A DNA stretch of 58,483 bases from an uncultured Opitutia bacterium. GTDB lineage: Bacteria; Verrucomicrobiota; Verrucomicrobiia; Opitutales; Opitutaceae. Within the stretch, counting starts at the first letter, position 1. Each line of letters begins with the position of its first letter. Under the pieces are notes generated by a model. It was not told the DNA's origin and searched no databases. It saw nothing but the letters and a program-made list of their open reading frames with translations. Of the stretch, positions 1 through 58,483 are shown piece by piece. The position numbers and the translations under genes were made by a program. The DNA is taken from NCBI GenBank assembly GCA_903900845.1, contig CAIUOU010000105.1, forward strand, positions 1-58,483. The letters are read 5' to 3'.

Positions 1-69
1 CTGTGCGTGTTCGATCCGCCCCCGTCAACCGTCGAGCCTGCCCGGCAAATCCGATGCCCGGTTCACGGG

Positions 70-263
70 CCCTTCCCAAGGGGTCAGGGCGTTGAATGTT
101 TGAATCCTCAATTTCGAGGGCGCCTTCGTCCTTCACTTCGTCGGTACCACTCGCCGCTACCAAACGTTTTGGGCGCAATGCGTTCAGCCCCCCCATCAGC
201 CGCCAGCGGGAGAACGCGCCGCACCACCCACAAAACGCTCAACGCCCTGACCCCTTTTGTAAG
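70..263. repeat. MITE-like 194-bp element, left copy
   Basis: This 194-bp stretch recurs at 3819-4012 in the same orientation, with only two differences (77/3826 and 180/3929). Its ends carry a perfect 18-bp inverted repeat, AAGGGGTCAGGGCGTTGA at 78-95 and its complement at 239-256. It has no convincing gene of its own. Short elements with GGGGTCAGG-type ends are known in many genomes as units thought to be mobilised in trans by REP-associated (Y1) transposases; linking this element to that class is inference. Together the two copies bracket the receptor gene. Confidence 0.85.
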
Positions 264-269
264 CCATCC

Positions 270-288
270 GCCCTAAGGAGGGCTTTTT
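270..288 (+). terminator. Rho-independent terminator-like hairpin
   Basis: A five-base stem GCCCT/AGGGC (270-274 and 279-283) with an AAGG loop is followed directly by five T residues. It lies between the left repeat and the receptor gene, and would stop plus-strand transcription coming from beyond the left edge of the window. Bases 1-69 and 289-393 show no gene. Confidence 0.5.
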
Positions 289-393
289 GCTCGTAGGGGA
301 CCAAGAGCGTGCCTTGGTTTTGCGCCCCGCCCCTCCCCACCCGGCCCAAAACCCGCAAATTCAGTTTCCTTTCAGCCAGATCCCGCCCTGCCC

Positions 394-3228
394 GTGAAAA
401 ACCGCCGCTTACTCTCCCTTCTGGCCGCCTGGCTAGTGACCGCAACCGCAGGCGCCGCCACACCCGGCGCCGCTCCGACCCCCTCCCAGCCCTCGGAGGT
501 CCTCCAACTCGAGGCCTTCAACGTTTCCGGCTCGCTCATCGCGGGCGCCAGCACATTCACCTCGCCCACCCCGGTGCTGGTCGTGAGCTACGAAAACCTG
601 CTCGCCACCGCGCCGATGAATTTGGCCGACGGCCTGAAGCAGCTCCCCTCGATCGCCCCCGGCGGCGGCCAGACGGTCGGCGGCGGCACGGGCAACAACA
701 GCGCCAACTTCCTCAATCTCCGCGGCCTCGGCGTCGCCCGCACCCTCACGCTCTTGGACGGCCGCCGCTTCACGCCCAGCGGCCCCACCGGACAGATCGA
801 CGTGAACCTTATCCCGCAGGGCCTCGTGGACCGCGTTGACGTCGTCAACGGCGGCGCCTCCGCCACCTACGGCTCCGATGCCGTAGGCGGCGTGGTGAAC
901 TTCGTCCTCAACAAGGAATTCACCGGCTTCAAGTCGGACGTCATCCTCGGCCAATCGCAGCGGGGCGACAACCGAGAGTACAAAGGGATGGTCACCTACG
1001 GAACGCCTTACCTCAAAGGCCGCGGCCACCTCGTCTTCAGCGGCGAGTACGCGGTCAGCAAGGGGGTCAACGGCGACGCGCGCAACTTCCGCCGCCGAGA
1101 AACCAACCAAATTCCCCAGCCCGGCAACACGACCAAGCTGGTGCGCGCGGAGGACATCCGCTCCCCGTTCACGCCCGGCGGCCTGATCGTCAATGGCGTT
1201 GGCGGGACTGCCGCCAACAACGCCCAAATCCGCGGCCTCCAGTTCGGCCCAGGCGGCGCCCCGCGCCCCTACGACTACGGCACGCTTTCGACCACGATCG
1301 GCACCACCAACGGGTTCCAGAGCGGCGGCGACGGCTTCCGCATCGGCACCTCCCAGGAGATCGTCCGCCCACTGACGCGGAAGAACCTGTTCCTGCGCTC
1401 CGACTTCAAGCTGCGCCCGCAGGTCACGCTCTTCCTCGAGGTCTCCTACGGCGCCACCCGGATGCAGGTGCAGAACAGCCCGACTACCCACCTGCTGACC
1501 ATCCAGCGCGATAACGCCTTTCTCGCCCGGTCCGCGCCCGACCTCGTGGCGCGGATGACGTCGCTCGGGGTCACGGCGTTCACAATGAACCGCCTCACGC
1601 TTGAGGCCGGGCTAACGCATTCGGACGTGCGCGACGAGAACCGCCGCGCGCTCTTCGGCGCCCTCGTACGCCTCGGCGGGTGGACCTGGGAGACCTCCTA
1701 CCAATGGGGACGCAACGACATTAGCATCCCCGTCTCGAACAACCTCGTTACCGCCCGGATGGCGGTGGCGGCGGACGCGGTGCTGGTGGGCGGGCAGATC
1801 GTGCCCCGCGCCGCCGCGGCCAACCCCGGCGCCGCGGCCTTCGATCCGTTCGGCCCCGGGGCGCCCTCTCGGTCCGCGCTGGACTACGTGATGGGCACCT
1901 CCCGCTTCGACGAGATCTCCTCTCAGGACGTGGCCGAGACCAAGATTTCCGGCACGCTGCTGTCCCTGCCGGCAGGTCCGCTGGCGGTCGCCGCCGGGGC
2001 GCAATGGCGCAGCGTGGACTCGACCACGCGGGTCGATGCACTGTCGATCGCCGGCGCCTACCGGCTGGCGAACAACCAACCCTTCTCGGGAGAGGACGAA
2101 ATTTTGGAGGAGTTCGTCGAAGCACAGGCGCCGCTGCTGCGGGCCCTCCCGCTGGCGAAGCGCGTTACCGCCAACGTGGCGGCGCGGCACACGCGTTACG
2201 CCGCGAGCGGCGACGCCAACACTTGGAAGTTGGGCCTCATCTGGCAGCTCTCTGATGATCTGCGCGTGCGGGCCTCGCGTTCCCGAGACATCCGCGCGCC
2301 GAGTATCAACGAGCTCTTCTCCACCGGCCGTCAGACCAACGGCAACATCAGCGACAACTTCCCGGGCGGTACCGGGCTCACCTTCCAGGCAGTGCCCAAC
2401 TTGGCCGTCGGCAACCTCGATCTGAAGCCGGAGGTCGCGAACTCGCACGTGCTCGGGTTCGTGTACCAGCCCGCGTGGCTGAAAGGCGCGAGCCTCGCGG
2501 TGGATGTCTACACCACCCGGATCGACGACGCGATCTTTGTAGCCGGTGGCCAAGATGCGGTGCGCCAGAGCAGCATCAACCCCGCCTCACCACTGAGCGC
2601 GTTCGTGACCCGCGGCCCGACGGTGGCCAGCCCACGCGCGGTGATCGCCACGCGAACCTCCCCGATCAACCTCAACTCCGAGCTCTCCCGCGGGGTGGAC
2701 GTCGAGGCCGGTTATCGCGTGCCGCTGGCCAGCTGGGTGGGCGGCGATCCAGGCAGCCTGAACGTGCGCGCGCTGGCAGGCTACATCGACGAGTACAGCC
2801 GCGTTTCGCCGCTCGCGCCGACCTTCAACTACGCTGGCAACGGCCTCGCCAACGCGGCCAGCGGCACGGCTGCAATGCCCCACATCCGCGGCACGCTGTC
2901 CCTGCAGCACGCCCGGCGATCCGTCGCCACCTTCCTCCAACTGCGTTACATCGGCCGGATGACGTGGGACAAGACCCGCGTCCTCGGCGTCACCACCGAC
3001 TACAACGATGTGCCTGCGACGACCTATCTGGACGGCCAGGTCAGTTATCGGCTGCCCCGGCTGCGGCAGCGGTGGCAGACGGAGGTCTACCTCAACGTCG
3101 CCAACCTGCTCGACCGCGACCCAACCTACGCGCCGCGCACCGGCGGCGCCACACCATTGCCGACGGACCCAGGTCTCTTCGACCAGGTGGGCCGGATGTT
3201 TCGTGTCGGCGTGCGCACGACGTTCTGA
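394..3228 (+). CDS. TonB-dependent outer-membrane receptor
   Basis: A 944-residue receptor expected to bring a bulky ligand across the outer membrane using TonB energy. A signal peptide (about 1-25) is followed by a plug domain (about 55-175) with the hallmark stretches LNLRGLGVARTLTLLDGRR and GGASATYGSDAVGGVVN. The rest is a long beta-barrel whose C-terminus ends in phenylalanine (VGVRTTF), typical of outer-membrane barrels. The start is GTG at 394, just before MKNRRLLSLL-type signal residues. It stands alone with no TonB or partner lipoprotein beside it, and is bracketed by two copies of a mobile-looking repeat. The ligand cannot be told; sialidase and esterase genes nearby hint at glycans or related compounds. 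Confidence 0.93.
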   Translation: MKNRRLLSLLAAWLVTATAGAATPGAAPTPSQPSEVLQLEAFNVSGSLIAGASTFTSPTPVLVVSYENLLATAPMNLADGLKQLPSIAPGGGQTVGGGTGNNSANFLNLRGLGVARTLTLLDGRRFTPSGPTGQIDVNLIPQGLVDRVDVVNGGASATYGSDAVGGVVNFVLNKEFTGFKSDVILGQSQRGDNREYKGMVTYGTPYLKGRGHLVFSGEYAVSKGVNGDARNFRRRETNQIPQPGNTTKLVRAEDIRSPFTPGGLIVNGVGGTAANNAQIRGLQFGPGGAPRPYDYGTLSTTIGTTNGFQSGGDGFRIGTSQEIVRPLTRKNLFLRSDFKLRPQVTLFLEVSYGATRMQVQNSPTTHLLTIQRDNAFLARSAPDLVARMTSLGVTAFTMNRLTLEAGLTHSDVRDENRRALFGALVRLGGWTWETSYQWGRNDISIPVSNNLVTARMAVAADAVLVGGQIVPRAAAANPGAAAFDPFGPGAPSRSALDYVMGTSRFDEISSQDVAETKISGTLLSLPAGPLAVAAGAQWRSVDSTTRVDALSIAGAYRLANNQPFSGEDEILEEFVEAQAPLLRALPLAKRVTANVAARHTRYAASGDANTWKLGLIWQLSDDLRVRASRSRDIRAPSINELFSTGRQTNGNISDNFPGGTGLTFQAVPNLAVGNLDLKPEVANSHVLGFVYQPAWLKGASLAVDVYTTRIDDAIFVAGGQDAVRQSSINPASPLSAFVTRGPTVASPRAVIATRTSPINLNSELSRGVDVEAGYRVPLASWVGGDPGSLNVRALAGYIDEYSRVSPLAPTFNYAGNGLANAASGTAAMPHIRGTLSLQHARRSVATFLQLRYIGRMTWDKTRVLGVTTDYNDVPATTYLDGQVSYRLPRLRQRWQTEVYLNVANLLDRDPTYAPRTGGATPLPTDPGLFDQVGRMFRVGVRTTF

Positions 3229-3572
3229 AGAATCCATTTTCCCATCGGTAAGCCAAGGAGTCTTCGTCCGAAGGCGCCCAAATACTCACGCTGCCAACGC
3301 CCCATCCGCCCACAAGCCGGCGGCGAACTTGTCTGGCAAAGGCATCGGTGACAGTGGGCGCTCGCGGACTCGAGCCCTGCGGACGGACACAAAGCCCCGT
3401 TTCACCTGCTTCATATTTGGGTAACGCGAGGACCCGCATGGCGTCCCTTTTACCTAAGCCCCACGGAGGATGGCCCGACGCCGCGATTCTCTCCGGCAGC
3501 ACCGACGATCTCCGCCACGCCCGTCCTTACACTTGCCCGCGCCGCCGCCACCCTTCCTGGCCAGCGCCCCCC
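3229..3572. other. Gap without a recognisable gene
   Basis: This 344-base stretch follows the receptor stop codon. No reading frame with family resemblance, no clear terminator and no complete RNA gene was seen. On the minus strand around 3352-3380 there is a T-arm-like string (GGCTCGAGTCC) but no matching acceptor stem. Confidence 0.5.
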
Positions 3573-3808
3573 ATGCGCTCCGCCTCGGCCACATTCCCCG
3601 CTTTCAACCCTCGCTACCAGCTGCTGGCATTCATCGCCGCCGCCGCGTGCGCGGCCGGGGCTCCTGCCTAAGTCAGTTTTTCTAAAATCGCATCCAGCCG
3701 GTGCTCGCGCAGGACTGCTACGAATGTCACCGCACCGGCGGCAAGATGAAGGCACGCTTCGCACTCGACCACCGGGCCGCTAGGCTCCCGAGCCGGGGCC
3801 CTTCCTAA
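3573..3808 (+). pseudogene. Remnant of PSCyt1-type cytochrome c gene (DUF1549/DUF1553 family)
   Basis: The first 32 codons from ATG 3573 encode a signal peptide (LLAFIAAAACAAGAPA) and then hit a stop at 3669-3671. After a frame change, bases 3692-3805 read IQPVLAQDCYECHRTGG and KMKARFALDHRAA, the N-terminal haem-binding region (CYECH at 3716-3730) of the large secreted cytochrome proteins common in Planctomycetes and Verrucomicrobia. Intact members run to about 700-1000 residues. Here the frame is lost where the repeat begins (3799 onwards). It is therefore a dead fragment: stop codon, frameshift and truncation. The family assignment rests on about 30 residues. Confidence 0.7.
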
Positions 3809-3838
3809 GGGGTCAGGGCCCTTCCTAAGGGGTCAGGG
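3799..3838. repeat. Tandem 20-bp repeat of element end
   Basis: The unit CCCTTCCTAAGGGGTCAGGG occurs twice back to back (3799-3818, 3819-3838). The second unit is the left end of the right-hand 194-bp element, so the first is an extra copy of that terminus, as expected from a nested insertion or imprecise excision. Confidence 0.85.
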
Positions 3839-4012
3839 CGTTGAATGTTTGAATCCTCAATTTCGAGGGCGCCTTCGTCCTTCACTTCGTCGGTACCACT
3901 CGCCGCTACCAAACGTTTTGGGCGCAATACGTTCAGCCCCCCCATCAGCCGCCAGCGGGAGAACGCGCCGCACCACCCACAAAACGCTCAACGCCCTGAC
4001 CCCTTTTGTAAG
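3819..4012. repeat. MITE-like 194-bp element, right copy
   Basis: This copy differs from 70-263 at two of 194 positions and has the same orientation; the offset is exactly 3749 bases. It carries the same 18-bp terminal inverted repeats (3827-3844 and 3988-4005). The left side meets the broken cytochrome gene and the right side runs into a further element end at 4010-4027. The near-identity of the copies implies recent duplication, gene conversion or shared recent transposition. Confidence 0.88.
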
Positions 4013-4027
4013 GGGTCAGGGCGTTGA
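3988..4027. repeat. Head-to-head element ends forming an 18-bp palindrome
   Basis: The right terminus of the element (3988-4005) is followed by a TTGT spacer (4006-4009) and then by an inverted copy of the same terminus (4010-4027). The arms pair perfectly over 18 bases and would form a strong cruciform or RNA hairpin. The second end is not followed by a complete element, so it is a solo terminus. Confidence 0.85.
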
Positions 4028-4440
4028 ATGTTGAGACTCCAGGGGTACGGGTGGAGTAACCGGCGTGGGTTTTCAGGAATTGGAAGAAGTAACCGCGTAT
4101 TTTGCGGTGGGCGCCCATGAGCAGTTCCCGGCCGATTTAGGAACGAGGTACGCCACAGCAGTGCAGCCGAAAGGCAGGGACGTTCTTCCAATGTGCGGCG
4201 GCCGATTCGCGCACCGAGGCATCCCGCGGTTTCCCCAACTCAGCCAGCACCCGATCAAAGGACCCGCGCCACTTTTCCTACTGAAGCATGCTCGATTCGC
4301 GGCACCTCAAATTCGGGTGCAGCGACCATTGCCGGCATTCCTTTGCGAGGGCGGACGCCATTCCTAGGTCACCGATCGCCCGAACGGAGGAAGGGCAAAC
4401 GAACTCCAGTTTCACCTGCTCCGAAAAATCCAGTTCCCTA
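4028..4440. other. Gap with an unrecognised decayed minus-strand frame
   Basis: No intact gene is seen. On the minus strand, one frame from 4277 down to 4028 reads as protein-like text (WRGSFDRVLAELGKPRDASV, then GRELLMGAHRKIRGYFFQFL) with a single in-frame stop at 4137-4139. It runs into the element end. I do not recognise the family. It may be the tail of a gene broken by the repeat, or chance. Bases 4290-4440 hold nothing recognisable. Confidence 0.3.
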
Positions 4441-5688
4441 TCAGTCTGTCTTTGGGGCCCCTGAGGTGGGTCGCACCGTTACCCGGCGGACCAGCAAGGC
4501 TTTGCGCGGCAGATCGTCGTCGCCGGGACGTTTGAACCAGCTGTACGCGATGAGGAACGAATCGTCCGAGACCGCCAGCAGGCTCGTGTAACCGCAGCTG
4601 TCGGCCTGTACATCGGGCGAAGCCGCGGGCACCAGCCGCAGCGGATCCGTCCAGACCTCGCCGCGGCCATCGAGGCTGAAACGGACCTCGGCGCCCGGTC
4701 GTCCGTAGCTGAGCACGAGGACGCCGTTGCGGAGACGGAGCAGCCGCGGCATGACCCCGAATGCGTTCACCACGACGGGGTTCGTCCAGGTTTTGCCCAG
4801 ATCGGCAGATCGACTGGAATACAGCGGCCCGATGCCCAGACCGTCGGTCGTCCGCAGCATCACCAGCAAGGAGCCGTCGGCGAGAAAGGCACTGCCGGGT
4901 TCGGTGAAGCCCTGGGTCCTAGAACGCGCCAGGGGATCGGCTGCCACATCCGGTTCATACGCGATGCGACCCTGCAGGCGCCAGGAGCGTCCGAAGTCGG
5001 TCGAGCGGTGGCACGCCACGTCGCCATCGATCGATCGCGGGTAAACCAATGATACGATCGATCCATCGGACGCGAGGTTGAGATCGCCCCACCAGACGAC
5101 CGGGAAGACTTCCTGGATGGTATAGCGCTGAAATCCCGGATCAAACAACTGCGCGCGCTCATTCCGCCACTCGCCCGCCCCCGCGGGCAATCGCGCGAGG
5201 GGCACACCGCGCAGCTGGTCGGGAAGATCGTCGTGCCGGTAAAACGTGTAGGGCAGACGACCGTACGTGCCGATGATTGTGCCAACCCTCTCGGGCAACT
5301 TCAGTTCAGCGAGGGGAACCGCCGTTGGCGTGACATCCGATCGACCCGCAATGAGGCGATCGCCGTTGGGCAGGAGCAGTCCCGCGGTTCTTTCCGTGGA
5401 ATGCTCCAGACTCCACGTTTCCCCCACGTTCGCCGAAACACCGCGATCCGGCTGCGCCGGCCTCCGCCCGTAGGCGCGGGCGCTGTCCTCGTTCACGTGG
5501 AACGAGAGGGCGATCCGGCCGTCGAGTAGACGATCGAGCGACGGGAACTGGTATCTTCCCCAGCGGCGCTCGCCCGCCGGGCCCTCGGCGACGAGCACGG
5601 CTTCGGATAACGCGAACGGCGCGGGCTGCGCCCCGCAGCCGATCGAGGAAAGGATCGGAAGCAGGGCCAATCGCACCGCGGTTTTCAC
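4441..5688 (-). CDS. Sialidase-like (BNR/Asp-box) lipoprotein
   Basis: A secreted beta-propeller protein of about 415 residues. GTG at 5688 gives a signal peptide ending in a lipobox-like LSSIGCGA, predicting attachment to a membrane; GTG at 5700 is an alternative. Asp-box motifs (S-x-D-x-G-x-x-W) are visible as STDFGRSW and SADLGKTW, with a degenerate SLDGRGEVW later. These belong to the exo-alpha-sialidase/BNR superfamily, which removes sialic acid or related sugars. The usual arginine triad cannot be confirmed by eye, so substrate is open. It lies 40 bases downstream of a secreted esterase on the same strand, suggesting joint action on decorated glycans. Confidence 0.75.
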   Translation of the reverse strand: MKTAVRLALLPILSSIGCGAQPAPFALSEAVLVAEGPAGERRWGRYQFPSLDRLLDGRIALSFHVNEDSARAYGRRPAQPDRGVSANVGETWSLEHSTERTAGLLLPNGDRLIAGRSDVTPTAVPLAELKLPERVGTIIGTYGRLPYTFYRHDDLPDQLRGVPLARLPAGAGEWRNERAQLFDPGFQRYTIQEVFPVVWWGDLNLASDGSIVSLVYPRSIDGDVACHRSTDFGRSWRLQGRIAYEPDVAADPLARSRTQGFTEPGSAFLADGSLLVMLRTTDGLGIGPLYSSRSADLGKTWTNPVVVNAFGVMPRLLRLRNGVLVLSYGRPGAEVRFSLDGRGEVWTDPLRLVPAASPDVQADSCGYTSLLAVSDDSFLIAYSWFKRPGDDDLPRKALLVRRVTVRPTSGAPKTD

Positions 5689-5728
5689 GAGCAGACGCAC
5701 GGGCGCGGGCAGAAGGTCGGAAATCGGT

Positions 5729-6613
5729 TCATCGCGGCGGCCGGGGCGGGATGCCGGCGAGTTCCAGGAACTCCCGCACGAGGGCCATTCGCGGCTCGTC
5801 GTAGAACTCCTTGCCGCCGTGCCTCGCTCCATGCAGCGGCACGAAGCGCACCCGGAGGCCGGCGCGCTCGTAGGCACCGAGGAACTCCAGCGACTGCGCG
5901 ACCGGCATCTGCGGGTCCTGGTCGCCATGGAAAAGGAGCAGCGGCGGATCACCGGCGCCGACATGCGCCACTGGGCTGGCGAGCCGGGCGAGGGAGGGTT
6001 TGTCCTCCGGTTGCCCGCGCAGGAGCAACTGGAGGGCGGGGATGCGCACCCCCAGCCCAAAGGGCGTGGACTGGGCGAGGATCGTCTCGAGGTTGGAGGC
6101 TCCGTAGAAACTGATGATCGCCTGGACCGCGCTCGATTCACCGCGGTGATCGCCCACCTCCCCCTCCAACTCCCCGTGACCATTGCTCACGCCGACCAGC
6201 GCGGCGAGATGCGCCCCGGCCGACGCTCCGGCGATCGCGATGCGTTCCGTGGCCAGCCCGAATTCGGCCCGACGGGCGCGGAGGAACCGCACCGCGGCCT
6301 TGAGATCGTGGACGTTCGCCGGGAACGGCGCGACCGGTGTCAGGCGGTAATCCACGCTGGCGACCGCCCAACCGCCGGCCAAGAGGGGCGCGAGCGGGTT
6401 CTCGCCCTTGGATCCGCGGCTCCAGGCTCCCCCGTGGACCCACACGATGACGGGCGCGGGGCCAGACGCGGACGACGGAAGATGGAGGTCGAGACGCAGC
6501 GAATGCTCGCCGACGCGCGCGTACTCGATATCGCGGCGAGCCGGGGCGGCGACGGCCGGCCAGCCCGCGGCGAAGGAGAGCAGGAGCGACAGGACGAGAG
6601 GATCGCGGGCCAC
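5729..6613 (-). CDS. Secreted alpha/beta-hydrolase, carboxylesterase type
   Basis: About 294 residues from GTG 6613, chosen because it places a signal peptide (VLSLLLSFAAGWPAVAA) at the start and leaves about 105 bases before the divergent neighbour. ATG 6709 would add an unlikely 32-residue leader. The HGGAW oxyanion motif, nucleophile GASAG, acid HGDQDPQMP and histidine HGARHGG appear in order, matching the hormone-sensitive-lipase/BD-FAE-like esterases that remove acetyl or feruloyl groups from carbohydrates. The protein would act outside the cytoplasm. It precedes the sialidase-like gene by 40 bases and is probably cotranscribed with it. Confidence 0.82.
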   Translation of the reverse strand: MARDPLVLSLLLSFAAGWPAVAAPARRDIEYARVGEHSLRLDLHLPSSASGPAPVIVWVHGGAWSRGSKGENPLAPLLAGGWAVASVDYRLTPVAPFPANVHDLKAAVRFLRARRAEFGLATERIAIAGASAGAHLAALVGVSNGHGELEGEVGDHRGESSAVQAIISFYGASNLETILAQSTPFGLGVRIPALQLLLRGQPEDKPSLARLASPVAHVGAGDPPLLLFHGDQDPQMPVAQSLEFLGAYERAGLRVRFVPLHGARHGGKEFYDEPRMALVREFLELAGIPPRPPR

Positions 6614-6718
6614 CGGCCGAACATCCGGGATACCGCGCGGGCGAGTCCAGCGCGGAACACCCGGGCATCTCGACCGCGCGCCGCTTGCATGGATCCTGCT
6701 GGGGGGCATGGTCCAACC

Positions 6719-8218
6719 ATGAGCGAACAGAAGGAGCTCCTCACGCCCAACCGGAAGGCCCTCACGATCAACCTCGACGAGGAGCGCTACGGCACGTTCG
6801 CCGAGATCGGCGCGGGCCAGGAAGTGGCACGGGTCTTCTTCCAGGCCGGAGGAGCCGCGGGAACCGTGGCGAAGACGATCTCGGCCTACGACATGACCTT
6901 CAGCGACGCGATCTACGGCAAGGCGCCGCGGTACGTCTCGCGCGAGCGCCTGGCCCACATGCTCGACCACGAGTATGACCTGCTCATCGAGCGCCTGGCC
7001 GCGCAGCGCGGCGCGCGAACCACCTTCTTCGTCTTCGCCGACACCGTCGCGACCCGCGGCTTCAAGGGCACCAACGACGCGCATGGCTGGATGGGCATCC
7101 GCTTCCAGACGGAGCCCGGCGGCGTGCCGAGCGAGATCGTCCTCCACGTGCGGATGTGGGACAAGGAGGCCGTCCAGCAGCAGGCCGCGCTCGGCATCGC
7201 CGGCACGAACCTGATCTACGCCGCCTTCTATTATCGCGAGGACCCGAAACGGCTCGTCGAGTCGCTGGTGGACAACGTCGGCGCGGCGCGCGTCGAGGTC
7301 GACATGATCTCCTTCCGCGGCCCGGCGTTCGGGCACATCGACAACCGCCTGATCTCGCTCTACCTCGTGCAGCACGGCCTGACGAACGCGGTGCTTTTCG
7401 GCCCCCGGGGCGAGATGCTCCAGCCCTCCGAGGCCTTGCACCGCAAGGCGGTGCTGGTCGAGCGCGGCAGCTTCCGGCCGGTGACGCGCGTGAACGTCGA
7501 CATGCTCAACTGCGCCACCGCGCAGTTCGTGCAGGAACCGGGCGTCCAGGGCCGCGAGGTGATCGCGCTCATGGAGATCACGGTGAACAACCTGCTCACC
7601 ACCGGCACGCTCGACGCGGCGGACTTTCTCTCGCGCGTCGACCTGCTGGGCGAGCTGGGCTTCACGACGCTGATCTCGAACTACTCCGAGTACTACCGGC
7701 TGACGTCGTATTTCCGCCGCTACACGAAGGAGATGATCGGGGTGACGATGGGCATCAACAACCTCCTCGAGATCTTCAACGAGAAGTACTACGAGCACCT
7801 CGAGGGCGGTATCCTGGAGTCGTTCGGACGCATGTTCCGGAACGCCGTGAAGCTCTACATCTACCCGATGCGCCAGGAAGTGATGGCGCGCTACCAAGCC
7901 TCCGGCGGAGGTCCGGCCCCCGCCACGCCTCCGGGCCACGCATTCGCGAGCGAGGTTCTCATCACCGCCCGCAACGTTCATATCGCGCCGCACCTCCGTA
8001 ATCTCTACGACCACCTGCTCGAGAACCACTACATCGACTGCCTCACCGGCTACGACCGCGAGGCGCTCGGGGTCGTCTCGCGCGAGGTGATCAGCCGGAT
8101 CCGCGACCGGGATCCGTCCTGGGAGCGCATGGTGCCCGAGCCGGTGGCCGCCACCATCCGCCGCCGCCGGCTGTTCGGCTACACGCCGCCCCCCGCCGAG
8201 ATTCCGCTCGCCGACTGA
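6719..8218 (+). CDS. Conserved protein of unknown function
   Basis: A 499-residue soluble protein without signal peptide. It opens with NRKALTINLDEERYGTFAEI and GAGQEVARVFFQAGGAAGTV, a signature I know from a family spread over several phyla whose database names (for example nicotinate-nucleotide adenylyltransferase or TonB-dependent receptor) have no visible sequence support. No nucleotidyltransferase HxGH motif or barrel is seen. The middle holds repeated acidic and aromatic patches (YSEYYRLTSYFRRYTKEM). ATG 6719 is divergent from the esterase gene. The dapF-like gene follows by 38 bases, so the two may be one transcript. Function unknown. Confidence 0.85.
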   Translation: MSEQKELLTPNRKALTINLDEERYGTFAEIGAGQEVARVFFQAGGAAGTVAKTISAYDMTFSDAIYGKAPRYVSRERLAHMLDHEYDLLIERLAAQRGARTTFFVFADTVATRGFKGTNDAHGWMGIRFQTEPGGVPSEIVLHVRMWDKEAVQQQAALGIAGTNLIYAAFYYREDPKRLVESLVDNVGAARVEVDMISFRGPAFGHIDNRLISLYLVQHGLTNAVLFGPRGEMLQPSEALHRKAVLVERGSFRPVTRVNVDMLNCATAQFVQEPGVQGREVIALMEITVNNLLTTGTLDAADFLSRVDLLGELGFTTLISNYSEYYRLTSYFRRYTKEMIGVTMGINNLLEIFNEKYYEHLEGGILESFGRMFRNAVKLYIYPMRQEVMARYQASGGGPAPATPPGHAFASEVLITARNVHIAPHLRNLYDHLLENHYIDCLTGYDREALGVVSREVISRIRDRDPSWERMVPEPVAATIRRRRLFGYTPPPAEIPLAD

Positions 8219-8256
8219 GGCTCGCGTGCTTTTCTGCACGCTCCCTCACCGACGCC

Positions 8257-9117
8257 ATGCGCTTCCACAAGTACCACGCCCTCGGCAACGACTACATCGT
8301 CCTGAACCCGGCCGACTTCCCCGCGTGGGGAGGCGCCCCCACGACCGACCAGATCCGCGTCGTCTGCCACCGCAACTTCGGCGTCGGTTCCGACGGAATC
8401 CTGTGGGGTCCCCTGCCCTCGCGCGAGAGCCAGCACGGTCTGCGCATCTTCAATCCCGACGGATCCGAGGCGGAGAAATCCGGCAACGGCCTGCGCATCT
8501 TCTCGCGGTTCCTCTGGGACCAGAAGCTGGTCCGCGATGCCCGCTTCACCGTGGAAACCCCGGGCGGCCACGTTCGCTCCGAGATCCGCGAGGGCGGCGG
8601 ACTCATCACCGTCGCGATGGGCTCGGTGAGCTTTGACAGCGCGCGCATTCCGGTGAACGTCGTCGGACCGGCCCGCGAGGTTCTCAACGAGAAGGTCGCC
8701 GTGCTCGACCGGGATTTCACCTACTGCGCCGCGACGATCGGTAATCCGCATTGCGTGATCCCGCTGCCCGCGGTTACGCCGGAGCTCGCCCTCCGCTACG
8801 GACCGCACCTGGAGACGCATCCCCTTTTCCCGCGCAAGACCAACGTCCAGTTCCTGCAGGTGATCGACCGGAAGAACATCCGCATCGAGATCTGGGAACG
8901 CGGCGCCGGCTACACGCTCGCCTCAGGTAGCAGCTCGAGCGCCTCCGCCGCCGTCGCCCACCGTCTGGGCCTCGTCGACCGCGATGTCACCGTGCACATG
9001 CCCGGCGGCACCATCGGCATCGAGATCGGCGACGGTTTCTCGATCATGATGACGGGCACCGTGAACAAGGTCGCCGAGGGCTTGATGCACCCCGAGCTCT
9101 TCGCGGTGAAGGTCTGA
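8257..9117 (+). CDS. dapF: Diaminopimelate epimerase homologue with both catalytic Cys replaced
   Basis: At 286 residues it has the length and fold signature of DapF, which interconverts LL- and meso-diaminopimelate for lysine and peptidoglycan. MRFHKYHALGNDYIVL and FGVGSDG match well, as do NPDGSEAEKSGNGLR and WERGAGYTLASGS. However, the two catalytic cysteines (Cys73 and Cys217 in the Haemophilus enzyme) are Ser75 and Ser223 here. A serine pair would be expected to abolish or greatly slow the two-base epimerisation, so the protein may have another substrate or belong to a divergent subfamily. No second epimerase lies in the window. Confidence 0.82.
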   Translation: MRFHKYHALGNDYIVLNPADFPAWGGAPTTDQIRVVCHRNFGVGSDGILWGPLPSRESQHGLRIFNPDGSEAEKSGNGLRIFSRFLWDQKLVRDARFTVETPGGHVRSEIREGGGLITVAMGSVSFDSARIPVNVVGPAREVLNEKVAVLDRDFTYCAATIGNPHCVIPLPAVTPELALRYGPHLETHPLFPRKTNVQFLQVIDRKNIRIEIWERGAGYTLASGSSSSASAAVAHRLGLVDRDVTVHMPGGTIGIEIGDGFSIMMTGTVNKVAEGLMHPELFAVKV

Positions 9118-9301
9118 CGCCGGGCAAGGGCCCGGGCTCCATCAAGGCATCGCCCCGGGGCGAAATAAAACGGGAATCCCTGCGGCGGGATGCGCCGCGC
9201 ACCAGGCTGACCTCCTTCGCGCTGAGGCCCGTCACCGCACAATTCCGAGGCCGGGGACCAAAACGGTTTGCGGGTACCCGCGGAGCAACTACGGTCGTCG
9301 G

Positions 9302-10810
9302 GTGGGATGGTTGGCCGACACGCTGCGCCTCATCTGGGGGCTGATCTATTGGAACCTGCGCAAGACCTGGTTCCGGCTGCGGCGCGGCCGTTCGCCGTGC
9401 CCCTGCCAATCCCCAAGCGACTCCGGGCGCGCGTTGCGCACGGTCTGCGACGCGTCCATGCACTGGAATGAGCCGGCGCGCTTCCGCGCGGTCTGCCCGC
9501 TGCTCGTCCGTACCCCGGCCGGCTTGCGCTGTTCAGTCGACACCGCCGACATCCGCCCGTTTTGGGGCCGCGCGGCGGCGTTCTACGGGGGAGCCGGGCT
9601 CGCGCTCTACCTCACCGCGGCCGTTTCGGTTTTCATCTTCCTCCGCACGATCGGGTATCCGGTGAACATCTTCCATGTCACGCTGCCGCCCTACTGGCAC
9701 CGCGTGACCGAGGTCCGCAGCGGCTATTTTATCAGCCGGTCGCAACAGGCGTTCGCCGAAAGCAAGCCGGCGGAGGCGCTGCTCTATCTCGACAGCGCCT
9801 TCCAGTTCGACCCGCGGAACCACGCGGCGGGCCTGACGCTGGCCAAACATCTCCAGATCGCCCAGCCCTCGCGCTCCGACGCCATCTTCCAGCAATTGAT
9901 GGCGAACCACCCCGACCGGCGCCACCTCATCGCGCAGGACTGGTTTCGCGCCCTGCTGGCCCGCGGCAATCTGGAGCGGGTCGCGGATCTGGCGCTGGCC
10001 GAGCTTCGGGCCGGCTCTCCCGGCGCCCCGGTCTGGATCCGAGCGCTGATTTTCGCGCGCCGTCGGTTACCGCCGCTCGGAGAGACGGCGGCGCGGGAGG
10101 AGTCGGCCCGCACCGAAATGGCGCCCTGGCGACCGGTTCTCGTGGTGGAAAATCTGCTGAGGACCGGCCGGCAGGCCGAGGCCAGAGCGTTGCTCGCCAC
10201 GGACTGGCCGGAAACCCCCGACGAGTTCGAGGCGTTTTACCAATCGTCGGTGCTGACCGAACTGAACGACGGTTTCGCGGCGCTGGATGCATTGGCCCGC
10301 AAACCTGCCGTCACCGACGGCGAAGTGCTGCTTACGGCGCGGCTGGCCGCACTTGCCTCCGCGCAAAAGGAAAGACTCCTGTCCCAGGAAGTGGAACGCG
10401 CCCTCGCTCCGCGGCTGACCCCGGCGACCCTGCCGGTGATCAAGGTCCTCACCGCCAATCTCATCCGGCATCCCGACCGGGATATCTTCCAACGGGTGCT
10501 GGCCAAGGTTGAACGAGAGCGCGTCCCCTTCACCGACCAGACCGCCGCGATCTGGTTCAGCCTGTTCTGCGCGGCGGGCGCCGTGGGCGACGAGGCCGCG
10601 CTGGGCCGGCTTACCGGCTCCATCCGCGAGGCGACCGGCCAGCCCTTCCTGGTGCTCGGGGCGACGGAGGCGTTCTTCCGCGGCGACTCGAACGAAAGGA
10701 GCATCCTGCCATTTCTTCCCGCGCTGCTGCTTCCCCTCGAGGTCACCTACGCGCTGCTCGAGCGCTACATCCCCACCCGTCAGACGGCGCGACCGGGCCG
10801 GGCTCCGTGA
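9302..10810 (+). CDS. Cysteine-rich membrane protein with TPR-like region
   Basis: A 502-residue protein from GTG 9302. The cytoplasmic N-terminus carries five cysteines (C33, C35, C49, C65, C77) around CPCQSPSDSG and RFRAVCPLL, possibly a metal-binding module. A membrane helix follows (about 95-115). The rest is helical and TPR-like (AEALLYLDSAFQFDPRNHAA and later repeats). No enzyme motif is seen. Its stop overlaps the GTG start of the exosortase gene by four bases, so the two are translationally coupled. A role in exosortase-linked surface export is inferred from this position only. The 184 bases upstream hold no gene. Confidence 0.75.
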   Translation: MGWLADTLRLIWGLIYWNLRKTWFRLRRGRSPCPCQSPSDSGRALRTVCDASMHWNEPARFRAVCPLLVRTPAGLRCSVDTADIRPFWGRAAAFYGGAGLALYLTAAVSVFIFLRTIGYPVNIFHVTLPPYWHRVTEVRSGYFISRSQQAFAESKPAEALLYLDSAFQFDPRNHAAGLTLAKHLQIAQPSRSDAIFQQLMANHPDRRHLIAQDWFRALLARGNLERVADLALAELRAGSPGAPVWIRALIFARRRLPPLGETAAREESARTEMAPWRPVLVVENLLRTGRQAEARALLATDWPETPDEFEAFYQSSVLTELNDGFAALDALARKPAVTDGEVLLTARLAALASAQKERLLSQEVERALAPRLTPATLPVIKVLTANLIRHPDRDIFQRVLAKVERERVPFTDQTAAIWFSLFCAAGAVGDEAALGRLTGSIREATGQPFLVLGATEAFFRGDSNERSILPFLPALLLPLEVTYALLERYIPTRQTARPGRAP

Positions 10811-12414
10811 GCGAAACCGTGACAACCGGATTCTGGACAAAACTGCGCGGGCTTCCGCTCCCGACGCTCGCGGTCTTGGTCGCCATCGTCGGCGCGACCG
10901 CCGGAGTCACGTGGCACCTCTGGCCGCATTGGAGCACCAACACGGATCTGTCCCACGGCTATTTCGTGCCGGTGCTTTTCCTCCTGCTGCTGGGTGAGAG
11001 CCGACGCGGCACCCCCCGCACGCTACGCTGGTCAAAATTGAACCATGCCTTCGTCGCGGGCTTGATGCTGGCGGCTCTGGCCGCGACCGCAGTCGCCGGA
11101 CTTTACGCCGTCACGGTGTATTGGTCGCATGCGGCGGTGGGCCTGATGCTGGCCCTGGCCTTCGCCTTGCTGGTGGTCGCGGCCGGAGCCGTTTTCTCGA
11201 GACCGGAGATCGGCTTGGTGCAACTCAACTGGCCGCTACTCGTGGCCGCGGTTCTCTGGCTGCTGGCCGCCCCGTTGCCTCCCGGCACGTATTCCCGGAT
11301 CACGCTCACCCTGCAGCTTTGGGTGAGCGAGTTCGTGCTGAACACGCTGCATCTGCTGGGGATCGCCGCCGCGCGGCGCGGTAACATCATCGACCTGGTC
11401 CATGCCACGGTTGGAGTGGAGGAGGCCTGCAGCGGCATCCGCAGCCTGATCTCCTGCATTTTCGCAGCCCTGTTCTTTTCCGCGACCCTCGTGCGGCGCC
11501 CTTGGGCGAGGGCGCTGATCATCGGCCTGGCTCCCCTGCTGGCCCTCGTGATGAACTTCATCCGGTCGCTGACGCTCACCCTGCTGGCCGGGGCCAAGGT
11601 CGACATTTCCGGTTTCTGGCACGACGCGACCGGCTTCGCGGTCCTTGGCGTCACCGCGCTCATGCTCGGGGGCCTTGCGCTGCTGCTGGAACGGGAACCC
11701 TCGGCGGCGCGGAGACCTCCCGCGACCCCGGCGACGGATGCCCGCCGGAACAGCTCGGTCGCAATCCTGGGCACCGGCATGGCGGCGATCGCGGCGACGC
11801 TCGCGTTCTTCATGTGGAACACGCGGCCCGTGACCGGACCGCGGAATCAACCACCCGACCTGGCGGCGATCCTGCCATCGCCCCCCCCAGGGTGGGTGGC
11901 GAGAACCCCCAGCCTCTTCGCATTCAGCGGCACCCTGCAGACCAATTTCCTAGCGCAACGCGACTACTTGGAGCCGCTGCCGGGAGGTGGCTCACGAGAA
12001 CTCGTGATCTACGCGGCCTACTGGCGTGCCGGGCAGGCGCCGGTCAGCCTCGTGGCCAGCCACACCCCCGATGCCTGCTGGCCGGGAGCCGGTTGGATGC
12101 CGGTTCCGATCCCGGAAACCACCATCCGGCTGACGCTCGCCGACCGCGTTCTACCCCCGGCGGAACAGCGCATTTTCAGCTCCGCGGACCGCCCCTACAA
12201 CGTCTGGTTCTGGCATCTGCATGGAGGCCAGCCGCTCTCGTACCGCGATCCTTACTCGGCGGTGGAGCTCCTGCGCTACGCGTGGCGCTACGGATTCCGC
12301 CGCGACTCGGACCAGTTGTTTGTCCGCATCTCCAGCAACCGCCCCTGGGCTGAGATAGAAAACTCCGTCGTGCTGCGCGAGTTCTTCCAACGGGCGGCCA
12401 GCCTCGGCCTCTGA
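10807..12414 (+). CDS. Exosortase fused to EpsI-type domain
   Basis: A 535-residue multi-span membrane protein. Exosortases cleave C-terminal sorting signals (PEP-CTERM type) on exported proteins in polysaccharide-making bacteria. The catalytic triad is visible: Cys208 in EEACSGIRSL, Arg253 in NFIRSLTL and His272 in FWHDATGF. After about eight helices and a further helix near 315-335, the periplasmic tail has the EpsI (DUF3485) pattern DACWPGAGW. Such fusions are known in several exosortase subfamilies; I cannot assign the subtype. No protein in the window ends in a recognisable sorting signal, so its substrates lie elsewhere. Confidence 0.92.
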   Translation: MSETVTTGFWTKLRGLPLPTLAVLVAIVGATAGVTWHLWPHWSTNTDLSHGYFVPVLFLLLLGESRRGTPRTLRWSKLNHAFVAGLMLAALAATAVAGLYAVTVYWSHAAVGLMLALAFALLVVAAGAVFSRPEIGLVQLNWPLLVAAVLWLLAAPLPPGTYSRITLTLQLWVSEFVLNTLHLLGIAAARRGNIIDLVHATVGVEEACSGIRSLISCIFAALFFSATLVRRPWARALIIGLAPLLALVMNFIRSLTLTLLAGAKVDISGFWHDATGFAVLGVTALMLGGLALLLEREPSAARRPPATPATDARRNSSVAILGTGMAAIAATLAFFMWNTRPVTGPRNQPPDLAAILPSPPPGWVARTPSLFAFSGTLQTNFLAQRDYLEPLPGGGSRELVIYAAYWRAGQAPVSLVASHTPDACWPGAGWMPVPIPETTIRLTLADRVLPPAEQRIFSSADRPYNVWFWHLHGGQPLSYRDPYSAVELLRYAWRYGFRRDSDQLFVRISSNRPWAEIENSVVLREFFQRAASLGL

Positions 12415-12420
12415 CCTGCC

Positions 12421-12513
12421 ATGCCATTCCGTCTGACCCGCATCGAACGCCGCATCCTCGCGGCGCTGGCTCTGATCATCGTGCTGGGCCTGATCGGGCT
12501 GGCGGTGCTCTGA
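12421..12513 (+). CDS. Small membrane ORF after the exosortase
   Basis: ATG 12421, six bases after the exosortase stop, opens a 30-codon frame. It begins MPFRLTRIERRILAAL, continues as a single hydrophobic helix (ALIIVLGLIGLAVL) and ends in TGA. The charged N-terminus suggests the N-terminus stays in the cytoplasm. Position, spacing and composition fit a small accessory membrane protein of the exosortase module. No strong ribosome-binding site is visible; coupling to the preceding stop could serve. It could also be chance. Confidence 0.5.
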   Translation: MPFRLTRIERRILAALALIIVLGLIGLAVL

Positions 12514-12530
12514 AGCCGCGACCGCCCGCC

Positions 12531-14204
12531 TCACCGCGCGGCCGGTGCCAAGCGCTCGTAGGCGCGGGGGCCGGGTGGGACGGGCGCCCGGAAGCGCGCG
12601 CGGATCACCGCCAGGGCCTCCTCCTGGAAGGTGAGCCCGCGCTCGAAGACCGCGCCCTCCCGGCGCAACGTGCCCTGCAGGCGCGCCACGTCGGTTTCAT
12701 GCACACTCCGACCGGACCTTGCGGCTTCCGCCGCGGCGATGCCGGCGGCGTGCCCGAGTATCATGTACTGCGGTTCCATGCGCAGGCTCGAATAGGCGAT
12801 GTGGCTCGCCGAGAAGCACACCGGCACCAGGAGGTTCGCTAACTCGGAGCGGCGCGGGAGAAGCACGCGGAAAGGAATCTGGTAAGGCTGCACCGGCACC
12901 TGGACGTCACCCTCGTTCTCGATAAAGCCGCGGTCGTTCACGAAGCGCTGCACGTTGTGCGAGTCGGAGTTGTAGCTGCCCATCCCGATCACGTCCGGCT
13001 TCTCCCGCTCCGTCTGCAGGTCGCGCTGAGTCGCCACGAAATCACCGACCAGGCGGCGCGCCTCGCGCACGTAGAGCTGGTCAGGCCAGTGCCCGTTGGC
13101 GACGAACTCGTCGCGCGCAAGGCCGTACTCGTTGATCTCGGCCCGCAGGGCGGCGGGAACCCGCGGATCGTTCGCGAGAAAGTAATAGAAACCTTTCTGA
13201 TACTCCTCGTGCTCACGCCAGATCCGCTCCCGCGTGGCGTAGGAGCCGTCAGGATAATCGTAGTTCCGCCCGATGAAGTCGGTTGAGAAACCTCCGCGAT
13301 TGTTGAGGTCGACCTTCCCGTTGGGAATCACGCGCAGCAGGCTCACCTCGTTGAGTTTCATCGGCCGCCCGAGGTGGGCGGTCATGGCGGTCAGATAACG
13401 CGCGAGTAGTTCATAACGCGCCGGGTCGTACCCCCCGGGACGCGGCCAAGGCACACGGTTCTCCGGCACATGGGTGCCGATCACGCGGAAATTGTAGGCT
13501 TGGATGCGCTTGTCGGCCGCCCCCGGCTCACCGCGCGGTTCCGCCGAAACCTCCGGCAGCAGCCGGCCGCCTTCATCGCGCGCAGGAATATCGACCGCGA
13601 ACTGGTGGCTGGGTGTCACCGCGCGGACACCCGCGAGCGACTCGCCGTACTGCGCCGTACTCTCGCGTCCGAAGGTGTACGTGACCCCGGCGTGCGCCAT
13701 CAGGTCGCCCTCGTAGGTCGCGTCGGCGAAAATCCGGCCCGAGATCCGCGTGCCGTTCTCAAGGTGAACGGCGATGATGCGATCCCCTTCACGGGAAACC
13801 CCTCCCTTCTCCTTGAGACGGTGCTGCTCCAGCAGCGTGACTCCCGCCTCCCGCAGCATCTCGCGGAAAACCTGCGCCGCCACCTTGGGTTCCGGCATCC
13901 AGGCGATCTCCTGCAGGTGACGCTCCAAGCCGTAGGCGCGACCCGCACGGAAGTAGAACTCCAGGGCAAGACCACCGATCACCTCCCGCTTGCCGACATC
14001 GGTACCCGAGAGTCCTCCCGCCACCATGCCGCCAACCTGGGCGCGCGGCTCGAGCATCACGACCCGGGCTCCGTGGCGCGCGGCGGCGACGGCAGTCATC
14101 ACGCCGCCGGCGGTCGCGCCGTAGACCACCACATCATAGACGGGCTGGGCCGGGGCGGCGATGGCGCAAACGATCAAGGCGGGGATAAAATTCAGGCGGC
14201 GCAT
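12531..14204 (-). CDS. Secreted FAD-dependent oxidoreductase
   Basis: 557 residues from ATG 14204, which gives a signal peptide (MRRLNFIPALIVCAIAAPAQ). The dinucleotide-binding motif follows at once: VYDVVVYGATAGGVMTAVAA, with GARVVMLEP ending the Rossmann strand. GGMVAGGLSGTD and the C-terminal MILGHAAGIAAAEA match the FAD_oxidored (PF12831) family, often found beside glycan-degradation genes in Verrucomicrobia and Planctomycetes. The reaction is unknown. It converges on the exosortase genes (17 bases apart) and is divergent from the sigma-factor gene, with 266 bases between the starts. Confidence 0.85.
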   Translation of the reverse strand: MRRLNFIPALIVCAIAAPAQPVYDVVVYGATAGGVMTAVAAARHGARVVMLEPRAQVGGMVAGGLSGTDVGKREVIGGLALEFYFRAGRAYGLERHLQEIAWMPEPKVAAQVFREMLREAGVTLLEQHRLKEKGGVSREGDRIIAVHLENGTRISGRIFADATYEGDLMAHAGVTYTFGRESTAQYGESLAGVRAVTPSHQFAVDIPARDEGGRLLPEVSAEPRGEPGAADKRIQAYNFRVIGTHVPENRVPWPRPGGYDPARYELLARYLTAMTAHLGRPMKLNEVSLLRVIPNGKVDLNNRGGFSTDFIGRNYDYPDGSYATRERIWREHEEYQKGFYYFLANDPRVPAALRAEINEYGLARDEFVANGHWPDQLYVREARRLVGDFVATQRDLQTEREKPDVIGMGSYNSDSHNVQRFVNDRGFIENEGDVQVPVQPYQIPFRVLLPRRSELANLLVPVCFSASHIAYSSLRMEPQYMILGHAAGIAAAEAARSGRSVHETDVARLQGTLRREGAVFERGLTFQEEALAVIRARFRAPVPPGPRAYERLAPAAR

Positions 14205-14257
14205 GGAATACACTCGTGGGTTTTTCCAAAGGGTTCGTACCGGGGCACCCGATGACC

Positions 14258-14278
14258 GCCGCCGGCCCGGCCGGCGGC
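14258..14278. promoter_or_regulatory. Inverted repeat in divergent promoter region
   Basis: GCCGCCGG (14258-14265) and CCGGCGGC (14271-14278) are perfect inverted arms around CCCGG. They sit 54 bases upstream of the oxidoreductase start, in the 266-base region shared with the sigma-factor gene. It could be an operator or a leader hairpin, but very GC-rich palindromes also arise by chance in this genome. Confidence 0.3.
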
Positions 14279-14470
14279 AACAGGAAATCCTCGGCGGAAG
14301 ATCGTGGAAGATGACGCTGATGACGGCAGTGAGGCGAGCCGGCCGGGCTCCCGCGAAAAACCTCGCTTTCGACCGCGACCTCCATGCCCTCTGGCGAGCC
14401 TGTTGATGCCAGCCACCCCTCGCTTTCACCTCCACGGCGCGGCCCCCGAACGTCCGCTCCCGCCCGGCGC

Positions 14471-15076
14471 ATGAAACCGGACGAGGGCGGCCTGACCCGC
14501 GAAGCGGCGACGGAACGAGACCAGATTGACGCCCTGCTGCTGACACGCGTGGCCGACGGCGACCGGGAGGCCTTCGCCCAGCTCTACGACCGGTTCTCGG
14601 CCCCGCTTTACGGGGCGGCGATACAGATCCTGCATGATGCCGCGGAGGCGCAGGACGTGGTTCAGGACGCGTTTCTGTCCCTCTGGGAAAAAGCGGCGAC
14701 CTTTGAGTCCTCGCGTGGGAGCGCCTTCTCGTGGGCGGTCACACTCGTGCGTAACCGCGCGATCGACCGGGTGCGTATGCGCCGCCGGCGTTCCGAGTTG
14801 CTCGCCGACTCGGTGCCGGAGGACCTCGGCTATATGGCCGGGCGCCTGCAGGCCGGCGGCGACGAGAGCGCCACGCTCGGGGACGAGGCCCGCGCCGTGC
14901 GTGCGGCGGTCGCCGCGCTGCCACCGGAACAGCAACGCGCCCTGGAACTAGCCTTCTTCGGCGGGCTCACGCAGGAAGAGATCGCCCGTAAGCTCCGTGA
15001 ACCCCTCGGCACCGTGAAGGCGCGCATCCGCCGCGGCCTGATGCGGCTGCGCGACTCACTCGCCGACCGCCTATGA
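14471..15076 (+). CDS. ECF-family RNA polymerase sigma factor
   Basis: 201 residues from ATG 14471. Region 2 is clear (FAQLYDRFSAPLYGAAIQIL, DAEDVVQD-like AEAQDVVQDAFLSLWEKA, FSWAVTLVRNRAIDRVRMRR). Region 4 is also clear (LPPEQQRALELAFFGGLTQE, GTVKARIRRGLMRLRDSL). This is the sigma-70 group 4 layout of the RpoE/SigK type, redirecting RNA polymerase to stress or envelope genes. Its last four bases overlap the next start, the usual arrangement with an anti-sigma factor. The divergent oxidoreductase could be a target, but no promoter match was made. Confidence 0.93.
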   Translation: MKPDEGGLTREAATERDQIDALLLTRVADGDREAFAQLYDRFSAPLYGAAIQILHDAAEAQDVVQDAFLSLWEKAATFESSRGSAFSWAVTLVRNRAIDRVRMRRRRSELLADSVPEDLGYMAGRLQAGGDESATLGDEARAVRAAVAALPPEQQRALELAFFGGLTQEEIARKLREPLGTVKARIRRGLMRLRDSLADRL

Positions 15077-15333
15077 TCGACGAGCGGGGAGAGGAAATGG
15101 CCTGCCTGCGGGTGCTCGGGCTGCTCGACGAGCAAGCCACGGGTGAATTCGTACGCCTCGCCCCGCCGGGATCCCCGATGGAGAATCTGGTCCGCGACCT
15201 GTCGGAGGTGGCCGCCTCGCTGGCATTCGTCGCCGCCGCGCCTCCGCCGCCCGATCTGCGTCACCGCGTGCTCTCGGCCGCCGGCTTGGTCCCGCGTCCG
15301 GCGCGGAAGCCACCCGCAGGTCCGGGGAGCTGA
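15073..15333 (+). CDS. Short putative anti-sigma-like partner
   Basis: 86 residues, with ATG overlapping the sigma-factor stop (ATGA). The text MACLRVLGLLDEQATGEF and VRDLSEVAASLAFVAAAPPP resembles the N-terminal sigma-binding segment of RskA/ChrR-like anti-sigma factors. It ends in LRHRVLSAAG, where those proteins normally continue to a membrane helix and outer domain. No transmembrane segment and no zinc HxxxCxxC motif is present. It may be a minimal soluble anti-sigma factor or a truncated one. The anti-sigma assignment depends mainly on position. Confidence 0.6.
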   Translation: MIDERGEEMACLRVLGLLDEQATGEFVRLAPPGSPMENLVRDLSEVAASLAFVAAAPPPPDLRHRVLSAAGLVPRPARKPPAGPGS

Positions 15334-15352
15334 CGGCCCGGGACGCTTCCGC

Positions 15353-16699
15353 TTAACCGTCGACCGGCACGCCTTCGGCCCGCAGCCGCTGGAGCTTGTA
15401 GGTTAGCGCGCGCCGGCTGATGGCGAGCTCCCGGGCAGTCTCCGTGCGGTTGAAGTTGTTCTTACGCAAAGCGCGCAGGATGGCCTCGCGTTCGATCTCG
15501 GCCAGACGTTGGCCGTCAGCGGGCTCGACCCCTTCGACCGGCACCACCGGCGGCTCCATGAGCCGCGCCGGCAGATGCTCCGGCAACACGATCTCACCCC
15601 GTGACAGGAGCGCGGCGCGCTCCATCGCGTTGCGCAGCTCCCGCACGTTGCCGGGCCACCGGTAGCGGCCCAGGGCAGCGGAAACCGAGGCGGAAAACCG
15701 CGGACGAAGGCGGGAGCTGATGCCGATGAAGTGTGCGGCGAGCGGGACGATGTCCTCCGGTCGTTCGCGCAGCGGCGGCATCACGACCTCGATCACATTG
15801 AGCCGGTAGAAAAGATCCTCGCGAAACAGCCCCTGGGTGATCCGGTCCTCCAGATCCTGCCGCGACGAGGCGAGGAGCCGAAAGTTCGCGGGAAGGTCAC
15901 GCGCCGAGCCGACACGGCGGAACACTCCGTCGTTGATCACCCGCAAGAGCTTCGCCTGCAGGGAAGCCGGCAGATCAGCCACCTCGTCGAGGAGCAACGT
16001 GCCTCCCGCGGCCTCCTCAAACCGTCCCGCCCGCGGTGTACCGGCGGTCTTGTCCCGCCCGAACAACTCGGCCTCCAGCGCCGCCTCATTTTCCGCCAGG
16101 CAGCCGGTCCTCACCATCGGACGATCCGCCCGGCGACTCCAACGATGGATCAAATCCGCCACCACTTCCTTCCCCACCCCGCTCTCGCCGGTGATCAGCA
16201 CGCGGGACTCCGACGGCGCGATCGCGGCCACATCGCGGAAGACCGACCGCGTGAGGGGGCTTTGCGCGATCACCCCATCCGGCAGCATCAACGGCTCCTC
16301 ACCTGGCCCGGCGGCCCGCTCCGGCCCCAGCGCCCGGCGCACCGAATTCATCAGCTCGTCCAGGTCGATCGGCTTGGCCAGGTAGTTGACCGCACCGTCC
16401 CGCATGGCGGCCACCGCGGAGCGGATGTCAGCGAAGGCGGTGACGAGCAGCACCGGCAGGCCCGGGTGCCGCTCGCGCACGCGTCGCAGCGTCTCGATGC
16501 CGGACATCCCGGGCATGCGCACGTCGCTGATGATCAGGCCGAAATCGCCCTCTTCCATTCGCGCGAGCGCGGCCGTGCCGGAATCCGCGGACTGCGTGCG
16601 GAAGCCCTGCGCGCGGAGAAAGGTCTCCAGCAGGCTCCGCTGGCCGGCGTCGTCATCGACCACCAGGATGCGCGCGCCTACGCCGGCGTCAGGCTTCAT
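15353..16699 (-). CDS. NtrC-family response regulator without GAFTGA loop
   Basis: 448 residues. A receiver domain (RILVVDDDAGQRSLL, phosphoacceptor in IISDVRMPGMSG, lysine in NYLAKPIDL) is joined to a sigma-54-type AAA+ domain with Walker A GESGVGKE, Walker B GGTLLLDEV and LFREDLFYRLNV. A Fis-like helix-turn-helix follows (NRTETARELAISRRALTYKL). Where activators carry GAFTGA after ELFG, this protein reads ELFGRDKTAGTPRAGRFEEA, so the loop that touches sigma-54 is missing. It may therefore regulate without sigma-54. Its start overlaps the kinase gene by 11 bases. Confidence 0.9.
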   Translation of the reverse strand: MKPDAGVGARILVVDDDAGQRSLLETFLRAQGFRTQSADSGTAALARMEEGDFGLIISDVRMPGMSGIETLRRVRERHPGLPVLLVTAFADIRSAVAAMRDGAVNYLAKPIDLDELMNSVRRALGPERAAGPGEEPLMLPDGVIAQSPLTRSVFRDVAAIAPSESRVLITGESGVGKEVVADLIHRWSRRADRPMVRTGCLAENEAALEAELFGRDKTAGTPRAGRFEEAAGGTLLLDEVADLPASLQAKLLRVINDGVFRRVGSARDLPANFRLLASSRQDLEDRITQGLFREDLFYRLNVIEVVMPPLRERPEDIVPLAAHFIGISSRLRPRFSASVSAALGRYRWPGNVRELRNAMERAALLSRGEIVLPEHLPARLMEPPVVPVEGVEPADGQRLAEIEREAILRALRKNNFNRTETARELAISRRALTYKLQRLRAEGVPVDG

Positions 16700-18140
16700 G
16701 GCGGGCGGCGCTGACGCGCACATGACTGATGCGGAACAAGGCTCCGCGCGGCGGGTTGGCCAGACAGGCGATCTCCCAGCCGTGCGCCGCAACGATCTGC
16801 CACACGATCGCGAGCCCCAGACCGACGCCGCCTGGCCGCTTGGTGACGTAAGGCTTGAAGATCTCCGCCCGCTGCTCCTCGGGCACCCCGGGGCCGTCGT
16901 CGCCCACCTCCACGACCACACCGGTGTCGTCCGTCACCCGCCATCGCACCTCCACGCGGCCCTCCGGTCCGACGGCCTGGACCGCGTTGAGCACCAGGTT
17001 GAAGAGCGCCTGACGGAAAAACGGTTCGTCCGCATCGACGACCAGAGGGTCGCTCGCCGTCACCAACCGCACCCGCTTGTCCTCGACGTCGGGCAGGAGC
17101 GTGCGGGCGACATCCGCGGCGAGGCGCGGGAGATCAACGGTGCCGGGGTGCGGCTCGCGCGGCTTGGAGTAGTCGATGAACTGGTTCAGCTGCACCGTGA
17201 CGCGGTCGGCTTCCTCCAGGATGGCGGCGGCGTGCTCGCGGAGCTTGGGAACAGTCTCCCGATCCGTGGTGACCAGGTGGGCGTGTCCGCGGATGAGGTT
17301 GAGCGGGTTGCGGGTCTCATGGGCGAGCCCGGCCGCGACGAGGTTCATCCGAGCGAGGTGGCTGTTCATCTCGCCAGCCTTGAGCAGCCGTATCCGCAGC
17401 TCGGAGTTCCGCGTGAAGTTCCGCCAGGCGAGCGAGGAGATGAGCGCCGCGCCCGAGCCCATCGCCGCCACGAGAAGACGGAGCCAGAGGTCGGCGCGCA
17501 CGGCGCGGTCCCTCTCTTCCGTGGAAAGCGAGATCACCAGACTATGCACCCCCTGCGTGCGAATCAGTCCCTCATACTCCTCCGGCGACATCCATGCCGG
17601 CCGACCGAAGGGCACCCGGGGAATGCCCACTTCCGCCGAAGACCCTGGGCGCTGGGCGGGACGCAGCGCCTTCGACAGACGCGGGTTGCTGACCACGACC
17701 GCCGAAGGCAGCGCCTTGTCCTCGGTTCCCGGGGGAGAACCCCCGAGGTCGGTGAGGTTCATCAACACCAATTCGCCCTTGCGCCAGAAAACCCCGCGGG
17801 CGCGCAGCATCTCGGATCCCAGTTCCACGGGGCGACCCGCGCTCGCGATCGTCTCGCCGGTGGCACCGAGCACCGCGATCGACTCCAATCGCCCCGGCTG
17901 GATCAGCGCCTGCAAGGACGCCTCGATGCGTTCCTTTGAGACCAGCAGCCCGAAACGCCGCTGGGAGCCGATGACGATCCCGAGCGTCGAGGTGATATCG
18001 CGCCCCCGGTTGATGAGACTCTGGCCGGCCGCCTCGCGGAAGCGCCGGTGTTCGTTCCACTGCCAGCCGCACAACGCGACCGTCACGCCGAGCAAGGCGG
18101 CGTGAAGGCCGAGTTTCTGACCGGTCGCTAGCCAACGCAT
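16689..18140 (-). CDS. Membrane sensor histidine kinase
   Basis: 483 residues. Two membrane helices (about 8-28 and 220-240) enclose a periplasmic sensor domain of about 190 residues. The H-box AGLAHETRNPLNLI, N-box FNLVLNAVQAV, G1 box DDGPGVPEE and G2 box GGVGLGLAIV are all intact, as in NtrB/ZraS-type kinases. The downstream regulator gene overlaps by 11 bases and is its likely partner. The start lies 48 bases after the secretin gene, so this pair may be transcribed with the secretion operon and could sense envelope or secretion state. Confidence 0.92.
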   Translation of the reverse strand: MRWLATGQKLGLHAALLGVTVALCGWQWNEHRRFREAAGQSLINRGRDITSTLGIVIGSQRRFGLLVSKERIEASLQALIQPGRLESIAVLGATGETIASAGRPVELGSEMLRARGVFWRKGELVLMNLTDLGGSPPGTEDKALPSAVVVSNPRLSKALRPAQRPGSSAEVGIPRVPFGRPAWMSPEEYEGLIRTQGVHSLVISLSTEERDRAVRADLWLRLLVAAMGSGAALISSLAWRNFTRNSELRIRLLKAGEMNSHLARMNLVAAGLAHETRNPLNLIRGHAHLVTTDRETVPKLREHAAAILEEADRVTVQLNQFIDYSKPREPHPGTVDLPRLAADVARTLLPDVEDKRVRLVTASDPLVVDADEPFFRQALFNLVLNAVQAVGPEGRVEVRWRVTDDTGVVVEVGDDGPGVPEEQRAEIFKPYVTKRPGGVGLGLAIVWQIVAAHGWEIACLANPPRGALFRISHVRVSAARHEA

Positions 18141-18188
18141 GGGGAGGACGGAACGTCGCCCAACCCACGCCGGTTTCCAAGCCCCTTG

Positions 18189-19355
18189 TCAGGGCTTCCC
18201 GATCATGCGCTCCAATTCGTGCTGCTCGAAAGCCTTGGGCGACAGGTCGAGCTTACCCCGCTCCTGCACCGTCACCGCATTCATGTCGTCGGGTGTGCGG
18301 ATGACGTGCGGCGTGAGGAAGATCAGCAACTCGGTCTTCACGTCGGCCTTCTGCTTGCGTTTGAAGGCGTAGCCAAGGATCGGAATATCGCCGAGCAGGG
18401 GCACTTTGCTGTCCCGGTCGGTGGTCTGCGTCGAGATGAGGCCGCCGATGACGATAGTCTTGTCGCTCGGCGTGACCACGACGGTGTCAGCCGAGCGCTT
18501 GTCGATGACGGGCGAACTGACTGTGTTGGAAATCGGCACGGTGGTCGCGCTGAGCGAGGAGATCTCGGGCGAGACGATCATCTCGACCAGGCCCTCCTGC
18601 GTGATGAACGGGGTGACGCGCAGGATGATGCCGATGTCCTGGTACTGAACCGTGTTGATGGTGGTGTTGGTCTGGTCACTCACCCGGGAGTTGGTGATGA
18701 TCGGAACCGACTGGCCGACCATGATGGTGGCCTGCTGGTTGTTGCGCGTGAGCACGGACGGACGGGAAAGGATCTCGGTCTTGCTCACGCTGGCGAGGGC
18801 GCGGAGGGTGGCGTTCACATCCTGACTGAGGATCCGGTAGAAAGCGCCGAACTGCGTCGGGTCGTTGAGCGCGTCGGCCAGGCCGAACTTGGTCGTGGCG
18901 AGGCCGCGGGGCTCGTTCTTGATCGCGATGGTGCCGTTGAAGATCGCCTCGGAACCGAGATCGACACCCTTGTCGTGCGTCACCTGCACGAACACCACGT
19001 TGATCAGCACCTGCGGCTTGGGCTTGTCGAGGGTCTGGATGATGTTGCGGATGTTCTCGTTGGTCTCGTCGTCGGTGACGACGATGAGACGGCGGGTCTG
19101 GAGGTCACTGGTGATGATGGCCTCACCGACCATGGTGGAGTTGGTGTACTGGCGGTTACCGCCCTGGCCGGAGCCAGAGCCTCCGCCGCCCGCACTCCGC
19201 GTCGCGTTGCTGATGGTGGTGGAAGGCCGCTGCATGGAGGACGCCGGTCGCTGCGCGCCCGTGGCGGGAGTCGAGGCCGCATGGATTGCGGCCACCGGAA
19301 GAGTCAGGAAGGCCAGGGCCCACCGCGCGGGCCGGGAGGAAAGGATTCGGAACAT
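18189..19355 (-). CDS. gspD: Secretin pore subunit, C-terminal half (split GspD)
   Basis: 388 residues with its own signal peptide (LAFLTLPVAAIHA). After a Gly/Ser-rich linker (about 55-67), EAIITSDLQTRRLIVVTDDE with IRNIIQTLDKP is the second half of a secretin N3 domain. A full secretin domain follows, with VPIITNSRVSDQ, VQYQDIGIILRVTP, VIGGLISTQ and VPLLGDIPILGYAF. The protein would form the outer-membrane gate of the type II system. It ends soon after the secretin domain, with no clear pilotin-binding S-domain. The preceding gene (40 bases upstream) supplies the missing N0-N2 region. Confidence 0.9.
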   Translation of the reverse strand: MFRILSSRPARWALAFLTLPVAAIHAASTPATGAQRPASSMQRPSTTISNATRSAGGGGSGSGQGGNRQYTNSTMVGEAIITSDLQTRRLIVVTDDETNENIRNIIQTLDKPKPQVLINVVFVQVTHDKGVDLGSEAIFNGTIAIKNEPRGLATTKFGLADALNDPTQFGAFYRILSQDVNATLRALASVSKTEILSRPSVLTRNNQQATIMVGQSVPIITNSRVSDQTNTTINTVQYQDIGIILRVTPFITQEGLVEMIVSPEISSLSATTVPISNTVSSPVIDKRSADTVVVTPSDKTIVIGGLISTQTTDRDSKVPLLGDIPILGYAFKRKQKADVKTELLIFLTPHVIRTPDDMNAVTVQERGKLDLSPKAFEQHELERMIGKP

Positions 19356-19395
19356 GATGGGAACGGTTGGGAGGAACAGGGTGACGGGGCCGGGC

Positions 19396-20634
19396 TCAGC
19401 GCACGCCGCGGGTGCCGAGGGTGATGTTGGAGCCGGTGGCCTGGGTGTTGCTCGAGGCGCGGGTGGTGAGCGGGTCCACCTCCTGGTTGCCGGTGGTGCG
19501 GACGTTGCTGCCTTGGAAGAGATTCCGGAGAACGCTTTCGACCTGCTTCACGTCGCCGTTCTCCAGAGTGTAGACGAAGACCTTCTGCTTGCGCGCGGAA
19601 CTGGAATCCAGCTGCCGGATGATGGCCTCGACATCGTCGAGTGCCTCGCGGGAGGCGCTGACGATGACCGAATACGTGCGCGGGTCAGGCACCGCCACGA
19701 CGGGCGTGCCTCGCGAGCCGCCGGTGCCGCCCCGGCTGCCACCGGAGCGCCCGCTGGTGCTGCCGCGGCTTCCGCCCGGCCCGCCGCCACGGCCGGCAGC
19801 CATTGCCGCCAAGGCGGCGCCGGGCCCACCGGACATGCCGCCGAAACCACCGAACGCCCCGAAGGGCATTCCGCTCGCCCCGCCGGGACCGCGGGAATTC
19901 GCTCCGCCGGTGCCACCGCCGAAGATGGAGCTGATCAGGCCCGCCATTTCCGTGGGGTCCGCGTTCTTGAGCTGGAAAACCTTCATCGAGGCCACCGACC
20001 CCGCGGAACCGTCCAGCGCCGAGACGAGCTCGACGATGTGACGAACGTTGCTCTGGGTATCGGTGACAACGAGCGAGTTGCTGTCGACGTTGGCGGTGAT
20101 GGTGGCGCTGTTCGGCAGCAAAGTCGCGAGATCGGACGCGGCCTGGGAGGCCTCGATCCGCTCGAGCGGGATGATCTGCATCACCATCTCAGCGTTGTCG
20201 GGAATCTGCCGCGGATCGTTGCCGGTACGGATCGGGATGGAGCGCTTGCGGGCGTCCTCCTTCGAGCTCACGACCAGCGTGCGCCCCTTGAGGACGGCGG
20301 TGTAGCCGCTCTTGTTGATGGCGAGGTTGAGCAGCTGGACCGCCTCCTGCTTGGAGACGGGTTGCGCGCTCCACATGTCGATGTTGCCGCGCACCGGGGT
20401 CTCCAGGACGATGACGAAGCCCGCCGCCTCGCTCAGGTAATTCAGGACCGTCTCGAGCGGGGCGCCGCGGAAGTTAAAGCGCAAGCCACCCGAGGTGTCG
20501 CGAGCGGGACGTTCGGCCGTTTCGGCGGCGGCCGGCTGGGCCGGAGCGGCCGCGGGGGCGTTCTGGGCGGGGACCGGGGACGCGGAGACCGCGAAACCGG
20601 CGAGGGCGAGGGGGAGGAGCTTACTCGTTTTCAT
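19396..20634 (-). CDS. gspD: Secretin periplasmic ring protein, N-terminal half (split GspD)
   Basis: 412 residues with signal peptide (LALAGFAVSASPVPAQ). An N0-type domain (LRFNFRGAPLETVLNYLSEA to TLVVSSKEDA, about 50-130) precedes N1 (IIPLERIEASQAASDLATLL). Next comes N2, interrupted by a long Gly-rich loop (about 240-315). The last part (QKVFVYTLENGDVKQVESVL) is the first half of an N3 domain and then stops, with no secretin pore. Together with the next gene it makes one complete secretin, so the two products must assemble in the periplasm. A frameshift artefact is unlikely because the partner has a signal peptide and a 40-base gap. Confidence 0.88.
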   Translation of the reverse strand: MKTSKLLPLALAGFAVSASPVPAQNAPAAAPAQPAAAETAERPARDTSGGLRFNFRGAPLETVLNYLSEAAGFVIVLETPVRGNIDMWSAQPVSKQEAVQLLNLAINKSGYTAVLKGRTLVVSSKEDARKRSIPIRTGNDPRQIPDNAEMVMQIIPLERIEASQAASDLATLLPNSATITANVDSNSLVVTDTQSNVRHIVELVSALDGSAGSVASMKVFQLKNADPTEMAGLISSIFGGGTGGANSRGPGGASGMPFGAFGGFGGMSGGPGAALAAMAAGRGGGPGGSRGSTSGRSGGSRGGTGGSRGTPVVAVPDPRTYSVIVSASREALDDVEAIIRQLDSSSARKQKVFVYTLENGDVKQVESVLRNLFQGSNVRTTGNQEVDPLTTRASSNTQATGSNITLGTRGVR

Positions 20635-21221
20635 TTCTTCAATTGTTGTTCGCGTTGCTTCATCAGGCGCTTGAGGACCTCGGAGGCGTTGGCGGGAATC
20701 TCGACGGGAACGGCCTCGGCCGCACGCCCGGAACCGGCGCGGGGATCGGCGGGCGGGGTACGCGGCGCGCTCACGGTCCAGTCGCCACCCTCAACGCGCC
20801 GGATCTGCTGGGAGACGACGAGCTTGAGCGGCTGGTCGCCGCGCTGGAGCTCGACGCCGCCGGCGTCGACGCGGAGCACCTTGAAATCGGCGATCTCTCC
20901 GCCCTCCCCCACCTCACGACGGAAGGAAGCCTCGGAACTGTGGAAGACCGCGAGTCCGCGGTCGCCGTAGCGGACGATGCCGACGAGCGTGATCTCGTCG
21001 GAGCGGACCGGCTTCTCCTCATCGGCGACCCGGGTGCGCCCCACGCGGGTGGGATTGAAGATATTCCGCTCGAGGATGAGCTGGAACGCCTCGAACCCCT
21101 GCCCGCTGGCCGCGGCGGCCGGGGCGGCGGAGGAAGCGGGCGCGCCGCCACGGCGGCGATCCGTGCCTTGGGCGGCTGCGACCGCGGCGAGCACGAACAA
21201 GACGAAAGTGTGGCGTTTCAT
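20631..21221 (-). CDS. gspC: GspC-like inner-membrane clamp protein
   Basis: 196 residues: an N-terminal hydrophobic segment (HTFVLFVLAAVAAAQG) that may be a signal peptide or anchor. The homology-region pattern follows (FEAFQLILERNIFNPTRV, ITLVGIVRYGDRGLAVF, GGVELQRGDQPLKL). In type II systems GspC links the inner-membrane platform to the secretin N0 domain. There is no PDZ domain; the tail is Arg/Lys-rich. It overlaps both neighbours by four bases, and lies directly before the N0-bearing secretin half, which is its expected partner. Confidence 0.75.
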   Translation of the reverse strand: MKRHTFVLFVLAAVAAAQGTDRRRGGAPASSAAPAAAASGQGFEAFQLILERNIFNPTRVGRTRVADEEKPVRSDEITLVGIVRYGDRGLAVFHSSEASFRREVGEGGEIADFKVLRVDAGGVELQRGDQPLKLVVSQQIRRVEGGDWTVSAPRTPPADPRAGSGRAAEAVPVEIPANASEVLKRLMKQREQQLKK

Positions 21222-21766
21222 CGGCGGCCCTCCAAGGGCGCGAACCGCAGGCCGCTGACGAGCAGCCCGAGACCGAGCCGGTTGCCGGAATCGTCGCGGG
21301 AGGTGAGCTCGATGGAGTCGATCCGGAGCGCCAGCGGCGACTTCTCCACCTCATGGAGGAAACGGGTGATGGCGTTGAGCGAGCCGCTGGCGTCGACGCG
21401 GCACTCGAGCAGGGAGTAGCGGTTATTGGCGCCGCGTTTCCATTGCGGCTTGATGGAGCCGAGCTCCACACCGCCGGCGCGACCCCAGCGGTCGAACGCG
21501 GTGACGAGGTCCTGTTCGGCCTTGGCCGGCTCGGCGGGCATCGCCTGCTGCTGCATCTCGGACCACATCGCGCGGGTGCGGTCGGCCCGGGCGATGGCCG
21601 AGCGGCCGTCGGCGACGAGGCGGGTGAGCCGCGCGATCTCGGCGGAGCGGGAACGCCAAGCGGCGGTCAAGGGGGTGAAAACCATGCTGTCCAGCACGAG
21701 GAGCAGCACGGCCGCCCCCGCGAGGATCATCAGGAGACGCTGGCGTTGGGAGGAAGCTTTGCTCAT
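21218..21766 (-). CDS. gspM: GspM/PilO-like assembly platform protein
   Basis: 182 residues from ATG 21766. One membrane helix (RLLMILAGAAVLLLVLDSMV) is followed by a short coiled stretch (AEIARLTRLVADGRSAIARA) and a ferredoxin-like periplasmic domain ending SGLRFAPLEGRR. This is the layout of GspM and PilO, which pair with GspL or PilN in the inner-membrane platform. Identification rests on layout and position between gspL-like and gspC-like genes, each with four-base overlaps. Confidence 0.75.
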   Translation of the reverse strand: MSKASSQRQRLLMILAGAAVLLLVLDSMVFTPLTAAWRSRSAEIARLTRLVADGRSAIARADRTRAMWSEMQQQAMPAEPAKAEQDLVTAFDRWGRAGGVELGSIKPQWKRGANNRYSLLECRVDASGSLNAITRFLHEVEKSPLALRIDSIELTSRDDSGNRLGLGLLVSGLRFAPLEGRR

Positions 21767-23169
21767 GAGCCGGAGGTTCCGATCCAGCGGAACGTGAAGG
21801 TGAACTGGGCGGGCGTCTTGCCGCGGATCTGCTCGATTTTCAGGCCCTGGACCTCCTTGGACTGCCGCAGCAGGTCGAGGGTCCGGAGCAGGGAGGCGTT
21901 GTCGCGCGCGGTGCCGGTGACGGTGACGGTGGACGGGCTGTGCACCTCGAAACCCTTGGCGGTGACACTGCCGTTGTCGGGGAAGCACTCCACGACCTTG
22001 CGCAGGATGGAAAGGTTGCGGAACGAGGTGTCGTACCACGGCCGGAACTCGCGGATGCGGGCCTGCACGGCGTCGAGGTCCTTCACTTGCGCCTCCATCG
22101 CCTCCCAGTCAGAGCGGAGCCGCCAGAGCTGGTATTGCTGCCACTCGAACGCCCCGCCGACGATGACGAGCACGGCGGCGGCGGCGAAACCGGCCGTCGC
22201 GAGCCGACGCGAGTTGTAGCGCGCGACGAGCCGCGCGAAGCGCCCCGGTTTGGGCGGCAGGAACTCAAGCGCCGGCGGGCCATCGCGGAGGAAACGCAGA
22301 CCGACCTCCTCCACCACCTCCTCGGCGGCGAACTTCCGACCGGACGCGATGGTATCGATCGACAGGCCGGCCCCCACCGCCCACGCGCCCAACGCGCCCG
22401 CGAGCGCGCCGACCGCCCGTTCCTCGCCACGCACCGCCAGCGCCCGGACCTCGGCGCGCAGCGCGGCCGGCATCTGTTCCAGCGTGATGCGGAGCTCGCG
22501 CACCAGCGCGGCGGTGTTGACGACCCGCTCCCCAGCCTCGGACTCGATGGAGGCCTCGAGCACGCGGAAGGCGACGATGCCGCCCCCGGCGGCGACCAGC
22601 AGCGTGGCGCCCGCGCCCTCGACCCAGAGCGTCATCCGCCCCGGCCCCACGGCGGGAACCGCGTCGCGCAACGCCGGCAGACCGAGCGTGCAGCTCACCG
22701 GGCGGAGACCGGCGCCGCGCAGGACCTCGCCGAGCCGCGCGACCTGCTCGCGACGCACCGCAAGCTGCGTGGCGAAACCCTCACCCCCCGCGCGCGCCAG
22801 CGAGCGGGACAGGTGTAATTCCTCGGGCGCACTTGGGAAACCCTTCTCCGCCTCGAGCTGGAGGAGGCTCTCGGTGTCCTCAGACGAAAGCTCCGGCAGC
22901 GCCGACTGCTGGGTCATCACCCATTCGGGCGGCAGCACCACGATGCAAGCGCGCTCCTTGATCCGGGCCGCGTCGAGCAGCCCCCGGATCTCCCGGCCGA
23001 CCAACTCGGGTTCCGGGTGCAGGGGATCGAGTGAGAGCGGCGAGGAGACCTGCCGGACCACGGAGACGGCGTTCTTGGAACGCGCGATCTGCGCGGCGAC
23101 GAGGCGCCCTCCCGCGAGGGAGAGCGCGAGGAGGGATTGCGGGGCGCGCCGCACGGAAAACCGGTTCAC
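21763..23169 (-). CDS. gspL: GspL-type protein, PilM-PilN-like fusion
   Basis: 468 residues. The first 310 form an actin-like cytoplasmic domain of the GspL/PilM type (LLALSLAGGRLVAAQI, ACIVVLPPEWVMTQQ). A membrane helix (ATAGFAAAAVLVIVGGAFEW, about 320-340) then leads to a periplasmic coiled coil and a PilN-like ferredoxin fold (VTVTGTARDNASLLRTLDLL). GspL recruits the GspE ATPase to the membrane. The order kinase-fold, helix, ferredoxin-fold equals PilM plus PilN of type IV pili in one chain. Four-base overlaps join it to both neighbours. Confidence 0.83.
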   Translation of the reverse strand: MNRFSVRRAPQSLLALSLAGGRLVAAQIARSKNAVSVVRQVSSPLSLDPLHPEPELVGREIRGLLDAARIKERACIVVLPPEWVMTQQSALPELSSEDTESLLQLEAEKGFPSAPEELHLSRSLARAGGEGFATQLAVRREQVARLGEVLRGAGLRPVSCTLGLPALRDAVPAVGPGRMTLWVEGAGATLLVAAGGGIVAFRVLEASIESEAGERVVNTAALVRELRITLEQMPAALRAEVRALAVRGEERAVGALAGALGAWAVGAGLSIDTIASGRKFAAEEVVEEVGLRFLRDGPPALEFLPPKPGRFARLVARYNSRRLATAGFAAAAVLVIVGGAFEWQQYQLWRLRSDWEAMEAQVKDLDAVQARIREFRPWYDTSFRNLSILRKVVECFPDNGSVTAKGFEVHSPSTVTVTGTARDNASLLRTLDLLRQSKEVQGLKIEQIRGKTPAQFTFTFRWIGTSGS

Positions 23170-24509
23170 AGGCGCTCACTCCTTCCCGAACGCAGGAACT
23201 GCCGGACCTGGGGACCGAGCGCCCACCCATAAGCGGAGAGGTCCTGATGATAAACGATACGCGGGGTTGATCTCGTCATGTCGAAGACGGTGCGCGTGCG
23301 GCAATAGCCGCGGCCCGAGGGCCCCACCGCGACCACATCGGCCGAGAACTGGTAGGAGCGGTCGGTGATATACGGTCCAGCGCGGGTGATCGCGCCGCGG
23401 CTCAGCACCTGCGTGAGCCACGCAAAGGAGCCGCGCGTGACGTCGGGATTCGCCAGCCGGTAGGCGACGATCGCGGCCGCCCCGTCGAGTCCAATTCCCG
23501 GGAGGCAGGCCAACACGGTTTCGCCCGCGGTGTTCACGTTGACGCGGCCGCGCACCGTGGAGCCGTTGCTGGTGGTGATGTCGTCGCGAACCTGGCTCCA
23601 TTCCTCGGCGCTGAGGCGGCCTTCCACCATGAACTCCGCCGGACTGCGTAGCTCGCCGGCGCCGAGGGCGCCCATGATCTGGGCGGCGCGACCCGGACCA
23701 AAGCGCTGCTGCAACAGCGGCAGCAGGCGTTGCTGCCTGTTCTGGAAGGTGGCGACGTTGATCCGCGGCGAGCCGTTGGCTCGGGTGTTGGGCTCCCGGC
23801 TGTGGACCGTGACGTGCTCGAGAATACCCGGCTCGATCAGCCCATCGCCGTTGTCCCGCGGGGCGGAACGGTCGCCGTCGTTCTCGTTTTCATCCAACGC
23901 CCCGTTGCGGTTGCTGTCCTCGCCAAGGATCAGGTCGAGGGTGGCACCGTAGACTAGGCGCAGCTCGTCGACCGTTTCAAAATCCGCTCCTTTGTTGAGC
24001 CGCGCCGGCTCGAGTCGTCCGTAAGTGCTGTCACCCAGCCCCTGCTCGCTCCGTGAGCGCCAGCTCAGGATGGCGTCGACCAACTCCGGTGTCATTGTCG
24101 GCAAAGCCTCGAGCATCGTGCGCGTGGCGGTGTTGAGGTTGAGTTTCGACGCTTCGTCCACGAGGCCGAACACCGGCTCGTCCGTCGGGCGCTGGTCCGG
24201 ATCCCGGCCGAGAAGCCAGAAGGTCGCGTCCCCCAGGGCCACTTCCGCGGAACGGTAGTCGTCACGGTACGGCACCGCGCCGCCGGTGCCGAACTGGCCC
24301 AGCACGAAGGCCGCGTAACGGGCGCCGCCGGCCGCCGCCTGCCGGGCCACGACCTCCGCGACCTGCCCGTCGGCGGCACGCATCTCCGCCGTCATCTGAT
24401 CGGCGAAATAGACCGTGAGCGCCACCAGCCCGAGACAGACCCAGATCACGATGATCAGCACCGACCCGCGGCGGCGGGACGGGGGAAACGGGGAAACGCG
24501 CGGGCTCAC
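23166..24509 (-). CDS. gspK: GspK-like minor pseudopilin
   Basis: 447 residues from GTG 24509, chosen because it starts just before the prepilin-like segment SRRRGSVLIIVIWVCLGLVA and overlaps the preceding gene by four bases. GspK caps the pseudopilus tip. The large inserted domain (DEASKLNLNTATRTMLEALP, then NVNTAGETVLACLPGIG) has the two helix-hairpin-helix-like repeats of the T2SSK family. DSNRNGALDENENDGD at about 250 looks like an acidic calcium-binding loop. It is longer than E. coli-type GspK (about 330 residues). Confidence 0.85.
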   Translation of the reverse strand: MSPRVSPFPPSRRRGSVLIIVIWVCLGLVALTVYFADQMTAEMRAADGQVAEVVARQAAAGGARYAAFVLGQFGTGGAVPYRDDYRSAEVALGDATFWLLGRDPDQRPTDEPVFGLVDEASKLNLNTATRTMLEALPTMTPELVDAILSWRSRSEQGLGDSTYGRLEPARLNKGADFETVDELRLVYGATLDLILGEDSNRNGALDENENDGDRSAPRDNGDGLIEPGILEHVTVHSREPNTRANGSPRINVATFQNRQQRLLPLLQQRFGPGRAAQIMGALGAGELRSPAEFMVEGRLSAEEWSQVRDDITTSNGSTVRGRVNVNTAGETVLACLPGIGLDGAAAIVAYRLANPDVTRGSFAWLTQVLSRGAITRAGPYITDRSYQFSADVVAVGPSGRGYCRTRTVFDMTRSTPRIVYHQDLSAYGWALGPQVRQFLRSGRSERL

Positions 24510-25222
24510 GGTGCAGCCTCCTCCGCCTCGAGGGTTTGGCTGGTGGTCGTGCGCACCAGCACGGGCACCACGATGTCCACCGGCGCCGACGCGGCCTGCC
24601 CTCCGGCCGGCGGCACGCGCACGATCGAGAAGCGAAACGCGACCGGCAGGGTCTGCGTGTCCGCCGATTCCCAGCTGTCGGTCCACGCGGTGCCGTCGAA
24701 GTAAGAGAGGGCCGCGCTGTCGACATCGGCGAGGATCACCTGGTCCTCCGGCACCGCCTCCTGGACCGGGAGCAGGTTGCGCGTGACAGCGCGGACGAGG
24801 TTGCGCCCCCGACCGCCCTGCCCGGAAGGCGCCAGGAAATAGGCCACGGCCTGCAGGTCCCCGAACGGAGTCCAGCCGTCGATCCGGCCCGACGAAGTGT
24901 AGATGTCGGGCGTGACGCGCTCGCCCAGGCTGTCGGCCGGCGTGAGCGTCTCGCCGGCGGAGCTCAGCTCGCGGGCCATGCCGCTGGCTCCGCCCGGCAG
25001 CACCAGGCCGGCGAGGTCGCGCCGGATGATGCCGGCGGCGCGCTGCACCGACTGGTCCTCGGCGAGACGCGCATGGGTCGTGTTGTGGAGCCGCAGGGCG
25101 CTGAAAAAAGTGGTCTGGATCACAACCAGCACCACCGCGCCGACCGCGGTGGCGATGATCAGCTCGAGGAGCGTGAAACCGCGCCGGCGCGCGCGAGGGG
25201 CGAAGGTGCGGCGCGCGATCAT
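24506..25222 (-). CDS. gspJ: GspJ-like minor pseudopilin
   Basis: 238 residues with the prepilin peptidase signature RRRGFTLLELIIATAVGAVV near the N-terminus; cleavage is expected after the glycine. The globular part (SAALSYFDGTAWTDSWES, VAFRFSIVRVPPAGG) matches GspJ, a component of the pseudopilus tip with GspI and GspK. Adjacent pseudopilin genes overlap by four bases at both ends. Confidence 0.85.
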   Translation of the reverse strand: MIARRTFAPRARRRGFTLLELIIATAVGAVVLVVIQTTFFSALRLHNTTHARLAEDQSVQRAAGIIRRDLAGLVLPGGASGMARELSSAGETLTPADSLGERVTPDIYTSSGRIDGWTPFGDLQAVAYFLAPSGQGGRGRNLVRAVTRNLLPVQEAVPEDQVILADVDSAALSYFDGTAWTDSWESADTQTLPVAFRFSIVRVPPAGGQAASAPVDIVVPVLVRTTTSQTLEAEEAAP

Positions 25223-25635
25223 TGCTGCGTGCCGAGCGTCGCGTCGGCGGTCGGGGAGGCCGGCAGCAGCGTCGCCACGGAAACCTCGTGGGCGCCGCCC
25301 TGCACGGTGAACGAAACCGTCACCGTCATCTGCTGCATCGCGTCCTCGGGCCAGTTATCGACGCGCATCACCCACGGGAAGGAGCTTTCACCCTCGTAGG
25401 CGGTGCCGCTCGCCGAGGCCTGCTGGATCTGCGTCTCGACCAGCAGTTCGTTGAGCACCCGCTCCCCCACCCGCATCGCCGCCGCCTTGCGCTGGCCCAG
25501 CACGGCGACGCGGCTCGCGACGCTCATGCCCTCGATCGCCACGGGGATGATGATCGCCATCATGAGCAACGCGGCGAGCACCTCCACCAGCGTGAAGGCC
25601 GCGCGCCGCCGGGAGGATGGGACGCGATCAACCAT
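25219..25635 (-). CDS. gspI: GspI-like minor pseudopilin
   Basis: 138 residues with signature RRRAAFTLVEVLAALLMMAI; the residue before F is Ala instead of the usual Gly, which some prepilin peptidases still accept. GERVLNELLVETQ and the following beta-rich part fit GspI, the core of the pseudopilus tip complex. It overlaps gspH by eight bases and gspJ by four. Confidence 0.82.
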   Translation of the reverse strand: MVDRVPSSRRRAAFTLVEVLAALLMMAIIIPVAIEGMSVASRVAVLGQRKAAAMRVGERVLNELLVETQIQQASASGTAYEGESSFPWVMRVDNWPEDAMQQMTVTVSFTVQGGAHEVSVATLLPASPTADATLGTQQ

Positions 25636-26206
25636 TGCGGATCAGCGGCCGGATCTCGAACCCGAGCCGGTTGAAGGTGGGCACGATCTCCAGCGCGCCA
25701 TCGTCGCCTTGACGGATCACAACCCGCTGCACTCCGCCCTCGTCGAAAAAACCATCAGGGTTGCACCGGATCGCGGCCAGATTCTCCGGCAAACCGAGCC
25801 GCTCGTCCTCCTGCTCGGAGACCGGCGCCTCGCCGACCGCCGGCACCTCCAGCCGCAGAGTTGGCTCGGCGGCGTGCACGATGCGCCGCGCCCCTTCGTC
25901 CCCCGCCGCATGGCTTTCCTGCAGCTCGAGGCCGTACATCGACCGCGCGGGATCGATCCAGAGGATCACGGGAACCCCCTCCGCGACCGCGCGCGCGCGG
26001 CCGTAGTGGATGAGCGAAAGCATGCGCTGCGCCTCTTGGCTGAGCGCGCGGCCGCGGAAGAAGGAGGCCATGCGCGGCATCACCATCGCGGCCACCGTGA
26101 GCAGCAGCACCATCACGACGATGAGCTCCACCAGCGTGAACGCGCGACGCCCGCCGGCCGGAGGCCGGAAGCGGAAGACGCGCGGGACGCGGGCGGCGAC
26201 GCTCAT
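25628..26206 (-). CDS. gspH: GspH-like minor pseudopilin
   Basis: 192 residues with signature GGRRAFTLVELIVVMVLLLT, again with Ala in place of Gly before the cleavage site. The GspH fold is indicated by RMLSLIHYGRARAVAEGVPV and the later VQRVVIRQGDDGALEIVP. It would join the pseudopilus shaft to its tip. The gene sits between gspG (19-base gap) and gspI (eight-base overlap). Confidence 0.82.
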   Translation of the reverse strand: MSVAARVPRVFRFRPPAGGRRAFTLVELIVVMVLLLTVAAMVMPRMASFFRGRALSQEAQRMLSLIHYGRARAVAEGVPVILWIDPARSMYGLELQESHAAGDEGARRIVHAAEPTLRLEVPAVGEAPVSEQEDERLGLPENLAAIRCNPDGFFDEGGVQRVVIRQGDDGALEIVPTFNRLGFEIRPLIRNG

Positions 26207-26225
26207 GGGAGGCGGGGGCGCGGGG

Positions 26226-26699
26226 TCAGTTCGCGGCGACCCGGCCGTTCACAATGTCGTCCGCGCTGTTCGGCTGGCCGTCCGGCCCCGTGGAACGCAG
26301 GTCATAGCCGGCCGGATTGATGCGGCCGGGGAACTCGTAGATGTAAGCGCGGCCCCACGGATCGAGGGGGATCTCGCTCTTCAGGTAGGGCCCGCGCCAG
26401 TTGGGCACGTCGGCGGGAGCCGCGACCAGCTGGTTCAGGCCGTCCTGCCCCCGCGGATAGCTGCCGGTGTCGACCTCGAAGGCGTCGAGCGCCGTGCCGA
26501 AGGTCGAGATCTGGGTCTGCGCCGCGGTGATGCGCGCCTGTTCCGTGCGTCCGGTGAACTTGGGCAGGACCAGGGAGGCGAGGATGCCAAGGATCACGAG
26601 CACGAGCAGGAGCTCGACCAGCGTGAAGCCGCGGCGGGAGCGGCGGTGGCGCGCGGCGCGCGCGGAGGCGTGGGTGGCTTTCATGGAAGGGTTGGTCAT
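26226..26699 (-). CDS. gspG: Major pseudopilin GspG
   Basis: 157 residues. RRSRRGFTLVELLLVLVILG gives a canonical prepilin cleavage site. The conserved GspG core follows: FEVDTGSYPRGQDGLNQLVA, WRGPYLKSEIPLDPWGRAY, then GYDLRSTGPDGQPNSADDI with calcium-binding-loop residues. GspG polymerises to push substrates through the secretin. ATG at 26699 overlaps the gspF stop by four bases. No prepilin peptidase gene is present in the window. Confidence 0.95.
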   Translation of the reverse strand: MTNPSMKATHASARAARHRRSRRGFTLVELLLVLVILGILASLVLPKFTGRTEQARITAAQTQISTFGTALDAFEVDTGSYPRGQDGLNQLVAAPADVPNWRGPYLKSEIPLDPWGRAYIYEFPGRINPAGYDLRSTGPDGQPNSADDIVNGRVAAN

Positions 26700-27955
26700 T
26701 TGATGTGGTCCTGCAGCGAGAAGATGGGAATCACCATGCCGATGAAGATCGTCCCGATCAGCGCCGCGATGACGAAGAGCATCACGGGCTCGGCCAGCGC
26801 GACGACGGCCTTCAGCTGGCGGTCCAGGTCGCCCTCGGTGACGTTGGCGATACGGAGCAGCTCGGCGTCGAGCTTGCCGCTCTCCTCCGCCACCGAGATC
26901 ATCTCGACTACGGTGCCGGGGAAAAGGGCCCGGTTCTGCGCGAGACTCTTGCCGAGGGCCTTGCCCTCCTTCACCCGGTCGATCGACTCCGAGACGGCGT
27001 CGACGAGGATCTGGTTGCCGATCGAGCGGCGGGCGACGTTCAGCGCGTTGATCAGCGGCACGCCGGCGCCGAGGAGCGTGCCGAGCATCCGGCAGAAACG
27101 CGCCATGGCGAACTGGGCGAGGAGCGGCCCGATCGTGGGCACCCGCAGGATGTAACCCTCCCAGGCGCGGCGGCCCGCCTCGGAGCGGAACCAGCTGCGG
27201 AGCGAGATGAAGGCCACGACCAGCGCGGCGCCGATGAACAGCCCGTAGTTACGCACGGCGTCACTCACGCCCACGATCATCCTCGTGATCAGCGGCAGCT
27301 CCGCATTGAAGCCCTGGAACACGAGCTGGAAACGCGGGATGAAGAAGACCAGCAGGAAGATCAGCACCCCCACCGCCAGGAACAGCAGGATGGCCGGGTA
27401 CATGAGGGCCGTCATCACCTTGCCCTTGAGCTCCTTTTCCCGCGATTGGAAATCGGCGATCTGCGCCAGCACGACGTCGAGAAAGCCGCCGGTCTCGCCC
27501 GCCTCCACCATCGCGACATACACCCGCGGGAAGGTCTCCGGGGAACGCGCCATCGCGTCCGACAGCGACATGCCGTCGATCACCAGATCGTGGATCTCCT
27601 TCCACTTCGCCTTCGCCACCGGCTCCGCCGCCTCACGATGGATGATGACCAGCGCGCGGCTGAAAGGCACGCCCGCCGCGAGCAGGCTCGATAGCAGGCG
27701 CGTGAAGTTCTCGAGGATGCGCGGGGTGATCTTACCCGGTTGCCCGAGCTTCAGTTTCAACCCGAAACCGCCCCCTTGGCCGGCCGGCGCCGCGGCGGCG
27801 CCCTTGCCCGCCGGGGATGCGGATTCGGACAATCGGATCGGTTTAAGACCGCGCAGTTCGACCTGGCGCATCGCCTCCTGCCGGTTGGCCGCGTCGATGA
27901 GGCCCTCCGTTGCGGCACCGTCGAGTTGCAAGGCCTTGTAGGCGAACTGGGGCAT
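26696..27955 (-). CDS. gspF: GspF inner-membrane platform protein
   Basis: 419 residues beginning MPQFAYKALQLDG, typical for GspF/PilC. Two T2SSF repeats are visible (FTRLLSSLLAAGVPFSRALV and MARFCRMLGTLLGAGVPLIN). Membrane helices lie near 185-210, 235-255 and 385-410 (LFVIAALIGTIFIGMVIPIF). GspF connects the GspE motor to pseudopilus assembly. The gene overlaps gspG by four bases and lies 25 bases after gspE. Confidence 0.95.
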   Translation of the reverse strand: MPQFAYKALQLDGAATEGLIDAANRQEAMRQVELRGLKPIRLSESASPAGKGAAAAPAGQGGGFGLKLKLGQPGKITPRILENFTRLLSSLLAAGVPFSRALVIIHREAAEPVAKAKWKEIHDLVIDGMSLSDAMARSPETFPRVYVAMVEAGETGGFLDVVLAQIADFQSREKELKGKVMTALMYPAILLFLAVGVLIFLLVFFIPRFQLVFQGFNAELPLITRMIVGVSDAVRNYGLFIGAALVVAFISLRSWFRSEAGRRAWEGYILRVPTIGPLLAQFAMARFCRMLGTLLGAGVPLINALNVARRSIGNQILVDAVSESIDRVKEGKALGKSLAQNRALFPGTVVEMISVAEESGKLDAELLRIANVTEGDLDRQLKAVVALAEPVMLFVIAALIGTIFIGMVIPIFSLQDHIK

Positions 27956-27980
27956 GGATCAGAGGGCGCGCCGCCGATGC

Positions 27981-29711
27981 TCAGGCCTGCGGGGCCCGGG
28001 CGGCGGCCGCGTTGGGATCCTCCTCGTGGACCGTCGTCACGCTGAGCACTTCCTCGATGGTCGTGCGCCCCTCCTGCACCAGCCGGCGGCCATCCTCGGC
28101 CAGCGTGGTCATTCCGGCGCGACGCGCGGCGTCACGGATGAGGTCCGTCGAACCGCTCCGCAGGATCAGCTGCCGGATCTCGTTGTTGGTGTCCATCCAC
28201 TCGAAGATCGCCTGCCGCCCATGGAATCCGGTGCCCCGGCAATCGCGACAGCCGACGGATTTATGGATCACGGCGTCGGCCGGAATCCCCAGCCGGACCT
28301 TGTACGTGCGCGCCGTCGGGGAATCGTCGACCGCCTTGCATTTGGGGCAGAGCAACCGCACGAGACGCTGGGCGAGCACGGCCTCGAGGGAGGAGGCGAC
28401 GAGATAGGGCTCCACCCCCATGTCGACCAGACGCGTGAGCGCGCCCGGGGCGTCGTTCGTGTGCAGGGTCGAGAACACCAGGTGCCCCGTGAGCGAGGCC
28501 TGCACCGCGATCTGCGCGGTTTCCTGGTCGCGGATTTCGCCGATCAGGATGACGTCGGGGTCGTGGCGCAGGATGGAACGGAGACCGCGCGCGAACGTGA
28601 GTCCGGATTTCTCCGACACCTGGATCTGGTTCACGCCCTTCAGCTGGTACTCGATCGGGTCCTCGATCGTGACGATCTTCCGTTGCGCGTCGTTGATGCC
28701 CTGCAACGCGGTGTAGAGCGTGGAGGTCTTGCCTGAGCCCGTGGGTCCGGTGACCAGCACGATGCCGTGCGGCAGCTCAAGGACACGCTGGAGGCAGGTG
28801 TGATCGCGCTCGTGCATGCCGAGGTCGCGGACCCCGCGCAGCGCGGAGTTCTGGCGCAGAAGGCGCATCACCACCGCCTCGCCGTGCAGCATCGGGATGA
28901 TCGAGACGCGGATGTCCACCTCCGTCGACTCGATGCGCACCTTGATGCGTCCGTCCTGGGGCAGGCGCTTCTCGGCGATGTTGAGGTGGCTGAGGATCTT
29001 CACGCGCGCCACGATCGCCGGCTGGAACTTCTTGATCTGCGCCGGCACCGGGACCTCCTGCAACACGCCGTCGATGCGGTAGCGGATCCGCAGCTCGTCC
29101 TCGAACGGTTCGAGGTGGATGTCGGACGCGCGCAGCTCGATGGAGTCCTTGAGGACCTGGTTGACGAACCGGATGATCGAGGCGTCCTCCGCGGCCTCGT
29201 CGAGATTGGTGCCCGCCGCGCCCTCGCCCTCGTCAACCACCTGCAGGTCGCCCTCCTCGTGCAGGGTGCCGATGGTGTCGGCGCCGACGCCGAGACGCTT
29301 CTTCAGTTCACGCTGGACGGCCTCGGAAGGCGCGAGCACCGGCCGCAGCCGCAGGCCCGTGAGCGCCCGCAACCCGTCCATGCCCGCGGTCACGAAGAGC
29401 CGGCTCGTCGCGATCTCGATCTGGTTGTCGATCCGCCGCAGCGGCAGCAGCTCGTCCCGCAACAGCAGCCTTGCGGGAAAGAGTGACAGCACTTGTTTGT
29501 CGGGCTCGAGCTCGTCGAGCCGCGCGAACGGCACCCCGTACTCACGTGCGAGCCAGCGCAGGACCGCATCCTCGGCCGGTGGCTCCCCGGCGGGAAGCTG
29601 GCGCAGGAAGGAACGGGCGTCGCCGGCCGTGAGCTGCCGCGCCGCGATCATGCGGTCGAGCAACTCCGGCAGAACGCCGTTGCTGGTGGAGGCGGGCGCG
29701 TCGGTCAGCAC
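27981..29711 (-). CDS. gspE: GspE secretion ATPase
   Basis: 576 residues. An N-terminal GspE/PilB domain precedes the ATPase core with Walker A GPTGSGKTSTLY, an Asp box around TIEDPIEYQLKGVNQIQV, Walker B DPDVILIGEIRDQETAQ and a His box TGHLVFSTLHTNDAP. A zinc tetracysteine (CPKC ... CRDC) lies at about 485-520. It powers pseudopilus extension from the cytoplasm. ATP-binding residues look intact. It lies four bases after the head gene of the operon. Confidence 0.96.
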   Translation of the reverse strand: MLTDAPASTSNGVLPELLDRMIAARQLTAGDARSFLRQLPAGEPPAEDAVLRWLAREYGVPFARLDELEPDKQVLSLFPARLLLRDELLPLRRIDNQIEIATSRLFVTAGMDGLRALTGLRLRPVLAPSEAVQRELKKRLGVGADTIGTLHEEGDLQVVDEGEGAAGTNLDEAAEDASIIRFVNQVLKDSIELRASDIHLEPFEDELRIRYRIDGVLQEVPVPAQIKKFQPAIVARVKILSHLNIAEKRLPQDGRIKVRIESTEVDIRVSIIPMLHGEAVVMRLLRQNSALRGVRDLGMHERDHTCLQRVLELPHGIVLVTGPTGSGKTSTLYTALQGINDAQRKIVTIEDPIEYQLKGVNQIQVSEKSGLTFARGLRSILRHDPDVILIGEIRDQETAQIAVQASLTGHLVFSTLHTNDAPGALTRLVDMGVEPYLVASSLEAVLAQRLVRLLCPKCKAVDDSPTARTYKVRLGIPADAVIHKSVGCRDCRGTGFHGRQAIFEWMDTNNEIRQLILRSGSTDLIRDAARRAGMTTLAEDGRRLVQEGRTTIEEVLSVTTVHEEDPNAAAARAPQA

Positions 29712-29715
29712 GGCT

Positions 29716-30312
29716 TCAGGGCAGCAGGCCGAACATCACCGCGATCGCCTCCTGGCGCACGGAAAGGACGGCGCGGAGTTCCTCCTGCGCCTTGGCGACC
29801 TTGGCCTCGTTGTCGCGCCGGGACTCGCGGACCCGCTCTAGGCGGCTCTTGATTTCCGCCTCGGGCAGCTTGTCGCGGATGGCGAACTGCAAGGCGCTCA
29901 TCTCGGGATTGCCCGAGCCGCCGCGGCCCGGACCAGAACCGCGGTCACCGCCTCCGCCCGGAGGACCGCCACGGGCGCCCATCATGCCGCCCGGGCCGCC
30001 CATGCCGCCCATGCCGCCGGAGTTGCGGCGCGCCTCGGAGACCTTCGCCACGCGCTCGGAAATCACCTTCCACTCCTCGTCGTCGGTGATCTCCAGTCGC
30101 TCGCGCAGCATGTTGAGCATCCGCGCCTGCATCTCCTGGGGATTGAACTCGCCCCGAGGACCGCGGTCACCGCCTCGGTCGCCCGGGCGCTCGGCGCCGC
30201 GCTCGGTGCCGCGGCGGCGCTCGTCCTGCGCGGACAAGGACTGCATGACGCTCAAGACAAACAAAGCCACGCCCAGCCGGGCGGCGAGTCGGGTGCCGAA
30301 TGATGTGTTCAT
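29716..30312 (-). CDS. Secreted Gly/Met/Arg-rich protein at head of secretion operon
   Basis: 198 residues from ATG 30312, giving a signal peptide (LGVALFVLSVMQSLSAQ). The mature part begins with an Arg/Gly/Asp-rich stretch and a helix MQARMLNMLRERLEITDDEE. A low-complexity GGMGGMGGPGGMMGARGGPP segment follows, then a helical C-terminus (KLPEAEIKSRLERVRESRRD, EELRAVLSVRQEAIAV). The two helical parts resemble LTXXQ/Spy-like periplasmic proteins only in general character; no family is assigned. It is four bases from gspE, so it may be a periplasmic helper or product of the secretion operon. Confidence 0.75.
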   Translation of the reverse strand: MNTSFGTRLAARLGVALFVLSVMQSLSAQDERRRGTERGAERPGDRGGDRGPRGEFNPQEMQARMLNMLRERLEITDDEEWKVISERVAKVSEARRNSGGMGGMGGPGGMMGARGGPPGGGGDRGSGPGRGGSGNPEMSALQFAIRDKLPEAEIKSRLERVRESRRDNEAKVAKAQEELRAVLSVRQEAIAVMFGLLP

Positions 30313-30330
30313 GGTGACAGTTGCGGGGGT

Positions 30331-30443
30331 TGACGCGTCAGAACCTCCGTCAGTTGCGGGAATTCCCGCACGCGCACACGAAGATTCCCGTCGTGGGCAA
30401 TCGTTGCGCAGAAATCCGGACCCCGTGCGCAACTTTTGCGCAT
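30331..30443. promoter_or_regulatory. Cluster of palindromes between divergent operons
   Basis: The 259 bases between the secretion operon (minus, start 30312) and the sulfatase genes (plus, start 30572) hold three symmetrical sites. TGACGCGTCA is a perfect palindrome at 30331-30340 and TGCGGGAATTCCCGCA another at 30355-30370. An inverted pair GTTGCGCA (30403-30410) and TGCGCAAC (30426-30433) is followed by another TTGCGCA (30436-30442). They lie 19-131 bases upstream of the operon's first codon, where operators would be placed. No promoter hexamers were assigned. Confidence 0.5.
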
Positions 30444-30571
30444 CGTCGCGACATTCCGGTTCCCCCACCGCGGGTCGCGAAACCCTCCGGAACCAGGGTC
30501 GTCTTTGCAGCTGACGCCGGGACGATTCCCGTCGCACCTTTCCGCTCCCCTCACCCCGAACCACCTTCGCC

Positions 30572-32410
30572 ATGCGCTCCGCCGCGTTCGCCGCCACCCT
30601 AGTTCTCCTCGGTTTCGCCCTTTCGGCCATTCCCGTGTCAGGTGCCGAGAACAGCCGCCCGCCCAACGTTGTGGTCTTCCTCGCCGACGACGCCGGCTGG
30701 GGTGACTTCTCGATCAACGGCAACCGGAGCGTCCGGACGCCCAACATCGATTCGATCGGGCTGGGTGGCGCGCGCTTCGACCGCTTCTTCGTGTGCGCAG
30801 TCTGCGCCCCGACCCGCGCGGAGTTCCTCACCGGCCGTTACCATCCGCGCGGTGGCGTGCGCGGGGTCTCGACCGGCCTGGAGCGGCTCAACACCGACGA
30901 GAAGACGGTGGCCGACGCCTTCAAGGCGGCCGGCTACGCCACGGGCGCCTTCGGCAAGTGGCACAACGGCAGCCAATGGCCGTACCACCCGCAGGCCCGC
31001 GGCTTCGACGAGTTCTACGGCTACACCGCCGGGCATTGGGGCGAGTACTTCGATCCACCCGTCGAGCACAACGGGCGCATGATCCGCGAGAAGGGCTACA
31101 TCGTGGACCTCTGCACGGACCGCGCCGTCGCCTTCATTGAGCGCAACCGCACCCGCCCGTTTTTCTGCTACGTCCCTTTCACGACGCCGCACTCCCCGTG
31201 GTCGGTGCCGGAAAAGCACTGGGACCGCTTCAAGGGCCGCGCCATCGCGCAGCCGGCGACCGAGGCCGGGCAGGAGAATCTCGACCACACCCGTTGCGCG
31301 CTCGCGATGGTCGAGAACCAGGACGACAACGTCGGCCGTGTCCTCCGGCGACTGGACGAGCTCGGCCTGCGTGATAACACCATCGTCGTCTACTTTTCCG
31401 ACAACGGCCCGAATAGCTGGCGCTGGAACGACGGGATGAAGGGCCGCAAGGGCACGCTCGACGAAGGAGGCATCCGCTCGCCCACGATGCTCAGCTGGCC
31501 CGGGCGGGTGAAGCCGGGGACGGTCATCCGCGATATCGCCGGCGCCATCGACCTCCTGCCCACCCTCACTTCGCTGGCGGGCGTCGCACGGGTCGGCGCC
31601 AAGCCCCTCGACGGCGCCGATCTATCGCCACTGCTCCTTGGCGGCGGGGCCGCGTGGGCGGAACGGATGATCTTCTCCCACCAGAACGGTCAGGTGAGCG
31701 TGCGCACCCCGCGCCACCGTCTGGACAGCCGCGGGGCGCTCTTCGACCTGCAGTCCGATCCCGGCCAGACGAACGACATCGCGGCCGCGGAGCCCGCCAT
31801 CGCCGCGCGGCTGGGCGAAGCCGTGACCACCTGGCGGCGGGAGGTCTTCGGGCCCGAGGTCGCCGCGCGGAGCGTGGAGTTGCGCGCGGGCAAGAACGGC
31901 AAGGCCCGCGGCGGATTTGTGGTGCCGGACGACCGGCCGTACCCGGTCGGCCATCGCGAGTTTCCGTGGACCCCGCTGCCGGCGCGCGACGGGGTGCCGC
32001 ACGGCGGGGTGCAGCGCAGCAGCTCGGCGCCCAACTCCTCTTATTTCGTCAACTGGCGCACGACCGGGGACCGCATCACCTGGGACATCGAGGTGGCCAC
32101 CACCGGCGAATACGAAGTGGTGATCGATTACACCTGCCCGCTCCCCGACGCCGGCGCGGAGATCGAGCTGGCCTTCCGCGGCGCGCGGCTCACCGGACAG
32201 GTGACCCCGGGATGGGATCCCGCGCTTTACACGAACCAGGACACGTTACCGCGGCCGGCCGGTGAATCACAGATGAAGGAGTTCCGGCCGCTCAACCTCG
32301 GCCGGGTGCGGCTTGAGCAGGGTCGCGGCGAACTGACGCTCCGCGCCCTGCGCGTACCGGGTAAATCGGTCATGGACGTCCGCCGGGTGAACCTGACCCT
32401 GAAAAACTGA
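30572..32410 (+). CDS. Secreted sulfatase with C-terminal carbohydrate-binding-like domain
   Basis: 612 residues with a signal peptide (MRSAAFAATLVLLGFALS). The alkaline-phosphatase-fold core starts PPNVVVFLADDAGWGD with metal ligands D39 and D40. The formylglycine motif is canonical, C78-A-P-T-R82 in VCAPTRAEFLTGRY. FGKWHNG, TTPHSPW and FSDNGP supply further active-site residues. Residues from about 460 form an extra beta-rich domain (SSYFVNWRTTGDRITWDIEV, GEYEVVIDYTCP) like those attached to other Verrucomicrobial sulfatases. It would remove sulfate esters from glycans in the periplasm or outside. The next sulfatase starts four bases after its stop. Confidence 0.93.
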   Translation: MRSAAFAATLVLLGFALSAIPVSGAENSRPPNVVVFLADDAGWGDFSINGNRSVRTPNIDSIGLGGARFDRFFVCAVCAPTRAEFLTGRYHPRGGVRGVSTGLERLNTDEKTVADAFKAAGYATGAFGKWHNGSQWPYHPQARGFDEFYGYTAGHWGEYFDPPVEHNGRMIREKGYIVDLCTDRAVAFIERNRTRPFFCYVPFTTPHSPWSVPEKHWDRFKGRAIAQPATEAGQENLDHTRCALAMVENQDDNVGRVLRRLDELGLRDNTIVVYFSDNGPNSWRWNDGMKGRKGTLDEGGIRSPTMLSWPGRVKPGTVIRDIAGAIDLLPTLTSLAGVARVGAKPLDGADLSPLLLGGGAAWAERMIFSHQNGQVSVRTPRHRLDSRGALFDLQSDPGQTNDIAAAEPAIAARLGEAVTTWRREVFGPEVAARSVELRAGKNGKARGGFVVPDDRPYPVGHREFPWTPLPARDGVPHGGVQRSSSAPNSSYFVNWRTTGDRITWDIEVATTGEYEVVIDYTCPLPDAGAEIELAFRGARLTGQVTPGWDPALYTNQDTLPRPAGESQMKEFRPLNLGRVRLEQGRGELTLRALRVPGKSVMDVRRVNLTLKN

Positions 32411-32414
32411 CCCC

Positions 32415-33836
32415 ATGCTCTCTCTTCCTCACCGACTGACCGCGATCACCCTAATCGCGACCGCCGCCGTCCTCGCCGGCGAGCCCGCCGCGAAGCCCAA
32501 CATCGTGTTCATCATCTCCGACGACCACGCGTGGAACGACTACGGTTTCATGGGGCACCGACAGATCGAAACGCCGCACCTCGACCGGCTGGCAGCCCGA
32601 AGCGCCCTGTTCCCCCGTGGCTACGTGCCCACCGCGCTGTGCCGCCCGGCACTCGCCACTTTCGCCAGTGGCCTTTACGCGCACCAGCACCACGTCAGCG
32701 GCAATGACCCGGCCTTCCTGCCCGAGATGCTCGCCCCCGCCGGCGGCAAGGCGAAGAAGGCGGGCAAACAGGCGGCCGAGCCCGCCGGCTACCAGCGGTT
32801 ACGCGAGCGTCTGATCACCAAGCTGGACATCCCCGACACCCTGCCCAAGTCGCTCGGACGGCTGGGCTACCTGAGCCACCAATCCGGCAAGTGGTGGGAA
32901 GGGTCGTTCCGCCGCGGTGGTTTCACTCACGGGATGACCCGCGGGTTTCCGGAACCAGGAGGCCGGCACGGCGACGACGGCTTGAAGATCGGCCGCGAAG
33001 GCCTCGCCCCCATCTTCGACTTCATCGACCACGCCGTCGCGGAAAAGAAACCGTTCTTCATCTGGTACGCGCCTTTCCTTCCCCATACCCCGCACACCCC
33101 GCCCGACCGTCTGTTCGCCAAGTACAAGGCCAAGGGAATCACCTCCGACTTCGTCGCGCGCTATTACGCCATGGTGGAGTGGTTCGATGACACCTGCGGC
33201 CAGCTCATGGAGCGGATCGAGTCCAAGGGCCTCACCCGCGACACGCTCTTCGTGTACATCGCCGACAACGGGTGGATCCAATCGCCCGACAGCGCCGGCT
33301 ACGCTCCGCGCTCGAAGCAGACCGCCCACGAGGGCGGCGTGCGGCAGCCGATCATGTTCAGCTGGCCCGGTGTGATCCGGCCCGGTACCCGCGGCGAGCA
33401 ACTCTGCTCCAGCATCGATATCGTGCCCACGCTACTGGCGGCGGCCGGAGCGCCGGTCCCTGCTCGTCTCCCCGGCCTGAACCTGCTGCCCGTCCTGCAG
33501 GCCGGTGCCCCCACCCCGCGCGAACGCGTGTTCGGGGAAACGTTCGCGCACGACGTGGCGAACATCGACCGGCCGGAGGACAGCCTGGTCTACCGCTGGG
33601 TCGTCGAGGGGAAGTGGAAACTGCTCCTCACTTACGACGGCGCCGTGAGCGCCCGCTACGCGTCCTCGAACCCGCGCGAGGAGCGGCGGCCGCAACTCTA
33701 CGACCTCCTCGCGGATCCGCACGAGAACCGCAACCTGGCACGCGAGAACCCCGAGGTGGTCGCGCGCCTAGCCGCACGCCTGCAGGAATGGTGGCCGGTC
33801 AACCACCGGAAGGTCGAGACCCGCTGGACCGACTGA
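32415..33836 (+). CDS. Secreted sulfatase with altered formylglycine motif (CRPAL)
   Basis: 473 residues, signal peptide to about residue 22. The sulfatase core is clear: PNIVFIISDDHAWNDYGFMG, SGKWWEGSF, PFLPHTPHTPP and YIADNGW. The motif that becomes formylglycine reads C76-R-P-A-L80, so the usual Arg of C-x-P-x-R is Leu. That Arg stabilises the modified residue in characterised enzymes, so activity is uncertain. An insert of Lys/Ala-rich sequence (GGKAKKAGKQAAEPAGYQ) lies at about 110-127. The gene is the middle of three adjacent sulfatase genes. Confidence 0.9.
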   Translation: MLSLPHRLTAITLIATAAVLAGEPAAKPNIVFIISDDHAWNDYGFMGHRQIETPHLDRLAARSALFPRGYVPTALCRPALATFASGLYAHQHHVSGNDPAFLPEMLAPAGGKAKKAGKQAAEPAGYQRLRERLITKLDIPDTLPKSLGRLGYLSHQSGKWWEGSFRRGGFTHGMTRGFPEPGGRHGDDGLKIGREGLAPIFDFIDHAVAEKKPFFIWYAPFLPHTPHTPPDRLFAKYKAKGITSDFVARYYAMVEWFDDTCGQLMERIESKGLTRDTLFVYIADNGWIQSPDSAGYAPRSKQTAHEGGVRQPIMFSWPGVIRPGTRGEQLCSSIDIVPTLLAAAGAPVPARLPGLNLLPVLQAGAPTPRERVFGETFAHDVANIDRPEDSLVYRWVVEGKWKLLLTYDGAVSARYASSNPREERRPQLYDLLADPHENRNLARENPEVVARLAARLQEWWPVNHRKVETRWTD

Positions 33837-33849
33837 GCTCCGCCGCACC

Positions 33850-35310
33850 GTGCGCCGTCTCTTCGCGTTCACGCTCCTGGCCGCCCTCGGCTCCGCCGCG
33901 GAGCCCGCCCGGCCGCCGAACATCCTGTTCCTTTTCGCCGACGACCAGCGGCACGACACCCTCGGCGCAGCCGGGCACCCGATCGTCCGCACTCCGGCGC
34001 TAGACCGCCTCGCGGCCGACGGTGTGCGGTTCCGCAACGCCTTTGTCACCACCTCGGTCTGCTGGGTCAGCCGCGCGGTCGTCCTCACGGGCCAGTGGGC
34101 CCGCTCCCACCTCCGGCGCGATTCGGTGCCCACGGTGCGTTCCGAGGCGCTCGCCACGATGTTTCCCGCGCTGCTGCGCTCCGCCGGCTATCGCACCGGC
34201 CACTTCGGCAAGTGGCACCTCATGGCGCCACCGGGATTTTCCCCGGCCGCCGCCTTCGACGAATACGAGGCGATCGGTCGCAACCCCTACTTCAAGACCC
34301 TCCCGGACGGCACGCGGCGGCACGAGACGGACCTGGTGGCCGACCGCGGCGTGGACTTCATCCGCGCCCAGTCGCGCGACCGTCCGTTTCTCCTCCACCT
34401 GTGGTTCAACGCCTCGCACGCGGAGGACAACGACCGGCGGCCCGGCGCCGGCCACTACCCGTGGCCGCCCTCGGCCGACGGGCTCTACGAGGACCGGGTG
34501 ATCCCACCGCCGCGCCTCGGCGATCCGGCGATCGTGGCCGCCCACCCGCCCTTCCTGCTGGAGTCCATCAATCGTCAGCGCTTCTTCTGGGGCTACGACA
34601 CCCCGGAGAAGTTCGCCGCCAACGTGCGCGCCTACTACCGGATGATCTCGGGAGTCGACCACGCGGTTTCGCGCGTGCTGGCGGCACTCGAGGCGGCGGG
34701 CCTCGCGGATAACACCATCGTGATCTACGGCGCCGACAACGGCTACTACCTCGGCGACCGAGGATTCCAAGGCAAGTGGTCGCACTACGAGGAGTCGCTG
34801 CGCGTGCCGCTGATCATCCGCGATCCCCGCGTGCCGCGTTCCGCGCGGGGCCGCACGGCGGAGGCGATGGCGCTCAACGTCGACCTCGCGGCGACCATGC
34901 TGGACTGGGCGGGGATCGCGCCGCCTCCGGCCTACGAGGGCAGCAGCCTCGCGCCCTGGGTGCGCGGCGAGGCCCCGGCCGGCTGGAGGAAACATTTTCT
35001 CTGCGAGCACGTGGATCTGCCGCCTACGCTCACGTGGGAGGGGGTGCGCGGCGATCGTTTCGTCTACGCGCGGTACTTCGACCAGCAGCCCGTCTTCGAA
35101 TTCCTGCATGATCTGCGCGCCGACCCGGATCAACTCCGCAACCTCGCCGCGAATCCCGCCCACGCCGCCGACCTCGCGCGGATGCGCGCCCTGTGCGACG
35201 AGGAAATCGGCCGTCGCGGCGGCCCGCTGCCGCCGCTGGACCAGCGCGGGATGCGCAAGGCCAACGCGAAGCGGAAAGCGGGCGACACCGCGCCGGCGCG
35301 TCAGCGGTAG
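33850..35310 (+). CDS. Secreted sulfatase with variant formylglycine motif (CWVSR)
   Basis: 486 residues from GTG 33850, with signal peptide MRRLFAFTLLAALGSAAEPA. NILFLFADDQRHDTLGAAG, HFGKWHL and YGADNGYYLGD define the sulfatase family. The modified cysteine lies in TTSVCWVSRAVVLTGQ: C71-W-V-S-R75, with Val in the Pro position. TTSIC-x-x-SR variants occur in other marine and soil sulfatases, so it may still be processed. The Lys/Arg-rich C-terminus overlaps the end of the convergent opgH gene by ten bases. No sulfatase-maturing enzyme is in the window. Confidence 0.9.
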   Translation: MRRLFAFTLLAALGSAAEPARPPNILFLFADDQRHDTLGAAGHPIVRTPALDRLAADGVRFRNAFVTTSVCWVSRAVVLTGQWARSHLRRDSVPTVRSEALATMFPALLRSAGYRTGHFGKWHLMAPPGFSPAAAFDEYEAIGRNPYFKTLPDGTRRHETDLVADRGVDFIRAQSRDRPFLLHLWFNASHAEDNDRRPGAGHYPWPPSADGLYEDRVIPPPRLGDPAIVAAHPPFLLESINRQRFFWGYDTPEKFAANVRAYYRMISGVDHAVSRVLAALEAAGLADNTIVIYGADNGYYLGDRGFQGKWSHYEESLRVPLIIRDPRVPRSARGRTAEAMALNVDLAATMLDWAGIAPPPAYEGSSLAPWVRGEAPAGWRKHFLCEHVDLPPTLTWEGVRGDRFVYARYFDQQPVFEFLHDLRADPDQLRNLAANPAHAADLARMRALCDEEIGRRGGPLPPLDQRGMRKANAKRKAGDTAPARQR

Positions 35311-37430
35311 AGCGCGGTCGTCGGAGCGACCGTCAGGACGTTGTACTGGCGCATCGCGAGCCGCCACCAGTCGGCCAGATCCTCGGCGCGGGACTCCCAG
35401 AGCCCGCGGTGCAGGGCGATCATCGATTCGGCATCGAGCAGCAGCGCCATTTTTTCCCGCGGCGTGCAGCCGCCGGGGCCGTCGCGCAGCAGCCGGGCGC
35501 GCAACTGGGCGAACCACTCGCGCGACTCCTCCGTGGGCCGCCGCTGCCGGAGGAGCGAGACGTGCAGGGCGTTGACGTACGGGTCGAGCACGGCCTGCAG
35601 CAGGCCGTAGTCCGCGCGCAGGGGCTCCAACGGCGGCAGGTGCCGGTAGCATTCGGCGAGGTTTTGATGGAGCCGCCGGAGTTCGTACGGCGGCGCCGAC
35701 TCCTCGGGCGTGAGCAGGAGGCCGTGCCGCCGGAACGCGCGACCCACCCCGGCCTTGCTGAGCACGATCGAGAGCGGGATCGACAGCATCAGCGGAACCA
35801 CGACGGGGGCCAGCCACAGCGCGAACGACGGCGAGAGCACGAACGCGGAGATGCCCCAGATCGCGCCGAAAACCGTCTGGCCGCCGTGGGTGAGGATGGC
35901 CTCGCGCCAATCGGTGCCGTCCTCGTCCGCGCCGCGCCGCTGGGTCAACCACGTGACGCCCTGCCCGAGCAGGGTGAACAGCACGAACTTGGAGTGGAAC
36001 AGCATGTTCACCGGGGCGAGCAGCGCCGAGAGCGCGATCTCGAGCAGGAAGCCCGCGACCAGGCGCGCACGGCCACCGTAGCGCTCCACCTCCTCGGGCC
36101 GCCCCAAAGCCACCGCCAAGGCGGCCAGCTTCGGCAGGAAAAGCAGCGCCATCGTGAAGCCGAACAGCGCCACCGCGCCGGCGAGCGCCGTTCCCGCGCC
36201 CGCGGCCGGCACGCCCGAACCCACGCCGACATGCACCGTGCCGAGCACCATGAAGAGCAGCCAGAGCGGCGAGGAGACATAGCCCATCACGCCCATCACG
36301 AGATGGAGACGATTCGCCGGGCGGAAGCCGCGCGCAGTGAGCAGCCACGTGTGCTGGAGGTTGCCCTGGCACCAGCGCCGGTCGCGCTTGGCCGCGTCGA
36401 TCAGCGTGGGCGGCCCCTCCTCGAAGCTGCCCTCGATGTCGGCGGCCAGCCAGACGCCCCAGCCCGCCTTCCGCATCAACGCCGCTTCCACAAAGTCGTG
36501 GGAAAGGATGCGGCCACCGAAGGGCTCGCTACCGGGCAGCTCCGGCAGCGCGCAGTGCTCGATGAAGGGCTGCACGCGGATCACCGCGTTATGCCCCCAG
36601 TAATTACCTTCGTGCTGCTGCCAGTAGTTCAACCCGGCCAGGAAGATCTCCCCGTGGAGACGGCTGGCGAACGCCTGCAACCGCGCGAACAACGTCTCGC
36701 CGTTCACCAGGCGCGGCACCGTCTGGATGATGCCCACCTGCGGGTTGCGCTCCATCAGCGCCACCAACTGCACCAGCGCCCGGCCCGTCATGATCGAGTC
36801 CGCGTCGAGCACGATCATGTACCGGTAGCGCCGCCCCCAGCGCCGCAGGAAATCCCCGAGATTGCCGGCCTTCTTGTTGATGGAGTGGCGCCGTTTCCGG
36901 TAAAAAATCCGCCCGAAGCCGCCGACCTGCTTGCAGAGCTCCAGCCACGCCATCTCCTCCTGGATCCACTGGTTCGGCTGGTTGGAGTCGCTCAGGACGA
37001 AGAAGTCGAAGTGCTCGAGCCGCTTCGTCTCCTGCACCGAGCGGTAGACCACGCGCAGGCCCTCGAACACCCGGCTGACGTCCTCGTTGCACACCGGCAT
37101 CACGATGGCTGTCGACGCCAGCGTCACCTCCTCACCCGCCGGCAGGGTCGTCATGATCCGCGCGCTGTCACCCCCGCGGTTCACGACGTAGAAGCCCACG
37201 ACCGCGGTCACGAAACCGGTCGCGATGTGCGCGAACAGCACGACGAAGATCGCGAGGAGCGACAGCTCGATCCCGGAAAGCCCGCCGCGCCAGAGCAGGT
37301 CCGCCAGGAACCAGACGGCCACGCTGGTCAGCGCGAAGATCGCGGTGAAGAAGAGGAAGCGCCGGCGCGCGAGGCGACCGGGCGCCATTCGCCCGGCCAG
37401 CAGCAACTCCTGGGCGGCGGGTGTCTTCAC
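35301..37430 (-). CDS. opgH: Glucan biosynthesis glucosyltransferase H
   Basis: 709 residues from GTG 37430, coupled by a four-base overlap to the upstream gene. OpgH (MdoH) polymerises glucose from UDP-glucose into osmoregulated periplasmic glucans and moves it across the inner membrane. The GT2 core is clear: IVMPVCNEDVSRVFEGLR, YMIVLDADSIM (DxD), LSHDFVEAALMRKAGWGVW and RDRRWCQGN. At least six membrane helices surround it. It is shorter than the E. coli protein (847 residues), lacking the long cytoplasmic N-terminus; the small gene upstream may replace part of it. Confidence 0.93.
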   Translation of the reverse strand: MKTPAAQELLLAGRMAPGRLARRRFLFFTAIFALTSVAVWFLADLLWRGGLSGIELSLLAIFVVLFAHIATGFVTAVVGFYVVNRGGDSARIMTTLPAGEEVTLASTAIVMPVCNEDVSRVFEGLRVVYRSVQETKRLEHFDFFVLSDSNQPNQWIQEEMAWLELCKQVGGFGRIFYRKRRHSINKKAGNLGDFLRRWGRRYRYMIVLDADSIMTGRALVQLVALMERNPQVGIIQTVPRLVNGETLFARLQAFASRLHGEIFLAGLNYWQQHEGNYWGHNAVIRVQPFIEHCALPELPGSEPFGGRILSHDFVEAALMRKAGWGVWLAADIEGSFEEGPPTLIDAAKRDRRWCQGNLQHTWLLTARGFRPANRLHLVMGVMGYVSSPLWLLFMVLGTVHVGVGSGVPAAGAGTALAGAVALFGFTMALLFLPKLAALAVALGRPEEVERYGGRARLVAGFLLEIALSALLAPVNMLFHSKFVLFTLLGQGVTWLTQRRGADEDGTDWREAILTHGGQTVFGAIWGISAFVLSPSFALWLAPVVVPLMLSIPLSIVLSKAGVGRAFRRHGLLLTPEESAPPYELRRLHQNLAECYRHLPPLEPLRADYGLLQAVLDPYVNALHVSLLRQRRPTEESREWFAQLRARLLRDGPGGCTPREKMALLLDAESMIALHRGLWESRAEDLADWWRLAMRQYNVLTVAPTTALYR

Positions 37431-38032
37431 CGGGTGAGGCGGAACAGCACCGCCAGCATCGCGGCCAGCGCCAGCCAGAGGGCCAGGGTGCGCAGGACCG
37501 GCCAACGCTCCATGCTTTCGATGGTGTCGCCGGCGACATCGGGGATCGGCCCGAGATCGATCGGGCGCGGCACCATGCTCGAGACCGTGAGGTCGGGACC
37601 GGCCCGGATCACGCCCTCGCGCATGGCGTTCCGGAACTCGGGCGGAATACCCCGCTCGTCCAGAAACGCGTACGGCCAGCGCGCCGGGCCGTCGCACAGG
37701 AGCAGCGCCACGCGTCCGTCACTCGCCAGCCGGTCGGAGGACGCGCCATGCCGATCGAGCATCGCGCCGAACCAGGCCTCCATCAGCCGCGCGGACTCCT
37801 CCGCGGCCAGCAAGGTGGGGCTCGCGGCGGGATCCGCCGCATGACGCGCGGCCGTCTGCCCAAGGATACGCTGGATCAGCCGGCTTTGGTGCAGGCGGTT
37901 GTGGATGCGGTGGGCGCGCAGGTAGTCCTCCACCCGCACATAGGCGGCGTTCCAATCCTCCATCGTGCCGGTCGACGGGCGGAAATCCGCCGGGGACGGG
38001 AACTCGCCGGAATGCGGAGAGGCGCCGTTCAT
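37427..38032 (-). CDS. Small tail-anchored protein between opgG and opgH
   Basis: 201 residues. No enzyme motif is recognised. The N-terminal half contains MEDWNAAYVRVEDYLRAHRI and HNRLHQSRLIQRIL, a helical region. A middle part (LASDGRVALLLCDGPARWPY) leads to one C-terminal membrane helix (LALWLALAAMLAVLFRL). It overlaps opgG and opgH by four bases each, so all three are translated together. It is probably a partner of the glucan synthase, perhaps standing in for the N-terminal extension seen in longer OpgH proteins; that is inference. Confidence 0.75.
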   Translation of the reverse strand: MNGASPHSGEFPSPADFRPSTGTMEDWNAAYVRVEDYLRAHRIHNRLHQSRLIQRILGQTAARHAADPAASPTLLAAEESARLMEAWFGAMLDRHGASSDRLASDGRVALLLCDGPARWPYAFLDERGIPPEFRNAMREGVIRAGPDLTVSSMVPRPIDLGPIPDVAGDTIESMERWPVLRTLALWLALAAMLAVLFRLTR

Positions 38033-39540
38033 CGCGGCCAGAGGTGCGACCAGGTTTCCGTGAGCGCCTCACCCTGCTCGCCGCGGATGAAACACCGCAG
38101 CTCCACCGGTCTCGCCGGATCAACCGGACGGATCGTGAAGGCGACGCGCCATGTGCCGTTCTCCGGGTTGCGCTGGATGGAGGCGTGGTGGAACGAGGCG
38201 CCTTCGCCGACCGTCACCACAGGCGCGACTTTCGCCTCCGCGGGCAGGTTCGCGAGCGGCCCGCCCTCGAAGTCGACCACGAAACGGTGCAGGCCGGGCT
38301 CGTAGTGGGCCGTCTTCCCGCTGCGCGTGGCCCGCACTCGGCCGACCGGCACGTTCTCCCGGTCCAGGTACCAATGCAGCCGGTACTGGAGCTCCATCAC
38401 GCTTCCGGCGGAAGGCGGCTGCTCGGGGATCCAGCAGGCCACGATGTTGTCGTCGAACTCGGTGCCGGTCGGGATCTCGACCAGCCGCACCCCGCCTCGC
38501 CCCCAGTCGCCGACCGGCTCCACCCAGAGCGAGGGTCGGCGGTGGTAGGCGGCCTCCAAGTCCTGGTAACTCTCGAAATTCCGGTCGCGCTGCAGCAGGC
38601 CGAACCCCCGCGGATTCTCGTCGGCGAAGGTCGCGACGCGCAGCGCACGGTCGTTCACCAGGGGACGCCAGATCCATTCGCCCCGGCCGGTGTGGAGCTG
38701 CAAACCATCCGAGTCATGCACCTCGGGACGGAAATCATCCGCCGGCGAATGGGAATCCTCCCCCCGCCAGAACATGCTGGTGAGCGGAGCGAGCCCGAGC
38801 ACGCCCACTGGCCGCCGGAAGTGGAGCGAGGCGCGGACCTCGACGGTGGTGGACCGCCCCGGTTCGATGCGGAACCGGTAGGCGCCAGTGACGCGGTCGC
38901 TCTCCAGCAGCGCGAGAACCGTCACCTGGTCGTCATCCGGAGCCGGTCGCTCGAGCCAGAACTCGGAGAAGCGCGGGAATTCCTCGGGGCCGGCGGCGGC
39001 CGTGTCGATCGCGAGGCCGCGGGCGGAGAGGCCGTAGGCGGCGCGTTCCGGGAGGAACCGGAAGTAGCTGGCGCCTGCGAAGGAGCCGATCTCGGCGGGC
39101 GGCCGGCCGCGTCCGGCCCACGGATACATGAGACGGAAGCCAGCGAAGCCCATGCCGGCGGGGATCTCGCCGGGCTCGATTCCCTGGTAATGAAAGTAAT
39201 CGCTCCGGAACGGCAGCGGGCGCACCCCTCCGCCGGACACCTCGTTCACACGCACCGAGCGGTCGAAGAGGAAGCCGGGATGCAGGAACTGGACCGCGAA
39301 CGCCGGCCCGTCCTTCAACCAGAGTGAACGGCGACCGTCGAAGCTGATGCGGCGGAGGTCGTCATAGGTAAGGCGCCTCAGCCAATCGGGAACCTCCCCG
39401 CGCGCCGGCGCGGGGGCGGCCGCGGCCAGCGCCGCGGCGCGCGCCCGCAGCGCCTCGAAGGTCAATCCCGCCTCGGCGGCGCCCGCCGCGGAAACACCAA
39501 GCAGCAGGCAGGCGGCGACCAAGGGGCACAGCGCGTTCAT
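38029..39540 (-). CDS. opgG: Periplasmic glucan biosynthesis protein G
   Basis: 503 residues with signal peptide (MNALCPLVAACLLLGVSAAGA). The MdoG family is recognised from LTYDDLRRISFDGRRSLW, PLPFRSDYFHYQGIEPGEIP, GASYFRFLPERAAYGLSARG and FWRGEDSHSPADDFRPEVHD. The last carries conserved acidic residues. OpgG acts on the nascent glucan in the periplasm and is needed for osmoregulated glucan formation. It is first of the opgG, small protein, opgH set, and itself overlaps the glycosylase gene upstream by four bases, giving a five-gene minus-strand run from riboflavin synthase. Confidence 0.93.
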   Translation of the reverse strand: MNALCPLVAACLLLGVSAAGAAEAGLTFEALRARAAALAAAAPAPARGEVPDWLRRLTYDDLRRISFDGRRSLWLKDGPAFAVQFLHPGFLFDRSVRVNEVSGGGVRPLPFRSDYFHYQGIEPGEIPAGMGFAGFRLMYPWAGRGRPPAEIGSFAGASYFRFLPERAAYGLSARGLAIDTAAAGPEEFPRFSEFWLERPAPDDDQVTVLALLESDRVTGAYRFRIEPGRSTTVEVRASLHFRRPVGVLGLAPLTSMFWRGEDSHSPADDFRPEVHDSDGLQLHTGRGEWIWRPLVNDRALRVATFADENPRGFGLLQRDRNFESYQDLEAAYHRRPSLWVEPVGDWGRGGVRLVEIPTGTEFDDNIVACWIPEQPPSAGSVMELQYRLHWYLDRENVPVGRVRATRSGKTAHYEPGLHRFVVDFEGGPLANLPAEAKVAPVVTVGEGASFHHASIQRNPENGTWRVAFTIRPVDPARPVELRCFIRGEQGEALTETWSHLWPR

Positions 39541-40454
39541 TTATCCAGAAAATAGCCGCGCTGCCGCTCCGAGACCGGCAGTTCGCCGCGCTCCATCACC
39601 TTGAGCAGATCCTCCCAGATGAGGCGCTTCTTCCGGTTGGTCGGCTCCCGCAGGATGTAGCTCGGATGGTAGGTCACCATCAGCGGCTTGCCGCCGAAAT
39701 CATGCCAGCGCCCGCGGACGTCGCCGAGCGCCTTGAACGAACGGAAGCCGAGCAGGCCCTGCGCGGCCGTGGACCCCAGCGCCACCAGCAGCTGCGGGTT
39801 CACCACGTCGATCTGCGCCCGGAGAAAAGGCAGGCAGTAACGCATCTCCTCCTCCGTGGGCGGACGGTTGCCCACCTGGTCACGGCCCTCCACCGCGGGC
39901 ATCTGGGGACGCCAGTTCATGATGTTTCCGATGTAGACGTCGGCGCGCGCGAGCCCCATCGCCTGGATCATCTTGGTGAGCAGTTGGCCCGCCGGGCCGA
40001 CGAAGGGCTCGCCTTGGATCTCCTCCTCGCCTCCGGGCGCCTCGCCCACGAACATGATGCGCGCGTCGAGCGTGCCCACGCCGAGCACGACCTTCTTGCC
40101 GGGACGGACGTTGGCGCGGCAGACCGGGTCGCCGGTAACGAGCGCGAGCAGCGCCTCCCAACGGGCGCGTTTGTCACCCTCGGGCAACTTCACCGCCGGG
40201 GCTTCGGGTAACGCCGGCACGGCGACCCGGGGAACCTGCACCGGCGCGGGAACCGGCGCGACCGCGCGCACCGCGGGTGGCGGCGGCTCGGCGGGCGGCG
40301 CGGTCTCCGGTCCGGCGGAGGCCGGCGCCGCCGCGGCGGAACGCAAGGCGCGACGCACCGCCCCCAGCGCCTCATCGGAAACCGCGACACTGCCCACCCC
40401 CGCGCCCTTCAGGCGTCGCAATTCCTCGGTGACCGCGATCAGGGCCTGCCGCAT
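39537..40454 (-). CDS. Uracil-DNA glycosylase, family 4-like, with incomplete cysteine set
   Basis: 305 residues. The glycosylase core is clear: IMFVGEAPGGEEEIQGEPFV with GPAGQLL, and the second active-site motif TYHPSYILR (about 262-269). The first 95 residues are Ala/Pro-rich and variable. Family 4 enzymes hold a 4Fe-4S cluster through four cysteines; here only C112 and C207 are present. The CxxC pair is reduced to VCRAN and the usual KCRP is NWRP. The protein may therefore be cluster-free. It would excise uracil from DNA. The start lies four bases downstream of riboflavin synthase. Confidence 0.88.
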   Translation of the reverse strand: MRQALIAVTEELRRLKGAGVGSVAVSDEALGAVRRALRSAAAAPASAGPETAPPAEPPPPAVRAVAPVPAPVQVPRVAVPALPEAPAVKLPEGDKRARWEALLALVTGDPVCRANVRPGKKVVLGVGTLDARIMFVGEAPGGEEEIQGEPFVGPAGQLLTKMIQAMGLARADVYIGNIMNWRPQMPAVEGRDQVGNRPPTEEEMRYCLPFLRAQIDVVNPQLLVALGSTAAQGLLGFRSFKALGDVRGRWHDFGGKPLMVTYHPSYILREPTNRKKRLIWEDLLKVMERGELPVSERQRGYFLDK

Positions 40455-40458
40455 GGCC

Positions 40459-41055
40459 TCAAGACTCCCGTCCCGCCAGCAGGCGTTCGACGTGCTTCGC
40501 GAGCAGATCGAACTCCAGGTTCACGGGATCGCCCGAGCGGCGCGCGGAGAGGTTGGTGACCTCCCGGGTGTGGGGAATGATCCAGACGGCGAGGAATTCG
40601 TCGCCGCACTCCGCGACGGTGAGCGAGATCCCGTCGATCGCGATGCTGCCCTTGCGCACCACCAGCCGGCTGAATTCCCGCGGCACGCGCACGCGCAGGT
40701 AGTGGTCCTTGCCCCGGGCCTCGAAGGTCTCGACCGTCCCGGTGGCGTCGATGTGGCCGGTCACGAAATGCCCGCCCATTTTGCCGCCCAGCCGCAGGCT
40801 GCGCTCGAGGTTGACCAGCCCGCCGGGCCCGAGCGCCGCGAGATTGGTCAGCCGCCGCGTCTCCTCCAGGACGTCGAAGCGGATGCCGCCCGCGTCAAAC
40901 GCGGCCGCGGTGAGGCAGCAGCCGTTGACCGCGATGCTGTCCCCCGTGGCCAGACCCTCCAGCACCGCTTGCGCGGCCACGCGGAGGCTCCAGGCCTCCG
41001 CGCGCGGCTCGAAGGCGAGCACGCGGCCGGTTTCCTCGACGATGCCAGTGAACAT
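40459..41055 (-). CDS. ribE: Riboflavin synthase alpha subunit
   Basis: 198 residues from ATG 41055, giving the canonical start MFTGIVEETGRV. Two lumazine-binding repeats are seen: the first with IAVNGCCLTAA and FDVLEETRRLTNL, the second (GKMGGHFVTGHIDATGTVE, IAIDGISLTVAE) matching it. The enzyme dismutates two 6,7-dimethyl-8-ribityllumazine molecules to riboflavin. Length is normal. No FMN riboswitch was recognised in the 135 bases upstream. It leads the opg gene run. Confidence 0.96.
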   Translation of the reverse strand: MFTGIVEETGRVLAFEPRAEAWSLRVAAQAVLEGLATGDSIAVNGCCLTAAAFDAGGIRFDVLEETRRLTNLAALGPGGLVNLERSLRLGGKMGGHFVTGHIDATGTVETFEARGKDHYLRVRVPREFSRLVVRKGSIAIDGISLTVAECGDEFLAVWIIPHTREVTNLSARRSGDPVNLEFDLLAKHVERLLAGRES

Positions 41056-41115
41056 GAATCGCGAGGAAAGCCCGATTCCCCGGGGCGCCAAGCCGCAAAC
41101 GGGCAGCCCCGCAGT

Positions 41116-41133
41116 CCCCCGTCACACCGGGGG
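41116..41133 (-). terminator. GC hairpin between HtrA-like gene and ribE
   Basis: CCCCCG (41116-41121) pairs with CGGGGG (41128-41133) across a six-base loop. It lies in the 135-base gap after the HtrA-like gene and before ribE on the same strand. There is no T-run, so a rho-independent terminator is not established. Confidence 0.25.
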
Positions 41134-41190
41134 GCCCGCGTCTACCCCGCCTTTGTCCCGCGAGACGTTACCAAGCCGGCGGGGAGGCCT

Positions 41191-42600
41191 TCACTTCAGC
41201 TTCACGCGCAGCACGGCGGTCTCGTTGCCGCGCGCGACCAGCAGCACGAACTCGGCCCGCTCGGCGTCAGCCTCGATCAAGGCGAGCCGAGCGGTGGCGT
41301 CCGCGAAATCCTTCACCTCGGCCCCGTCGATCTCGCGCACCCAGTCATCGGGCCGCAGGCCGGCGGTGGCGGCGGGGCTGCCCGCCTTGACGAAATGGGC
41401 GACCACGCCGGCGAGGACCCCGGGGCGCTGCCGGCGCTCGATGGCGTCGGCGTAAACCGGTTCCCGTGCGGTGACACCGAGGCGGTCGAAATACCTCCGC
41501 TCCGCCTCGCGCGCCAGCTTCGGCTGCTCACCGAGCGCCGCCGCGATCTCCACGCGCTCCGTGCCGCGCAGCACGGTCAGCGTGAACTTTTCCCCCGGTG
41601 CCCGCCGCTCGACCTCGCGTTCGAGGAAGGCGACGACCGCGCGGTCGGGCTTGAGCTGCGGCAGCGGCGCCCCATTCAGGGCCAGCACGATGTCGCGCGG
41701 CTTCAGGCCGGCCGCCTCGGCCGGGCTGCCCTCCAGCACCTCGCTCACCACTGCGCCCGACTGCGACTGCAGGTTGAGGAATTTGGCGACCTCGCGATCC
41801 ATCGGCTCGAGTCCGTAGGCGCCGAGCCACGCGAGCGGGCGTCCGGACGGATCGCGCGGGATTCGCCCCAGATGCGGCAGCACCTCCGCGGCCACCAAGA
41901 ACGCGCTGCTTTCCTCGACATTGATCAACAGGGTGGGAACCGGCCTTCCCGTGCGCGAGATCTGCAGAAAAGTCTGCCCGCCCGAGGGACCCGCCAGGCC
42001 GACCAACGCACCCTGCAGGTCGAAAACGGGCAGCCCCGGAGCGGCCACCTCCTGCTGGGCGATCGCGGTGAGCTGGGGAATCGCCTGCAGCAGGGCCACG
42101 GAGCTCCGTAGGATGTACGGCTGGAAGTCCTCGTCCTTGGGCCGCAGGCCGATGCCCCAGACCGCCTCGGCGATCGCCGGCCGGCGGGGCTCCCCTGGAC
42201 CGGCGAACGCCGTGACCGGGGTCAACCGAGCCCGGGTCTCCTGTCCCGCACGCACGAAGTGCCAGCCGGTGAACGCATCCTGCCCGAGATACTCCGCCGG
42301 CGCGCCGGCGCCCTCGCCCGGGAGGTAGACGCGGAAATCCTTCAGCTGCCGCAGGGCCGCGCGCGGGTCGATCGCGACCGACTGCAGGATGATGGTCCCC
42401 GCGGCGTCGACCACCGTCCCCATCGAGACGGTGGGCCGCCGCTCGGTCTCGGTCACCGTCACGTATTCGACGGCGACCACGCTTTTCACCCGCTCGGCCC
42501 AAAGCGCGGGAAGGTCGGTCGTCGCGGCGGACGAACCGGCGACCGCGGCGAAAGTAATGACCAGGAAGCGGGCGCGGAAAAGGCGGCGAAAAGACGTCAT
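41191..42600 (-). CDS. HtrA-like protein without catalytic triad, two PDZ domains
   Basis: 469 residues with signal peptide (FLVITFAAVAGSSAA). The protease-like half aligns with its upstream neighbour, but each catalytic position is lost: TNAHVV is QSVAID, DLAVL is TGWHF, and GNSGGP is replaced by APGLPVFDLQG. Two PDZ domains follow (VSEVLEGSPAEAAGLKPRDI and VAHFVKAGSPAATAGLRPDD). It overlaps the active protease gene by four bases (ATGA). It is likely a non-proteolytic partner or adaptor in the periplasm, perhaps forming mixed assemblies; that role is inferred from pairing and structure only. Confidence 0.8.
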   Translation of the reverse strand: MTSFRRLFRARFLVITFAAVAGSSAATTDLPALWAERVKSVVAVEYVTVTETERRPTVSMGTVVDAAGTIILQSVAIDPRAALRQLKDFRVYLPGEGAGAPAEYLGQDAFTGWHFVRAGQETRARLTPVTAFAGPGEPRRPAIAEAVWGIGLRPKDEDFQPYILRSSVALLQAIPQLTAIAQQEVAAPGLPVFDLQGALVGLAGPSGGQTFLQISRTGRPVPTLLINVEESSAFLVAAEVLPHLGRIPRDPSGRPLAWLGAYGLEPMDREVAKFLNLQSQSGAVVSEVLEGSPAEAAGLKPRDIVLALNGAPLPQLKPDRAVVAFLEREVERRAPGEKFTLTVLRGTERVEIAAALGEQPKLAREAERRYFDRLGVTAREPVYADAIERRQRPGVLAGVVAHFVKAGSPAATAGLRPDDWVREIDGAEVKDFADATARLALIEADAERAEFVLLVARGNETAVLRVKLK

Positions 42601-43943
42601 GGCTTGAGAATGAGGAGGGAAACGCGGCGGTTGCGCTGCGTCTCGAGCAGCGTGGGCGCGGGCGCGGCCTCGTAGGCGGCGTGCGCCTGCTTCAGGACCT
42701 CAAGGGAGCCGACCGCCTGCTGGTTGACCTTGAGCAGGATATCACCGCGCGCGACCCCGGCCACGTCGCCGGGAAATCCCGGCTGCACGCCGATCACGAC
42801 CGCGCCGTCCGTGCCCTCCAGCTGGTTCTCGCGGGCGTAGGTGCGGGAAACGCGACGCACGCTGAGGCCCCACTTCTCCAGCGCCCACTCCTCACCCACC
42901 CGGCTTTCGAGCCGCTCCGTCACGACCGTGAACTCGCGCGTCTCGGCGCCGCGCTTCACCGCGAGACGCAATTCGGACCCGATCGGGCGGCTCGCGACCA
43001 GGTTCTGAATCGGCGGCAACTGCTCGGGAAAGCGCCCGTCGACGCGCGCGCCGTCGATCGACAGCAGGATGTCGCCCGGGCGCAGCCCGGCCTTCGCCGC
43101 CGGCGAGCCCGGGTCGACACTGCTCACGAGCACGCCCGTGTTGAGCGCGAGCGCGTAGAAATTCTCGAGATCCTGCAATGCGCCCGGCACGATCCCGACG
43201 TAACTGCGCACGACGGCCCCGTCCCGCACCAGACTCTCGAGCACCACGCGGGCCGTCGTGGCCGGGATTGCGAACCCGAGGTTGTTGGCGCCGAGATAAC
43301 CGCGCGAAGAGATGCCCACGACCCGCCCGTCGGAGGTGACCAGCGGCCCGCCGGAGTTGCCGGGATTAATGGCGGCGTCGGTCTGCAGCCACGTGTTGAA
43401 CATTCCGGTCTCGTAGCCGTTGATGCCGCGGTTGTCCTCGAAGTAGCGGTTCGGGTTGGAGACGATTCCGCGGGTCACCGTGCGGGTGAGACCATGCGGC
43501 GTGCCGACCGCGTAAACCTCCTGGCCGGGGAAAAGCTTCTCGCTCTCGCCGAAACGCGCCGCGGCGAGCTTGAAGCCCCGCCGCTTCACCTCGTCCATGT
43601 CGAGCCGCAGCACGGCGAGGTCGGTCCAGTGGTCCCAGCCCACCAACCGCGCGCCAACCCGCTCGAGATTTGACAAAGTCACGTTGATCTCGACGGCTCG
43701 GCGGCTGACCACATGGGCGTTGGTCAGCACGACGCCATCCTCCGACATCAGCACGCCGGATCCGAGACTGGAGGTGTACCGGCGGGCGCCGGACTCGAAG
43801 GCGAGCTCCCGCACGTTGATGCTGACGACCGACTCCAGCAGGCGGTTGAAACCGCGGCTCATGGCGGCGCGCGCCTCGCCGACGCAGGCGACGAGGGCCA
43901 GCAGCCGGAGAGCCAAGATTGACCGGGCTGGGAAAGGTTTCAC
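42597..43943 (-). CDS. HtrA/Deg-type periplasmic serine protease
   Basis: About 448 residues from GTG 43943 (GTG 43949 also possible), giving a signal peptide ([18 protein letters not shown]). The trypsin-fold triad is intact: His in VVLTNAHVV, Asp in [10 protein letters not shown], Ser in [10 protein letters not shown]. Two PDZ domains follow ([40 protein letters not shown]). Deg proteases degrade or refold damaged envelope proteins. The start is only 15 bases from the divergent leuS start, so its promoter must lie inside leuS. The next gene is a coupled, inactive relative. Confidence 0.9.
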
Positions 43944-43958
43944 AATCACAAGTTTTCG

Positions 43959-46541
43959 ATGATGGCCACCACCCGCGCAGATTACAACTTCAGGGATCTC
44001 GAGCCGCACTGGCAGGACGCCTGGGAGGCGGCGGGGATCCACCGCGCCGACCACGCGTCTTCGAAACCGAAGTACTACATCCTCGACATGTTTCCCTACC
44101 CCTCGGGGGCTGGGCTCCACATCGGCCACCCGGAGGGCTACACCGCGACCGACATCCTCGCGCGCTACAAGCGGGCCCGTGGCTGCAACGTCCTGCATCC
44201 GATCGGCTGGGACGCGTTCGGCCTGCCGGCGGAGCAGCACGCGGTGAAGACCGGCACGCACCCGGCGTCGAACACCCGCAACAACATCGCCAACTTCAAG
44301 CGCCAGATCCGCTCGCTCGGCTTCTCCTACGACTGGGAGCGCGAGATCGACACGACGGACCCGCGGTACTTCCGGTGGACCCAGTGGATCTTCCTGCAGC
44401 TGTTCAAGCGCGGGCTGGCGTACGTGGACGAGCGCCCGGTGTGGTGGTGCCCGGAGCTCCGCACCGTGCTGGCCAACGAGGAGGTCATCGACGGGCGCAG
44501 CGAGGTCGGCAACTTCCCGGTCGAGCGGCGCAACCTGCGGCAGTGGGTGCTGCGGATCACCGCCTACGCGGAGCGGCTGCTCGCCGACCTGAAGGAGGTG
44601 GACTGGCCTGAATCCACCAAGCGGATGCAGGAGGCATGGATCGGGCGCAGCGAGGGGGCCGAGCTGACCTTTGCGCTGGAAGGCCATCCGGAAGCGTCCC
44701 TGCGGGTGTTCACCACGCGGCCGGACACCCTGTTCGGGTGCACCTACATGGTGCTCGCGCCGGAGCATCCTTTGGTGGACACGATCACCGCGCCGGAGCA
44801 TCGGGACGCCGTGGCGGCCTACCGGAAGGCGGCGGCGGCCAAGAGCGACCTCGAGCGCACGGACCTCGCGAAGGACAAGTCGGGCGTCTTCACCGGCGCG
44901 TTCGCGATCAACCCGATCAACGGCCGCAAGGTTCCGGTCTGGGCGGCGGACTATGTGCTGATGGGCTACGGAACCGGGGCGATCATGGCGGTACCCGCGC
45001 ATGACGAACGCGACCACGAGTTCGCGACGCGCTTCGAGTTGCCGATCATCCGCGTGATCGCGGGGGAAAAAGGCGACGAGCAGCTCCCCTACACCGGCGA
45101 GGGCCGGCTGGTAAACTCCCCGGGGTACGACGGGCTCCCGTGGGAGGAGGCCAAGCGGCGCATGACCGAGGACCTGGCGGGACGCGGCGTCGGCCGCGCG
45201 AGCGTCAATTACAAGTTGCGCGATTGGCTGTTCTCGCGGCAGCGCTACTGGGGAGAGCCGTTCCCGATCGTGTGGGTCACACCGGAGGACTACGCGCGGG
45301 TCGCGGCGCGGCGCGGCGCGGACCTCCCGCCGCAGCCCGTCTCCTATGCGGAGAACGGCCAGGTGTACCACGCGCTTCCTGTGCCCGCCTCCTCGCTGCC
45401 GCTCGAGCTGCCCGAAGTGCAGTCCTATCTGCCCAGCGGCACCGGCGAGAGCCCGCTGGCCAACGAGCATGACTGGGTCGAGGTGTGGCTGAACGCGGTC
45501 ACCGGAAAATCCATACCAGCCTCGCAACCCCGACCCGCCGGCGACGATTGGGTGCGGGCGCGGCGCGAGACCAACACCATGCCGCAGTGGGCCGGATCGT
45601 GCTGGTACTACCTGCGTTTCCTCGACCCCCGGAACGACCGCGACCTGGCGGGCCCGGAGTCGCTTCGTTACTGGGGCGGCCCCGACCTCTACGTGGGCGG
45701 CGCCGAGCACGCCGTGCTCCACCTCCTGTACGCCCGTTTCTGGCATAAGGTCCTGTTCGATCTGGGCGTGGTGCCGGAACCCGAGCCTTTCCGCCGTCTC
45801 TTTCATCAAGGCATCATCCTCGGCGAGGACGGGGAAAAAATGTCCAAGAGCCGCGGCAATGTCGTGAACCCCGACGTGATCATCCAGTCCCACGGCACGG
45901 ACACGCTGCGATTGTACCTGATGTTCCTCGGGCCGCTCGAGGCGATGAAGCCGTGGAATCCCCGCGGCATCGAGGGCGTGCACCGGTTCCTCCAGAAAGT
46001 CTGGCGAGAGCTGGTCGGAGAGGACGGCGGAATGAACGTAAAACTCAGCGCCTCCGACCCCGGAGACGCGGCGGCCATCGATTTGAAGCGCCTGCTGCAC
46101 GAGACGATCCGCAAGGTGGGCGACGACATCGAGGGCCTGCGGTTCAACACCGCGATCTCCCAGATGATGATTTTCGTGAACGCGCTCCAGAAGGCGCCGC
46201 GGATCGAAATCGAGATCGCGCGGACCTTCCTGCGTTTGCTCGCGCCGTTCGCCCCGCACATCGCCGAGGAACTCTGGAGCCGCCTTGGCGGCACGGGATT
46301 CATTCAACAGGCGGGGTGGCCAGTCCACGATCCGAAGCTCCTCGAAAAATCCGAGGTGAAGCTCGTATTCCAGGTCAACGGCAAGTTCCGCGGAGACCAG
46401 TTGGTGCCCGTGGGTACGGCGGAAGCGGAGGCGTTGTCCGCCGCCCGGGCGCACCCCAAGGTGGCCCCACACCTGGATGGGAAGAACCTAGTCCGGGTCA
46501 TTTACGTACCGGGTAAAATCCTGAATCTGGTCGTGGGCTGA
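43959..46541 (+). CDS. leuS: Leucyl-tRNA synthetase
   Basis: 860 residues, normal bacterial length. The class I signature HIGH lies at 54-57 ([20 protein letters not shown]) and KMSKS at about 627-631 ([18 protein letters not shown]). The editing domain is present, with [20 protein letters not shown] and [16 protein letters not shown]. The enzyme charges tRNA-Leu. ATG 43959 or 43962 may start it. Only 9-15 bases separate it from the divergent protease gene. The 241 bases downstream are relatively AT-rich and contain no gene. Confidence 0.98.
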
Positions 46542-46782
46542 TCGTCCTTGCTCGGCAATTCGACCGAGACGGGAATCCGCGCTTGCGAAAAGTAGGGTGT
46601 TATACCTATCTCGCGGAGTGGAAAATCCTTTTTGCTCAATGCGGCAGGTGGCCTGGCTCAGGCACGCCCAGCCGATCGAGCCTTGCGACACGTTTTCCAG
46701 ATCTTCCGAGCTTTCATAACCTTAGTTAATCGACCTTTCGCTTCGGACCCAGCGCCCATCGGGAAGCACATCCAAAATAAAA

Positions 46783-48042
46783 ATGAAAAAGATTACCCTC
46801 CAAGGCGTGGTGCTCGCGGTCTCCTCCATCGCGGCTATCGCGCAGGCACCAAAGATGTCCGATGCCCAAACGGCTGAGGTCCAAAAGGCTGCTCAATCCG
46901 GAAACGCAGCGGCGGTCGCGAAGATTGCCGCCCAGAATCCGTCGTTAGCCACAGCCATCGCCCAGACCGCCGCGCAGGCGAACCCCGAGGCCGCGGGCCG
47001 CCTCGCGGCCGCCGTCACCTCCGTGGTTCCCTCAGCCGCTGCGTCCATCGCGACCTCCGTCTTCAACGCCACGCCGCCGCCCTCCTCGGCTCCCAGCCAG
47101 ACCGGCAGTCTTTCCCCCGAAGTGGTGGCGCAGGTGCAGCAGGCCGCCCGCTCCGGAGACACCACGGGAGTAACCGATATTGTGGGCCAAAACCCGCAAG
47201 CCGCGGCGGCGATCGCCGAAATAGCGGCGCAGGCCAACCCTTCCGCCGCGGCAGTAATTGCCTCGGCGATCACCCTGGTCGCACCCAGCTCCGCCGCAGG
47301 GATAGCCGCGTCCGTCGCGACGGCGGTCCCAGCCTCGGCCGCAGCCGTGGCTCAGAGCGTCGCAACCGCCGCCCCGACCTCGGCTTCAGCCGTGGCGGCC
47401 GCCGTGGTACTCGCGATTCCGAATCAGGCGGTAGCCATTACCACGGCCGTTATTGCCTCCGCGCCCAGTCAGACGGCGGCCATCGTCGCAACCGTGGCAA
47501 CTTCCTCGCCCGCGCAGGCGGGGGCCGTTGCCGCAGCCGCCGCCCGCGGCAATCCGAGCCAGGCGGCCGCGGTGGTCGCGGCCGTGGCTGCAGGCTCGCC
47601 CGCCGCAGCCGCTAGCGTGGCGAGCGCGGTGGCCTCGGCTGTCCCGGCGCAGGCCGCGGCGGTGGTCGCGACCGTTTCTGCCATGGCTTCCTCCCAGACC
47701 ACCGCTGCCGTGACTTCCGCCGTCGCCGCCGCCACGAATCAAACTACCTCGGCGATGACCGCTGCGGCGGCGGCGGTGCCGGCCAGCGTCACCCAGACCG
47801 CGAGCCAAACAGCCTCCTCGGCCGCAACCGGCGCAATCTCCCAGTCCGCAGCCGCCACAACGGCGGTGCAGCAGGTCTCTTCCGCGGGAGCGCAGACCGT
47901 GGCCGCCCAGGCGGCCGGCGGTCAGGCGCCGCAGGCGGGTGGAAACCCCAATCCTCCCGCGAATCCCCAAGGTAACGGCCCGCCCGCGACGGTTCCCGCC
48001 AACCTGCCGGTCGAGTTCACCGTCAGCCGTTCAACTCTCTGA
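46783..48042 (+). CDS. Exported Ala-rich protein built of 15-residue repeats
   Basis: 419 residues with signal peptide (ITLQGVVLAVSSIAAIAQA). Residues of about 28-95 and 112-180 are two copies of a larger module (AEVQKAAQSGNAAAVAKIAA and AQVQQAARSGDTTGVTDIVG; AAQANPEAA and AAQANPSAA). Then about nine tandem 15-residue units run from about 189 to 325, for example AVAAAVVLAIPNQAV, AITTAVIASAPSQTA and AIVATVATSSPAQAG. The tail is Pro/Gly/Asn-rich. No family was recognised. The preceding 241 bases are AT-rich and probably hold the promoter. As first gene before polysaccharide export genes, it may be a surface or periplasmic structural component. Confidence 0.85.
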   Translation: MKKITLQGVVLAVSSIAAIAQAPKMSDAQTAEVQKAAQSGNAAAVAKIAAQNPSLATAIAQTAAQANPEAAGRLAAAVTSVVPSAAASIATSVFNATPPPSSAPSQTGSLSPEVVAQVQQAARSGDTTGVTDIVGQNPQAAAAIAEIAAQANPSAAAVIASAITLVAPSSAAGIAASVATAVPASAAAVAQSVATAAPTSASAVAAAVVLAIPNQAVAITTAVIASAPSQTAAIVATVATSSPAQAGAVAAAAARGNPSQAAAVVAAVAAGSPAAAASVASAVASAVPAQAAAVVATVSAMASSQTTAAVTSAVAAATNQTTSAMTAAAAAVPASVTQTASQTASSAATGAISQSAAATTAVQQVSSAGAQTVAAQAAGGQAPQAGGNPNPPANPQGNGPPATVPANLPVEFTVSRSTL

Positions 48043-48073
48043 AGTGAGGTTTTGATCCCCCGCCGAGATCCGA

Positions 48074-49240
48074 ATGAGGGCCCTCCGCAGACCGCTTCTC
48101 CTTTTTTCAATGGTGGCCTTGGCCTCCGCCCCATCCTCGCACGCCCTGGTTTCGCTCGATGACGGAAAGCAAAAGATCTTTGTGAACTTCGGCGCTTCCG
48201 TGACCGAAGACTCGAACGTCTTCATGAGCAGCGAAAACCGCCGCGACCTTATTTGGGGCACGTCCTTTGCCGCGGAATACACGCGTCGCAGCGGCTGGAT
48301 CGGCGTCAACGCGGGGATGACGGTCGACTCCTCACGTTTCTCCGACCTGCGAGACCAGGATTTCGACAACCCCGCCTTCCGCCTCGAACTCCTGAAACAG
48401 GGAGGCCGAACGACCGGCTCGCTGAACTTCTCGGCTTCACGCGAGAGCCGGGCCGACGCCTCGGTGAACACCCGAAGCACTTACTGGAGCATCCCCGTCG
48501 GGCTGAGTCTCCGGTACCCACTGGCGGGGGCTTACACCCTTGGTTCCAGCTTAAACTACTCCGCCAAGGACTACCTCGACGAGAAGGCGTTCGCCAGCCT
48601 GCGCACCTTCAGCACCTCGCTGGATATGATCCGTATCTTGAGCAGCGTTCGAGAGGCTTACGCCGGCTACCGCTACCGCTTAAGTGAGACCTCCCGGGAG
48701 ACTTCGAGTACGGACCACGCCCTGTCGATGGGTCTGAGCGGAAAGCTCATCCGTGGCTTGCAGGGGAACCTGCGCGCCGGCCTGCAAACCCGCGGCTCCA
48801 CCGGGCGCGCGCCCGGCAACGACCGCTTCACTTCGTGGTTCGCGAGCGGCTCCACCTCCTACGACATTTCCCGCAAGCTGCGGGTGACGAGCTCGCTATC
48901 CAAGGACTTCTCGACCACCGCGACCGATGACGTCGTGGACACCGCCAACCTCTCGGCGTCGGTGCGGTACTCCGCCACAGCCAAGCTCAGCGTCGCTTTC
49001 AACTCCAGCTACGGGGAAAGTTCGTACATCGGCCAGGCGGCCGCCAATCTTCCGCCCGGTGCCGTGGGGGGCACTGTCCGGAAAGACCGGTTCATCAACT
49101 CCGACCTGTCCGTTTCCTATACGCTCAACGAGCACCTTCAAGCAGCCGCCACCTACACCCAGTTCTTCAACTATTCGACGTCCGGCTCGGCTGATTTCAC
49201 CCGTTCAACCTGGAACGCGAACGTTTCCTCACGCTGGTGA
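48074..49240 (+). CDS. Outer-membrane beta-barrel protein of polysaccharide locus
   Basis: 388 residues with signal peptide (LLLFSMVALASAPSSHA). The mature chain alternates polar and hydrophobic residues throughout (VNFGASVTEDSNVFMSSENR, TYWSIPVGLSLRYPLAGAYT, LQAAATYTQFFNYSTSG). It ends in tryptophan (NVSSRW), a sign of outer-membrane barrels. It resembles the BBP2-type barrels often placed next to exosortase/EPS genes. The start follows the repeat-protein gene by 31 bases and the stop overlaps the GTG of the Wza-like gene by four, so the genes form one operon. Possibly a polysaccharide exit pore or receptor. Confidence 0.82.
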   Translation: MRALRRPLLLFSMVALASAPSSHALVSLDDGKQKIFVNFGASVTEDSNVFMSSENRRDLIWGTSFAAEYTRRSGWIGVNAGMTVDSSRFSDLRDQDFDNPAFRLELLKQGGRTTGSLNFSASRESRADASVNTRSTYWSIPVGLSLRYPLAGAYTLGSSLNYSAKDYLDEKAFASLRTFSTSLDMIRILSSVREAYAGYRYRLSETSRETSSTDHALSMGLSGKLIRGLQGNLRAGLQTRGSTGRAPGNDRFTSWFASGSTSYDISRKLRVTSSLSKDFSTTATDDVVDTANLSASVRYSATAKLSVAFNSSYGESSYIGQAAANLPPGAVGGTVRKDRFINSDLSVSYTLNEHLQAAATYTQFFNYSTSGSADFTRSTWNANVSSRW

Positions 49241-49875
49241 CACCCCGCATGCTCCGTCGCTCCCTCCTGCTCGCCCTCACCGCTGTCACGCTTTTCGCCT
49301 CCCAGGCGCACGCGCAGGGCCAGACCGGTAGTCCTGCCCAGAAGCTCGCCTCACCCTACCGCATCTCGCGCGGGGACCGAGTCTCCGTGTCGGTGCTGGG
49401 CGAATCGGATCTCAAGGTTGCGGGTGCGCGGGTAGAGCCGGTCGGCACCATCAATCTTGTCCTAATTAAGGAGGTACGTCTCGCGGGACTCACGATCCCT
49501 GAAGCCGAGGCTGCCGTGGCCAAGGCTTACCAGGATGGGAAGTTCCTGCGCAGCCCGCGCGTGAACATCACCGTCGACGAGTACACGCCGCGCACCGTGA
49601 TTGTGAGCGGCAAGGTAAACATCCAAGGCCGCCAGGATCTCCCGCCGAACGCGGAGTTCACCATCAAGGATCTCATCTTCAAGGCCGGCGGCTTCACCGA
49701 CACGGCGCGGAGCTCAGCCGTGAAGGTCACCCGCACGCTGCCGGACGGCACCCAGCAGTTCTTCATCCTCGACGTCGAGAGCGGCATCAAGGGCCGCACC
49801 AACGCCAACACGAAGGATGCCAACTTCGTGCTCGAGCCCGACGACATGGTCTACGTGCCCGAGAAGATTATCTGA
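49237..49875 (+). CDS. Wza-like polysaccharide export protein
   Basis: 212 residues from GTG 49237 (overlapping the previous stop) or ATG 49249. After a signal peptide (LLLALTAVTLFASQAHAQ), the Poly_export domain starts YRISRGDRVSVSVLGESDLK, with VEPVGTINLVLIKEVRLAGL. SLBB-like parts follow (PRTVIVSGKVNIQGRQDLPP, LEPDDMVYVPEKII). No lipobox cysteine is seen and the protein is shorter than Wza (about 380), as in many non-enteric export proteins. It would form the periplasmic/outer-membrane channel with the kinase encoded next, 11 bases later. Confidence 0.9.
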   Translation: MTPRMLRRSLLLALTAVTLFASQAHAQGQTGSPAQKLASPYRISRGDRVSVSVLGESDLKVAGARVEPVGTINLVLIKEVRLAGLTIPEAEAAVAKAYQDGKFLRSPRVNITVDEYTPRTVIVSGKVNIQGRQDLPPNAEFTIKDLIFKAGGFTDTARSSAVKVTRTLPDGTQQFFILDVESGIKGRTNANTKDANFVLEPDDMVYVPEKII

Positions 49876-49886
49876 CCACGCGTTCC

Positions 49887-52046
49887 ATGGCCGAGACCTC
49901 CCCCAAAGCCAAGCCGGCGCCCGCCCACCATACGGGAGACGACGTCGTCGAGCGAAGGACGCTGCGCGACTACTTCATCATCCTGCGGGAACGCTCCTGG
50001 ATCGCCCTGCCGCTCGCCCTGCTGATCTCGATCGGCTACGGCTACCGGGCGATGCAGGCCACGCCGCTGTTTTCCTCGCGGGCCACGATGCAGTTCGAGA
50101 AACCCGACACCGTGGTCGCGATCCAGGGCGTGGTGGACACGACGGTGAGGTCCGATGTCGACATGAACACGCACCTCGAAGTTCTCCGCAGCTCGATGCT
50201 CGCGGCCGAGGTGCGCGCGGCTTTGACGCCCGAGGAGCAGCTCATCCTCAAGCGTGCCGGCCTGAAACGTAACCCACCGGGAACCGATCCGGCGAATGTG
50301 GCCGTCGACCTGGGCTCGATGTCAGCCATCCCCTCGCGGGCCAGCTATATCATCAGCATCAACGTCACCCACCAGGATCCGGAGTCGGCCGCCGTCATCG
50401 CGAACAAGTACGTGGACTCGTTCATGCGCTATCTGTTCACGAAGGGAAACTCCGGGAACCAGACGGCGGTGCAATTCCTGACGACCCAAGCCGAGAGGCT
50501 GCGCCTCGAGTCGGAGGAGGCTAATCAGGTGCTGCAAAGGTATATGAAGGCGAAGAACCTGCTCTCGCTCGACAGTTCGACCAATCTGGTGACGGAGCAG
50601 TTCAAGCGCGCAGCCGCGCACCAGGAGGAATGCCGTTTCCGGCTGGCACAGGCCGACGAAAAGGTCCGGCAGATCGCCTCCTTCCAAGCCGCCAACCTGA
50701 ACCTGCTCGAGATCGCCGAGATCGGTTCCCACGTCATGGTCGCGCCGCTGAACAACCAGCTCGTGCGCCTCCGCCAGGAACTTAACCTGCTCGCGGAGCG
50801 CTATCTCGACCTGCACCCGTCAATTCTGGCCAAAAACAGCGAGATAGCCGTCACGGAGAGCGATCTCAACCGCGCCATCATCCAGGCGGTGGCCGAACTG
50901 CGCACCCGTCAGGCCGAGGCGCAGCAGAGCCTCCGCATGGCGGAGAGAGATTATGCCCGCGCGGAAAAGGCGCAACTCGACCTCACCGAGACCAGCATCG
51001 CCTACAGCAGCCTGAAGACGGAGGCGGACACAAAGGAGCAGAATTACCGTTCGATTCTCGCCCGCCTGAACGACACCAAGACCGTCAAGAACATCGAGAA
51101 CGTCCCGGTGCGGCCGCTTGACCGGGCCACGGTCAATCCCACGCCCTTCGCGCCCAACAAGGCCCAGATCACCAAGACCAGCATCGGCATCGGGGTGATC
51201 GTCTTTCTGGTCGTGGCGGTAGGACTGAGCTTCATCGACGACCGCATCAAAAGCGCTTGGGATGTCGAGTCATTCATCGGGGCCGACCTGCTCGGCATCG
51301 TCCCGGATCTTAGTTCGACCAAGAACAACGAGAGACACACCCTGCTGACCCAGGAGCGGCAGGATCTGGGGGCGGAGGCGTTTCTCGGCGTCTACAGCTC
51401 GATCAAGATCCGCTCCAAACTGGATTTCCCGAAGTCCATCCTGATCACCAGCACCATTCCGGGCGAGGGTAAGACCATCGTCTCGTGCAACGTGGCGGGG
51501 AGCTTCGCCCGTCACGGCAGGAAAACACTGCTGGTGGACTGCGATTTGCGCCGCCCGATGATTCATCGGCACTTCGCCCAGGAAAACGATGCGGGCATCA
51601 TCAAGTGGTACGAGGCCGGGGCGCAGATTGGCCGCAACCTCGACAAAAGCCCCGACCTCGGAATCTTGAGCGTCGCCCCGAACCTGTGGTTGTTGCGTTC
51701 GGGCGGCCGTTCCAAGAGCCCCACCGCCATCCTTGAGGATCCCGCCTACGCCACCCTGTTCAACACCCTGAAGCAGTCGTTCGATGTCATCATCATCGAT
51801 TCACCGCCGCTGGGCGCGGTCACCGACGCTATGCTGATCGCCAGCCGTAGCGACGAGGTCATCTACGTCTGCCGTTTCAATCGTGCTTACCGGAAGCACA
51901 TCCGCCTATACATGCGCTCGCTGCGCGACGGGAAGAACGAGGTGCTGGGCGTTATCCTGAACGGCATCTCGCACCGCCGTATCGAGTACTACTCAAGCTA
52001 CCGGTACTACCGGAGCTACAAGAAATACTACGGTTCGCAGTCCTGA
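49887..52046 (+). CDS. Wzc-like chain-length regulator and BY-type tyrosine kinase
   Basis: 719 residues. A Wzz/GumC domain follows the first membrane helix (SWIALPLALLISIGYGYRAM), with a long periplasmic coiled coil (about 190-390). A second helix (IGIGVIVFLVVAVGLSFIDD) leads to a cytoplasmic P-loop kinase with Walker A IPGEGKTIVSC (about 525), A' LLVDCDLRRP and B VIIIDSPPLG. The C-terminus is a tyrosine cluster (EYYSSYRYYRSYKKYYGSQ), the autophosphorylation tail. Such proteins set polymer length and control export. No glycosyltransferase, polymerase or flippase gene is nearby, so synthesis is encoded elsewhere. Confidence 0.95.
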   Translation: MAETSPKAKPAPAHHTGDDVVERRTLRDYFIILRERSWIALPLALLISIGYGYRAMQATPLFSSRATMQFEKPDTVVAIQGVVDTTVRSDVDMNTHLEVLRSSMLAAEVRAALTPEEQLILKRAGLKRNPPGTDPANVAVDLGSMSAIPSRASYIISINVTHQDPESAAVIANKYVDSFMRYLFTKGNSGNQTAVQFLTTQAERLRLESEEANQVLQRYMKAKNLLSLDSSTNLVTEQFKRAAAHQEECRFRLAQADEKVRQIASFQAANLNLLEIAEIGSHVMVAPLNNQLVRLRQELNLLAERYLDLHPSILAKNSEIAVTESDLNRAIIQAVAELRTRQAEAQQSLRMAERDYARAEKAQLDLTETSIAYSSLKTEADTKEQNYRSILARLNDTKTVKNIENVPVRPLDRATVNPTPFAPNKAQITKTSIGIGVIVFLVVAVGLSFIDDRIKSAWDVESFIGADLLGIVPDLSSTKNNERHTLLTQERQDLGAEAFLGVYSSIKIRSKLDFPKSILITSTIPGEGKTIVSCNVAGSFARHGRKTLLVDCDLRRPMIHRHFAQENDAGIIKWYEAGAQIGRNLDKSPDLGILSVAPNLWLLRSGGRSKSPTAILEDPAYATLFNTLKQSFDVIIIDSPPLGAVTDAMLIASRSDEVIYVCRFNRAYRKHIRLYMRSLRDGKNEVLGVILNGISHRRIEYYSSYRYYRSYKKYYGSQS

Positions 52047-52122
52047 AGCCGGGTCCGGCACGCGGCGCCACCGGTACATTTTCGAGCTTCAACCGGCCCC
52101 GCCTGGCTGCACACTTTCAGCC

Positions 52123-52971
52123 GTGGCTTCAGCCTCCGCCTTCCTGCCCGCCGGCTTCGACCCCAGGCGCCCGGTCGCCCTGATCGCCGGTCAGGGTCTC
52201 TACCCACAGTTGATGGCGGCGGCGGTCCTCCGGGCGGGCTCCCCCCTGCGGCTGGTCGCCTTCGAGGAGGAGACGTCCCACGAACTCGTCGACTCCGTAC
52301 CCGAGGACCACCGTCGAATCCTGAAGGTCGGCCAACTCGGCCACATGCTTCGCGCCCTGCGCGACTTCGACGCCGGTTATGCCGTCATGGCCGGCCAGAT
52401 CACCCCGCGGAAGCTCTTCAGCGGTCTCCATCCCGATCTCAAGGCCGCGACCCTGCTTCTTTCGCTCAGGCGCCGCAACGCCGAGACCATCTTCGGGGCC
52501 ATCGCCAAGGAAATCGAGGCCCTCGGCGTCACCCTGCTCGACGCTCGCAGCTTCCTCGACGCGCACCTCGCCACGCCCGGCTGCATGACCGGGGGGCGCT
52601 TTTCGATCGGGGACGATTATGTGGACCACGGCGTGCAGATCGCCCGCGAGTGCGCGCGCCTCGACATCGGCCAGGGATGCGTCGTCCGCGAGGGCACCGT
52701 ACTCGCGGTGGAGGCGTTCGAGGGAACCGATGAGATGATCCGCCGCGCCGGCACTTTCCGCCCCAAGGGCGCCCTTTTCGTGAAAACGGTTAAGCCGGCG
52801 CAGGACTGGCGTTTCGATGTGCCCTGCTTCGGGCAGCGCACGCTTGAGACCATGCGCGAAGCAGGCATCGGCGCCGCCGCGCTTGAATCGGGCCGAGTGC
52901 TGATCCTCGACCGTCCCGCGGTGCTGAAGCAGGCGAAGGCATGGGACATTGACCTGCTCGGGTTCGCCTGA
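52123..52971 (+). CDS. lpxI: UDP-2,3-diacylglucosamine pyrophosphatase LpxI
   Basis: 282 residues from GTG 52123. The LpxI (DUF1009) family is recognised by VALIAGQGLYPQLMAAAV, GYAVMAGQITPRKLF, GQGCVVREGTVLAVEAFEGT and FVKTVKPAQDWRFDVPCFG. It hydrolyses UDP-2,3-diacylglucosamine to lipid X in lipid A synthesis, replacing LpxH. This supports an LPS-bearing Gram-negative cell. It stands 76 bases downstream of the kinase gene. Confidence 0.92.
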   Translation: MASASAFLPAGFDPRRPVALIAGQGLYPQLMAAAVLRAGSPLRLVAFEEETSHELVDSVPEDHRRILKVGQLGHMLRALRDFDAGYAVMAGQITPRKLFSGLHPDLKAATLLLSLRRRNAETIFGAIAKEIEALGVTLLDARSFLDAHLATPGCMTGGRFSIGDDYVDHGVQIARECARLDIGQGCVVREGTVLAVEAFEGTDEMIRRAGTFRPKGALFVKTVKPAQDWRFDVPCFGQRTLETMREAGIGAAALESGRVLILDRPAVLKQAKAWDIDLLGFA

Positions 52972-53022
52972 GGCCAGGCCGGCGCGCTTGCAGCGGAACG
53001 CGACCGAGACAAAATTAACCTG

Positions 53023-53499
53023 ATGCCCAACGACTCGGTCCTCGTCACCATCAAGGGAGTCATGCCCACCGCGAACGGCTGCGCCGTTTTCCTCGGGAAC
53101 GACGAAAAGACTTTCGTGATCTACGTTGACCACTCGGTCGGAGGCGCGATCCAGATGACGTTGAACGGTGTGCGCAAGGAGCGCCCCCTCACCCACGACC
53201 TGATCGGCAGCATTTTCCTCGGCCTCGGTGTCCGGCTGGAGCACGTGGTGGTCAACGACGCCCGCGAGGGTACGTTCTTCGCCCGGCTGCTGCTCGCGAT
53301 GGAGAACGAACTGGGGCGCAAACTCGTCGAGATCGACGCTCGTCCCAGCGACTCCATCGTGCTCTCCCTCCAGCAGAAGCGCCCGCTCTACGTGGCGCAC
53401 ACCGTCTTCGAGGGCGTGGAGGACATGTCGGAGGTGCTTGAGAAGGTCCTGAAGCAGCAGGCCGAGGAGAATAGCGGCGAGGAAGACGAGCGCGGTTGA
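53023..53499 (+). CDS. Bifunctional nuclease (BFN/DUF151) domain protein
   Basis: 158 residues, mainly one BFN domain: CAVFLGNDEKTFVIYVDHSV, RPLTHDLIGSIFLGLGVRLE, VVVNDAREGTFFARLLLAME and EIDARPSDSIVLSLQQKRPL. DUF151 proteins are named for nuclease activity shown in a plant relative; the role in bacteria is poorly defined. The acidic tail (EENSGEEDERG) is usual. Its stop overlaps a TTG upstream of the dus start, so the two genes are probably cotranscribed. Confidence 0.9.
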   Translation: MPNDSVLVTIKGVMPTANGCAVFLGNDEKTFVIYVDHSVGGAIQMTLNGVRKERPLTHDLIGSIFLGLGVRLEHVVVNDAREGTFFARLLLAMENELGRKLVEIDARPSDSIVLSLQQKRPLYVAHTVFEGVEDMSEVLEKVLKQQAEENSGEEDERG

Positions 53500-53507
53500 C
53501 CGGCCCG

Positions 53508-54608
53508 ATGTCCGCCGTCCCCGCGCTACCGCCGGCCCTCCCCGCCGGCCTTCTGCCGCAGACCCCCCTCACGGCCCTCGCGCCGATGCAGGACGTCACC
53601 GACCTGGCGTTCATGCGCGTAGTCGCGCACTACGGGCCGCCCGACTATTTTTTCACCGAGTTCCTGCGCGTCCACGCCCAGTCCCGCCCCGAGCCCCACA
53701 TCCTCCGCTCCATCGACGAGAACGAGACCGGGCGCCCTGTCTTCGCACAGCTGATCGGCGAGGACATCACGCACCTGCGACGCACCGCCGAAGCCCTGCT
53801 CCACCACCCGGTCGCCGGCATCGACCTCAATCTCGGCTGCCCCGCCCCCAAGGTCTACCGCAAGAACGTCGGCGGCGGCCTGCTTCGCGAGCCGCAACGG
53901 GTCGGCGAGATCCTGGCCGCCCTCCGTGCCGCCGTTCCCGGGCTCTTCACAGTCAAGATGCGCGTCGGCTTCGAGGACGCGCGCCACTTCGAGGTCCTGC
54001 TGGATCTCGTGAACGAGCATCGTGTCGACCTGCTGAGCGTCCACGGTCGCACCGTGCGCCAGATGTACCGCGGCGAAGTGAGCTACGACCTCATCGGGCA
54101 CGCGGCGAAACGGGTACGCTGCCCCGTCCTCGCCAACGGCAACGTGACCTCGGCGGAGAAGGCGGCGTCCGTCGTCGGCTCGACCGGTGCCGCCGGCGTG
54201 ATGATCGGACGCCACGCGATCCGCAACCCGTGGATCTTCCGGCAATGCCGCGAGCGGTTCACCGGACGCGAGCCGTTCCGCACCACCCTTGCCCACGCCC
54301 GCGAGTACATCGAGCGCTTGTATCGGGCCACCGCTTTCCCCGGCCTCGCCGAGCACCAGCACGTGAACAAGATGAAGAAGTACCTGAACTTCGTGGGGCA
54401 GAGCGTCGATCCGGACGGTGCCTTCCTGCACGACATGCGGCGTACGGCGAACGAACGGGAGCTTTTCACCGTGTGTGACCGTCATCTTCTCGCCGAGCCC
54501 GACCGCGAGTTCGCGCCTGAGCCGTATCCGGGCGTCATCGCCCGCCCCAACTGCGAGGACTCCCCCTCTGCGTCCGGCGGCTGTTCTCTGGAGACCATCA
54601 GCGCCTGA
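53508..54608 (+). CDS. dus: tRNA-dihydrouridine synthase
   Basis: 366 residues from ATG 53508 (TTG 53496, overlapping the upstream stop, would add four). The Dus FMN-barrel is clear: ALAPMQDVTDLAFMRVVAHY, FAQLIGEDI, the catalytic-loop stretch DLNLGCPAPKVYRKNVGGGL, KMRVGFED, LSVHGRTVRQMYRG and GVMIGRHAIRNPWIF. It reduces uridines in tRNA D-loops with NADPH. Loop cysteine C in NLGCPAP is present. The subtype (DusA/B/C) is not assigned. Confidence 0.93.
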   Translation: MSAVPALPPALPAGLLPQTPLTALAPMQDVTDLAFMRVVAHYGPPDYFFTEFLRVHAQSRPEPHILRSIDENETGRPVFAQLIGEDITHLRRTAEALLHHPVAGIDLNLGCPAPKVYRKNVGGGLLREPQRVGEILAALRAAVPGLFTVKMRVGFEDARHFEVLLDLVNEHRVDLLSVHGRTVRQMYRGEVSYDLIGHAAKRVRCPVLANGNVTSAEKAASVVGSTGAAGVMIGRHAIRNPWIFRQCRERFTGREPFRTTLAHAREYIERLYRATAFPGLAEHQHVNKMKKYLNFVGQSVDPDGAFLHDMRRTANERELFTVCDRHLLAEPDREFAPEPYPGVIARPNCEDSPSASGGCSLETISA

Positions 54609-54679
54609 TTCGCACCCGCCGGCGAAAAACTTGCCGCGCCGGGTGGTTGCCCGCTTCGCTCGGGGCACCCCTCCCCGGC

Positions 54680-54874
54680 ATGCACCCAGAACCCCTCCGT
54701 TTTGCCCGGACGCTGTTGGCGGCGCTTGTCTCCGCGTCCGCCCGGTCCACGTCGGCCCCCAAAGCACCGTGGCAGCTCGACTACGTGGCCCGAGGCGATG
54801 GGCCCAGCCCCGCCATGATCTTCCTGTTCCCGTATTCGAAGGGGCTCTACCGCGGCAATATCGCGAAACCATGA
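54680..54874 (+). CDS. Short unrecognised ORF, possibly exported
   Basis: 64 codons from ATG 54680 to TGA 54874. The N-terminus (MHPEPLRFARTLLAALVSAS) resembles a weak signal peptide; the rest (APWQLDYVARGDGPSPAMIF, LFPYSKGLYRGNIAKP) matches nothing I know. The stop overlaps the next ATG (ATGA), implying coupled translation. It may be a true small gene or the damaged N-terminus of a larger one. Confidence 0.4.
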   Translation: MHPEPLRFARTLLAALVSASARSTSAPKAPWQLDYVARGDGPSPAMIFLFPYSKGLYRGNIAKP

Positions 54875-55293
54875 GCACCGTCCTCGCTGAAATCCGCGAC
54901 CGCTGGCTGACTTGCCGCACCGCGTTCGGCGACAACCCCGCGCTCGCGCCCCTATGCGCCAGGTTGGTCGCGGTCTTACCGTTCACGAACATCGGAGGCC
55001 TGTTCACGGTGCAGAACCTCCTGCCGTGGCCCGGCTGGAAGGAGCGCCTCGCCGCGGTGAACACCCCCACCTTCCGCCACCGCTTCCTCCAGCAGTGGCT
55101 GCCGCCGTGGTGCGCAAACCGGCCACCGCCCGCCGGTCCCACGGCGGCCTGGAGCGGCGACAAGCCGCCCTGGAATCTCCACCATCATCCGGACTTGTTC
55201 ATCCCGGAACCCTACGACGACTACCCCTCGTACTTGCGCATCGATCTGCTCGTCCCCGCGCGAGGTGGCGGCCTCGGCCGACGGTTGCCATGA
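54871..55293 (+). CDS. Unrecognised 140-residue protein coupled to regulator
   Basis: 140 residues, ATG overlapping the previous stop, and its own stop overlapping the regulator's ATG at 55290. No signal peptide. The sequence is rich in Trp, Pro and His (VLPFTNIGGLFTVQNLLPWP, WLPPWCANRPPPAGP, PWNLHHHPDLFIPEPYDDYP). The aromatic-rich segments suggest a folded domain, but I do not recognise the family. Its job is unknown; gene order suggests a link with the regulator or with the genes it controls. Confidence 0.5.
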   Translation: MSTVLAEIRDRWLTCRTAFGDNPALAPLCARLVAVLPFTNIGGLFTVQNLLPWPGWKERLAAVNTPTFRHRFLQQWLPPWCANRPPPAGPTAAWSGDKPPWNLHHHPDLFIPEPYDDYPSYLRIDLLVPARGGGLGRRLP

Positions 55294-56447
55294 ATCGTCA
55301 TTCGACTCCAGGGACACGACACGAAGCGCCCGTGCACGGAAACGCACCGTTACCGCGACGCTCGCTCCTGTCCGAGCAGACGGCCGCCGTGATCGAAGCG
55401 GGGCTGCGGTCGGGACGATGGCGAGGCGAACTGCCGGGGCAATTCGAGCTCTGCCGTCAGCTGCTCGTGAGCCGCAAAACGCTGCGCACCGCGCTGCAGT
55501 CCCTGCACACGCGGGGGCTGCTCAGCCTCCGCCAAGGCCTGCCTACGCTGGTTCGCGTCGACACCACCAACCGCGAATCCGGACCCACCATCGAGCGCGT
55601 GCTACTCCTGCTCCCTGAACCACTGTGGCGCCTGCGCCCCTCCGTGGGACGCTGGGTCGGTGAATTGCGTCCACGCCTGCTGCAGGAGGGGCTTGATCTC
55701 GTACTGGTGGAAGGCGGCCGCACCTTCGGTCACCGTCCGGGGCGGGCGCTCGAGCACCTGGCCGCGACGCACCCCCGCTCGGCCTGGGTGGTGTTCACCG
55801 GCACGCTCGGGCTCCAGCGCTGGTTACAGGAACGGAAAATCCCGACCATCCTCGTGGGCTCGACCTTCCCGGGCATCAGCCTGCCTTCCATCGAGTACGA
55901 CCACGCCGCGATCGCCCGCCATGCCGCGGGGCGCCTCGCGGCGGCCGGGCACACCCGGACCGCCATCCTGCTCCGCCGGACCGGATCCGCCGCCGACGCC
56001 ACGACCTGCGAAGCATTCACCGCCGGGCTTGGCCGGGGGGCGCTACCTCCCGTCGTGTTGAAGCACGAGGTCGGCATGCCGGATATCACCCGGCACATCC
56101 GGCGCCTCGCGGCGCTACGGCCTCGTCCGACCGCTCTTTTCGTCACCAAGACACTCGCGGTGCCCGCGGTCTTCACGCTGCTCTCCCAGGCTGGTTTTTC
56201 TCTCCCCGGCGACCTTTCCATCGTGTGCCGGGAGGACGACCCCTTCCTCGAATACCTTTCGCCGTCAGTCGCGCGCTACGGCACCGATCCCGCCGTGATC
56301 GCGCGGAAGTTGACCGTGCTGCTCGTGCGTCTTGCCGCGGGCGCGACCCTCAAGCCGACGCACGACCTGCTCGCCCCGCGCTTCATCCCCGGCACCTCGA
56401 TCGCCCAACCACCGGCCTCTCCAAAGCTGCACCGCACCTCGGCGTGA
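55290..56447 (+). CDS. GntR/LacI-type transcriptional regulator
   Basis: 385 residues. An N-terminal winged helix of the GntR type (LLSEQTAAVIEAGLRSGRWR, CRQLLVSRKTLRTALQSLHT) is joined to a periplasmic-binding-protein fold as in LacI repressors (ISLPSIEYDHAAIARHAAGR, TALFVTKTLAVPAVFTLLSQ, DLSIVCREDDPF). Such hybrid regulators, common in Verrucomicrobia and Planctomycetes, usually respond to sugars. ATG 55290 overlaps the preceding small gene's stop by four bases. The ligand and targets are unknown; the M28 peptidase 48 bases downstream may be one. Confidence 0.85.
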   Translation: MNRHSTPGTRHEAPVHGNAPLPRRSLLSEQTAAVIEAGLRSGRWRGELPGQFELCRQLLVSRKTLRTALQSLHTRGLLSLRQGLPTLVRVDTTNRESGPTIERVLLLLPEPLWRLRPSVGRWVGELRPRLLQEGLDLVLVEGGRTFGHRPGRALEHLAATHPRSAWVVFTGTLGLQRWLQERKIPTILVGSTFPGISLPSIEYDHAAIARHAAGRLAAAGHTRTAILLRRTGSAADATTCEAFTAGLGRGALPPVVLKHEVGMPDITRHIRRLAALRPRPTALFVTKTLAVPAVFTLLSQAGFSLPGDLSIVCREDDPFLEYLSPSVARYGTDPAVIARKLTVLLVRLAAGATLKPTHDLLAPRFIPGTSIAQPPASPKLHRTSA

Positions 56448-56495
56448 AAGCGCAATTGGCGTTGCCCGCCCCTAACCGCCGCCGATCGTGCGGGC

Positions 56496-58292
56496 ATGAG
56501 CCCCCGTTCCCCGTCCCGATGGCCGCGCGTCATCGCATCCGGAATTCTCCTGGTCTTTGTCGCCGCCAGCGCGGCCCTTCGCGGAGCGGATACGCCCGCT
56601 GCCGCGTCGCCCGCAACCGTCGACCCGCTCGCCCGCATCCGGGACGAAGGACTCAACCGCTCGGAGGTCATGTCCACCCTCCTCGCGCTCACCGATCTCA
56701 ACGGCCCGCGCCTCACGGGATCACCCGGACTCGGCCGCGCCATCGCGTGGTCCCGGCAACGCCTTGAATCATGGGGCTTCGACCAAGTGCGGGTCGAGCC
56801 GTGGAGCGGATTTGAGCGCGGTTGGGTGCTGCGGGCATTCTCGCTGCAGGCCTTCGCGCCCGAGGCCACGCCGATTGTCGCGCTGCCCAAGGCGTGGTCG
56901 CCCGGCGTGCCCGGAGGACGGATCGACGGGGAAGTCGTCCACGTCGACATCAAGAAACCGGAGGACTTTGAGCGCCACCGCGGTAAGCTGCGCGGGAAGA
57001 TCGTCCTCGACGGCTCGCTGGTGCCGATGAAGGTGGGATTTGAGCCGCTCGCGCTGCGGAAAACCGACGCCCAGCTGCTGGCCCTCGCCAATTCCGACGG
57101 CCTCGGCACCGGTCTCGCGCGGCCACCCGCGCCCAACCCGATGGCGGACCCCGCGCAACGGTCCGCGATCGCGCTCACGCCGCAACGCTACCGTTTCTTC
57201 GCCGAGGAAGGTGTCGCCGTCCTCCTGCAGCCGAGCAACCGCGGAGAAGCAGGGGCACTCTTCGCCACCGCCGCTTCCGTCTATGGTCCGGGAACCACCA
57301 CGCCCCTTCCCGCCGAGGAACCCGCCGCAGGTGCCGTCCCCTCGCCGCCCCGCGGCATGTCGGTCTGGAAGAAGGACTGCCCGCCGATCATCCCGCAGGT
57401 GGTGCTCGCCAATGAGCATTTCAACCGTCTGGTGCGCCTCGCCGTGAACGGAACGCCACCGCGCGTCGCGCTCGAGCTGAGCGCCGACTATCTGACCGAC
57501 GAAGTCCCGGCCGCCAACGTCCTCGCCGAAATTCCCGGCGGCGACCGCGCCGCGGAGATCGTGATGCTCGGCGCGCACCTTGATTCGTGGCATGGCGGCA
57601 CGGGCACGACCGACAACGGCACCGGCTGCGCGGTCGTCATCGAGGCGGCGCGCATCCTGAAGACCCTGAACCTTTCGCCGCGCCGCACCATCCGTCTCGC
57701 GCTCTGGAGCGGCGAGGAACAGGGCCTCCTCGGGTCGAAGGCCTACGTCACCCGCCATTTCGGCGAGCCGCCTCCCGCCCCCGCGGGCGCGAGCACCCGC
57801 GCCGGTCCGCCGCCGATCGGCGTGACCAACCGGAAGCACGCCTACGAGCAGATCTCCGCCTACTACAACCTGGACAACGGCGGCGGCCGCATCCGCGGGA
57901 TCTACCTGCAGGGCAACGAGACGCTGCGCGGCGTCTTCCGCGAGTGGCTGAAGCCGTTGCGTGATCTCGGCGCGGAGACCGTGACGCTCTCCCGCACGGG
58001 ATCCACCGACCACGTGAGCTTCGACAACATCGGCCTGCCCGGATTCCAGTTTATCCAGGACGACCTCGAGTACCGCACCCGCACCTGGCACGGGAACATG
58101 GACCTGTACGACCGGGCCATCGAGGAGGACCTCCGGCAGGCCGCGGTCGTCATGGCCACCTTCGTCTACCAGACCGCGATGCGCGACGAACTGCTGCCGC
58201 GCAAGCCCCTCGCCTCCCCGGCCGAACCGCGCCCCGGCGCGGGCAAGAAGCGCGACGCGAGCTCCCCCGGGAAGAAGAAACGGCCGGACTAA
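56496..58292 (+). CDS. Secreted M28-family zinc aminopeptidase
   Basis: 598 residues with signal peptide (VIASGILLVFVAASAALRGA). A protease-associated-like insert precedes the M28 core, where zinc ligands appear in order: His in MLGAHLDSWHGGTGTTDNGT, Asp in TDNGTG, the Glu pair SGEEQGLLGS, Asp in YYNLDNGGG and His in STDHVSF. It would cleave N-terminal residues from peptides outside the cytoplasm. The Lys/Arg-rich tail (GKKRDASSPGKKKRP) is disordered. Length and order match the carboxypeptidase Q-like group. Confidence 0.93.
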   Translation: MSPRSPSRWPRVIASGILLVFVAASAALRGADTPAAASPATVDPLARIRDEGLNRSEVMSTLLALTDLNGPRLTGSPGLGRAIAWSRQRLESWGFDQVRVEPWSGFERGWVLRAFSLQAFAPEATPIVALPKAWSPGVPGGRIDGEVVHVDIKKPEDFERHRGKLRGKIVLDGSLVPMKVGFEPLALRKTDAQLLALANSDGLGTGLARPPAPNPMADPAQRSAIALTPQRYRFFAEEGVAVLLQPSNRGEAGALFATAASVYGPGTTTPLPAEEPAAGAVPSPPRGMSVWKKDCPPIIPQVVLANEHFNRLVRLAVNGTPPRVALELSADYLTDEVPAANVLAEIPGGDRAAEIVMLGAHLDSWHGGTGTTDNGTGCAVVIEAARILKTLNLSPRRTIRLALWSGEEQGLLGSKAYVTRHFGEPPPAPAGASTRAGPPPIGVTNRKHAYEQISAYYNLDNGGGRIRGIYLQGNETLRGVFREWLKPLRDLGAETVTLSRTGSTDHVSFDNIGLPGFQFIQDDLEYRTRTWHGNMDLYDRAIEEDLRQAAVVMATFVYQTAMRDELLPRKPLASPAEPRPGAGKKRDASSPGKKKRPD

Positions 58293-58434
58293 CCGCCCCC
58301 GCGGCTCCGGTGGGAAGAGCACTTGTCTCTCCGGGAGACAGCAGAATTCAACGTGAGCGGGCGGTTCCGGCCCCTGAGGGTGCAGGGGAAGAGCCGGCGG
58401 ACACCCCGTCCGGCTTCCCACCCCAACCCGTCGC

Positions 58435-58483
58435 ATGAAACCCCATCCCCACCCGCTCCGCCGTCGTCTGCTGACCTCACTCC
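58435..58483 (+). CDS. Possible gene start, cut by window edge
   Basis: ATG 58435 opens a frame MKPHPHPLRRRLLTSL that runs out of the window. The charged-then-hydrophobic start looks like a signal peptide. The 142 bases before it hold two small hairpins (TGTCTC/GAGACA at 58324-58340 and CCCCTG/CAGGGG near 58371-58388) but no T-run. Too short for a function call. Confidence 0.35.
   Translation, partial: MKPHPHPLRRRLLTSL

Follow-up and report, generated by a model that had tools for sequence, protein, structure and literature searches.

In the window (the whole stretch of DNA that was analysed, 58,483 nucleotides from an uncultured Opitutia bacterium), we identified two adjacent genes, D-N and D-C, which very probably (probability about 0.85, judged from sequence comparisons) encode the outer-membrane secretin of a type II secretion system (T2SS), divided between two genes across a whole clade, with the N3 domain shared between the two chains. 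In the usual description, a type II secretin ring is a homo-oligomer of a single chain, and a lasting cut inside N3 would show that the ring and its gate can be built from two subunits.

Gene layout, position of the break and operon

D-N and D-C lie on the minus strand in different reading frames. Their parts are given below, with limits of the N0 and N1 segments that were chosen by us and used for both the identity and the dN/dS values reported further on; the strand and helix names (beta1-alpha1, beta2-beta3-alpha2) are those of the known N-domain fold, which we take to apply here.

20634..19396, minus strand: D-N, 412 residues, stop codon TGA; signal peptide, N0, N1, N2, first half of N3 and a Ser/Asn/Gln-rich tail
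20251..20484, minus strand: N0, D-N residues 51-128 (Pfam type_II_gspD_N0 at residues 53-117, 40.7 bits)
20011..20193, minus strand: N1, D-N residues 148-208, one of three Secretin_N stretches
19606..19992, minus strand: N2, Secretin_N at D-N residues 218-346, interrupted by a Gly-rich alpha1-beta2 loop
19705..19920, minus strand: Gly-rich loop of N2, 72 residues, mean pairwise identity 0.27
19516..19590, minus strand: N3a, the beta1-alpha1 half of N3, D-N residues 349-373, Secretin_N positions 1-22 of 69
19356..19395, minus strand: gap of 40 bases between the D-N stop and the D-C start
19355..18189, minus strand: D-C, 388 residues; signal peptide, linker, second half of N3 and secretin pore
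19278..19355, minus strand: second signal peptide, D-C residues 1-26, recognised by eye
19155..19277, minus strand: Gly/Ser-rich linker, D-C residues 27-67, mean pairwise identity 0.25
19026..19127, minus strand: N3b, the beta2-beta3-alpha2 half of N3, D-C residues 77-110, Secretin_N positions 35-69 of 69
18297..18800, minus strand: secretin pore domain PF00263, 168 and 170 bits, whole model

Pfam searches matched D-N to the GspD N0 domain and three Secretin_N stretches, and D-C to a Secretin_N half (residues 79-115 to positions 33-69 of 69, 15.6 bits, which alone is below the cut-off of 28.2) followed by the complete Secretin model. The GspD model TIGR02517 is covered by D-N at positions 1-294 of 600 and by D-C at positions 263-600, with scores of 162.7 and 244.4, respectively, both below the cut-off of 351.35. 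These coverages bear out the earlier reading, in which the upstream gene extends from N0 through N1 and N2 into the first half of N3, and the next gene, 40 bases on, supplies the remaining half together with the pore, preceded by a signal peptide (by eye). The GspD order of N0, three Secretin_N domains and secretin is thus provided by the two chains jointly, with N3 needing both halves. Both chains match GspD best among the NCBIfam families, the families listed for them include no Tad model, and the best PDB sequence matches of the split chains are T2SS GspD chains. Because neither chain reaches the GspD cut-off, the secretin of a system like this would escape annotation that relies on TIGR02517 alone.

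The N-terminus of D-C reads MFRILSSRPARWALAFLTLPVAAIHA, in which the signal peptide was judged by eye, and is followed by the linker GGGGSGSGQGGN. The break had been placed in a Gly/Ser-rich loop, a description that fits the D-C linker but not the C-terminal tail of D-N, which is rich in Ser, Thr, Asn and Gln. Five positions of this tail (19396..19515, minus strand), D387, L389, R392, A393 and Q398, are invariant across 25 rows of D-N, and an RQYxNST motif is conserved in D-C directly ahead of N3b (19128..19154, minus strand); both would sit at the break.

Within the N3 fold, the break falls in the alpha1-beta2 loop. In E. coli K-12 GspD, residues 267-288 fit beta1-alpha1 of N3 and residues 310-342 fit beta2-beta3-alpha2, with about 20 residues (290-309) where the split chains break, and the D-C profile aligns from that loop onward to PDB 5wq7_A, the letters of which match E. 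coli K-12 GspD. Several single-chain GspDs from Proteobacteria and from the phylum have a long loop here, rich in Gly, Ser, Thr or Ala, and two others (L182 and L184) have a short one; because the loop varies in length and is of low complexity in several single-chain GspDs, cutting it should cost the fold little. In the available part of a cryo-EM report on PulD, loop 288-303 is described as unmodelled in the map and N3 constriction sites are described in the secretin channel (PMC6882859); judging from its position, the PulD loop would be the same loop as the one broken here. The Gly-rich loop of N2 (19705..19920) occupies the fold position that corresponds to the N3 break.

The minus-strand operon runs in the order GspE, F, G, H-like, I-like, J, K, L-like, M-like, GspC-like, D-N and D-C, followed by a sensor kinase and then an NtrC-type regulator. 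Gene limits between 21218 and 25635 are ORF limits as listed, with unrefined starts.

27981..29711, minus strand: GspE, T2SS model best match, 584.4 bits, below the cut-off of 630.25
26696..27955, minus strand: GspF, T2SS model best match, 346.5 bits, below the cut-off of 424
26226..26699, minus strand: GspG, 130.3 bits, over the cut-off of 88.85
25628..26206, minus strand: GspH-like, 18.4 bits, below the cut-off of 21 (Pfam)
25219..25635, minus strand: GspI-like, T2SSI 19.4, below the cut-off of 25 (Pfam)
24506..25222, minus strand: GspJ, T2SSJ 38.1, over the cut-off of 28 (Pfam)
23166..24686, minus strand: GspK, T2SSK 29.8, over the cut-off of 24.2 (Pfam)
21763..23169, minus strand: GspL-like, T2SSL 12.5, below the cut-off of 25.5 (Pfam)
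21218..22039, minus strand: GspM-like, T2SSM 11.3, below the cut-off of 27.8 (Pfam)
20631..21221, minus strand: GspC-like periplasmic protein, its stop overlapping the D-N start; NF041515 weak, 21.4 bits, cut-off 150
16689..18140, minus strand: sensor kinase, adjoining the secretin
15353..16921, minus strand: ORF of the NtrC-type response regulator, next to the secretin

Across 62 related loci (see below), tblastn recovered the GspC-like gene in 58, GspL in 57, GspK in 54, GspJ in 44, GspM in 38, the sensor kinase in 44 and the regulator in 41, with the misses including loci cut by contig ends. The kinase runs in the opposite direction in L139 and the regulator in L139 and L155; regulation of the T2SS by this pair is possible. 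Three consecutive sulfatase-like genes, named by eye, stand beside the operon (30572..35310, plus strand) and could encode secreted substrates. The window's genome contains three further secretin genes, two with PilQ and the Amuc_1098 family as nearest families, and a third (G000:C166, L004) that is a single-chain GspD-like secretin (256.8 bits over positions 3-594 of 600, below the cut-off). Because of this last gene, need by itself does not prove a secretion role for the split secretin.

Conservation of the split among relatives

The earlier note raised the question of whether relatives share the split, and they do. We sampled 150 genomes of the family, 25 of which gave strong matches to both chains, and in all 25, from 11 genera, D-N and D-C are adjacent and separate, with gaps of 15-131 bases, all three relative frames and a signal peptide (by eye) on each chain. 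When D-C alone is counted, an orthologue is present in 49 of 252 family genomes and in 12 of 49 genera, with open frames of 378 to 839 codons in these 49 genomes; the two longest fall at the positions of L104 and L098, both of which are split. Within the order, the split type was detected only in the window's own genome among 132 genomes, and outside the class it was found in two genomes, G352 and G397, among 288 from the phylum (read as loci L071 and L072).

A scan of GTDB r220 species genomes, which by design finds relatives keeping certain peptides, yielded 62 loci titled Opitutaceae, Opitutae, Opitutia, Opitutus, Verrucomicrobia(ota), Verrucomicrobiae, Verrucomicrobiales and Pedosphaera, with two titled Akkermansia muciniphila. 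Together with L071 and L072, 63 of the 64 loci carry both chains in separate frames or separated by a stop, the exception being L144, which begins at a contig end, and none carries them fused in one open frame. The counts of loci and genomes are not additive, since some loci come from the same assemblies. No unbroken orthologue was found in the searches of family, order and phylum genomes and the GTDB r220 loci.

The start-to-stop offsets over 61 loci are distributed among the three frames as 23, 21 and 17, and therefore point to no fixed frameshift or read-through signal. A frameshift or programmed read-through is ruled out by this spread and by the conservation of the split. A crude signal-peptide rule of our own picked out D-C in 51 of 53 relatives, compared with 805 of 4557 internal windows, and also 40 of 53 D-N chains, where the shortfall is partly due to assigned starts and to n-regions without K or R. 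Shine-Dalgarno-like motifs, which precede the start of D-N in 13 of 53 cases and that of D-C in 8 of 53, are uninformative here. Some loci show peculiarities of their own: the sequence of L128 contains an N; the D-C frame of L154 changes inside the pore domain, possibly through an assembly error; overlap with D-N in L141 appears only under an early start choice; and the gaps in L139 (131 bases) and L109 (135 bases) exceed the median of 35, with the true start in L109 possibly being a different one.

In one metagenome assembly (L136, DNDP01000042.1, MAG UBA12295), the secretin appears to be encoded by three genes:

4169..4978: gene 1, N0, N1 and the first half of the next N domain
4997..5836: gene 2, signal peptide (by eye), the second half of that domain, one whole N domain and N3a
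5869..7086: gene 3, signal peptide, N3b and pore

The extra break also lies in a Gly-rich alpha1-beta2 loop and is accompanied by a third signal peptide; the two halves that it creates score 22.8 and 26.5 bits apart and 48.2 bits when joined in order (43.9 bits in reversed order, as two stretches). L136 is placed inside the split clade in the 47-row pore tree described below. At the thresholds used, neither the 14 matches from 252 family genomes nor the 6 from 240 phylum genomes revealed a further three-gene case; this search covered other species, and its results do not include the L136 assembly.

The two halves of N3 and the origin of the chains

The sequence of each chain strongly suggests that D-N and D-C jointly complete one N3 fold. 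Alone, N3a of the window scores 14.7 bits against Secretin_N positions 1-22 and N3b scores 19.5 bits against positions 35-69; joined in order, they score 37.6 bits over positions 1-69, above the cut-off of 28.2, and the reversed order also exceeds this cut-off (29.2 bits), as two partial matches. The ordered halves of L130, L145 and L149 score 36.5, 40.6 and 31.3 bits, respectively, with 31.9 bits for the reversed halves of L145. Against 21 single-chain secretins, N3a alone reaches at most 5.3 bits, and N3b alone matches N3 of E. coli GspD with 23.0 bits.

Both halves are well conserved. Among the 25 genomes, the mean pairwise identity within D-N is 0.81 for N0, 0.80 for N3a, 0.75 for N1, 0.68 for N2b, 0.64 for N2a and 0.46 for the tail, so that on identity alone N0 is as conserved as N3a; within D-C it is 0.73 for both N3b and the RQY motif, 0.67 for the pore core, 0.26 for the signal peptide and 0.25 for the linker. 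In 16 chosen sister pairs, dN/dS is 0.028 for N3a, 0.056 for N3b, 0.125 for N0-N2 with the loop and 0.12 for the pore with the C-terminus. Counted in more detail for those 13 pairs whose domain layout is that of the window, dN/dS is, for D-N, 0.030 (N3a, resting on few codons, 325, with 11 non-synonymous differences), 0.055 (N1), 0.070 (N0), 0.080 (N2a), 0.094 (N2b) and 0.230 (N2 loop), and for D-C, 0.066 (N3b), 0.068 (RQY motif), 0.104 (pore core), 0.247 (linker) and 0.484 (signal peptide). The lowest values are thus those of N3a in D-N and of N3b and the RQY motif in D-C. Being a highly constrained half domain of 25 residues at a chain end, N3a should therefore pack on the missing half. The top-10 mean of co-variation, 0.240 for N3a-N3b, is not separable from the 0.225 for N3a-N2b (42 loci, effective number about 25) and thus adds nothing to the case. 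Since related genera share a cut inside one domain, the two pieces are suggested to rebuild that domain together.

The pore chains belong to a single clade with members outside the class as well. In a pore tree built from 47 rows (21 from split secretins; of the single-chain ones, 20 from the phylum and 6 from Proteobacteria), the split rows form one group with support of 100/99 and a long stem (0.83); a preceding tree of 53 rows, six of which (four of them long-branched) were dropped to obtain these 47, gave an SH-aLRT of 99. The N0-N1 tree, with 39 rows after removal of 4 single-chain rows that had no match and 3 that scored less than 12 bits, also has one split group, weakly supported (70/99, 67% of bootstrap trees) and with many open forks. 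A profile of N3b and the pore gives at least 372 bits for split loci other than L153, L154 and L156 (341, 255 and 94; loci cut short or frame-changed) and at most 196 for the single-chain secretins examined, a gap that is biased because the profile was trained on split rows. Single-chain GspDs above the TIGR02517 cut-off occur in 75 of the 288 phylum genomes, including G352 and G397, and no single-chain ancestor inside the split clade was found in the genomes and loci searched. Gene fission with gain of a second signal peptide, as the earlier note had proposed, is supported: together the chains span a single GspD, their folded parts do not overlap, each has GspD as its best model, and the split group is firm in the pore tree and weak in the N0-N1 tree.

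The sequencing or assembly error, or decaying pseudogene, that might be invoked for such a locus would agree with all 62 named loci being titled MAGs and with the frame change inside D-C of L154. The split recurs, however, in many assemblies, including G071, listed with one contig, and D-C has a signal-peptide-like start and both chains are under purifying selection; chance or error is excluded because the split is conserved across genomes and loci. We thus give such an origin practically no weight: the D-N/D-C split is not an error. D-N and D-C might instead have different origins and have been brought together by partial replacement, as proposed for the secretin of rhizobial type III secretion systems (T3SS), for which RhcC1/RhcC2 offer a precedent in the available part of that report (PMC3459982), and the D-N tree is weakly resolved. 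Such an origin is very improbable considering that GspD is the best NCBIfam model for both chains and the covered parts meet at one place, that the split rows form one group in both trees, and that the break lies inside a domain with no core piece of the Pfam model duplicated or missing.

It is also conceivable, but unlikely, that both chains contribute to one secretin without their N3 halves complementing each other, with D-N forming a ring of its own or N3a pairing elsewhere, and N3b being carried by the pore alone. D-N may have an extra role, as was suggested for rhcC1, which is perhaps constitutively expressed according to the accessible text of one study (PMC3973906), but the complementarity of the Secretin_N matches and the low dN/dS of both halves speak against non-complementing halves.

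Under the preferred reading, a secretin with a shared N3, both chains would be exported via Sec, D-C would assemble the pore and D-N would supply the N0-N2 rings. Each N3 of the ring would consist of beta1-alpha1 from a D-N chain and beta2-beta3-alpha2 from a D-C chain, either of the same or of the neighbouring protomer, so that docking of D-N would complete N3, and both chains would keep their free ends within the alpha1-beta2 loop. The broader model, in which rings of two chains (three in one lineage) are held together by intermolecular completion of N domains, with alpha1-beta2 loops serving as repeated permitted sites of fission, appears slightly better than an even bet. If true, bacteria would possess a naturally occurring split-domain nanomachine, a prokaryotic counterpart of the mitochondrial half-domain GspDN proteins, and D-N docking could be an assembly checkpoint or make the periplasmic part an exchangeable module. 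The split would also provide a ready-made dissection of the ring, namely, a pore without periplasmic rings and rings without a pore.

Comparison with known systems

The premise that secretins are normally one chain has to be qualified by published exceptions, RhcC1/RhcC2 and the mitochondrial T2SS, as far as the available parts of the reports go (PMC3574062, PMC3973906, PMC3459982, PMC8134430). Split secretins are thus already known; what appears to be new is a GspD of the T2SS that is divided within a domain, and this in more than one class, and no report of a split bacterial GspD was found in titles and abstract openings of the open-licence literature.

Single-chain GspDs (PulD, XcpQ, E. coli K-12 GspD) share with the split secretin the N0-N1-N2-N3-secretin order and the T2SS operon, whereas the latter has two genes, two signal peptides, a break inside N3 and chains that each score below the TIGR02517 cut-off. 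In the accessible portions of the respective reports, the rhizobial-type T3SS secretin is split into RhcC1 and RhcC2, with three ORFs in B. elkanii (PMC3574062, PMC3973906) and with the two genes separated by other genes (PMC3574062), and the pieces are described as having distinct origins, RhcC2 being Tad-like, for which partial replacement was proposed (PMC3459982). On that evidence, the resemblance lies in the N domains and pore being on separate genes and in the occurrence of three-ORF versions; unlike RhcC1/RhcC2, D-N and D-C are both of T2SS type, adjacent and broken inside a domain. The combination of a Tad-type pore chain with a T3SS-type N chain, which characterizes RhcC, is not seen here, GspD being the best model for both chains.

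TadB/TadC, the two-gene inner-membrane platform of type IV filament machines (PMC6668835, as far as that text was available), likewise represents gene fission of a core component in the same superfamily but affects another component, and each product keeps a whole T2SSF domain. The mitochondrial T2SS secretin, in the available part of its description, consists of several proteins, GspD, GspDL and GspDN1-3, with GspDN2 and GspDN3 corresponding to the C- and N-terminal halves of one N domain, and its pieces are too divergent for assignment to N1, N2 or N3 (PMC8134430). To the extent of that description, half N domains on separate proteins are common to both cases, a likeness of architecture only, and, in contrast to the eukaryotic pieces, the halves in D-N and D-C can be assigned to N3. 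Given a bacterial split of this kind, the mitochondrial half-domain proteins would look less unusual.
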